In this document: in pieces, positions 1 to 34,745 of the stretch
Layout of the letters: each line of letters begins with the position of its first letter
How positions within the stretch are numbered: position 1 is the first letter of the stretch
Assembly: GCA_903915465.1 (NCBI GenBank)
Contig: CAIWTA010000030.1
Span: 1-34,745, forward strand
DNA: 34,745 bases
From: an uncultured Bacteroidales bacterium
GTDB lineage: Bacteria > Bacteroidota > Bacteroidia > Bacteroidales > FEN-979
Reading direction: 5' to 3'
Notes under the pieces: generated by a model
What the model was told of the DNA's origin: nothing
The model's input: only the letters and a program-made list of their open reading frames with translations
Databases searched by the model: none
Position numbers and translations under genes: made by a program

Positions 1-174
1 ATTTCCATTCATTCTGTCAATGCAAATTATGATGAAGGGCAGATCCTTTTCCAGGTGAGATGCAAGGTTGATCCTGAAGATACACCGGAAAGCCTGGCAA
101 TCAAGGTCCATCAGCTCGAGCATCAGTTTTATCCCAAGGTGATTGAGGAAGTGATTTTAAGCATTAGGCAATAG
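1..174 (+). CDS. purN: Phosphoribosylglycinamide formyltransferase, C-terminal fragment
   Basis: The open frame enters from the left edge and ends at TAG 172-174, giving the last 57 residues of a protein. The residues read like the C-terminus of GAR transformylase PurN: a YDEGQILFQ stretch, then a DTPESL segment, then a helix with HQLEHQFYPKVIEEVI. In that family this region closes the formyltransferase domain, which transfers a formyl group from 10-formyl-THF to GAR in purine synthesis. The N-terminal part with the catalytic Asn/His/Asp lies outside the window, so activity cannot be judged. The last codons and the stop fall inside 7-bp repeat units (TTAGGCA, ATAGGCA, GTGGGCA at 164-184). Confidence 0.8.
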   Translation: MSIHSVNANYDEGQILFQVRCKVDPEDTPESLAIKVHQLEHQFYPKVIEEVILSIRQ

Positions 175-234
175 GCAGTGGGCATCAGTAACTGGTAGGT
201 AGCATCTGACTTTACACTTTACACTTTACACTTT
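164..234. repeat. Heptamer-period repeats after purN
   Basis: Two short 7-bp tracts are visible. Units TTAGGCA, ATAGGCA and GTGGGCA run 164-184 across the purN stop codon. ACTTTAC is repeated three times plus a partial unit at 209-234. The rest of the gap to 370 shows no gene or clear terminator. Confidence 0.75.
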
Positions 235-370
235 CTGACTATTTGCGCCATCTTTTTATTGATAAAGGTTTTTACAGCGCAGCACCGTTCGGGGAAGAGT
301 TTTATTACGCCACAGGCAATCACCAAGGGATAATCCACATGAAGCTAAGGGGATTTTTGACGGAAGCAGA

Positions 371-598
371 TTAGTCTTTTTCCAGATCCACTTTACGCAC
401 CTGGTATAGTTTAATGACACCGTAGACTGCACCCAGGGCAATCAGAACAATCAATCCACCATCTATGGGAGCGCCCACCGGAGCACCACCGCCTCCGGTG
501 CTTGGGTTGCCTGGCGGTGGTGGGGGCGGGTCGGCCGATACAACTACTGTAAGACTTACGAATGTGGCAATCAGTAAAGGATAGATTAACTTTTTCAT
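371..598 (-). CDS. Small secreted/membrane protein with PID-type C-terminal sorting segment
   Basis: 75 aa. I chose the ATG at 598 because it begins a clean signal peptide (MKKLIYPLLIATFVSLTVVV, then SA-D); the longer frame upstream adds residues unlike a signal. A polyproline stretch and a Gly-rich linker (residues about 24-40) follow, then a PIDGG motif, one hydrophobic segment (about residues 48-63) and a charged tail (RKVDLEKD). This tripartite end (short motif, TM, basic/charged tail) resembles the small Pro-rich Bacteroidota proteins annotated with a PID-type C-terminal sorting domain. By analogy with other such signals it may be handled by an exosortase/sortase-like system, but none is seen here. 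Its start lies 13 bp beyond the stop of the 1330-aa surface protein, so the two are probably cotranscribed. Confidence 0.7.
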   Translation of the reverse strand: MKKLIYPLLIATFVSLTVVVSADPPPPPPGNPSTGGGGAPVGAPIDGGLIVLIALGAVYGVIKLYQVRKVDLEKD

Positions 599-611
599 AG
601 GAATTGATTTA

Positions 612-3600
612 TTATTTGTTATAAACCTTGGTAACGAAATGCTGATTTGATGTGGCAACATGAACCATGAAGACCCCGGTGTTCAGCGGAGCATCAACTC
701 TGACAATTTCGTTCATCATTATCTTGTCGTCACTGAGGAGTTGTCCAAGGGAGTTATAAACCCTGATATCGGCCATCTGGCCTTTCATGCCGGGCACTTC
801 AATAAAAAGACGGCCATTGCTGATAAAGGCTTTCCCGGTATTGGCAGATAGTTCTTCAGTACCAATGGGCCCTGCAAAATGAACCATGAAGCGGTCAATT
901 GCGCTGCCGGTCTCGTACTTGAATGTATAAACAGGATTCTGCCTGAGATTAACCATCTTGCTGAGGGTAAGGTCTTCAAGATAAATGGGAATATTGTTTG
1001 TGAATGATTCCATACTGCTGGCGGTAAAGGTGACATCGGCGCAGGTATTGAGACTGAAGTTCAGCGGTACGGTCACATTTCCCGCGCTGAAAGGCAGGCT
1101 GTTGATGCTCAGGTTGCTGTTGTCGGATGCCACCGAGCTGAGCTGGGGAGCTTCGGTGCCGCCTTGCATCTTATAGGCATCCCAGTCGCCATCGAAACCG
1201 GTGGTAGCTGCTTCGGTGAAACGAACCACGATCTCATCGTCAGAATTATTAGCAACTGAATGAATGCGCAATATGTTGTTGATGATTTCTGCATCCTTTA
1301 AGAATGAAACTGCATTGTGTAACCTTACCCTGTTATCCATTGTCAACACAGGACTTGTTGCATTGGCATGGACGAAGAACGACTGTCCTGTGGAAATATA
1401 TCTGCTGCCACTATTTATCGATACACTATTTACATAAGAAGCATAGTTGGTTGCTGTAGCTCCGGAACCGGCATTGGATGGCCAGATATACACTGCATTA
1501 TCAATATGGGTCTTTGTCCATCCACTTGCTGCATCCCAGTCGATGGCCGAGGGATAAGGGTTTGGAACCAGGTTGTAACCATTGCCAGTTGAATAACTTG
1601 TAAGTGCAGTAAAGCTGCCGTTGTTCATCGGTCCGGCAAAACTATATGTAGTACTGGATTCAGGGTAATAGATCATATATCCTCTTGTCACATCCAATGA
1701 GTTGGTGGTTGATGCTCCCATGCTTACCCAGCTATTCGTGCTTTCTGAAAAATTCTCTAAGTAAGAGCCCAGAAAAAGGTTGCTGGTAGGAGCCGCAGCA
1801 GCAGTAAGGGGTACCGAAACAAAGTGATATTTGAATACAGTAAGGTCAGTGCTTCCGGTAGTATAGCGCTGAATGGTGGCATTTACGTTGTTCGTGGCAT
1901 GGATTAGCGAGCCGGTGCCAGCTGCGCTACTTTGTATTACCAGGCCCGCAGTACCTGCACTGTTGGTAAGTGTACCGTTAACAGTAAGCGCTTTGCCAGG
2001 GGCTATAGTTAGCACGGCGCCTAAGTCTATGGTCAGGTTTTTGCATTCAGCCGGTGTGCCCGAGGACTGATTGACGATTGGGTCGTAGGTAACGCCGTCA
2101 GTAATCGTGACAGGAATCGTGACATCGGAGGTTGTAAAAGGAACACTTGAAGAACTCCAGTTACCCGGTGTGTTCCAGTCTGTGCTTTCAGAACCTGTCC
2201 AGGTTGCAGAAGCCGGGGCCAGTTCATAAGCGCCCATGGTAGGTGTTGCAGATCGGGTTGTTCCGGCATAATCAATGGTAATGCCTGTTCCTGCAACGCC
2301 AGGTAGTGATGCTGAAGTGATATAATTTAAAGCGGCAGTGCCACCTGCACTTGCAAAGCTTGGATTAGTATTTAAACTGTGAGCATCCTGACCGGTTACG
2401 ATGGGCAATGTTGTTTTGTACCCTCCATAATATCCCAACACGCCACTTGTTCCCGCGGCATAATAATCATTATAATCGCAGGTTAAAGTACCACCGGTTG
2501 CTGCAAAGTAAGCCGCAAAATGTGTAGAGGCCGTTTTGATTGGATTATTGAACGCCCTGGCATTGTTAAATATATTGTTCCTGATTTCGCGTGTATTTGT
2601 ATTTACCGCACTGTATAAAGCATAAGATTTAATAGTTAAGGATGCTACTGTTCCTCCAATATACACCGTGTTAAAATACAAATTGTTGTCATTGCTCTCT
2701 GCGCCGGTTTCATAAATGCCGTAAATGGTTGTGGCTGTGTTTCCGCCAAGACTGATGATATTGTTGGAGTAGGTAGTAGCACCGGCGTTTATTTTGATCC
2801 CGTAAATACTGGCGGTTGTACTGCTTGCTCCGGTTACAGACAGACTATGAATGAAATTACCCGACACGGCGCTCGCAGTTGTAGAACCGCTGTAATACAA
2901 GCCAATCACACTTCCTCCAAATGAAGCATAGGTATTCGATAAGTTATAAATCGTATTGTCTGTTATTGTTTGCGCTGCTGCCGTGGTATTATTCAGCACG
3001 ATACCACCTACAGATGCCTGGTAAGTCCCAGCATTGTTTGCATTGGCTATGGTTAAATCTCTTACTGTATTGTTTGTTATTGTATTAGAGCCAGAGCATA
3101 TAGTTGACAAAACACCAATTATCTGACCACCGGTTACACTTGTACTTGCATAAGCATTACTCATATTGGCAATGGTATTACCCGATATCGCTACTGTACC
3201 GGTACCTTGACAATAAATTCCATACACATTCTGTGCAGCAGCGCTTGTGCCCGATGAGCTTGCCTGTATGCTGTTTGGTGTGGTGGCACTTCCTATCGTG
3301 TTATTGCTGATTGTATTCATTACTGATGATCCGTCAAAAATTCCGGTAAAGCTATGGGCAATAGTGGCAGAACCGACAGTTGTGATAGCCCCTATATTGT
3401 TATTTTCTATATCAAAAGTGCCCGCACTATTAATATAAATTCCATAAGATGTAGCATCGGCAGTTGTGTTTGTAAGCATAATGGAACCGGTTCCTGTGGT
3501 GGCACCAATGGTATTACCGATAGAAGTGCCAACATTTACTGCCCCCGATTCCAAGTATATTCCGTAAAAAGGATCTACAGTGCTTGTAATAGCAAAATTT

Positions 3601-4604
3601 TTAATAGTATTACCTTGAATATTGCTGGCTGAAGCAGTTCCAACATTCAAGTGAATTCCATAAAATTGATTCGCGTTACTACCTATTGTTAAGGCGGAAC
3701 CACCGCAATTAGCTGCATTGCCACCAATAAAATTGCCTGATATGGTAAAATTATTACCTGATATGTTTGATATATATATCCCCCAACCATAGCTTCCTGT
3801 TATTGGAGTAGTTTCATACAGACTATTCCCTGTTACATTCCAGGAAGTAGAATTATTGGAAATGAATATTCCACACGAATTTGCGGAACTATTTAAAAAA
3901 TCAAAAATATTATTGTTGCTTATGGTATTATTACTATTTTCATAACCAGGCGACCCTACAGAATTAATCGCATAAAATGGTCTATTTTCTTCAGCATTGG
4001 TAATATTGCAATTAGTAATGGCGTTATTAGAGTTGCCTAATCCTGATGATGCAGTGGAAAATAATAACACCCCCCCGGAAGATTGATCAGCTGAAGACCC
4101 TTTAACTGTACAATATTTTACCGTATCGTTAGCAGCTGCATTAATAAACCGTATAGTCGAGACACTTGCCGCATAATATATCTGTGTGTTTGTAATGAGG
4201 AGGTCTTTGGTTGAACCTGTTGCATTTACTCTTCCGTCGATGGTAACATGATCTGCACCATTTAAATCAATAAGAGGAGCAGCAAGGTCACCGCTGATAG
4301 TGAGGCCGGTGACAGTGGGATAAATATTAACAGATGTATAGTTTGATTGTGGGTCTGATTTGCCAGGTGGATTATATCCGCTTTGATACAAAATAGCAGA
4401 GAGTGATTCTGTAGTGTTGCCGTTTATTTTGATTGTAATTGCTCCCTGGTGGGTACCATCATTGATTTTATCGAATGCTGCTTTTAAAGTAGCATACATG
4501 GTCGGACCAGTGGTTCCTGATGTGGCGGTTACTTCAACTTCAGATTGAGCATTTGCCCCTGCGCAAATGAGCAAAACAACCAAAATTGTAATTATTCTTT
4601 TCAT
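612..4604 (-). CDS. Secreted right-handed parallel beta-helix protein with T9SS sorting domain
   Basis: 1330 aa. The signal peptide is residues 1-19 (MKRIITILVVLLICAGANA-Q). Residues about 25-790 are a long parallel beta-helix rich in short repeats such as ISNNTI, ITNNTV and VSGNFIHSL. Asn, Ser, Thr, Gly and Ile dominate. A WTGSESTDWNTPGNW module starts near residue 798 and leads into beta-rich domains containing VPNPYPSAIDWD. A pre-C-terminal module (DEIVVRF to IDRFMVHF) follows, and the last ~75 residues are a type A T9SS sorting domain (VYNSLGQLLSDD ending HFVTKVYNK). Such domains direct transfer across the outer membrane and surface attachment. The helix is collinear with that of the 2672-aa protein at 26530-34548. 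The ligand is unknown; adhesin or glycan-binding roles are guesses. Confidence 0.9.
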   Translation of the reverse strand: MKRIITILVVLLICAGANAQSEVEVTATSGTTGPTMYATLKAAFDKINDGTHQGAITIKINGNTTESLSAILYQSGYNPPGKSDPQSNYTSVNIYPTVTGLTISGDLAAPLIDLNGADHVTIDGRVNATGSTKDLLITNTQIYYAASVSTIRFINAAANDTVKYCTVKGSSADQSSGGVLLFSTASSGLGNSNNAITNCNITNAEENRPFYAINSVGSPGYENSNNTISNNNIFDFLNSSANSCGIFISNNSTSWNVTGNSLYETTPITGSYGWGIYISNISGNNFTISGNFIGGNAANCGGSALTIGSNANQFYGIHLNVGTASASNIQGNTIKNFAITSTVDPFYGIYLESGAVNVGTSIGNTIGATTGTGSIMLTNTTADATSYGIYINSAGTFDIENNNIGAITTVGSATIAHSFTGIFDGSSVMNTISNNTIGSATTPNSIQASSSGTSAAAQNVYGIYCQGTGTVAISGNTIANMSNAYASTSVTGGQIIGVLSTICSGSNTITNNTVRDLTIANANNAGTYQASVGGIVLNNTTAAAQTITDNTIYNLSNTYASFGGSVIGLYYSGSTTASAVSGNFIHSLSVTGASSTTASIYGIKINAGATTYSNNIISLGGNTATTIYGIYETGAESNDNNLYFNTVYIGGTVASLTIKSYALYSAVNTNTREIRNNIFNNARAFNNPIKTASTHFAAYFAATGGTLTCDYNDYYAAGTSGVLGYYGGYKTTLPIVTGQDAHSLNTNPSFASAGGTAALNYITSASLPGVAGTGITIDYAGTTRSATPTMGAYELAPASATWTGSESTDWNTPGNWSSSSVPFTTSDVTIPVTITDGVTYDPIVNQSSGTPAECKNLTIDLGAVLTIAPGKALTVNGTLTNSAGTAGLVIQSSAAGTGSLIHATNNVNATIQRYTTGSTDLTVFKYHFVSVPLTAAAAPTSNLFLGSYLENFSESTNSWVSMGASTTNSLDVTRGYMIYYPESSTTYSFAGPMNNGSFTALTSYSTGNGYNLVPNPYPSAIDWDAASGWTKTHIDNAVYIWPSNAGSGATATNYASYVNSVSINSGSRYISTGQSFFVHANATSPVLTMDNRVRLHNAVSFLKDAEIINNILRIHSVANNSDDEIVVRFTEAATTGFDGDWDAYKMQGGTEAPQLSSVASDNSNLSINSLPFSAGNVTVPLNFSLNTCADVTFTASSMESFTNNIPIYLEDLTLSKMVNLRQNPVYTFKYETGSAIDRFMVHFAGPIGTEELSANTGKAFISNGRLFIEVPGMKGQMADIRVYNSLGQLLSDDKIMMNEIVRVDAPLNTGVFMVHVATSNQHFVTKVYNK

Positions 4605-4999
4605 AAAATTAAGTTTAGGTTCGATCTCTAAATATCTTGTTATTATTCAATACAAAAGGCTACCGGAGAAACTCCGCACAATGCGGATGGTTTTCCAATC
4701 AAGCTCAATAATATTTGATATAAATGTGGATCAAGGGGTAAAAATCAAATTGGAGGGTTTATTTCCCTCTGATGTTATAGAGGAAAGCAAAATGCGGGCC
4801 AGAAATATTCGGAGATTCAAAAATTAATAGCCAGACCTGCTAATAATCTGAATATGACATACTAAGAAAGGTGTTTTTTCTGGAAGAAGAAATTGGTAAT
4901 GATGGATTATTGCAAAATTATTATATATTCATCAAAATAAGCGCGTAGGTACGCTGAAATGCAGCATCGTTTTGTATTCCTAGAGAAACATACATTCAA
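4605..4999. other. Intergenic stretch, nothing recognised
   Basis: About 395 bp lie upstream of the minus-strand beta-helix gene. Reading the minus strand just upstream of its ATG, a TTTTG is followed after 18 nt by TATTTAGA, a weak resemblance to a Bacteroidota -33/-7 promoter. No gene, terminator or clear repeat is visible in the remainder. Confidence 0.4.
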
Positions 5000-5047
5000 C
5001 TCATCACCTCATCACCTCATCACCTCATCACCTCATCACCTCATCAA
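5000..5047. repeat. Octamer tandem array, six copies of CTCATCAC
   Basis: CTCATCAC repeats six times head to tail (the last unit ends in A rather than C) with no length change. It begins 3 bp beyond the pgi stop codon, so on the pgi transcript it reads as GTGATGAG repeats in the 3' untranslated region. It has no dyad symmetry and no T-run, so it is not a conventional terminator. Confidence 0.9.
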
Positions 5048-5050
5048 CTT

Positions 5051-6397
5051 CTACTCCAGCTTTTTCCTCAATGCTTCGCCCTCTTTCTCAAAACCGGGTT
5101 TATTCAATAAAGCAAACATATTTTTCTTGTATGCTTCCACTCCAGGCTGATCAAACGGATTCACGCCAAGGGTATATCCGCTCAGGGAGCAGGCAAATTC
5201 AAAAAAGTAGATCAATTGACCAAGATTTTCCTCATTCACGGAGGAGATGCTTATATTGATGTTCGGCACACCACCATCAATATGGGCAAGGAGTGTTCCT
5301 AACTCCGCCATGCGGTTGATTTCGGAAATCCTTTTTCCGGCAAGAAAATTTAATCCGTCGAGATCCTTGTCATCTGAAGGAACCCTAAGTTCGTTTTTGG
5401 GATTTTCAACAGAAAGGGTAGTCTCAAAAAGCATTCGTGATCCATCCTGGATAAATTGGCCGAGAGAATGAAGATCTGTAGTAAAACCCGCACCAGCCGG
5501 GAAAATTCCTTTGTTCTCCTTTCCTTCGCTTTCACCATAAAGTTGTTTCCACCATTCCGTAAAATAGTATAAATTTGGCTGGTAGTTCACCAATAGCTCA
5601 ACTACCTTTCCCTGGTTATAAAGGGCATTCCTTATGGCTGAATAAAGGATTGCCGGGTTATTTTTCGCAGAACTATTTTCAATGCAAAATTCTTCCATTT
5701 CCCTGGCGCCATGCATGAGTTTTTCAATATCAAACCCAGCCGCAGCAATGGGAATAAGTCCTACCGGTGTGAGAACCGAATATCTTCCACCCACGTCATC
5801 AGGAATGACATACGTGGAATAACCTTCTTCGTTTGCCAGAACTTTCAAAGCACCCCGCGATGCATCAGTGATGGCGATGATCCTTCTCGCGGCCTGTCGC
5901 CGTCCATATTTCTTTTCGATGTGCGCTTTCAAAATCCGAAAAGCCACAGCAGGTTCGGTAGTAGTTCCGGATTTGGAGATCACTGCGATGGAATAATCAT
6001 AATTATCGAGAATGTCCATCAATCCAACATGATAGTCTTCTCCCAAATTCTCACCTGCATATAGGATGATCGGCTTTTTCCTGTTTGGTAAAAGCTGGTT
6101 GAAAGGATGGTTTAATGCTTCAATTATTGCTCTTGCACCAAGGTACGATCCGCCAATCCCGATCACTATGAGCAGTTGCGAGGAATTTGCCATTCTGTCG
6201 GCATCTTCCCTGATCTGCTGAACCAATTCCGGAGTGGAGCCGGAAGGAAGCCGGACCCACCCCAAAAAATCATTTCCTTTTCCGTTGCCAGAAAGCAGTA
6301 TCGGATGTTGCTTTTCAACTTTCTTCTCAAAGGATTTGAGGGATCCAGTGGGGAGGAAAGAAATAGCCTTGCTAATATCTAATTTAAGAAATTCCAT
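5051..6397 (-). CDS. pgi: Glucose-6-phosphate isomerase
   Basis: 448 aa, full length for the short bacterial (Bacillus-type) GPI family. It interconverts glucose-6-phosphate and fructose-6-phosphate in the cytosol. Two SIS-type sugar-isomerase folds are visible: IGIGGSYLGARA (79-90) and SKSGTTTEPA (141-150) form the phosphate-binding part. DVGGRYSVLTPVGL (201-214) and LYGESEGKENKG (287-297) follow, the latter with the expected catalytic Glu. GQFIQDG (313-319) comes next, and near the C-terminus NPFDQPGVEAYKKN supplies the conserved Lys. All usual motifs are intact. It stands alone on the minus strand, divergent from the sensor kinase gene, with a repeat element and a minus-strand terminator-like hairpin in the 430-bp space between them. 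Confidence 0.97.
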   Translation of the reverse strand: MEFLKLDISKAISFLPTGSLKSFEKKVEKQHPILLSGNGKGNDFLGWVRLPSGSTPELVQQIREDADRMANSSQLLIVIGIGGSYLGARAIIEALNHPFNQLLPNRKKPIILYAGENLGEDYHVGLMDILDNYDYSIAVISKSGTTTEPAVAFRILKAHIEKKYGRRQAARRIIAITDASRGALKVLANEEGYSTYVIPDDVGGRYSVLTPVGLIPIAAAGFDIEKLMHGAREMEEFCIENSSAKNNPAILYSAIRNALYNQGKVVELLVNYQPNLYYFTEWWKQLYGESEGKENKGIFPAGAGFTTDLHSLGQFIQDGSRMLFETTLSVENPKNELRVPSDDKDLDGLNFLAGKRISEINRMAELGTLLAHIDGGVPNINISISSVNEENLGQLIYFFEFACSLSGYTLGVNPFDQPGVEAYKKNMFALLNKPGFEKEGEALRKKLE

Positions 6398-6505
6398 AAG
6401 ATTACTATTTTGGTGAGGGTCTTTATGACAATTTGTATCTGCATAAAATTACAAAAATATAAGCAAAAGTAATTTGTTTTTGAATTGCCATGTTAAGTAA
6501 CGAGA

Positions 6506-6575
6506 ATGAACTACCCCCAGCAAGCAACCGGGTATCAGAATTCCTGCATTCTAAATTCCTGCATTCAAAGATTAA
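6506..6575. repeat. Dispersed element A, copy 1
   Basis: This stretch contains a GAATGAACTAC start, a CAGCAAGCAAC core, a GGGTATC and two tandem AATTCCTGCATTC units. The same ordered blocks recur at 11559-11672, so this is one copy of a dispersed intergenic element. It has no coding capacity and no transposase. Confidence 0.7.
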
Positions 6576-6593
6576 AAGAAGATTCGAAAGTAA

Positions 6594-6627
6594 TAAAAAA
6601 AGAGTGTGCCTGTTCGGGACACACTCT
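6594..6627 (-). terminator. Minus-strand intrinsic terminator-like hairpin
   Basis: AGAGTGTG (6601-6608) is complementary to CACACTCT (6620-6627), with additional CC/GG pairing inside the loop. Read on the minus strand, the hairpin is followed by seven or more T residues (6600 downward). On the plus strand it is followed by AAAACC, so it can only terminate leftward transcription. No protein gene lies upstream on that strand within this gap. Confidence 0.7.
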
Positions 6628-6722
6628 AAAACCAAAAACAAGTTTAAAACCAAAGAAACTTGCAAAAATCGCTTAACCAAAACGAAAAAACCTTACAATT
6701 ATAAAAACACTAATAAAAGCAG
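6601..6722 (-). ncRNA. Candidate small RNA or pgi leader ending at the 6601 hairpin
   Basis: A perfect TAnnTTTG box (TATATTTG) sits on the minus strand at 6735-6728. A start about 6 nt downstream would give a ~120-nt transcript ending exactly in the intrinsic terminator at 6627-6601. The interval has no convincing ORF. No good -33 TTTG element is visible at the right distance, which weakens the case. It could instead be an attenuated leader of pgi, whose start lies ~200 bp further on. I do not recognise any known RNA family. Confidence 0.25.
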
Positions 6723-6814
6723 GAATGCAAATATAATCCGGAAAAAGCCGCTTATTTGTTAAGGATTATTAATATACGTTAAATAATGTTAAAATCCTTT
6801 CTTAAAAAATAATG

Positions 6815-6822
6815 TATTTTTG
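6815..6822 (+). promoter_or_regulatory. Candidate -7 box just upstream of rprX-like gene
   Basis: TATTTTTG matches the Bacteroidota -7 consensus TAnnTTTG. It ends 5 bp before the ATG at 6828, so a transcript from it would be leaderless or nearly so. No Shine-Dalgarno sequence is visible before that ATG. No TTTG lies at the expected -33 distance. Confidence 0.35.
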
Positions 6823-6827
6823 TAGAT

Positions 6828-8120
6828 ATGAACCGCCGGATAATTATTCTCACCATCATTGTTATGACCGTCGCACTCATCGGCTTGATGGGGATCCAGA
6901 TTTATTGGATTCAGAATGCATCTGCCGTAAAGGAAGCCATCTTCAGAAGGAGCGTCAACGAAGCAAAAGAAAGTATTGTCAAGAAGCTGGAGCGCATAGA
7001 GAAAAAGAAGGCGGTTGAAATCAGCCAGTTCGAGGGGATGTTGAATTTCAACAGGCATCTCCCTTACGAAAGTTTTATCACCAAAGATGAGCTGGATTCA
7101 TTGATTTCACAGGAGTTGAATATCCGGGGTATTGATACACGTTTTGAATTCGGGATATTCCAGCAGGATTCCTCCGTTTTCAAAATGGAGAAATCAATGA
7201 ATTTCCGTAAAGAGCTGATAGAAAAAAGCTATGCATCCCCACTTTTCCAAAACGATTTTTTTTCATCTCCACAGTATTTACTGATATATTTTCCGCATGA
7301 AAAACAATTTCTCCTTACCGAATTATGGGGAATGCTCCTGATCTCCATCATCCTGATCATCGCAATTGTTTATTCATTCACATATACGATAACCACTATT
7401 TTCAGGCAAAAGAAACTCTCTGAAGTGAAAAATGACTTCATCAACAACATGACACATGAGTTTAAAACTCCCATCTCCACTATCTCTCTTGCCTGTGAAG
7501 CGCTGAGCGACCATGATATGAGGCAGTCGGGCGAATTCACCGAAAATTATATCCATGTGATTGTAGAAGAAAATAAGAGGCTGGCTGTGATGGCTGAAAA
7601 GATCCTCCAAACTGCGGTGATTGATAAGGGTCAGATGAAAATGACAAAAGAGAAAATCGACCTGCACGATGTGATCTCTGAGGTGATTAAAAATATCAGT
7701 ATCCAGGTGGAGATCAAAGATGGCGTGATCCTGAAAAACTTTATGGCCGTGAATTCTGTGCTGGAAGGTGACAAGGTTCATTTGACAAACCTTGTTTACA
7801 ACCTGCTGGACAATGCAAATAAATATTCTCCCAAAAAGCCTGTTATTCGCATTAGTACTGAAAACACTTCTTCAGGGATCCTTTTAACAATTGAAGACAA
7901 GGGAATCGGCATCAGTAAAGCTGAGCAGAAAAAAGTATTTGAAAAGCTCTACCGCGTTCCGACCGGAAATATCCATGAAGTCAGGGGATTTGGCCTCGGG
8001 TTAAGTTATGTAAAAGCCACCGTGGAAGAGCACAATGGAAAAATCAGCCTGGAGAGCGAAGTGAACAAAGGAAGTACATTCAAGGTGTTTCTGCCATTTA
8101 AACTCGTTGAAAAAAATTAA
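6828..8120 (+). CDS. rprX: Membrane sensor histidine kinase, RprX-like
   Basis: 430 aa. TM1 is at residues 5-25, an extracytoplasmic sensor region at about 28-162, and TM2 at 166-190. The dimerisation/phosphoacceptor region has NDFINNMTHEFKTPIS with His210. The ATPase domain has the N-box NLVYNLLDNANKYSP (321-335), the G1 box DKGIGI (357-362) and the G2 box GFGLGLSYVK (387-396). All catalytic boxes are intact. The short sensor region has no domain I recognise; it is charged and helical in its first half (residues 35-62). The response regulator starts 20 bp downstream and matches Bacteroides RprY, so the RprX name rests mainly on the partner and overall layout. The signal sensed is unknown. 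Confidence 0.93.
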   Translation: MNRRIIILTIIVMTVALIGLMGIQIYWIQNASAVKEAIFRRSVNEAKESIVKKLERIEKKKAVEISQFEGMLNFNRHLPYESFITKDELDSLISQELNIRGIDTRFEFGIFQQDSSVFKMEKSMNFRKELIEKSYASPLFQNDFFSSPQYLLIYFPHEKQFLLTELWGMLLISIILIIAIVYSFTYTITTIFRQKKLSEVKNDFINNMTHEFKTPISTISLACEALSDHDMRQSGEFTENYIHVIVEENKRLAVMAEKILQTAVIDKGQMKMTKEKIDLHDVISEVIKNISIQVEIKDGVILKNFMAVNSVLEGDKVHLTNLVYNLLDNANKYSPKKPVIRISTENTSSGILLTIEDKGIGISKAEQKKVFEKLYRVPTGNIHEVRGFGLGLSYVKATVEEHNGKISLESEVNKGSTFKVFLPFKLVEKN

Positions 8121-8140
8121 TCTGGTCTTAAATCATCATT

Positions 8141-8845
8141 ATGGAAAAAAAACAAATACGAGTCCTGCTTGCAGAAGACGATCGGAACCTGGGGAATATT
8201 TTGAAAAATTTCCTGGATGCGAAAGGGTTTATCACGGCGCTTTGTGTTAACGGACAGGAAGCAGTTGATCTTTTCAAAAAGAAAGAGTTTGATTTTTGCA
8301 TTCTCGACATCATGATGCCTGTCCGTGATGGTTTTTCTGTTGCCCGTGAATTCAGGCTTTCCGATAAAGATACACCCATTCTTTTCCTGACAGCAAAATC
8401 ACTTCAGGAGGACAAGTTGAAGGGATTTGAGGTGGGGGCTGATGATTACCTAACGAAGCCTTTCAGCATGGAAGAATTGCTGATGCGGATGCATGCAATC
8501 CTTCGTCGCACGGAAGACACAGGGAAAACGAACGAAGGAAAAGATGGCACGTTTACCATCGGGCAATATAGTTTTGATTTCAACAGGCAGATTTTATCCT
8601 TCAAGGGAAAAGAGCAAAAACTTACTTCCAAGGAAGCCGGCTTATTGCATTTGTTATGCACCAGTGCGAACGAAGTGCTGGAGCGAAGTACGGCCTTGAA
8701 CCAGATCTGGAATGATGACAGTTATTTCAATGCGCGAAGCATGGATGTCTATATCGTCAAACTCCGCAAATATCTGAAAGCCGATCCGGCGGTGGAACTG
8801 ATCAATGTTCACGGAGTCGGGTTTAAGCTGATCATGAACAAATAG
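8141..8845 (+). CDS. rprY: OmpR-family response regulator, RprY-like
   Basis: 234 aa. The receiver domain (residues 6-120) has the acidic pocket E12-D13-D14, phosphoacceptor D56 in CILDIMMP, T84 in LFLTAK and K106 in LTKPFS. A short linker (about 122-138) leads to a winged-helix DNA-binding domain with LTSKEAGLLHLLC and NDDSYFNARSMDVYIVKLRKYL, which closely follow the Bacteroides RprY pattern as I remember it. It presumably receives phosphate from the kinase encoded 20 bp upstream. The stop is 3 bp before the rsmI start, so the three genes look like one operon. Confidence 0.95.
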   Translation: MEKKQIRVLLAEDDRNLGNILKNFLDAKGFITALCVNGQEAVDLFKKKEFDFCILDIMMPVRDGFSVAREFRLSDKDTPILFLTAKSLQEDKLKGFEVGADDYLTKPFSMEELLMRMHAILRRTEDTGKTNEGKDGTFTIGQYSFDFNRQILSFKGKEQKLTSKEAGLLHLLCTSANEVLERSTALNQIWNDDSYFNARSMDVYIVKLRKYLKADPAVELINVHGVGFKLIMNK

Positions 8846-8848
8846 CAG

Positions 8849-9523
8849 ATGGCACAATTGTACATCGTTCCGACTCCGATCGGGAACCTAGAAGATATCA
8901 CTTTGCGTGCCCTTCGTGTACTTAGGGAAGTGGATCTCATCCTGGCAGAAGATACACGAAAATCCGGAATCCTTTTAAAACATTATGAAATCTCACAAAA
9001 GATGATTCCACATCATGCTTTTAACGAACACAAAACGTTAAAAAGCCTGATTGAAAAGCTCAAATCCGGGATTACTATAGCGTTAATCAGTGATGCGGGA
9101 ACTCCGTGTATTTCAGATCCTGGATTTTTATTGGTTCGGGAATGTCTGAATGAACATATTCCCGTTGAATGCCTGCCGGGTCCTACAGCATTCGTTCCAG
9201 CACTGGTGAATTCAGGCTTTTCTTCAGACAGATTTTTATTTGAAGGTTTTCTTCCGCATAAAAAAGGCCGGCAAACAAGGCTTATCGAACTTTCTAAAGA
9301 AAAATGCACCTTGATTTTTTATGAATCTCCCCACCGGCTGGTCAAGACCCTTGAGCAATTTATACTGTATTTCGGAAGTGAACGGATGGCGAGTGTTTCC
9401 AGGGAACTTACCAAAGTTTATGAGGAAAATGTAAAAGGAACTTTCGGTGAGTTGATTGACCTTTTTAAAGATAAACAGGTGAAGGGCGAGATTGTTATTG
9501 TTGTTGACGGAAACCGGGAATGA
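8849..9523 (+). CDS. rsmI: 16S rRNA (cytidine-1402-2'-O)-methyltransferase
   Basis: 224 aa, the compact form without the extra C-terminal part of the ~286-aa E. coli protein. It is a tetrapyrrole-methylase-fold SAM enzyme that 2'-O-methylates C1402 in the decoding centre of 16S rRNA. Visible motifs are YIVPTPIGNLEDITLRAL (5-22), AEDTRKSG (33-40), SDAGTPCISDPG (81-92), CLPGPTAFVPAL (108-119) and FYESPHR near residue 155. The ATG at 8849 lies 3 bp after the regulator stop and no better start exists. Translation is probably coupled to the regulator gene. Confidence 0.95.
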   Translation: MAQLYIVPTPIGNLEDITLRALRVLREVDLILAEDTRKSGILLKHYEISQKMIPHHAFNEHKTLKSLIEKLKSGITIALISDAGTPCISDPGFLLVRECLNEHIPVECLPGPTAFVPALVNSGFSSDRFLFEGFLPHKKGRQTRLIELSKEKCTLIFYESPHRLVKTLEQFILYFGSERMASVSRELTKVYEENVKGTFGELIDLFKDKQVKGEIVIVVDGNRE

Positions 9524-9541
9524 CAAGGGACTTATTGTCAG

Positions 9542-9564
9542 GGCACGCGTTACAAACGCGCGCC
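9542..9564. repeat. GC-rich palindromic element B, copy 1
   Basis: GGCACGCGT and ACGCGCGCC form a 9-bp stem with one mismatch around a TACAA loop. The same 23-bp element occurs in inverted orientation at 16057-16079 with 22 of 23 identities. Size, symmetry and intergenic placement resemble REP-type elements, though no REP-associated transposase is in the window. Confidence 0.8.
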
Positions 9565-9588
9565 AGCAAGTGGAAGATAAAGAATAGA

Positions 9589-9618
9589 ATTTACGATTGA
9601 CATGATTTACGATTTACG
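9589..9618. repeat. Short ATTTACG heptamer repeats
   Basis: Three copies of ATTTACG occur, two of them directly adjacent (9605-9618) and one upstream at 9589-9595. This is a minor example of the 7-bp periodicity seen elsewhere in the window. Confidence 0.6.
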
Positions 9619-9660
9619 ATTGAATTGTTTGATCGCTGATTGAAATAATTGTCAATCCAC

Positions 9661-9800
9661 GGATCTCAGATCTCGGATCTCAGATCTCAGATCTCATATT
9701 TCGGATCTCAGATCTCAGATCTCATATTTCGGATCTCAGATCTCAGATCTCGGATCTCAGATCTCGGATCTCGGATCTCGGATCTCAGATCTCGGATCTC
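9661..9800. repeat. Twenty-unit heptamer array, (G/A)GATCTC
   Basis: Twenty consecutive 7-bp units run without a single insertion or deletion. Writing G for GGATCTC, A for AGATCTC and X for ATATTTC, the order is GAGAAXGAAXGAAGAGGGAG. Units 3-6 (9675-9702) and 7-10 (9703-9730) are an identical 28-bp block, so higher-order duplication has occurred. A partial unit follows at 9801. The array ends about 50 bp before the SRAP gene. Because 7 is not a multiple of 3, it stays open in the frame beginning at 9649 and encodes a heptad-like ISDLRSR peptide, which I treat as an artefact. Confidence 0.97.
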
Positions 9801-9858
9801 GGATCCAGTTAGCAAAATGCTCTCTGTAAATTATAAGCTTTTTAACTGATTAAGTACC

Positions 9859-10527
9859 ATGTGTGGCAGATATTCTTTCATCCTCGAGGATGAATTGATC
9901 AAAGAAAGATTCGGTGTAACTGTGCGGAGTGCAATATATAAGGCCAGATACAACTGTGCTCCCACGCAGGATCTTGCTGTCATTTCGGATGAAGCTCCCG
10001 GAACATTGAGTTTTTACCGTTGGGGATTGATCCCTTTCTGGGCCAAAGATATTTCTATCGGAAACAAGCTGATCAATGCGAAATCTGAAACAATCCTTGA
10101 AAAACCCTCTTTTAAAACCTCTTTCAGAAATAAGCGGTGCCTCGTCCTTGCTGATGGCTATTATGAGTGGAAAAAGGAAAAAGAGAAGATCCCGTACCGG
10201 ATTACATTGAAAGACAAATCACCATTTTCACTTGCCGGAATATGGGATAAGTGGATCAGGGCTGATGGTGAGATTATCCATTCATTCTCTATCCTCACCA
10301 TTGCATCCCCGACGAAAATGGAACTGATCCATGACAGGATGCCGGTAATCCTGGACCGGAGCGATGAAAGTAAATGGATAGAAAGAACGGGTGAAAGAGA
10401 GCTTCAGGATTTACTTCGTCCATACCCTGTAGAAAAACTCACTGCTTACCCGGTGTCAAAATTAGTTAATTCGCCGCGGAATGATATTGCGGAAATACTT
10501 GTTCCCGCAGGCGATCTGCTGTTTTAA
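9859..10527 (+). CDS. SOS-response-associated peptidase family protein (YedK/HMCES-like)
   Basis: 222 aa, the usual SRAP length. It starts MCGRYSF, so Cys2 becomes the N-terminal nucleophile after Met removal. NAKSET (about 74-79), the YYEW motif (about 101-104) and IHDRMPVIL with the conserved His complete the active site. Family members bind single-stranded DNA and form a protective thiazolidine crosslink with abasic sites. The ATG at 9859 is fixed by the requirement for Cys2. It converges on the LuxE-like gene; the two stop codons overlap by 4 bp. No LexA-type operator is evident upstream. Confidence 0.95.
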   Translation: MCGRYSFILEDELIKERFGVTVRSAIYKARYNCAPTQDLAVISDEAPGTLSFYRWGLIPFWAKDISIGNKLINAKSETILEKPSFKTSFRNKRCLVLADGYYEWKKEKEKIPYRITLKDKSPFSLAGIWDKWIRADGEIIHSFSILTIASPTKMELIHDRMPVILDRSDESKWIERTGERELQDLLRPYPVEKLTAYPVSKLVNSPRNDIAEILVPAGDLLF

Positions 10528-11504
10528 CCGACCATCAGGTTACATCCGCGTACATCGCCCGGGTCAAATCTTCCAAGCACTTCAAAAGAACCGTCCCCGT
10601 GAGTTTTCCCAAGATCATCTGTAGCGATAAATGAGCAGGAGTTGAAATTGGCCAGATCGATGATGTTCAGACAACCTGTTTTTTCAAAAGGAAATAGCTG
10701 GAATGGATCATTGGGATCGCGGGTCAACACTTTCATCCATGGCGGAGTGTAAAATCGCCCATTCCCCTTAGAATACGCTTGTGATAACAGCTCAGTCATC
10801 CCATATTCCGAATGAATTGGAGAGATCCCGAATTTCTCTGTCAAAACAGCATGAAGCTCTTCCCGGATCATTTCTTTCCTTTTACCTTTCATTCCCCCGG
10901 TTTCCATGATGATCAAATCCGGTGATGAGGATTGAAAATATTCTGCAAAATCCAGCAGGGCATAGCTTAGGCCGATAATCAGCGGTTTCCGGGAATTCCG
11001 ATCATTTTTCTGAAGAATCTCTGTCAGCCTTGTAAAATCGTGGAGATAAAAACCGGATCGTCCGGAAGGAGTGTTATTAATCCATTCATTCACCATGAAG
11101 ATCAGCGAGGAATCAGGGTTTTCTTCTGGCGCTGGCATCAGTGCGAAAATATCATAATCATCCAATGATCCATAAAATTTTTCAAATCCACAAAAAAGTG
11201 ATTCCCTGTATACCTTCAAATCTGTTACCGGATGTTTGCTTTTGTCTGTCCCGGTTGTTCCGCTGCTCTGGAATGTCTTCTGAGTAACCATGTTTCCGCA
11301 TTTGACGGTACTTGTTTTAAAGAAAAGGATCGGGATAAATGGTATCTGCAGGAAATTCATAATGTTTGAATGCGCTATGCCAAGTGCATCCACATATTTA
11401 TGATATGTTTCATTCTGGTCGTACTGGTACCGAAAAATTTCCAGGGCCACTTCGTTAAATGTACGTTCATCAGAGATATTGAAGATCCTTTCGATAAATT
11501 TCAT
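10524..11504 (-). CDS. LuxE-type acyl-protein synthetase / AMP-forming ligase
   Basis: 326 aa. The adenylate-forming fold is indicated by the phosphate-binding FQSSGTTGTDKSKH (78-91), then METGGMKGKRKEM (about 211-223), HSEYGMTELLSQAYS (about 241-255), and the C-terminal ATDDLG and VLGRFDPGDVRGC segments. The overall arrangement matches the LuxE/acyl-protein synthetase family rather than full-length acyl-CoA synthetases. It probably activates a carboxylate as an acyl-adenylate and passes it to a thiol. The substrate is unknown, and no luxCD partner is nearby. The gene is single on the minus strand between a convergent SRAP gene and a divergent lipoprotein gene. Confidence 0.85.
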   Translation of the reverse strand: MKFIERIFNISDERTFNEVALEIFRYQYDQNETYHKYVDALGIAHSNIMNFLQIPFIPILFFKTSTVKCGNMVTQKTFQSSGTTGTDKSKHPVTDLKVYRESLFCGFEKFYGSLDDYDIFALMPAPEENPDSSLIFMVNEWINNTPSGRSGFYLHDFTRLTEILQKNDRNSRKPLIIGLSYALLDFAEYFQSSSPDLIIMETGGMKGKRKEMIREELHAVLTEKFGISPIHSEYGMTELLSQAYSKGNGRFYTPPWMKVLTRDPNDPFQLFPFEKTGCLNIIDLANFNSCSFIATDDLGKTHGDGSFEVLGRFDPGDVRGCNLMVG

Positions 11505-11558
11505 TTCAAAGAGTTTTTTTTCCCACTAAGAGAATGTTTCAATTTTCGTTTCAGGATA

Positions 11559-11672
11559 ATGAACTACGCTGCAGCAAGCAACGGGGTACCAAAATTCAGA
11601 TTTCAGAATGCAGGAAAAAAACAACTTATAATTCTGAATTCCTGCATTCTGAATTCCTGCATTCTCAAAGAA
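11559..11672. repeat. Dispersed element A, copy 2
   Basis: This copy carries AATGAACTAC, CAGCAAGCAAC, GGGGTACC and two tandem TGAATTCCTGCATTC units in the same order as 6506-6575. It has an extra internal segment containing a complementary GAATGCAGG (about 11608-11616). The complementary blocks could fold into a long hairpin. The rest of the gap (11673-11862) holds no recognisable gene. Confidence 0.7.
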
Positions 11673-11862
11673 TAAATGCGAAGCAAGAGGCGGTGAATTG
11701 ACCCATAAAAAGATTAGAGCTTACGACATCCAATACGTAAATATTTGACAGGCTTTAATCCTGATTGAAAAAGTTGTAATTTTAGCCCCTGCAAATCAGG
11801 CTTATTTCTTAACAAAGGTCGTAAACATTTCGCGAGTGATCAAATATCGAATCCGGAGCCCA

Positions 11863-12372
11863 ATGTACAGGAAAATCAGATATTTATTTCTTCTTCCGGT
11901 TATCTTGTCCGGATTTTTTTCCGGTTGTATGAAACAGGAAAATTTTCCGGACACGCCTCAGATCGAGTACATGAATTATACAAATGTGTTTGATACCGGG
12001 CGTTTTGCCATACGTGGCATCCTGAATATCTCATTCCGTGATGGCAATGGAGATATCGGTTTGAGTCCCGGTGATACTTTTCCTCCTTTTCAGAAAAAAG
12101 GCGATTACTATTACAACTACGTGATTATGTATTTCGAGAAACAAAATGGTGTGTATCAGCAACTCGACCTTGATCCGCCGTTTAGCTCACGAATCCCGGT
12201 GCTCACACCTCTGGATCCGGGCAAATCCATCAAAGGATTTATTGTGGATACACTGGGCCTGAATCCTCATCCTCTGAATGATACCATACAGATCAAAGCT
12301 TATATATACGACCGTGGCCTGCGCAAGAGCAATGTAATCTCCACACCTGAAATTATCCTAAGGAGACGATAA
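11863..12372 (+). CDS. Bacteroidota lipoprotein of unknown function
   Basis: 169 aa from the ATG at 11863, chosen over the GTG at 11836. The ATG follows a CGGAG at a suitable distance and begins a lipoprotein signal peptide: basic N-end, hydrophobic core, and lipobox FSGC with the lipidated Cys at about residue 22. The mature protein is a compact beta-rich domain with NISFRDGNGDIGLSPGD, where the DGNGDIG loop looks like a calcium- or turn-forming motif, and a C-terminal IQIKAYIYDRGLRKSN strand. I do not recognise a named function. It ends 6 bp before PBP2, so it is likely in an operon with cell-wall elongation genes and may act at the envelope. Confidence 0.85.
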   Translation: MYRKIRYLFLLPVILSGFFSGCMKQENFPDTPQIEYMNYTNVFDTGRFAIRGILNISFRDGNGDIGLSPGDTFPPFQKKGDYYYNYVIMYFEKQNGVYQQLDLDPPFSSRIPVLTPLDPGKSIKGFIVDTLGLNPHPLNDTIQIKAYIYDRGLRKSNVISTPEIILRRR

Positions 12373-12378
12373 CTGCAA

Positions 12379-14217
12379 ATGAAACTGGTTAACTCCAACA
12401 GGAAAATTATCATCCTCGGGCTGTTTGTTTTGATCGGATTAGTTTTTATCATCCGTTTGTTTACCATCCAGATCATTGCCGATCGTTACGTCCTTTCCGC
12501 CAACAACAATGTTCTCCGTTACATCACACAGTGGCCTGCCCGTGGGTTAATCTATGACCGTTTCGGAAAACTGCTGGTATATAACGAAGCTGCTTACGAT
12601 CTGATGGTCACACCGCGTCAGGTAAAAACGCTCGACACTACCGAATTATGCCAGTTGATTGGCATTGAAAAGGAAGATTTTATTGAACGGATGAAAAAGG
12701 CAAGGAATTATTCTCCGTACCGGGCTTCATTGTTTGAAGCTCAGATCAGCAGGGAAAATTATGGCTACCTTGAAGAAAAGATTTACAAATTTCCCGGATT
12801 CTTTGTTCAACCACATCCTTTGCGAAAATACAGTTTTCCGATCGCAGCACACACATTGGGGTATATCGGAGAAGTTGGTCCTGAATTTATTCTGAAAAAT
12901 ACCTATTACCGTTCAGGAGATTATATCGGTATCAGCGGGATTGAAAAGTCCTATGAAGAACTTTTACGCGGAAAAAAAGGTTTGAAGATCCGTGTCGTCG
13001 ATGTGTTTAACCGCGATAAAGGCAGTTTCCAGAATGGGAAATACGATACGACCTCATTTTCCGGAACGGATCTTTATTCTTCACTTGATGCAGATCTTCA
13101 GGCTTATGGAGAACTGCTGATGAGTGGGAAAAAAGGTAGTATTGTTGCCATCGAGCCGTCAACAGGAGAAATCCTTTGCATGATATCAAGTCCTTCTTAT
13201 GATCCGAATTTGTTGGTTGGCAGAGCAAGGAAGATGAATTATCTGAAGCTCAGCGAGGATTCAGTTTTGGTTCCTCTTTTTAACCGCGCCCTGATGGCTA
13301 TGTATCCGCCTGGATCCACGTTTAAATTAGTTGACGCGCTTGTCGGTCAGCAGGAAGGTGTTCTTTTTCCGGATACAAGATATGGCTGTCCCGGGGGGTT
13401 TTCACTTGGAAACGGGAAAATGGTCAGCTGTCACAACCATTGGTCGCCATTAGATCTTCGTCAATCCATCCAGTTCTCCTGTAACACCTATTATTGCAGG
13501 GTTTTTCGTTCAATCATCGACAAAAAATCATTTTCAACAACGCGTGAAGGTTTTGAAGTTTGGAGGAAGCATGTGATGAGCATGGGGTTCGGTAAGAAAT
13601 TGGGTGTCGATATTCCTGGTGAGCTTAACGGGAATATTCCTTCTTCCAATTATTACGACAGGTATCATGGAAAAAACCGCTGGACTTCGATGGCTATTAT
13701 TTCACTTGGGATTGGCCAGGGCGAAATCGGAATCACACCTGTTCAACTTGCCAATCTTGCTGCTTTGATTGCCAACAGGGGATCTTACCTTACGCCACAC
13801 GTCATCAGAGCCATCGGGCAAAAAAAGCACCTGAACGAAAATTATCAGCAAAATAAAGTCTCAGATATTGATCCGCATTATTTTGACATTGTTGTTGCCG
13901 GTATGCACGATGTGGTAGAAGCCGGTACTGCTGCCAGTGCTAAAATTGACAGCATCCCTTTTTGTGGAAAAACCGGAACGGCACAAAATCCACATGGGAA
14001 AAACCATTCGATTTTTGTTGCCTTTGCACCCATGAATAATCCTAAGATCGCCATATCTGTGGTTGTTGAGAATTCAGGCTATGGTGCAACCTGGGCAGCC
14101 CCGATCGCCAGCCTGATGATAGAAAAATACATCAAGCGGGTAGTAAAAAGAAAGGATCTTGAACAAAATATGATCAACGGAATCCTGCTGACAAAAAGTA
14201 AGGTTGTTGACCAATGA
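12379..14217 (+). CDS. mrdA: Penicillin-binding protein 2 (elongasome transpeptidase)
   Basis: 612 aa. One N-terminal TM anchor (about 9-31) precedes a PBP dimerisation domain with RGLIYDRFGKLL (55-66) and a transpeptidase domain. Catalytic motifs are intact: SxxK as S313-T-F-K316, SxN as S367-C-N369, and K531-T-G-T. It crosslinks peptidoglycan during cell elongation in the periplasm with RodA, whose gene overlaps by 4 bp (ATGA). Unlike the common mreBCD-mrdA-rodA order, mreBCD are absent here and a lipoprotein gene sits in front. Confidence 0.96.
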   Translation: MKLVNSNRKIIILGLFVLIGLVFIIRLFTIQIIADRYVLSANNNVLRYITQWPARGLIYDRFGKLLVYNEAAYDLMVTPRQVKTLDTTELCQLIGIEKEDFIERMKKARNYSPYRASLFEAQISRENYGYLEEKIYKFPGFFVQPHPLRKYSFPIAAHTLGYIGEVGPEFILKNTYYRSGDYIGISGIEKSYEELLRGKKGLKIRVVDVFNRDKGSFQNGKYDTTSFSGTDLYSSLDADLQAYGELLMSGKKGSIVAIEPSTGEILCMISSPSYDPNLLVGRARKMNYLKLSEDSVLVPLFNRALMAMYPPGSTFKLVDALVGQQEGVLFPDTRYGCPGGFSLGNGKMVSCHNHWSPLDLRQSIQFSCNTYYCRVFRSIIDKKSFSTTREGFEVWRKHVMSMGFGKKLGVDIPGELNGNIPSSNYYDRYHGKNRWTSMAIISLGIGQGEIGITPVQLANLAALIANRGSYLTPHVIRAIGQKKHLNENYQQNKVSDIDPHYFDIVVAGMHDVVEAGTAASAKIDSIPFCGKTGTAQNPHGKNHSIFVAFAPMNNPKIAISVVVENSGYGATWAAPIASLMIEKYIKRVVKRKDLEQNMINGILLTKSKVVDQ

Positions 14218-15473
14218 GAGAACAACGCGGCATATTTCAACACATAGACTGGTGGGTGGCCATACTATTTCTTGTCCTGGTTATATTGGGATGGATCAAT
14301 ATCTATGCTGCAGTTTACGATGAGAACCACAGCAGCATCCTCGACATGGATGCCAGGTATGGAAAGCAGATGATCTGGATCCTGGCTTCATTGCTCCTGG
14401 CTATGGTTATCCTGTTAATTGATGGAAAATTCTTTTCCCAGTTTGCATACCTGTTTTACGGAATCTGTATTCTATTGCTTATCGCAGTGATTTTTTCAGG
14501 AAGGGAAATTTCAGGGTCAAAATCGTGGTTCCAGGTTGGTGGAATTGCACTTCAACCTGCCGAGTTTGCTAAAATCGGTGCTGCTCTTGCGGTTGCAAAA
14601 TACCTTGGCAACCTGGATGTGGACATCGGGAAAACACGCACTTTGCTCACACTTGCCGGAATATTATTATTGCCGATGATTTTAGTGATACTTCAACACG
14701 ATGCGGGATCTGCAATTGTTTTTGTTTCCCTGATTTTTGTTTTTTACCGTGCCGGAATGTCAGACAAGCTGATGTTGCTGCTTGTTGCAATTCCTCTTTT
14801 GGCAGTCCTTGCGCTCGGAATGAATAAATATATCCTGCTTGTTGTAATGTTCGTATCAGGTACGGTTTACTTCTTATCTACACGGCGAAAAATAAAAACA
14901 TTACTCACGATCATTGCCATTTTTATAGCCTCTGTCGTGTATGTTTTTTCTGTGGATTATGGCGTGAATAAGTTTCTCGAGCCTCATCAACGGACACGCA
15001 TAAATGTTCTGTTCGGAAAAGATATTGATCTGAAAGGAGCAGGATATAATGTGAACCAGTCGCTCATAGCAATTGGCTCCGGTGGATTCTGGGGTAAGGG
15101 ATTTCTGCAGGGAACGCAGACTAAATACAATTTTGTGCCGGAGCAGAGTACTGATTTCATCTTTTGTACCGTTGGGGAAGAATGGGGATTCCAGGGTAGT
15201 TTCCTGGTGATTGCTTTGTTTGTCACATTATTTTTCAGGATAATATTTCTGGCTGAACGACAGCGTTCAAAATTCAGTCGCTTGTATGGCTATGGCGTTG
15301 CATCTATCCTGTTCCTGCATTTTGCAATTAATATCGGGATGACCCTTGGGCTTGTTCCTGTGATCGGTATTCCATTGCCATTTTTCAGCTATGGAGGATC
15401 TTCTCTTTGGGCGTTCACGATTTTATTGTTTATTTTTATACGTCAGGATTCCTACCGTTATGAATTACTCTGA
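14214..15473 (+). CDS. rodA: RodA peptidoglycan glycosyltransferase (SEDS family)
   Basis: 419 aa polytopic membrane protein with about ten hydrophobic segments. SEDS-family signatures include GSKSWFQVGGIALQPAEFAK near residues 101-120, FVPEQSTDFIFCTVGEEWG in the large periplasmic loop, and GLVPVIGIPLPFFSYGGSS near the C-terminus. It polymerises lipid II into glycan strands and works with the PBP2 encoded immediately upstream. The start overlaps the PBP2 stop by 4 bp, indicating coupling. Its own 3' end overlaps the following regulator gene by 14 bp. Confidence 0.96.
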   Translation: MREQRGIFQHIDWWVAILFLVLVILGWINIYAAVYDENHSSILDMDARYGKQMIWILASLLLAMVILLIDGKFFSQFAYLFYGICILLLIAVIFSGREISGSKSWFQVGGIALQPAEFAKIGAALAVAKYLGNLDVDIGKTRTLLTLAGILLLPMILVILQHDAGSAIVFVSLIFVFYRAGMSDKLMLLLVAIPLLAVLALGMNKYILLVVMFVSGTVYFLSTRRKIKTLLTIIAIFIASVVYVFSVDYGVNKFLEPHQRTRINVLFGKDIDLKGAGYNVNQSLIAIGSGGFWGKGFLQGTQTKYNFVPEQSTDFIFCTVGEEWGFQGSFLVIALFVTLFFRIIFLAERQRSKFSRLYGYGVASILFLHFAINIGMTLGLVPVIGIPLPFFSYGGSSLWAFTILLFIFIRQDSYRYELL

Positions 15474-16050
15474 GAAAAAACCGGTTCTCAAAAAGCTACG
15501 TCTGAAGAACATGGTATGCAATTGCTGCATTCACCTGATCCGGAAAGCATTGTCCTTAGATGGTGTTGAGATTCATGATCTCCGGTTGGGTTATCTCGGA
15601 ATTTCTTACTTTCCTTCAAAAATTTCATGGAAAAAAATTGCAGGGATTTTGAACGAATTTGGATTTGAAATTCTGGAAGATAAGGAAAGTGTTCTTGTGA
15701 TGCAGATCAAACAGGCGGTCATTGAAATGGTACATTATTCTACTTTCGATGCGATGGTAAAAAATTCTGATTACTTAGTGGGGAAATTCAATATTTCCTA
15801 TCCTTCTATTTCCGCAATATTCTCTAAACGGGAAAAAATAACCCTGGAGAAATTCATCATTCTTCAAAAAATTGAAAAAGTCAAGGAACTCATCGAATAC
15901 GGAGAATTGACTTTAAGTGAAATTGCCTATATGATGGGGTACAGCAGCGTGCAATATCTCAGCACGCAATTCAAAACAATTACAGGAATATCTGTGACTG
16001 ATTATAAAAGTGATCCCACCATAACACGGAAGTCATTGGAATCAATCTGA
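15460..16050 (+). CDS. AraC-type regulator with N-terminal HMA-like domain
   Basis: 196 aa from the ATG at 15460; the longer frame starting at 15391 only reads through rodA. Residues 10-75 look like a heavy-metal-associated-type ferredoxin-like fold with clustered cysteines C20, C22 and C23 (MVCNCC). Residues about 105-190 form two helix-turn-helix segments of AraC/XylS type, with LTLSEIAYMMGYSSVQYLST and FKTITGISVTDYK. Proteins of this build are common in Bacteroidota, and the cysteines suggest metal or redox sensing, which is inference. The 14-bp overlap with rodA implies translational coupling. The accessory cluster starts 127 bp further on, making this its nearest candidate regulator. Confidence 0.85.
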   Translation: MNYSEKKPVLKKLRLKNMVCNCCIHLIRKALSLDGVEIHDLRLGYLGISYFPSKISWKKIAGILNEFGFEILEDKESVLVMQIKQAVIEMVHYSTFDAMVKNSDYLVGKFNISYPSISAIFSKREKITLEKFIILQKIEKVKELIEYGELTLSEIAYMMGYSSVQYLSTQFKTITGISVTDYKSDPTITRKSLESI

Positions 16051-16056
16051 TCAGAT

Positions 16057-16079
16057 GACGCGCGTTTGTAACGCGTGCC
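16057..16079. repeat. GC-rich palindromic element B, copy 2 (inverted)
   Basis: This matches the reverse complement of 9542-9564 at 22 of 23 positions; the single change is at 16058. It lies 6 bp after the AraC-type regulator stop. The two copies bracket the SRAP-to-AraC gene block in inverted orientation. Confidence 0.8.
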
Positions 16080-16147
16080 AATTGAACTGTCACAAATTTC
16101 ATACAACATTTATAAAATTTCATAACATCGGTTACGTTGAATCATGA

Positions 16148-16155
16148 TAATATTG
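16148..16155 (+). promoter_or_regulatory. Weak -7-like box before the pqqD-like gene
   Basis: TAATATTG differs by one base from TAnnTTTG and would place transcription start about 16 bp before the ATG at 16178. No TTTG is found at the expected -33 spacing, so this is only a candidate for the promoter of the accessory cluster. Confidence 0.2.
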
Positions 16156-16177
16156 CAATCTGTAAAAATCATTGCTT

Positions 16178-16438
16178 ATGAAAGTCTCAAAAAATATTGC
16201 AATCAGCGATGCAGGTTTGGTCTTTAATCCGGTTACCGGAGAATCATTTTCCACCAATCCAATCGGTATGGAAATCATTCAACTGATACGGGAAGGCAAA
16301 TCCAACAAAGCAATCAGCGAATCAATGCTGGCACGATATACTACTGATCATTCGACATTTGAAAAAGATTTTCACGATTTCACCGAAGTGCTTAGACATT
16401 TCAATCTCCTGGAAGAAAATGAAGAAAAGAAAGCTTAA
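16178..16438 (+). CDS. Stand-alone PqqD-like protein (RiPP recognition element fold)
   Basis: 86 aa from the ATG at 16178; an in-frame TTG 6 bp earlier is less likely. The pattern follows PqqD: an N-terminal beta hairpin region (ISDAGLVFNPVTGESFSTN), then GMEIIQLIREGKSNKAI (helix 1 and turn), then a Tyr/Asp-rich helix ending DFHDFTEVLRHFNLL. In PqqD and related RRE proteins this winged-helix fold binds the leader of a precursor peptide and presents it to an enzyme. No separate short precursor gene is seen. The next gene, an ATP-grasp ligase, overlaps by 20 bp, so the two proteins are probably made together. This is the first gene of the accessory cluster. Confidence 0.8.
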   Translation: MKVSKNIAISDAGLVFNPVTGESFSTNPIGMEIIQLIREGKSNKAISESMLARYTTDHSTFEKDFHDFTEVLRHFNLLEENEEKKA

Positions 16439-17465
16439 TATCGGGGTTACCGGGCTGAATGCAATCGACAGTCCTGGTCCGGGAATATCTGTCATCCGTG
16501 GATTACGTGAGGCAGCGTCTTTTGATGTGCGGATCATCGGACTTTCTTATGAGTCTCTTGAACCCGGGATATACATGCACGATGTGGTCGACAAAACGTA
16601 CCAGATCCCATATCCGTCAGCAGGTACTGATATGTTACTTCCAAGGCTTGAATACATCCATGAGATTGAAAAGCTCGATGTTATCATCCCCAATTTTGAT
16701 GCAGAATTATTTCCTTTTATCAAGCTGGAGCACAAGTTGAAGGCGATGGGAATTCACATGTTTCTGCCTACACTCAAACAGTTTGAAGAAAGGCAGAAAG
16801 TGAATCTGAGTTCATTTGGAGAAAAATATGGCATACATGTTCCGAAATGCAAAATCCTCTATGATCTTGCCACGGTTCATAGCCTGACTTCTGAGTTTGA
16901 TTTCCCGGTTGTTGTAAAAGGAAAATTTTATGACGCTTCCATTGCTTACAACATCGACCAGGTCAGGAGTTATTACAACAAGATCAGTGCAAAGTGGGGA
17001 TTACCCATCATCATCCAGGAATTTATTCATGGTACAGAATTTAATGTTACCGGGTTGGGCGATGGGAAAGGCAATACCATGGCTGCAGTTGCAATGCGAA
17101 AACAATATATCACGGATAAAGGAAAAGCCTGGGGAGGTATTTCCATTGCTGATGAAAAAATTCTGGGTATGACGAGGAAATTTCTCAAGAACACCAAATG
17201 GCGCGGCGGATTTGAGCTGGAATTGATGAAGAACAAAGACAATGAACTGTACCTTTTAGAGATTAATCCACGATTGCCGGCATGGATATACCTGGCTGTC
17301 GGAGTTGGCCAAAACATACCCGAAGCGCTTGTCAATCTTGCTATAGGTAATACAGTCACACCCTTCAAGGAATACACGATCGGGAAAATGTTTATCCGTT
17401 ATTCGTGGGATATGATAGTTGACCGTGAAGAGTTTGAGCAGATTTCCGTTTACGGTGAATTGTAA
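16419..17465 (+). CDS. ATP-grasp ligase (carboxylate-amine ligase type)
   Basis: 348 aa from the ATG at 16419, preceded by GGAAGA; the frame begins further upstream (16359) but that part overlaps the pqqD-like gene body. Residues 1-120 form a Rossmann-like pre-ATP-grasp domain (LNIGVTGLNAIDSPGPG). The ATP-grasp core runs about 125-310: FPVVVKGKF (162-170), IIIQEFIHGTEFNV (197-210), a Gly-rich AWGGIS loop (237-242), FELELM (265-270), and the metal-binding LLEINPRLPAWIYL (279-292). Such enzymes activate a carboxylate as acyl-phosphate and join it to an amine or thiol. The carbamoyl-phosphate-synthase-like character fits, but the substrate is unknown. The context suggests peptide or amino-acid substrates. 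Confidence 0.88.
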   Translation: MKKRKLNIGVTGLNAIDSPGPGISVIRGLREAASFDVRIIGLSYESLEPGIYMHDVVDKTYQIPYPSAGTDMLLPRLEYIHEIEKLDVIIPNFDAELFPFIKLEHKLKAMGIHMFLPTLKQFEERQKVNLSSFGEKYGIHVPKCKILYDLATVHSLTSEFDFPVVVKGKFYDASIAYNIDQVRSYYNKISAKWGLPIIIQEFIHGTEFNVTGLGDGKGNTMAAVAMRKQYITDKGKAWGGISIADEKILGMTRKFLKNTKWRGGFELELMKNKDNELYLLEINPRLPAWIYLAVGVGQNIPEALVNLAIGNTVTPFKEYTIGKMFIRYSWDMIVDREEFEQISVYGEL

Positions 17466-17500
17466 GTGTATTAAGCTACCTAAAAAGAAAAAAAATAAAA

Positions 17501-17610
17501 TGTCACGCAGAGTTTTGCAAAGTTATTCGCAAAGGTTCGCAGAGGGTAAATTCATATTATCAATACTCTGCGTGACTCTGCGATTCATCAGCGAGCCACT
17601 GCGGGAAATA
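17501..17610. repeat. Dispersed element C, complete copy (CGCAGAG family)
   Basis: CGCAGAGT and CGCAGAG on the left (17506-17544) are complementary to CTCTGCG and ACTCTGCG on the right (17566-17582), separated by an AT-rich middle, so the element can fold into a long imperfect hairpin. The same left arm and middle recur at 34678-34745, where the window ends. It fills the space between the ATP-grasp and decarboxylase genes and would lie within a common transcript. Confidence 0.8.
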
Positions 17611-17637
17611 TTTAAATTATCTTACAAAAAGTAGAAT

Positions 17638-18996
17638 ATGGAAAAGATCAGATATGAAAGGCCTGTCATTAAAAAGCTGGAAAGCAACATGCCAAACAAG
17701 TTTGGTTCACGAACTGAATATGCGCCGATGACACACATTGATGGTGTTGCCGTAAAAGAATTGATCACCAATTTTGGGTCACCGCTTTTTGTTATTTCAG
17801 AAAAGACAATTCGTTCAACAGTGGCAAAAGCCAAAAAGGCCTTTGAAACACGTTATCCGAAAGTCCAGTTTGCCTGGTCATACAAAACCAATTACCTGAA
17901 TGCTATCTGCAGCATTTTTCACCAGGAAGGTTCCTGGGCCGAGGTGGTTTCGGGATTTGAATATGACAAAGCCATTTCCTTAGGCGTTGACGGGAAGAAG
18001 ATCATTTTCAACGGGCCTGAAAAGACCGATGAAGATCTTACCAAAGCCATCAAAAATGATTCGCTGATCCACATTGATCATCTTGATGAATTTTACACCA
18101 TCGTATCTCTTACGGAAAAGCTGAAGAAAAAACCCCGCGTTGCCATCAGGGTAAATATGGATACCGGTGTATATCCTATGTGGGACAGGTTCGGATTCAA
18201 CTATGAAAACGGTCAGGCATGGGATGCAATTAATAAGATCATTCATTCAGGTAAGATGGAACTTGTCGGGCTGCATTGTCACATCGGGACGTTCATGCTG
18301 GCACCTTCTGCTTATGGTGTAGCTGCCACTAAACTTGCAGAACTGGCGATGTCGGTGAAGACAAAATTTGACCAGGAAATAAGCTATATCGACCTTGGAG
18401 GTGGTTTTGCTTCAAAAAACACGTTGAAAGGGTCATATCTGCCGGGAAATGACACCAATCCTACGATTGATGATTTCGCGGAAGCAATTTCCACTGCTTT
18501 GTTAAATGCAAACTTCAAAAAAGACAAATTGCCATTACTGATCCTTGAAACCGGTCGCGCATTAATTGATGAAGCCGGATATCTGGTCGGTACAATCATC
18601 TCCAACAAACGTTCAAGCGCCGGGCGCAGAACGACTATTGTAGACATCGGTGTGAATATTCTCTTTACTTCCTTCTGGTACGATCACAAGATCACCCCGG
18701 CACAGCCATTTACGCACTATTCTGAAGATACTTGCGTTTATGGACCACTATGTATGAATATCGATGTCATACGGGAGAGTGTCAATTTGCCTCTGCTTAA
18801 CAGAGGAGAACATATCGTGGTTCACACCGTTGGTGCTTATAATATGACTCAATGGATGCAATTTATCTCCCTGCGGCCCAGGATTGTACTCATCGATTTA
18901 GATGAAAAATGCCATGTGATCCGTGAAAAGGAAACCTTGGACACCATTACTTCACTTGAAAAAATTCCGGGACATCTGAAAAAATTCGATTTATAA
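17638..18996 (+). CDS. Fold-III PLP-dependent decarboxylase with RiPP-leader-like N-terminus
   Basis: 452 aa. The alanine-racemase-fold core resembles diaminopimelate/ornithine-type decarboxylases. PLP Lys83 is in FAWSYKTN. Also visible are EVVSGFEYD (102-110), GLHCHIG with H215 (211-217), DLGGGFASK (252-260), ETGRALIDEAG (304-314), and C372 and D376 in YGPLCMNID, the usual acid pair across the dimer. Y401 in GAYNMTQ stacks near PLP in relatives. All catalytic residues are present, so it is probably active, but substrate specificity cannot be assigned. Residues 1-25 are extra: Y6-E-R-P9-V-I11 fits the YxxPx(L/I) pattern of lasso-type RiPP leaders, followed by a NKFG turn. A stand-alone RRE protein is encoded two genes upstream. 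Confidence 0.9.
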   Translation: MEKIRYERPVIKKLESNMPNKFGSRTEYAPMTHIDGVAVKELITNFGSPLFVISEKTIRSTVAKAKKAFETRYPKVQFAWSYKTNYLNAICSIFHQEGSWAEVVSGFEYDKAISLGVDGKKIIFNGPEKTDEDLTKAIKNDSLIHIDHLDEFYTIVSLTEKLKKKPRVAIRVNMDTGVYPMWDRFGFNYENGQAWDAINKIIHSGKMELVGLHCHIGTFMLAPSAYGVAATKLAELAMSVKTKFDQEISYIDLGGGFASKNTLKGSYLPGNDTNPTIDDFAEAISTALLNANFKKDKLPLLILETGRALIDEAGYLVGTIISNKRSSAGRRTTIVDIGVNILFTSFWYDHKITPAQPFTHYSEDTCVYGPLCMNIDVIRESVNLPLLNRGEHIVVHTVGAYNMTQWMQFISLRPRIVLIDLDEKCHVIREKETLDTITSLEKIPGHLKKFDL

Positions 18997-19005
18997 TTCT
19001 GCGGA

Positions 19006-21207
19006 ATGATTAAACGGCTTAGTAACATCTTTCCCTCTTTCCTGACAAGTATCTTAGATAGCTACACCCAGGTGTTCTTCTCAAACAATAAGCTGTTTGC
19101 GTTGATCCTGATCCTTACGACATTCGTTGATCCTTTTGCCGGGATAAGCGGGTTGGTGGCAGTTGTTTTTGCAAACACACTGGCTTACCTGATCGGTTTT
19201 AACCGGCAAAATATCAAGGCAGGTTTTTATGGATTCAACAGCCTTCTCGTCGGTCTTGGAATGGGCGTTTTTTATCAGCCCGGTTTTCAATTTTTCATTC
19301 TGCTGATCTTTACTTCACTGCTTACATTGTTGTTAACAGTAATGATGGAAGGAGTTATAGGGAAGTATGGATTACCTTTTCTCAGCTTGTCTTTCCTGTT
19401 GGGGATCTGGCTCGTGACACTTGCTTCCCGTGAGTTTACCGCCCTTACCATCAGCGAGCGGGGCATCTACCACATGAACGAAATGTATTCCATTGGCGGA
19501 TTATCCATGGTAAAAACCTATAATTGGTTCCAGGAACTGCCGTTGCATGAATCCATAAAACTATATTTCCGTTCATTGGGAGCCATCTTCTTCCAGTACC
19601 ATATGTTCGCCGGAATACTGGTAGCTATCGGGCTCCTGATCTACTCCCGGATCGCCTTTGTGCTTTCCCTGCTCGGTTTTTTTTCAGCGTTCTTTTATTA
19701 CCAGTTTATCGGGGCAAATATTTATGAACTCAGTTATGGTTATATCGGTTTCAATTTTATTCTCACTGCCATAGCTATTGGAGGGTATTTCATTATTCCG
19801 TCCGGGTTCTCCTTCCTTTGGGTAATTCTTCTTACACCGCTCATCTCCATCTTTCTTACAAGTACCAATGCAGTATTTGGATTATTTCAGTTATCCGTTT
19901 TCTCACTGCCTTTCAATCTTACCGTGCTATTGTTCCTGTATATCCTGAAATTCCGGGATCGCTCATTTACAAAGCCTGAAATAGTGGGGTTTCAGCAGAT
20001 ATCTCCGGAAAAAAACCTTTATTCTCAACTCAATTATAAGGGAAGGTTTGGTAAATATCCTGCCGTTTCAATCGCACTGCCTTTTTGGGGCGATTGGAAG
20101 GTAACCCAAGCGCACAACGGACTTCTTACGCATCAGGGTGATTGGAAACATGCATGGGATTTTGAAGTTGTGGATGGTGAAGGACTTTCTTTTGCAGATG
20201 ATGGACATTTCAGAGAACAATATTATTGTTTCCATAAGCCCGTTTTGGCGCCTGCCGATGGATGGGTGGAAGAAATCACTGATGAAGTAGATGATAATGA
20301 CATCGGCCAGGTGAACCTTGAACAAAACTGGGGAAACACAATCGTTATCAAACATTTTGACCATTTTTATTCAAAACTCTCTCATCTTGAAAAAGGAAGT
20401 TTCAAGGTCAAAAAGAACGATTTTGTAAAAAAAGGTGATATCCTTGCAGCATGCGGAAATTCAGGTCGTTCTCCCATTCCTCATCTTCATTTTCAGCTGC
20501 AGGCAAATCCTTTCATTGGATCGAAAACATTAGACTATCCCATCGGACATTTTATTCTGCACAAAAAACTTCAATTCGACCTGAAATCATTCGAAAGACC
20601 TGAAACCAACGACCTTGTTTCTAATCTCGAAAAGAACTCCGCCCTTGAAAAATTCTTTCATTTCATCCCCGGACAGAAACTTCAGTTCCAGGCAAAGACA
20701 TGTACCGGAGATTTTCCGGTTGATTGGGAAGTCCAGGCTGACGCAGTAAACAATTCTTTCATTTATTGCGCGTTTACTAAATCAAAAGCATGGTTCAGGT
20801 ACGATGGTGACATTCATTATTTCACCTATTTTGAAGGCGACCGGAAATCGTTATTGTACCTGTTTTTTCTTGGCGCTTATAAAGTCACAACAGGTTTTTA
20901 TAAGAATCTGCTGGTACGGGATTCATTTCCATTGAGCTTAGTGACAAATAAAGGAGTGATTTTCCTGCAGGATTTCATCGCACCATTCTGGCTGTTCATG
21001 AAACCGGAATTTGAAATGGAATATGTTAAATTGGAAGATAATTTCACCAATACCAACCTCTTATTACGCTCCACAATGCAACTGAAAATCGGTAAATATG
21101 TATTGAGAAAAATCGAATTTGAATTTGAGATTTCACGTAATGGTCTTACAAGCTTATCGATTATCGAAAAAGATAGAAAAGTAGAAGTAAATGCAGTTAA
21201 AAGTTAA
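19006..21207 (+). CDS. Urea-transporter-like channel fused to M23-type metallopeptidase
   Basis: 733 aa. Residues about 30-315 hold around ten hydrophobic segments with the two-fold repeat of the urea transporter (UT) family: GLVAVVFANTLAYLIGFNR...GFYGFNSLLVGLGMG (49-87) and FFQYHMFAGILVAIG...YGYIGFNFILTAIAIGG (195-260). Residues about 365-515 are an M23 (LytM-like) domain with a variant first motif H382-A-W-D385, later H450 and H460 (SHLEKG), and H493-L-H495-F. The remaining ~215 residues are beta-rich and unrecognised. The canonical first motif is HxxxD; here spacing is HxxD, a variant I believe occurs in M23 relatives. If the channel has ten TMs with its N-terminus inside, the peptidase would face the cytoplasm. 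The gene starts 9 bp after the decarboxylase stop. Confidence 0.85.
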   Translation: MIKRLSNIFPSFLTSILDSYTQVFFSNNKLFALILILTTFVDPFAGISGLVAVVFANTLAYLIGFNRQNIKAGFYGFNSLLVGLGMGVFYQPGFQFFILLIFTSLLTLLLTVMMEGVIGKYGLPFLSLSFLLGIWLVTLASREFTALTISERGIYHMNEMYSIGGLSMVKTYNWFQELPLHESIKLYFRSLGAIFFQYHMFAGILVAIGLLIYSRIAFVLSLLGFFSAFFYYQFIGANIYELSYGYIGFNFILTAIAIGGYFIIPSGFSFLWVILLTPLISIFLTSTNAVFGLFQLSVFSLPFNLTVLLFLYILKFRDRSFTKPEIVGFQQISPEKNLYSQLNYKGRFGKYPAVSIALPFWGDWKVTQAHNGLLTHQGDWKHAWDFEVVDGEGLSFADDGHFREQYYCFHKPVLAPADGWVEEITDEVDDNDIGQVNLEQNWGNTIVIKHFDHFYSKLSHLEKGSFKVKKNDFVKKGDILAACGNSGRSPIPHLHFQLQANPFIGSKTLDYPIGHFILHKKLQFDLKSFERPETNDLVSNLEKNSALEKFFHFIPGQKLQFQAKTCTGDFPVDWEVQADAVNNSFIYCAFTKSKAWFRYDGDIHYFTYFEGDRKSLLYLFFLGAYKVTTGFYKNLLVRDSFPLSLVTNKGVIFLQDFIAPFWLFMKPEFEMEYVKLEDNFTNTNLLLRSTMQLKIGKYVLRKIEFEFEISRNGLTSLSIIEKDRKVEVNAVKS

Positions 21208-21279
21208 AAGTCGAAAGTCGAAAGTCGAAAGTAGAAAGTAGAAGGTCGAAAGTCTAAAGTCAAAAGTCAAAAGGTAGAA
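21196..21279. repeat. Heptamer array spanning stop codon to start codon
   Basis: Twelve 7-bp units run with no phase change: GTTAAAA twice, GTCGAAA three times, then GTAGAAA, GTAGAAG, GTCGAAA, GTCTAAA, GTCAAAA twice, and GGTAGAA. The first two units encode the last residues and TAA stop of the channel-peptidase gene. The last unit abuts the TTG start of the next gene. The purine-rich GGTAG at the end may serve as its ribosome-binding site. Confidence 0.95.
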
Positions 21280-22764
21280 TTGAAAATAAATAACAAATAT
21301 TTAGTCTTTATTCTTTTCATTGTGGGGCTTCCTTTTATGGCGGTTTCAGGGAATGATTTCAAGTCTGTTGATGAAACGACTTACAGATTGTATGAGGAAA
21401 AAAAATGGGACAGCCTGATAGTTGTGGGCAAACAGGCATTAAGAGATAATATCGACTACTATTTCCTGAGAATGAGGTTAGGAATAGCTTTTTATTCAAA
21501 GACGAAATATATCCCGGCAGCCGAACATTTCCGCAAGGCAACTGTTTTTAACTCACAGGATCCCGTAGCCTGGGAATACCTTTATAGTTCCTATGTTCTT
21601 GCAAACCGGAACAACGAAGCACTTGCCGTGGTGAAAATGATGCCAACAGGAATTCAGGAAAAATACAAGTCGAACAAGAAATTTGTTGAAATGATAAGTT
21701 TTGAAGGTGGCCCGACTTTCAGTTCCGACAATAATAAAAAGAATAACCTTGACATCATGAGCCAACCCGCTCCATATGGAGAACAGGATCTTTATGGGAA
21801 CAATTATTATGGCCAACTTGGCCTGTTGATGAATCTGTCAAACAGGGTGAACCTGAAGGTTGCCTATAATTACCTGAATTTTTCAAAGACAAAATATTTT
21901 CAATACACCCAGTATGAAAACATATTAGATTCAGTTTCCCGCTATCCGTGGGGATATGTCAACAATTATCATCCACCAACATTATATTCTCTTGAGTTTC
22001 CTTACCATGTCAGGCAGCAGGAACTGAATCTCGAATCAGATATTGTTTTGGGTAATGGTTTCAGAATTGAACCTGCGGTTCATTTCGTTAAGGTCAATTA
22101 CAATAATATTACACTTAAATATAGCAAAAAGAGTATCATCGATACTTTGGTTTTTGATTCTATAACACCTGTATTCGTTACTGAGGCAGTTAAAAAAGAG
22201 AATTATTCCGTTATCCAGAATGACACAAGTTTTATCAACTATGTCATTTCTCTTGGGATATCGAAAGACTTTTCAGTATTCAACATTTGCCTGAATGGAA
22301 GCTTCGCGAACCTCAATAATAAAAAACAGTTTCAGGTGGGCGGATCTTTCACCTTCTATCCATTTGGGAACCTTAATTTTTATGGTACTTCTTCAGCAAC
22401 AGGTTTTTTTCAGAAAAAAGATAAAAGACTGATTTTAGCTCAATCGCTTGGCGGGAAAGTATTTAAAAAACTCTGGCTTGAAGGAAATGTGATCTATGGC
22501 GACCTTACCAATGCCAATATTGCCAATGGAAGCATTGTTTATAACAATGCCGATAAAATCGATTATCGTATTGGCGGAAATCTGATCTGGTTGCTTTCAA
22601 AACATTTGGAACTTTCTCTTGTTTACCAATACTTTCAGAAAGAAAGCTCTACGGTTTACTATCTCTTTGATGGAACAACCCTCCCTTCGTCCACAACTAT
22701 GCAAATCCAGAATAATAAATATCACACAAACACTATAATAATTGGAATTAAATGGAAACTCTGA
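21280..22764 (+). CDS. TPR plus outer-membrane beta-barrel protein
   Basis: 494 aa from a TTG at 21280, chosen because it is followed at once by a proper signal peptide (MKINNKYLVFILFIVGLPF, cleaved near VSG-ND). The next in-frame ATG would remove most of it. Residues about 28-125 are TPR-like helices (YYFLRMRLGIAFYSKTKYIPAAEHFRKA). From about residue 150 the protein alternates amphipathic beta strands with polar turns (GQLGLLMNLSNRVNLKVAYNYL) and ends in a strand with terminal aromatic/hydrophobic residues (IIIGIKWKL), as in outer-membrane barrels. It may form the outer-membrane exit or receptor of the cluster. The following gene overlaps by 13 bp. Confidence 0.8.
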   Translation: MKINNKYLVFILFIVGLPFMAVSGNDFKSVDETTYRLYEEKKWDSLIVVGKQALRDNIDYYFLRMRLGIAFYSKTKYIPAAEHFRKATVFNSQDPVAWEYLYSSYVLANRNNEALAVVKMMPTGIQEKYKSNKKFVEMISFEGGPTFSSDNNKKNNLDIMSQPAPYGEQDLYGNNYYGQLGLLMNLSNRVNLKVAYNYLNFSKTKYFQYTQYENILDSVSRYPWGYVNNYHPPTLYSLEFPYHVRQQELNLESDIVLGNGFRIEPAVHFVKVNYNNITLKYSKKSIIDTLVFDSITPVFVTEAVKKENYSVIQNDTSFINYVISLGISKDFSVFNICLNGSFANLNNKKQFQVGGSFTFYPFGNLNFYGTSSATGFFQKKDKRLILAQSLGGKVFKKLWLEGNVIYGDLTNANIANGSIVYNNADKIDYRIGGNLIWLLSKHLELSLVYQYFQKESSTVYYLFDGTTLPSSTTMQIQNNKYHTNTIIIGIKWKL

Positions 22765-23387
22765 GAAAAAATCTGAATTGTTTTTTGTTTTTCGTTTTTG
22801 GTCTGATACTATCGTTAAACCTGCATGCCCAAAGTGATTTAAAAATCATTGAGAATGCATTTGAATCAAGCTATGCCATGGAAACGAAAGCTGAATATGC
22901 AAATGCTGTTGCTACCGTCAAAGCTGTTTACAACGAAAATTCTTACGAGATTAATCTCCGGTTAGGCTGGTTGACTTATTTATCCGGGTTATTCACAGAA
23001 TCAACTGCTTATTACCAAAAGGCTATAAAAATCCGCCCCTATTCCATTGAGGCGAAGTTCGGTTTTGCTTATCCTGCATCAGCCATCGGAAACTGGGATC
23101 AGGTTTTAACACAATACCAGGAAATTCTGAAAATTGATCCGCAGAATACATTGGCAAATTACCGGATGGGGTCGATTGCTTATGGTAAAAACGATTTTGC
23201 ATCTGCAGAGAAATATCTTGAGAAGGTAGTAAACCTTTATCCTTTCGATTACGACAGCAACATCCTCTTTGCCTGGACCAATTATAAATTGGGTAAACTT
23301 CGCGAATCTCAAGTTCTGTTCCACAAGGTTCTCCTTATTAAACCGAAGGATTCTTCGGCAATGGAAGGATTGGGACTGATAAAATAA
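22752..23387 (+). CDS. Secreted TPR protein
   Basis: 211 aa. A signal peptide (residues about 8-26, ending LNLHA-QS) precedes four to five TPR-type helix pairs: LRLGWLTYLSGLFTESTAYY, AKFGFAYPASAIGNWDQVLT, LANYRMGSIAYGKNDFASAE and ILFAWTNYKLGKLRESQVLF. It should be a periplasmic scaffold or adaptor. Its ATG lies within the end of the TPR-barrel gene (13-bp overlap), so the two are very probably translated together and may interact. It is the last gene of the cluster. Confidence 0.85.
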   Translation: METLRKNLNCFLFFVFGLILSLNLHAQSDLKIIENAFESSYAMETKAEYANAVATVKAVYNENSYEINLRLGWLTYLSGLFTESTAYYQKAIKIRPYSIEAKFGFAYPASAIGNWDQVLTQYQEILKIDPQNTLANYRMGSIAYGKNDFASAEKYLEKVVNLYPFDYDSNILFAWTNYKLGKLRESQVLFHKVLLIKPKDSSAMEGLGLIK

Positions 23388-23423
23388 AGGCGTCTGGCGC
23401 TATCTAATCAATCTTTTCGCTCA

Positions 23424-23499
23424 GGCGCGAGGCCTCTTCGCCGCCACGCAGCTGCGTCTTCCTCTATCTCACTGCGTGAGATTTCCGGCTTCGCCGGAA
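23424..23499. repeat. Cluster of perfect small hairpins after the TPR gene
   Basis: Four dyads follow one another. GGCG-GAGG/CCTC-CGCC is at 23424-23442. The perfect palindrome ACGCAGCTGCGT is at 23446-23457. ATCTCAC-TGC-GTGAGAT is at 23466-23482 and TTCCGGC-TTC-GCCGGAA at 23483-23499, directly abutting. None has a T-run immediately after it, so this looks more like a REP-type composite than a terminator. A T-tract at 23541-23549 lies too far away to be canonical. Confidence 0.8.
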
Positions 23500-23647
23500 C
23501 CGAAGAATCCGAATGCTGCTTATGCGGCGACTGTTAATCTTTTTTTTAATAGTAAAGTTAATCCCACCTTTACATTAAAACCTATCAACTCATAAACTCA
23601 TCAATTATTTGAAACGAGGCCCGCCGGCCTGAGGCAAAAGACTGCAC

Positions 23648-23677
23648 AAAAAAAAAGGCGGCCTTCTGGGACGCCCT
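23648..23677 (-). terminator. Intrinsic terminator of the 507-aa T9SS gene
   Basis: On the minus strand, 10 bp after the stop codon, an imperfect GC-rich stem (GAGGGCGTCC paired with GGCCGCC, one bulge and one mismatch, CAGAA loop) is followed by nine T residues. The position right after the 23687 stop fits a rho-independent terminator. Confidence 0.75.
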
Positions 23678-23686
23678 CTTATCAGC

Positions 23687-25210
23687 CTAACGAGTAAGGA
23701 AAACTCTTTGTGAATAAACGCTGTTGTCGGTTACAACTTTCACCAGGTAATACCCATCAGCCAAACCAGGTTGAAATTTGTTCAGAATCCCACTGGTTAA
23801 ATTTGAATTGAACAGCTCAGCACCAATCATGTTGTAAACCGTGACAACACCTTTCATATTCAGGTTATTTAATGCCTTGATATAAAGATTATCCTGGTAT
23901 GAATAAATCTGAACATCCTGAACATTTTGTGCTTCCTGAATACTAAATGCAGCATCGTTAAAATGCAACAGGAATCGATTGGGATCATCGTTGACGCTAT
24001 AGTCGAAATTATACACAGCATTCGGTCTCAGATCCTGGGTATAATTCAGCTTAAGATCTTCAAGATCAATTGTTACCTGCGAAGAAAAACTTTCGATCTG
24101 ATTAAACAAAAGCGTATAACCGGAATTGAAGCCGGCTTTGAATGATAATGGAACAGTTACATGGTTGATAACGTCCGGTAAGGCATTAATACAAAGCGGA
24201 TTGTTGCCCGATAACTCCGAATAAATTTGGGGCAGTCCTGATCCGCCAAAAAATTTATGACCATCAAATTCATCTTCACCAGCAGATGCCTCTTTGACAA
24301 ACTTCACTACCATCTCATCCACCAAGTTGCCTTTTACAGCCTTGATCCTTAAAGAATTGGTTGTGGGTGCAGCAGAATTTTTAAGAAACGCAGCATTTCC
24401 ATGAACCCGGGCAGCATTATTCACCGTCAGGGATCCTCCGGCAGATTTTAAAACGGGGTCATGTATGACCATGACCCAGAATCCCTGTGTCGCAGGGATA
24501 AATCTTCGGCCACCCAACAGACTATCAGGAGGATCGGAGCCATGAAAATATGCATATTGTCCATTTACAAGCGTACCATCCACATCATGGTAAACCCAGA
24601 ACTCATTAGTGATTCTGGTTTTTGTCCAGCCAGCAGATAACATCCAGTCAACTGAACAAGGATAAGGGTTTCCGACAAGGTTAAATCCTGAAGTTGCATC
24701 ATCATTTACCCTGGTTAGTGCGTAAGGGCCAATTGAGCCATTGTTCAGTCCATTCACTCCACTTCCTGTAAACACTTCTGTTTCACTCGAAGGATAGTCA
24801 TCAACAAAGAAACCTTGCATTGGCGTCAGCGGATAATCCGTTTCCACAATATTGACCCACGCGGTTGTTGGTTCATTCCACCTGTAAAGGTAATCGCCAA
24901 GATAAACGCCACCTGAAGTTTCTGAAGGAACTGGAGAAGAACTCTGATGCCACCTGGTACCTGTCAGGTATTGTTCAACCACAGCACCACCGGCAGGACT
25001 CACACTGCTGCTAACGTTTGCGTCGATCACCAGCGAACCGCTACCAGCAGCAGTGGATTGAATGGTGATCTTTCCCGTCCCATCAATTGAAATTTTTCCA
25101 CCATCTTTCACAGTCACCTTCGCCCCGGGTTCAAGTGTCATGCCCTGTCCAAAAACCTGGTAAAACCCTGGTAAAAGGAACAGGATTAAAATAAATATTT
25201 TCGCTTTCAT
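23687..25210 (-). CDS. Secreted T9SS-sorted surface protein, 507 aa
   Basis: The signal peptide is residues about 1-21 (ending YQVFG-QG). A short beta-helix-like start (VTVKDGGKISIDGTGKITIQ) is followed by a beta-rich domain holding TPMQGFFV and LVGNPYPCSVDW, features shared with the two larger surface proteins in the window. Residues about 285-425 form the shared pre-C-terminal module (SLRIKAVKGNLVDEMVVKF to DPNRFLLHF). The last ~80 residues are a T9SS type A sorting domain (GVVTVYNMIGAELFNSN, then GYYLVKVVT and VFLTR). Binding partner and role are unknown. The gene is the last of a minus-strand set and has an intrinsic terminator. Confidence 0.88.
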   Translation of the reverse strand: MKAKIFILILFLLPGFYQVFGQGMTLEPGAKVTVKDGGKISIDGTGKITIQSTAAGSGSLVIDANVSSSVSPAGGAVVEQYLTGTRWHQSSSPVPSETSGGVYLGDYLYRWNEPTTAWVNIVETDYPLTPMQGFFVDDYPSSETEVFTGSGVNGLNNGSIGPYALTRVNDDATSGFNLVGNPYPCSVDWMLSAGWTKTRITNEFWVYHDVDGTLVNGQYAYFHGSDPPDSLLGGRRFIPATQGFWVMVIHDPVLKSAGGSLTVNNAARVHGNAAFLKNSAAPTTNSLRIKAVKGNLVDEMVVKFVKEASAGEDEFDGHKFFGGSGLPQIYSELSGNNPLCINALPDVINHVTVPLSFKAGFNSGYTLLFNQIESFSSQVTIDLEDLKLNYTQDLRPNAVYNFDYSVNDDPNRFLLHFNDAAFSIQEAQNVQDVQIYSYQDNLYIKALNNLNMKGVVTVYNMIGAELFNSNLTSGILNKFQPGLADGYYLVKVVTDNSVYSQRVFLTR

Positions 25211-25271
25211 TGGATATGGGTTAAGAATTATTAATCACCTGATTAAAAATGAACTAAGATTTCTTAGGTTA

Positions 25272-26042
25272 CTATTCCGGTTTCTTTTCCAAGTACAGTT
25301 TCATGTCAGAAATCGTGGGATTAGTAGCTTCACTGGTACATGTTATCCAGAAAGTTAGAACATCGCTTGCTGCAAGGCTGACATACCAAAAGTAAGGAAG
25401 AGATACGTAATTTGTTGAACCAGATGTGCTTATCCTGTTACTGCCTGGAATCCCGGTAGCGCTACCATTTTTGTACATCATCACTCTCCAGTCCGACCCG
25501 TTGTTTCCAGAAAGAGTTAGTACCAGGTCAACTTTGTAATCGCCTGCTGTTGAAATTGTTATCGTACTATTGGATATTGCTAAACCATCTGCCTCACTGA
25601 CAGTCATTGCCGGACTCGGGACAATTTGGGTGTAAACATTCTGTGCTACAGTGGGAGTATAAGATCCAGAGGTAAAGTAACAAGCTCCATGTATGAAATT
25701 ATAGGTTAGCAGTCCGGTCATTTGGACATTCCCAGACGCATCGATAGTCATCCGGTTGGTGTTATTCGTCCAGAATTTCATTGCTGCATTTTCCTGGTTA
25801 TTGATATTTACGCTTTTGTCTGTAGGAAGATCGATCTTAAAACCGTACGCACTGCCGGTGCCGGTTGATGACCCATTAGTTAGCTGAAAAATATCACCGC
25901 TGGTAGCGGTTTTATGAACATGTAACAATGTACTGGGCGAGGAGAATGAAGCATCATCAGTTACCAGTACTTTCTGTGCATACGTGTGGCTGAAAAAGCC
26001 AACGCACAGTAAAACTAACATGATTGATAGAATCTTTTTCAT
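25272..26042 (-). CDS. Secreted tail-fibre/C1q-like protein, 256 aa
   Basis: The signal peptide is residues about 1-22 (ending HTYA-QK). Residues 40-115 resemble phage tail-fibre/adhesin stalk repeats (GDIFQLTNGSSTGTGSAYGF, FWTNNTNRMTIDASGNVQMT). Residues about 120-252 look like a C1q/TNF-type jelly roll: a TAQNVYTQIVPSPAM-like first strand, the ISTAGDYKVDLVLTLSG strand pair, and hydrophobic strands ending KLYLEKKPE. There is no T9SS sorting domain, so it is probably secreted or surface-associated by other means, or assembled with its neighbours. It lies 61 bp upstream of the 507-aa gene on the same strand. Function is inferred only from fold-like patterns. Confidence 0.75.
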   Translation of the reverse strand: MKKILSIMLVLLCVGFFSHTYAQKVLVTDDASFSSPSTLLHVHKTATSGDIFQLTNGSSTGTGSAYGFKIDLPTDKSVNINNQENAAMKFWTNNTNRMTIDASGNVQMTGLLTYNFIHGACYFTSGSYTPTVAQNVYTQIVPSPAMTVSEADGLAISNSTITISTAGDYKVDLVLTLSGNNGSDWRVMMYKNGSATGIPGSNRISTSGSTNYVSLPYFWYVSLAASDVLTFWITCTSEATNPTISDMKLYLEKKPE

Positions 26043-26375
26043 GACTGATTTTTTTAATTTACAACTATGTTAATAATCACTTTTGGGGAGGATATACAAC
26101 TCTTTCTATGCATGGAACCTGCATCTTCTGCTCAAAACATGTGCCAAAAAGCTGGAAACGTTATATCATTTCTGAACAATCCGAATAAATATCTGATATT
26201 GTAGTACATATAAAAATAAATAAGTGTGGGAAAAAAGCAAATAGCTGCATTCATTCCCATAGCACGCTTTAATACCGAGTACATACTCGTTTTTAATGCA
26301 ATAAATTCCTGTTGTCTGAATGAAAAACCTCTGGTGGAGTTAGAGTCTGTTTAAAATTCTTTTAACATTCAGTTG
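26043..26375. other. Intergenic stretch, nothing recognised
   Basis: About 330 bp with no gene, tandem repeat or strong promoter found. It separates the hairpin cluster after the 2672-aa gene from the 256-aa gene on the same strand. Confidence 0.4.
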
Positions 26376-26517
26376 ACCCCCTTCGGGGTTCTTATTTGGT
26401 TCTTTCATTCTGCCTCCGGTTGCACCGGAGGTTATAAAGATTAAAGTCCTTCGGACTTTCTTAACATGAAAACCCTGAAAGGGGTTTAATTTGAGTAACC
26501 GCGGGTGTAACCCGCGG
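26376..26517. repeat. Five-hairpin cluster after the 2672-aa gene
   Basis: Five stems follow in a row: ACCCC/GGGGT (26376-26389), CCTCCGGT-TGC-ACCGGAGG (26413-26431), AAAGTCC-TTC-GGACTTT (26443-26459), AAACCC/GGGTTT (about 26470-26486), and CCGCGGGT-GTA-ACCCGCGG (26499-26517). Three of them have 3-nt loops, and the linkers are AT-rich. It starts 13 bp beyond the stop codon of the giant gene. No T-run follows on either strand. Composite REP-like elements of this look are common between Bacteroidota genes. Confidence 0.85.
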
Positions 26518-26529
26518 AAAATGTAATAA

Positions 26530-29500
26530 TTACAAATTGACTTTCCTTGTAAACACCCCGTTGGTTGAGATCATCTTAACAATATAATTCCCTTTGCTAA
26601 CCGAAGGCCTGAGAGTGATAATTCTGTCACTGTTTACTTTTACTTTCATCATTTCCTTTCCTAAAATGTCGTAGATATAAACTTCACCCTTCAAAGGTTC
26701 TCCATCCTTTGATTGAATATATATGCAATCATTATAGGAATAGATCTGAACAGCACCTGAATTATTCAGCTCATTTACTTTAAATGAAGGGTTGTAGAAA
26801 TGAAGCAGGAATCTGTCGGGATTATCAATCGTATCGTAGGTAAAACTGTACTCCGGGTACATTCTCAGGTTCTGCGTAGTGTTTAATTTCAGATCCTCAA
26901 GATTGATGGAAATATTATCCGGGAAACTTCCGGCTTCACTTGCATTAAGAAGATAATCTCCAGGAATACTGACATAAAAGCCCATAGGAACAGTAAAATT
27001 CATTTCTGTAAAAGAAAGCGCATTCACCGTCACCATTGTATCCCTTATCTTTGTATAAATCTGTGGTGCGTCTGCATTGCCATGAAATTTTAATGCATCA
27101 TAACCAGGTTCATAATAACCATTTCTTTCAGGATTAAAATAGATTGAAAGTTCGTCGGAATATTGATTGACTGTTCCTGTTGCCTTAATGCGAAGCAGAT
27201 CTGGAATCAATTCTGCTTCCTTCCAGAATGGCTCTGATAACGTATGCGTTCGTGCAGCATTAGTAAATCCTACTGATCCGCTGTTTTGCTGTGGAGATGG
27301 ATTTGTTCCGCTGTTGCAATGAACAAAAAAGCCCTGCATTGGAGGAATGTATTGTGAATGTGTTCCTCCTCCTCCTGAAACCCAGACCTTATAATTACCT
27401 GAGCCACTCAGATCCCAGAACCAGGTAGCCGATTCAGCTCCGGTATATGCCAATTGAGAAGCATCAAGTCCTGAAGGATAAGGATTTCCAAGTAAATTCC
27501 AGCCATTATAATCAGAAGAACCTGCATTCCATGTCCTGGTAACATTGATGTTTTGATTTCCGGTGTTCAGCGACCCGGTAAATAATTTTGTCGAAGTGTT
27601 ATTGACCCATACTGCAAATCCTTTCATTGGATCCAACAAAATATCAGTTGGAATGATGAATTCATATTTATACAAAGGTTCGTTGTATTGCATAAGATAC
27701 TCTGTCAAAAATATTCCGGATTGGCCGGCAGTTATCGGAGAAGACACCATATGCCATTCGCTCTCAGATCCTGAATTTGTGAGGTATCTTTGCACTGTTG
27801 CCGTTCCGCTTCCGCTAATGCCATTGTCAATAAATGAAGCAGAACCACTTGCATTAGATTTTAGCACTAAACTTTCCCCTGAGCCGAGGGTTGTGGTGCC
27901 ATTTACCGTAAGGTTTTTTGCCGGATTGATTATCATTGAGCCATCAACCACTGTGAGGTTGCCATTTACATTTGTATTTACATTAAAAACTGCTCCATAA
28001 ACGTTTGAGATTGAAAGATGATTAAATGTAAGAGCTGTTGTTCCGGAAATTGTCTGTTCATCGGGACCATTCATCACCACAGTTCCTCCATTGGCGGAAA
28101 AAGTCGCAGCTATTGTCATATCCCCATAGATGGAAAGGGAGGAAGCAGGCATGGTCTTGGTTCCGGAACCACTTAGAAACAGGTTATGATATCCGGGGGT
28201 TAATCCATTTGGGTTTACTATTGCCTGACTGCCGCCATTATATTCTATATTGTTATCGAATATCGCAGCATTGAGGGTTCCATCATTGGTTAATGTTCCG
28301 GAAATTTGTGTTGATGAGTTGGTCGTCATTGTCAATCCTGAACCATTTAAGAGTGAAAGGTTGAAAAAACTGGTATACCCATTTATGGTTGCACTCGCGT
28401 TTGAAAATTTGACTGTGCTGGTACCTGCGTTAAAAGTTCCTCCGACATTGTTCCATGCGCTACTGCCACCATTTATGGTTAATTGTGCAGATGAAGCCGA
28501 ATTCAAAATACCTGCAGCATCAATGGTTAAGGTTTTTATTTCGGTTACACTGGGTAAAGTCGGAGAGTTTAGCGTTGTTGAAGCGTCCGGAATGATAATA
28601 TTTTTATCTGATGATGGTCCTGCATTTGGGGTCCAGTTTTCAATACTGGTCCAGGAGTCAGATACCGATCCATTCCATGTCAGCGTTGATGTGGTACTAT
28701 ACTCATCAAGTGTAATATTTTTATTTGCATCCCAGGTCGATGTGAAGTAATTGCCCACGTTAATATTTGAAAGAGCAATCCAATTATCTGTTGAATTATA
28801 AGCCGACCGTCCGTATTCCAAATTCGGTGTTGGTCCGACCCACAAAACCAAATGTCCTTCATCATTTCCGTTGAGTTCGGAATCGAGGTAGTGAATTGAG
28901 AATACAGCTTTGGTACCACTTCCGCCGGTTTGAATAACCTGTATTTCGCGAGCTATTGCTCCTGAACTCCAGGAAGGTACTGTTCCAATAGTGATCTTCG
29001 CGCTCATTTGAGTCGGCATTGTTCCTTCGGTAGGGAAATATGCTGTTGTAAACTCATTTCCAAAAGTATAAGTAACTCCTGAAACGATGCTGCCTCGTGT
29101 TACAATTCCTGTAACATCACCAATTCCAGTAGTGGTGGCTGATGCGCCCATGGTCAGTGTTTTCATCGCAGAACCATCCCACATATCGAGGCTGCCTTTG
29201 GTAGACGATGGGTTCTCACTTTGTAAATGGAGCAGGCCATTTACAGTAAAATCACTGCTTGAGGTAACGCCGCCTGTAGCGTTTATGGTTAAATTATTGA
29301 CATCCCCCGAAAAAATTGAGACAGGAAGCGTTATGGCAGTGGTATTGGTAAAAGTTAAAGTAGCTGAAGAATTACTTGCATCAATAGTACCGCTTGTTCT
29401 TACGGGCGAACTTCCTGATAATGTTAATGTATTTGCACCAAGATTAAATGTTCCTGATGATAACTCCAACAGTCCGTTTACCATCACGTTTTGATTGCCA

Positions 29501-32500
29501 AGCATAACGCCGCCGGATCTGTTAATTGTGAGATTATTAACGGAAGGGGTGGCGGTAAATAGATTATCTGGACTTGTGAAGGCGCCTGTACCTCCAAAAC
29601 TCAATGAAGAGAGGGGACTTACTTCAATATAACCGGAAGTTTTACTGATTGTTCCGTTAATTCCCAGGGTTGTTGCTCCTACACTGAGATTGCCGCTGGT
29701 AAGTGTAAGCAAATTATTTATATTTTCATTGGCGAGAAGTATAACTCCATTGCTGTTGTCGATGGTCAACTTGTCGAATGTTGTTGTGGCAGTTCCGTAA
29801 ACCGACTGAGCTGAAGCGCCATTCATCGAAATAGTATTTCCTGCTGAGGCTGTGAAAACGCCGCTATTGTCAAAGTTTCCTCCAATGGCGTGAGTAAAGT
29901 TTCCGGTAATGAATGTTGATCCGGATTCGATGGTCAATTCTCCTCCAACGGTTATCGCAGCGCCGGCAGTTGCTGTGACAGTTCCGGATGTGGTGAAATC
30001 CCCGGCAACCGACAGAGCAGTTGCGGGAAGTGATTTTGATCCGGAGCCACTTAGGATAAGGTTGTAATAACCCGGAGTAGGTCCGTTAGGATTAATAATA
30101 ATCTGGTCAGTACCATTGAATTCGATAGTGTTGGGTAATAAAGCAGCTTTTAAAACGCCTGTTCCTTCCAGGGCCAGGGTACCGGCAATACGCATAATAT
30201 TTCCGGACTGTGCTGTCAACCCTGCGCCATTGGCAATTGTTACATTATAGAAATTGGTTGGATCAGCCATGGTGGCATTTGCGTGGGTAAAGATCACAGT
30301 GCTGGTACCCGCGTTGAACGTTCCCAAGTTAAGCCATGCGCCAGTGCTGCCGGCAACAGTCATTGTTGTTGTTGCCCCACCATCAAGTATTCCTCCACTC
30401 TGTATTGTTATTGTCTTCACAAGGGCTGATGGACTCGAAGGTAAAACCGGATCATGTAAGGTTGTGGAAGCGTCAGGAATCACGACAGAGCTGGTTAGAC
30501 CGGGTATTACACCTCCTGACCAGTTATTTTGATCGTTCCAGTCAGTGCTGGGTGTTCCTTGCCATGTAAAATCCGCAGATTCTTTGTTTGATAACCCCCA
30601 GGGGTGATCGTCGAAAGCAGTACCAAAGTAGGTTATACTACGATTGGAAATGGCAACCCAGTTTTCGGTTATACTCTGGTTTGCCTTACCATGTTCCTCC
30701 ACAATAGGAGGAATGTCATTAGGGTGATAATCCCATATTACCAGGTTACTTTCAATATTTGATTGAAGTTCGCTATCAAGATAGTGCAAACTCAACGTTA
30801 CAGTTGTACCTGAGCCGCCGGTACGGATAATATCATAGGTTCGCTGCACAGCAGTGCCTTTCCATGAAGGAGCTGTACCTATTCCGATCTTAAAACTGAT
30901 ATCTGCTGGCATCGTTCCGCCGGCAGCAATAGTCATTGTTGTAAACTGGTTCCCGAAAGAATAATCTGTACTTGCCACAAATGAAGAACGTTTCACAATC
31001 CCGGTAACATCGCCAATACCTGTGGTGGTAGCATTTGCGCCCATGATGAGGGTGTTTGTGCCTAAGTCAAGGCTGCCTTTTATGGCTGATGGATTTGCAC
31101 TTTGCAGGTTGAGGACACCATTTGTAGTGAAATCGCTATTCGCTGTGATACCTCCTGCACCATTAATCGTCAGATTATTAACATTCCCTGTGAAAATTGA
31201 GGCAGGAAGTGTTATGGCAGCAGCATTGGTAAAAGTTAAGGTAGCACCGGCATTGCCCGCATCAATTGATCCGGTTGTTCTTGTGAGCGAACTGCCTGAT
31301 ATGGTTAATGTGTTTGCGCCAACCGTTAAGATTCCGTTGGTTAATGCAAGTGTACCGCCAATACTCACTGAACCGCCCAGAGTAATCCCATTTGCACGAT
31401 TTAATGTCAGGTTGTTTAGCGAAACAGCAGGTAATGATGTACTTGCACCGCTGCCACCAATTGAAATATTAGTTGAACTGCCACCGGTTAATGTGCCTGA
31501 TGTTGTGGTAATGGCTCCATTAAGCGTTAATGTATTTGCCCCGATTGCAAAAGCGCCGCTTGTCAGCGTTAAAGTTTGGGGTATCGTTAAATCATTATTT
31601 AATGCTAATCCGTTGGCGTTGTTTATTGTCAGACCATCAATAATATTGCTTACAAATGCTCCGGAAGGAATGCTTTGTGCCGATGTTCCGGCAAACACAA
31701 CAACCGATGAAGTTGCGGTGGCATCTATCTGAGCTCCATTAGAAAAAATCAGGTTTCCGTTTATTGTGAGTTGTTTCCCATTAACCACCAGCTTATCGGT
31801 ACTTTGTGCGTTTGTGATATTGCCGACAGTTCTGTTTTGGTCCAACACGCAATTGCGGTCTGGATTTGCAGCAAAAATTATGTCAGCTCCATCTGGAGGG
31901 ACTGCGCCACTGGTCCAGTTACCGGCAGTAGCAAAATCGGTGCTAGTGCTGCCTTGCCAGGTATAATTATTGGCTTCCAAAGCCCCTATTTTGGGCGTGG
32001 CGCCTCTGGTAAGTCCGGCATAATCGGTCGTGATACCCGTGCCTGAAATGCCAGGCATTACAGCAGAAGTATAATAATTAACTGCAGATGTACCTCCCGG
32101 AGTGGTAAAGCCGGGGTTGATAGCTAAGCTATTTACATCCTGACTGGTTCCAAGTTTCCAGGCGGTTAAGTCAGCTTTCTCCAACGTACTTATCTTGCCA
32201 AGCACAGTACCTGCAAAATAGTAATCGTTATAATCAATAGTTAAACCAGCAACACCTGCCAAAACGATAGCATAATGTTTTCCTGTACTGCCTCCTGAGC
32301 GGGCATTATCCAATATATTATTTCGATAATTTCTGGTAGAAGTATTGTTTGCATTATTTAACGCTGCAGTTGACGAAGTTATCCCGGAAGAAACACTTCC
32401 TCCAATATATATCGTATTAAAATACAAGTTGACAGTATTGCCGGCAACCGTGCCATCCCAGATACCATTTATTTGATAACCAAGGGTAGTGCCTCCCAGA

Positions 32501-34548
32501 TTGATAATATTGTTTGCACAAGTAACAAGATTGCCGCTGTTCATTGCAATTCCATCTATAGAAGATCCGACATTTGTGGATGAAATGGATAAGCTGTGAA
32601 TAAAGTTTCCTGAAACTTCATGGGAACCTGTTGTTGGACCTGCATAATACATTCCATACACATCCACTCTGGCAGTGGCGTTTGTATTAAATAAATCATA
32701 AATGGTGTTCCCGCTGATTGTTTGTGTTGTTCCGGCAGTAGTGGCAATTTGAGAAATTCCAACTAATGAAGCATTGGATGCTGTCCCAGACTGCGCGCTT
32801 GAAGTCGAAATATTTCTTACGGTATTGTTTGTTATGGTATTTGAACCTCCTGTAGTGACAATGCCCCTGGTTCGTGTACCAGTATTTGTTCCTGAATAGG
32901 CATTGCAGAGATTCGCTATGATATTCCCAGACATAATAATAGTTCCGATGGAAGAGCTATATATTCCATAAATATCTTGTTTCTGAGGCGACAATGCAGC
33001 TGAGGAACTTGTATAGATACTGTTCGGTGTGGTTCGGCTTCCAATCAGGTTATTGCTAAAGGTGGTTGTTCCTGTTACAGATCTTACGTAAACTGATTCA
33101 CAACCATGTGAATAATAATTTGAACCTACCGTTGTTATCGACCCTATATTGTTGTCAGAGATAGTTACGGTTCCATTACTGTTCTGGATCATTCCATGCG
33201 AAGTAGAATACCCATTTAATTGTCCATCAAAAATAACGGAAGGTGCAGATGTGTATCCAATCCCGCCACTATTTAGCGTGATACTGGTAACGACACCGCC
33301 GGTTAAATTTGCAGTCGCAGTTGCGGGAGTTGTACTGCCGGATACTGAAAATGTAATCAGGGGTGCTGTTGTGTAACCGTTGCCACCACCAATAAGCGTG
33401 ATAGCAGTAACCACTCCTCCGCTTATGGTAGCAGTTGCTGAAGGTAACGGAGTGGTAATTGTTATAGAACCTGTCCCTGTTGTTGCCCCGATGGTATTGC
33501 CGGTAACATTAACAACACCGGAATTGATAAAAATTCCGTCCCACGGATTATCTTCAACACTTGTATAATTAATATTTTGAATGATATTATTTTCCACGAT
33601 ACAAGGGATAGAAGGGCTACCGGTAATGTATATCCCACAAAAATAATGGGCAGTATTTGAATTGACCGTAAAAGGAGAACCTCCACAAAGCGGGGCACTG
33701 CCACCAATACAATTTCCACTGATGAGGTGGTTGGTGGATGATGTAACCCGGATGATTTGATAGGTGAATGCGCCTGTAGGTACGAATGGTATAGTTGTTT
33801 CGAAGAAGCTGTTGCCAGAAACAGTCCAATTGTTTGTAAATCCACCAAGTTGAATGCCATTAGAAGAAACACCAACATTCAAAAAATTATAAATATTATT
33901 GTTGCTAATGGTGTTTCCACTATTTTCATGTCCTGCAGTTCCGTAAGAAAAAACGGCATTCAACGGACGTCCTTCTGCGTTGCTGGTAATATTGTTTCTG
34001 TCAATCGTATTCCCATTATTTCCATTACCGGATATTGATGTAGAAAAAAAGATAACAGCATTCGAGCCATTAGTTTCTGAACCTTTTATTGTACAATACT
34101 TCACGGTATTGTTTTCGGCAGAGTTGAGAAATCGGATCGTTGCTGAAGAAGTGCTTGTGTTTGTATTGGTAATTATCAGGTCTATTGCAGAACCTGATGC
34201 ATTCACCCTTCCATCGATGGCTACATTATCGGCACCATTTAAATTGAGCACTGTTCCGGCAATATTGCCACCAATTGTGTAACCTGTATTTGTGGGATAA
34301 ATATTGACCGAAGTATAACTTGCACTACCGCTTCCACTGGCATTAAGCACGGCCGAAGCTGTTTCGGTGGTGCTACCGGTTATTTGCAGGGTGATCGCCC
34401 CGTTAATGGTTCCGGCATTAATGGCATCGAAAGCGAGTTTCAATGTTGCATAATTGGCACCCGCTCCACCAACTGTTTTTGAGGTTTGTCCCTGGGCTAT
34501 TCCAACCCAAAATAACAGCGTAATTGTAAGCGAAATGGAGTGTTTCAT
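26530..34548 (-). CDS. Giant secreted beta-helix adhesin-like protein with T9SS sorting domain
   Basis: 2672 aa. The signal peptide is residues 1-20 (ending GIAQG-QT). A parallel beta-helix runs from about residue 22 to 855 and is collinear with that of the 1330-aa protein, apart from an extra two-repeat GGVVT...GGxGYTxAPxxxF block (about 367-440). From residue 859 come W-x-G...NW modules (YTWQGSTSTDF, FTWQGTPSTDW, LTWNGSVSDSW) separating long stretches of filamentous beta repeats (SSGTFNLGANTLTLSGS). Two ~500-residue halves of this middle region are duplicated. The C-terminus has NPYPSGLDAS, the shared pre-C-terminal module, and a T9SS type A sorting domain in the last ~80 residues (EVYIYDILGKEMMKVKV ending FTRKVNL). 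Probably a cell-surface adhesin or matrix protein; the ligand is unknown. Confidence 0.92.
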   Translation of the reverse strand: MKHSISLTITLLFWVGIAQGQTSKTVGGAGANYATLKLAFDAINAGTINGAITLQITGSTTETASAVLNASGSGSASYTSVNIYPTNTGYTIGGNIAGTVLNLNGADNVAIDGRVNASGSAIDLIITNTNTSTSSATIRFLNSAENNTVKYCTIKGSETNGSNAVIFFSTSISGNGNNGNTIDRNNITSNAEGRPLNAVFSYGTAGHENSGNTISNNNIYNFLNVGVSSNGIQLGGFTNNWTVSGNSFFETTIPFVPTGAFTYQIIRVTSSTNHLISGNCIGGSAPLCGGSPFTVNSNTAHYFCGIYITGSPSIPCIVENNIIQNINYTSVEDNPWDGIFINSGVVNVTGNTIGATTGTGSITITTPLPSATATISGGVVTAITLIGGGNGYTTAPLITFSVSGSTTPATATANLTGGVVTSITLNSGGIGYTSAPSVIFDGQLNGYSTSHGMIQNSNGTVTISDNNIGSITTVGSNYYSHGCESVYVRSVTGTTTFSNNLIGSRTTPNSIYTSSSAALSPQKQDIYGIYSSSIGTIIMSGNIIANLCNAYSGTNTGTRTRGIVTTGGSNTITNNTVRNISTSSAQSGTASNASLVGISQIATTAGTTQTISGNTIYDLFNTNATARVDVYGMYYAGPTTGSHEVSGNFIHSLSISSTNVGSSIDGIAMNSGNLVTCANNIINLGGTTLGYQINGIWDGTVAGNTVNLYFNTIYIGGSVSSGITSSTAALNNANNTSTRNYRNNILDNARSGGSTGKHYAIVLAGVAGLTIDYNDYYFAGTVLGKISTLEKADLTAWKLGTSQDVNSLAINPGFTTPGGTSAVNYYTSAVMPGISGTGITTDYAGLTRGATPKIGALEANNYTWQGSTSTDFATAGNWTSGAVPPDGADIIFAANPDRNCVLDQNRTVGNITNAQSTDKLVVNGKQLTINGNLIFSNGAQIDATATSSVVVFAGTSAQSIPSGAFVSNIIDGLTINNANGLALNNDLTIPQTLTLTSGAFAIGANTLTLNGAITTTSGTLTGGSSTNISIGGSGASTSLPAVSLNNLTLNRANGITLGGSVSIGGTLALTNGILTVGANTLTISGSSLTRTTGSIDAGNAGATLTFTNAAAITLPASIFTGNVNNLTINGAGGITANSDFTTNGVLNLQSANPSAIKGSLDLGTNTLIMGANATTTGIGDVTGIVKRSSFVASTDYSFGNQFTTMTIAAGGTMPADISFKIGIGTAPSWKGTAVQRTYDIIRTGGSGTTVTLSLHYLDSELQSNIESNLVIWDYHPNDIPPIVEEHGKANQSITENWVAISNRSITYFGTAFDDHPWGLSNKESADFTWQGTPSTDWNDQNNWSGGVIPGLTSSVVIPDASTTLHDPVLPSSPSALVKTITIQSGGILDGGATTTMTVAGSTGAWLNLGTFNAGTSTVIFTHANATMADPTNFYNVTIANGAGLTAQSGNIMRIAGTLALEGTGVLKAALLPNTIEFNGTDQIIINPNGPTPGYYNLILSGSGSKSLPATALSVAGDFTTSGTVTATAGAAITVGGELTIESGSTFITGNFTHAIGGNFDNSGVFTASAGNTISMNGASAQSVYGTATTTFDKLTIDNSNGVILLANENINNLLTLTSGNLSVGATTLGINGTISKTSGYIEVSPLSSLSFGGTGAFTSPDNLFTATPSVNNLTINRSGGVMLGNQNVMVNGLLELSSGTFNLGANTLTLSGSSPVRTSGTIDASNSSATLTFTNTTAITLPVSIFSGDVNNLTINATGGVTSSSDFTVNGLLHLQSENPSSTKGSLDMWDGSAMKTLTMGASATTTGIGDVTGIVTRGSIVSGVTYTFGNEFTTAYFPTEGTMPTQMSAKITIGTVPSWSSGAIAREIQVIQTGGSGTKAVFSIHYLDSELNGNDEGHLVLWVGPTPNLEYGRSAYNSTDNWIALSNINVGNYFTSTWDANKNITLDEYSTTSTLTWNGSVSDSWTSIENWTPNAGPSSDKNIIIPDASTTLNSPTLPSVTEIKTLTIDAAGILNSASSAQLTINGGSSAWNNVGGTFNAGTSTVKFSNASATINGYTSFFNLSLLNGSGLTMTTNSSTQISGTLTNDGTLNAAIFDNNIEYNGGSQAIVNPNGLTPGYHNLFLSGSGTKTMPASSLSIYGDMTIAATFSANGGTVVMNGPDEQTISGTTALTFNHLSISNVYGAVFNVNTNVNGNLTVVDGSMIINPAKNLTVNGTTTLGSGESLVLKSNASGSASFIDNGISGSGTATVQRYLTNSGSESEWHMVSSPITAGQSGIFLTEYLMQYNEPLYKYEFIIPTDILLDPMKGFAVWVNNTSTKLFTGSLNTGNQNINVTRTWNAGSSDYNGWNLLGNPYPSGLDASQLAYTGAESATWFWDLSGSGNYKVWVSGGGGTHSQYIPPMQGFFVHCNSGTNPSPQQNSGSVGFTNAARTHTLSEPFWKEAELIPDLLRIKATGTVNQYSDELSIYFNPERNGYYEPGYDALKFHGNADAPQIYTKIRDTMVTVNALSFTEMNFTVPMGFYVSIPGDYLLNASEAGSFPDNISINLEDLKLNTTQNLRMYPEYSFTYDTIDNPDRFLLHFYNPSFKVNELNNSGAVQIYSYNDCIYIQSKDGEPLKGEVYIYDILGKEMMKVKVNSDRIITLRPSVSKGNYIVKMISTNGVFTRKVNL
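29075..29620 (-). repeat. Middle-region module, copy 2 (first block)
   Basis: This part of the 2672-aa gene encodes NLTINRSGGVMLGN, LSSGTFNLGANTLTLSGS, ITLPVSIFSGDVNNLTINA and TTGIGDVTGIV. It is matched block by block, in protein and visibly in DNA, by 31000-31430. Copies diverge by many substitutions, so the duplication is not recent. Confidence 0.8.
31000..31430 (-). repeat. Middle-region module, copy 1 (first block)
   Basis: This part encodes NLTLNRANGITLGG, LTNGILTVGANTLTISGS, ITLPASIFTGNVNNLTING and TTGIGDVTGIV, paralogous to 29075-29620. Duplication continues leftward through the HYLDSEL, W-x-G...NW and NPNGPTPGYYNL blocks of each copy. Confidence 0.8.
33229..33450 (-). repeat. Inserted two-repeat GGxGYTxAP block
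   Basis: This stretch encodes two copies of a ~35-residue unit, GGVVTAITLIGGGNGYTTAP and GGVVTSITLNSGGIGYTSAP, each ending in a short hydrophobic strand. The flanking beta-helix aligns with the 1330-aa paralogue on both sides (TTGTGSI before, NNIGSITTVGS after), where this block is absent. It is therefore an insertion in this gene or a loss in the other. Confidence 0.8.
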
Positions 34549-34583
34549 ATACAGTATGCTTTTGGGGATTTAAGTATTAACAT

Positions 34584-34591
34584 CAAAGCTA
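34584..34591 (-). promoter_or_regulatory. Candidate -7 box for the 2672-aa gene
   Basis: On the minus strand TAGCTTTG matches TAnnTTTG exactly and lies 36 bp upstream of the start codon, leaving a leader of about 30 nt. The -33 region is poor: a TTTG exists about 30 nt upstream, further than the usual spacing of roughly 20. Confidence 0.35.
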
Positions 34592-34677
34592 TTTTAGTAT
34601 AACCTCCAAGAATCTGATTTTCAAACATTTTACTCAAACTTTTCAACAAGTGGGGGACTAAAAAGTAAAAAACAAAA

Positions 34678-34745
34678 TGTCACGCAGAGTTTCGCAAAGT
34701 TTTACGCAAAGTTACGCAGAGTTAAAATTCATATAATCAATATTC
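34678..34745. repeat. Dispersed element C, partial copy at the window edge
   Basis: TGTCACGCAGAGTTTCGCAA and what follows match 17501-17566, including the ATTCATAT-ATCAATA middle. The right-hand CTCTGCG arm would lie beyond the window. The remainder of 34549-34677 is the leader of the 2672-aa gene and shows no other gene. Confidence 0.8.

Follow-up and report, generated by a model that had tools for sequence, protein, structure and literature searches.

The window analysed here, a stretch of 34,745 nucleotides from an uncultured Bacteroidales bacterium, carries a cassette of six consecutive genes that appears to make and move a small molecule. A check of the open reading frames and translations located all six on the forward strand exactly where the preliminary description had placed them. 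The genes, an upstream neighbour and the features considered below are as follows.

15460..16050, + strand: candidate regulator with an HMA-like N-terminus and an AraC HTH; upstream neighbour, outside the core
16178..16438, + strand: stand-alone PqqD-type RRE, 86 aa (PF05402)
16256..16258, + strand: PqqD Asn27, matching LppB N33 by spacing; Asn in 155/157 distinct pairs
16367..16369, + strand: PqqD Asp64, matching LppB D70 by spacing; covariation with tag residue 1
16419..17465, + strand: ATP-grasp ligase, 348 aa (ATPgrasp_Ter and ATP-grasp_3)
17638..18996, + strand: alanine-racemase-fold PLP decarboxylase, FigC/FslC-like, 452 aa (Pfam Orn_Arg_deC_N/C)
17638..17706, + strand: leader-like tag at the decarboxylase N-terminus, aa 1-23, MEKIRYERPVIKKLESNMPNKFG; motif in 124/124
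17653..17670, + strand: putative RRE-binding motif YERPVI, aa 6-11 of the decarboxylase; fits [Y/W]xxPx[L/V/I/F/A]
17698..17700, + strand: Lys21 of the tag, without variation in the tags examined
19006..21207, + strand: 733-aa fusion of a UT channel, an M23 domain and a C-terminal beta domain (Pfam UT, M23)
19045..19947, + strand: urea-transporter-type channel, aa 14-314 (Pfam UT 199.5 bits, fold comparison)
20059..20598, + strand: M23 domain, about aa 352-531 (H376, D385, H460, H493, H495)
20623..21204, + strand: unassigned beta-rich domain at the C-terminus, about aa 540-733 (from the modelled secondary structure)
21280..22764, + strand: TPR-like helices and outer-membrane beta-barrel (AlphaFold2 model; TTG start)
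22752..23387, + strand: TPR protein with an N-terminal hydrophobic, signal-like segment (TPR_2 53 bits)

The overlaps of 20 bp (16419-16438) and 13 bp (22752-22764) and the 9-bp gap (18997-19005) were as previously claimed. Two further intervals, 172 bp (17466-17637) and 72 bp (21208-21279) long, had gone unmentioned, so that two of the junctions are neither overlapping nor close. The ATG codons of the PqqD and ligase genes lie at 16178 and 16419, while the mechanical open reading frames begin upstream, at a TTG at 16172 and at 16359, respectively. The other Pfam scores were 31.6 bits for PqqD, 39.8 for ATPgrasp_Ter, 101.1 for Orn_Arg_deC_N and 56.3 for Peptidase_M23.

The PqqD, ATP-grasp and decarboxylase genes were found upstream of the UT-M23 gene at 77 of the 79 testable loci from Bacteroidota and relatives (19/19 from the same GTDB family, 39/41 named and 19/19 phylum-wide). 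Because some genomes belong to more than one set, only 72 of the loci are distinct, and the arrangement was present at 70 of these. All six genes occurred in order at 56 of the 72 distinct loci (19/19 testable loci of the family, 38/41 named, 6/19 phylum-wide), and a barrel gene of the type at this locus was not found by profile in 13 of the 19 phylum-wide loci. The six-gene neighbourhood is no chance arrangement. The decarboxylase and the UT-M23 protein were confined to an identical set of 34 of the 395 genomes sampled across the phylum, and the decarboxylase was found in 75 of 395 genomes sampled from the class, so the pathway is common. At two loci, L076 and L077, the halves were apart and the three upstream genes lay elsewhere in the same genome. 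Among six further genomes whose UT-M23 locus was without a complete upstream half, two had no decarboxylase match (G439, behind L131, and G441, behind L081); both are outside the 395-genome sample and their completeness is not given. Clustering of the neighbours of at least 100 aa at 53 loci revealed no further gene that recurs generally near the cassette. The proposal of one conserved, undescribed cluster was borne out, in that none of the scanned Pfam and NCBIfam models describes the six-gene cassette and no description was found in the literature searched, the coverage of which is incomplete.

The protein initially described as a PqqD-like RRE was confirmed as a member of the PqqD family (PF05402, cut-off 23.4 bits). 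It fell below the cut-offs of all seven PqqD-type NCBIfam models listed, the best match being lasso_PqqD_Strm (25.6 bits, cut-off 70). The protein was aligned with those of 94 further loci. Among the 157 distinct pairs of PqqD and tag, position 27 was a gap in the only two where it was not Asn. The available text of PMC13381572 reports that LppB D70 contacts the leader Tyr and that N33 contacts the Pro region. The spacing of N27 and D64, 37 residues, is that of the LppB pair, so the two would be counterparts by spacing, not by structure. The lasso-peptide and LPP pathways with discrete RREs (PbaB1, FusB1, LppB) have in common with the cassette a stand-alone PqqD-type RRE and a YxxPx[I/L] motif. 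In the cassette, however, the motif is carried by an enzyme instead of a precursor peptide, and neither a lasso cyclase nor a precursor is among the six genes.

The tag motif, [Y/F]xxPx[I/L/V]...K[F/Y]G, was present in all 124 complete decarboxylase N-termini, which comprise 100 distinct sequences. It fits the leader motif of lasso-type RREs, given for the discrete lasso RREs as [Y/W]xxPx[L/V/I/F/A] in the available parts of PMC13381572 and PMC12710340, except that tag residue 1 is Phe, outside the published motif, in 26 of the 157 distinct pairs. Weaker matches of the LysA type start at model position 21-36, past the YxxPxI motif at residues 6-11. Lys21 is as invariant as Pro9, and Gly23 nearly so, in a 23-row alignment that was chosen by the motif; the pattern behind the 124 tags itself requires the Lys, and no complete N-terminus without Lys21 was met among those examined. 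Conservation of the tag extends past the RRE motif to Lys21 and Gly23, which docking alone leaves unexplained.

Tag residue 1 covaried with PqqD position 64. Tyr was paired with Asp (128 pairs) or Asn (3), and Phe with Tyr (22), Ser (3) or His (1), with no exceptions among the 157. Of the 1779 columns compared, position 64 had the highest mutual information with tag residue 1. The pattern reflects just three independent inferred switches, all coincident, a number with which the sign test (p 0.5) is unable to reach significance. The tag and its covariation with the RRE back the RRE-decarboxylase pairing that had been put forward for modelling. Since no separate precursor was found (see below), the PqqD protein probably binds the decarboxylase itself by way of the leader-like tag and not a separate peptide. 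A second PqqD protein over the Pfam cut-off is encoded in the same genome (C122), so the exclusivity of the pairing is unproven.

Residues K83, H213, G254-256, E304, G306, R307, C372 and Y401 of the decarboxylase were invariant in 23 rows, and the catalytic set of an alanine-racemase-fold PLP decarboxylase is complete, the roles (Lys, His, GGG, EtGR, Cys) being assigned by alignment with FigC. FigC/FslC, the N-citrylornithine decarboxylase of rhizoferrin synthesis, is the nearest named relative, at a similarity below the family cut-off: the scores were 253.7 bits for FslC (NF041039, cut-off 500), 221.8 for LysA (TIGR01048, cut-off 297.9) and 210 against PDB 7kh2. The cassette enzyme shares with FigC a C-M loop and a conserved Thr aligned with T327 of the specificity region, the residues of which were taken from the available part of PMC7857480; in the two diaminopimelate decarboxylases compared, the loop reads C-E. 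It differs in its N-terminal tag and its ATP-grasp partner, whereas the partner of FigC is, in the same source, the NIS synthetase FigA.

The ATP-grasp ligase has its Pfam domain and conserved KG and EiNPR motifs, and its NCBIfam matches were all below cut-off (carbamoyl-phosphate-synthase-like, the best, 84.7 bits; MfnD, 31.3 bits). An ATP-grasp ligase and an alanine-racemase-fold decarboxylase also act in series in BtrJ and BtrK of butirosin biosynthesis, where the amino acid is bound to an acyl carrier protein. However, no acyl carrier protein was seen in the cassette, and the match to BtrK was much weaker (79 bits). BtrK acts on a glutamate residue according to the available portion of PMC8503589.

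The best explanation as a whole, whose chances we consider about even, is that the six genes work as a single unit. PqqD, the ATP-grasp ligase and the decarboxylase would form its biosynthetic half in the cytosol, and UT-M23, the TPR-barrel and the TPR protein its membrane half. The sequences themselves show the cassette, the co-occurrence of its genes, the tag, the RRE residues that match it and the covariation of the two; the cytosolic place of the M23 domain is a prediction, and we infer that ligase and decarboxylase meet, as we do the substrate, the product, the order of the steps and the outward direction. The best-supported step is the binding of the tag by the PqqD protein, which would grip it much as the YxxPxI of a precursor leader is gripped by lasso-type RREs and would hold the decarboxylase beside the ligase. 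The ligase would couple a carboxylate and an amine into a side-chain-acylated amino acid, from which the decarboxylase would strip the alpha-carboxylate, as FigC does with N-citrylornithine, an analogy resting on similarity below the family cut-off. The resulting small amide or amine would pass the UT channel, where the M23 domain, predicted to lie on the cytosolic side, may trim or release it, and would cross the outer membrane through the TPR-barrel.

The UT domain (PF03253) was matched over its full length and by fold, while the score for the yut equivalog TIGR03441 was 124.5 against a cut-off of 274.6. In the fold comparison the model of the fusion protein (pLDDT 89.8) matched UT channels with a structural Z of about 36 and LytM domains with one of about 15, while the C-terminal beta-rich domain was barely covered. 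The cassette protein shares with UT/SLC14 urea channels the whole channel fold, Gln22 (48/55 rows) and Phe77 (52/55), but is fused to the M23 and C-terminal beta domains, and Ala193 (54/55) aligns with a Glu of the D. vulgaris channel that has a role in the pore. UT channels pass very small solutes, which limits the size of the product. We know of no described counterpart of a urea-type channel fused to a zinc peptidase, here probably cytosolic. PCAT exporters, in which a cytosolic peptidase is fused to an ABC exporter, offer an analogy only; the cassette peptidase is different and its channel is passive.

The channel and M23 domains of the channel-peptidase in the preliminary description were both recovered. 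In the model the UT fold was read as having ten main spans that leave its two termini on the same side, and that side carried on average 9.8 Lys and Arg and 3.1 Asp and Glu, compared with 3.9 and 7.2 on the opposite side (55 rows). By the positive-inside count both UT termini, and hence the M23 domain, are predicted to be cytosolic, a topology derived from charge count and homology only. Cysteines 408, 483 and 588 of the soluble part, conserved in most rows, are compatible with the cytosol. On this prediction a role in peptidoglycan would be unlikely, and an envelope peptidase is not the simplest reading. Nevertheless, some weight, if a minor share, is due to a peptidoglycan or envelope system in which a periplasmic M23 domain acts on peptidoglycan with the barrel and TPR proteins as partners and the enzymes decorate or recycle stem peptides. 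All five M23 zinc ligands (H..D..H..HxH) are invariant in both the 16-row and 55-row alignments, the fold is nearest to LytM domains, barrel and TPR genes lie downstream, and rodA and mrdA are upstream in many loci of this GTDB family; the charges, the spans and the cysteines argue against it.

The barrel protein had no Pfam family at E 0.1 and no NCBIfam match above cut-off. Its AlphaFold2 model (pLDDT 91.7) consists of helices at residues 27-130 followed by long strands, and the best matches among solved structures were outer-membrane barrels, headed in Foldseek by FadL (E 1.1e-10, TM 0.39/0.51, 7% identity). The exporters PgaA and BcsC likewise combine a TPR-like domain with a barrel, whereas the best fold match here is FadL. 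The signal-like segment of the last protein was read from its translation. FadL is a fatty acid transporter that imports, and UT channels are passive, so that either direction is possible; both would suit an uptake system in which the barrel and channel import a small amide that the M23 domain and the enzymes process. A ligase that consumes ATP, with a decarboxylase acting after it, suggests synthesis, however, and the neighbourhood has no other generally recurrent gene, which leaves import doubtful.

It is rather unlikely that the tag is itself the substrate, the decarboxylase serving as its own precursor or carrier, with the ligase charging Lys21, the enzyme acting on the tether and the cytosolic M23 domain releasing the product. 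The invariance of Lys21 and near-invariance of Gly23 would fit, the predicted cytosolic M23 domain would supply a releasing hydrolase at the mouth of the channel, and BtrJ and BtrK offer, by analogy, a precedent for a carrier-bound amino acid. On the other hand, Lys21 could instead bind the ligase or the body of the enzyme, and M23 peptidases are known for cleaving Gly-containing peptide bonds, not isopeptides. A version with an enzyme-borne carrier, in which the RRE presents the tag to the ligase, the charged lysine is decarboxylated in cis or in trans and the M23 domain releases the product into the UT channel, is quite improbable; if true, its logic would lie between RiPPs and amino-group carrier proteins, the 'precursor peptide' being fused to the catalyst and reused.

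Scattered homologues or independent housekeeping roles, raised earlier as alternatives to a cluster, were looked for and not found, given the 34 shared genomes and the separate LysA over cut-off in 29 of the 33 other cassette genomes. A housekeeping role for the enzyme, as diaminopimelate decarboxylase of the cell among unrelated envelope genes, is very unlikely: its LysA score, the want of a LysA over cut-off in the window's genome and in four of the 33 (G073, G158, G166 and G407), and the nearby rodA and mrdA would favour this, but cassette enzymes in relatives score about 213-248 bits, below cut-off, the enzyme is in just 34 of 395 genomes and has C-M in place of C-E, several loci of the family have no rodA or mrdA next to the cassette, and a further LysA-like gene in the window's genome scores slightly higher, at 236 bits.

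The PqqD membership, and the occurrence of RREs and ATP-grasp proteins in RiPP clusters (PMC12710340 and PMC8939145), would suggest a classical RiPP cluster whose precursor is encoded elsewhere or was overlooked. This is highly improbable. The RRE domain is present, but the leader-like sequence sits on the decarboxylase in 124 of 124 complete cases, no second protein with the tag was found in the same genome at E below 1 (next match E 1.54), and no other neighbour of at least 100 aa recurs generally among the 53 loci, although a very short precursor, or one with an unlike leader, would escape these searches. RREs are taken to mark RiPP clusters because they are assumed to pair with a precursor peptide. 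In this cassette an enzyme appears to fill that place, so genome mining based on RREs would seek a peptide that may not exist.

The AraC-type regulator directly upstream of the PqqD gene matched Pfam HTH_18 (45 bits), with weak HMA-type NCBIfam matches below cut-off, and it recurs at part of the loci, a homologue being present at 17 of 20 loci of the family and at 15 of 53 others.

The six genes at 16178-23387 were found to form one unit, a conserved cassette on the plus strand:

16178-16438, plus strand, PqqD-like RRE protein
16419-17465, plus strand, ATP-grasp ligase
17638-18996, plus strand, decarboxylase
19006-21207, plus strand, urea-transporter-like (UT) channel fused to an M23 peptidase domain (UT-M23)
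21280-22764, plus strand, TPR-barrel protein
22752-23387, plus strand, TPR protein

The sequence check placed the genes, the overlaps of 20 bp and 13 bp and the 9-bp gap where the preliminary description had them, and its domain calls (PqqD, ATP-grasp, alanine-racemase-fold PLP decarboxylase, urea-transporter channel with M23, and TPR) also stood. Two more gaps, absent from that description, separate the genes, one of 172 bp between ligase and decarboxylase and one of 72 bp between UT-M23 and the barrel gene. Read by eye, the first (17466-17637) contains a GCAAAG/CGCAGAG-rich stretch resembling a dispersed repeat element, and the second (21208-21279) is a low-complexity GTCGAAA-type tandem repeat.

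Conservation of the unit, which had been put forward as a check, was evident in both co-occurrence and gene order. UT-M23 (E ≤1e-40) was present in 34 of the 395 genomes of the phylum sample, the cassette decarboxylase (>600 bits) was likewise present in 34 of 395, and the two genome sets were identical; the other 11 of the 45 decarboxylase-matching genomes had only LysA-type matches below 190 bits. In the class sample, the cassette decarboxylase (E ≤1e-120) was found in 75 of 395 genomes. By record title, the 80 named loci were mostly from Bacteroidota, with a few from Balneolota, Rhodothermota, Ignavibacteriota, Chlorobiota and Fidelibacterota. One relative's locus, L079, is titled Alphaproteobacteria, a title that is probably misassigned, as its genome appears to lie in the window's GTDB family.

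Within this family, 34 of 43 genomes, including the window's own, had a UT-M23 match of at least 57% identity, and 20 regions were taken from the 33 others. The ligase, decarboxylase, UT-M23, barrel and TPR genes were in order on one strand in all 20, and PqqD was present in 19, the remaining region lying at a contig edge. Identity to the window's proteins was 77-86% for the ligase, 80-85% for the decarboxylase, 58-64% for UT-M23, 61-69% for the TPR protein and 40-51% for the barrel. The flanks differed among the family loci, and rodA, mrdA and other genes were not beside the cassette in several of them, so that the conservation is that of a cassette and not of general synteny. A LuxE-like acyl-protein synthetase gene (10524-11504) near mrdA/rodA was kept in many family loci.

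Phylum-wide, 20 regions were taken from the 33 other genomes. A locus was considered testable when its flanks reached at least 4.5 kb upstream and 4.7 kb downstream (79 of 120). All six genes were in order in 19/19 family, 38/41 named and 6/19 phylum-wide loci, while the upstream enzyme half (PqqD, ligase and decarboxylase) preceded UT-M23 in 19/19, 39/41 and 19/19, respectively. Some genomes fell in two locus sets and were fetched twice; with duplicates removed there were 72 distinct loci, 70 with the upstream half and 56 with all six genes. The smaller number of complete phylum-wide cassettes results from the barrel gene, which was not found by profile in 13 of the 19 loci; an unlabelled open reading frame of about 280 residues lies near the TPR gene in some of these. 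In two loci (L076 and L077) the enzyme half was located at another site of the same genome, suggesting two modules held together by function and not by position alone. Six genomes were queried in this way; the decarboxylase was found in four, in one of them on two contigs, and was not found in the two behind L131 and L081, for which genome completeness was not given.

The decarboxylase begins with a leader-like tag, about 23 residues long and in most cases of the form [Y/F]E[R/K/S]Px[I/L/V]...K[F/Y/I]G. A linker that varies among the sequences joins it to the enzyme body. The tag was present in all 124 complete cassette decarboxylase N-termini (100 distinct sequences), although the search pattern itself demands the proline and lysine, so that the counts for these two residues depend on the search. 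The pattern failed in 10 of 134 sequences, all cut off by the sequence end. Two other sequences (L254 and L255) failed the pattern, yet Y, P, I and K could be recognised in them by eye, and their PqqD has Asp at residue 64. The weaker LysA-type matches start at model positions 21-36, past the YxxPxI motif at 6-11. In the window's genome no other protein matched the tag profile at E <1, and the first 41 residues of the window's decarboxylase had no NCBIfam or Pfam match at E up to 10.

According to the available text of PMC13381572, discrete lasso-type RREs bind [Y/W]xxPx[L/V/I/F/A], and a YxxP motif is likewise described in the accessible part of PMC12710340. The tag fits this motif, except in those family members that have Phe in place of Tyr. 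For LppB, a Bacillota RRE, the same text of PMC13381572 reports that D70 forms a hydrogen bond to the Tyr of the leader and that N33 gives support at the Pro kink, that D70A weakens the complex and that N33A nearly abolishes it. Asn27 and Asp64 of the cassette PqqD are 37 residues apart, the same spacing as N33 and D70, the equivalence being drawn from spacing and motif.

The residue at PqqD 64 followed the first tag residue (Tyr6, Y or F). Identical PqqD and tag pairs were counted once. Among 88 distinct pairs there were 61 Tyr-Asp, 3 Tyr-Asn, 21 Phe-Tyr and 3 Phe-Ser combinations (tag residue first). When class and phylum genomes were added (90 loci, 87 with PqqD and 85 with both PqqD and tag; L254 and L255 excluded), the 157 distinct pairs comprised 128 Tyr-Asp, 3 Tyr-Asn, 22 Phe-Tyr, 3 Phe-Ser and 1 Phe-His. 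In none of the 157 was Phe in the tag paired with Asp or Asn, or Tyr in the tag with any other residue. Asn27 was constant in 155, the other two having gaps. PqqD 64 ranked first of 1779 columns (PqqD, ligase, decarboxylase body, UT-M23 and TPR) for covariation with the first tag residue, with a normalised mutual information of 1.0 (next column, 0.80), or of 0.82 when reduced to two states (next, 0.71), values uncorrected for phylogeny. Only three switches occurred, all coincident in tag and PqqD, both in a tree of ligase and decarboxylase body and in a ligase-alone tree. The three Tyr-Asn cases nest in the Phe clade, which would be consistent with a reversion of Phe to Tyr, the trees themselves giving no direction. 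Since three events are too few for a significant sign test, the covariation has a strong pattern but a weak event count. These observations support a model in which the RRE takes hold of the decarboxylase at the tag. The cassette would work like RRE-leader recognition, with the leader carried by the enzyme. A second PqqD-family domain occurs elsewhere in the window's genome (G000:C122:26619-26789, genome:contig:positions) in a 144-residue frame.

The preliminary description had suggested an amine or peptide-derived product. No separate precursor was found in the tag-profile search of the window's genome, and by this test the cassette would not be a classical RiPP cluster. PqqD was also considered as an amino-acid carrier via its C-terminus and rejected, the C-terminus varying in length and sequence. 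Conservation of the tag extends past the RRE motif to Lys21 and Gly23, and the tag may therefore have a second role, either ligase contact or covalent charging. The bolder case, in which the tag is presented by the RRE, charged on Lys21, decarboxylated and freed by M23 into the channel, was kept but is judged improbable. In the preferred model, the RRE would grip the tag and so bring the ligase and decarboxylase together, and ligation would precede decarboxylation.

The decarboxylase retains the catalytic residues in the alignment. The nearest named family was FslC/FigC (253.7 bits), followed by LysA (221.8 bits), both below cut-off, so that by this test it would belong to neither LysA nor FslC. 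A housekeeping LysA role could be argued for the window's genome, which has no LysA over the cut-off; the best other LysA-like gene (236 bits, G000:C139:22894-24066) is below it. However, a separate LysA over the cut-off was present in 29 of the 33 other cassette genomes, and the housekeeping explanation was rejected. The LysA-like gene at C139 adjoins, by eye, a sugar epimerase-like gene. The nearest solved structure was N-citrylornithine decarboxylase (7kh2, 210 bits), the next a diaminopimelate decarboxylase (145 bits). With FigC, whose residues T327 and T330 are taken from the available text of PMC7857480, the enzyme has in common a C-M loop, which reads C-E in the two aligned diaminopimelate decarboxylases, and a Thr at the aligned position of T327; the T330 position is an invariant Trp. 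From these FigC-like features, an amino acid acylated on its side chain is a more probable substrate than free diaminopimelate. The ligase resembles the carbamoyl-phosphate-synthase type of ATP-grasp enzyme, matches MfnD weakly and has intact motifs; no paralogue was found in the window's genome at E 0.001.

The UT domain was modelled as a full urea-channel fold (Z ~36 to the human and D. vulgaris UT), followed by an M23 domain (Z ~15 to LytM domains) and a beta domain. The fold comparison scarcely covered the C-terminal domain (residues 540-733), where absence from the list excludes no family. The M23 zinc ligands were all invariant in the alignments. Several observations place the M23 domain, by prediction, in the cytosol: 1) over 55 rows, the side bearing the termini has 9.8 K+R and 3.1 D+E per protein, compared with 3.9 and 7.2 on the opposite side, 2) ten main spans could be read from the model, and 3) the termini of UT-B are cytosolic. 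Three cysteines kept in 84-93% of rows in the soluble part agree with this location. This prediction revises the picture given in the preliminary description, and the peptidase is unlikely to act on peptidoglycan. The barrel protein belonged to no family; its model (pLDDT 91.7) consists of helices followed by long strands, and the best solved-structure matches were outer-membrane barrels, in agreement with the earlier call. FadL headed the match list, but weakly, and was not adopted as the barrel type. A small product may leave through UT, aided by the predicted cytosolic M23, and then cross the TPR-barrel.

By sequence, the proteins are members of the PqqD RRE, alanine-racemase-fold decarboxylase, ATP-grasp, UT and M23 families. 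The system was undescribed in the literature searched, which mostly did not extend to subscription papers, and the novelty of the operon description is provisional. In the available text, a survey of Bacteroidales RiPP clusters (PMC10352776) does not mention ATP-grasp and names PqqD in a reference alone. Likewise, the text of PMC8939145, on graspetide ATP-grasp loci, mentions no decarboxylase and brings in PqqD just as an analogy and in a reference, and that of PMC12419801 does not mention PqqD. PMC8503589 describes BtrK, an alanine-racemase-fold decarboxylase of butirosin synthesis, as acting on a glutamate residue.

Two very large minus-strand open reading frames in the window, 26530-34548 (2672 residues) and 612-4604 (1330 residues), had no Pfam match at 1e-5. 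A recurrent extra gene as a general cassette part was rejected, the candidates occurring in few of 53 loci and none generally. These genes were named by reading of their sequences. Between the decarboxylase and UT-M23 there was, by eye, an eIF2B/MtnA-type isomerase-like gene in three of the 53 (L058, L071 and L078) and an ECF-type sigma-factor-like gene in four (L090, L103, L120 and L121). A secreted protein whose C-terminus resembles a sorting segment was near the cassette in nine (L091, L095, L102, L105, L113, L122, L126, L127 and L128). Many loci also have a candidate regulator ahead of the six genes:

15460-16050, protein with a short HMA-like domain fused to an AraC helix-turn-helix domain

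This protein is possibly a metal- or thiol-responsive regulator.
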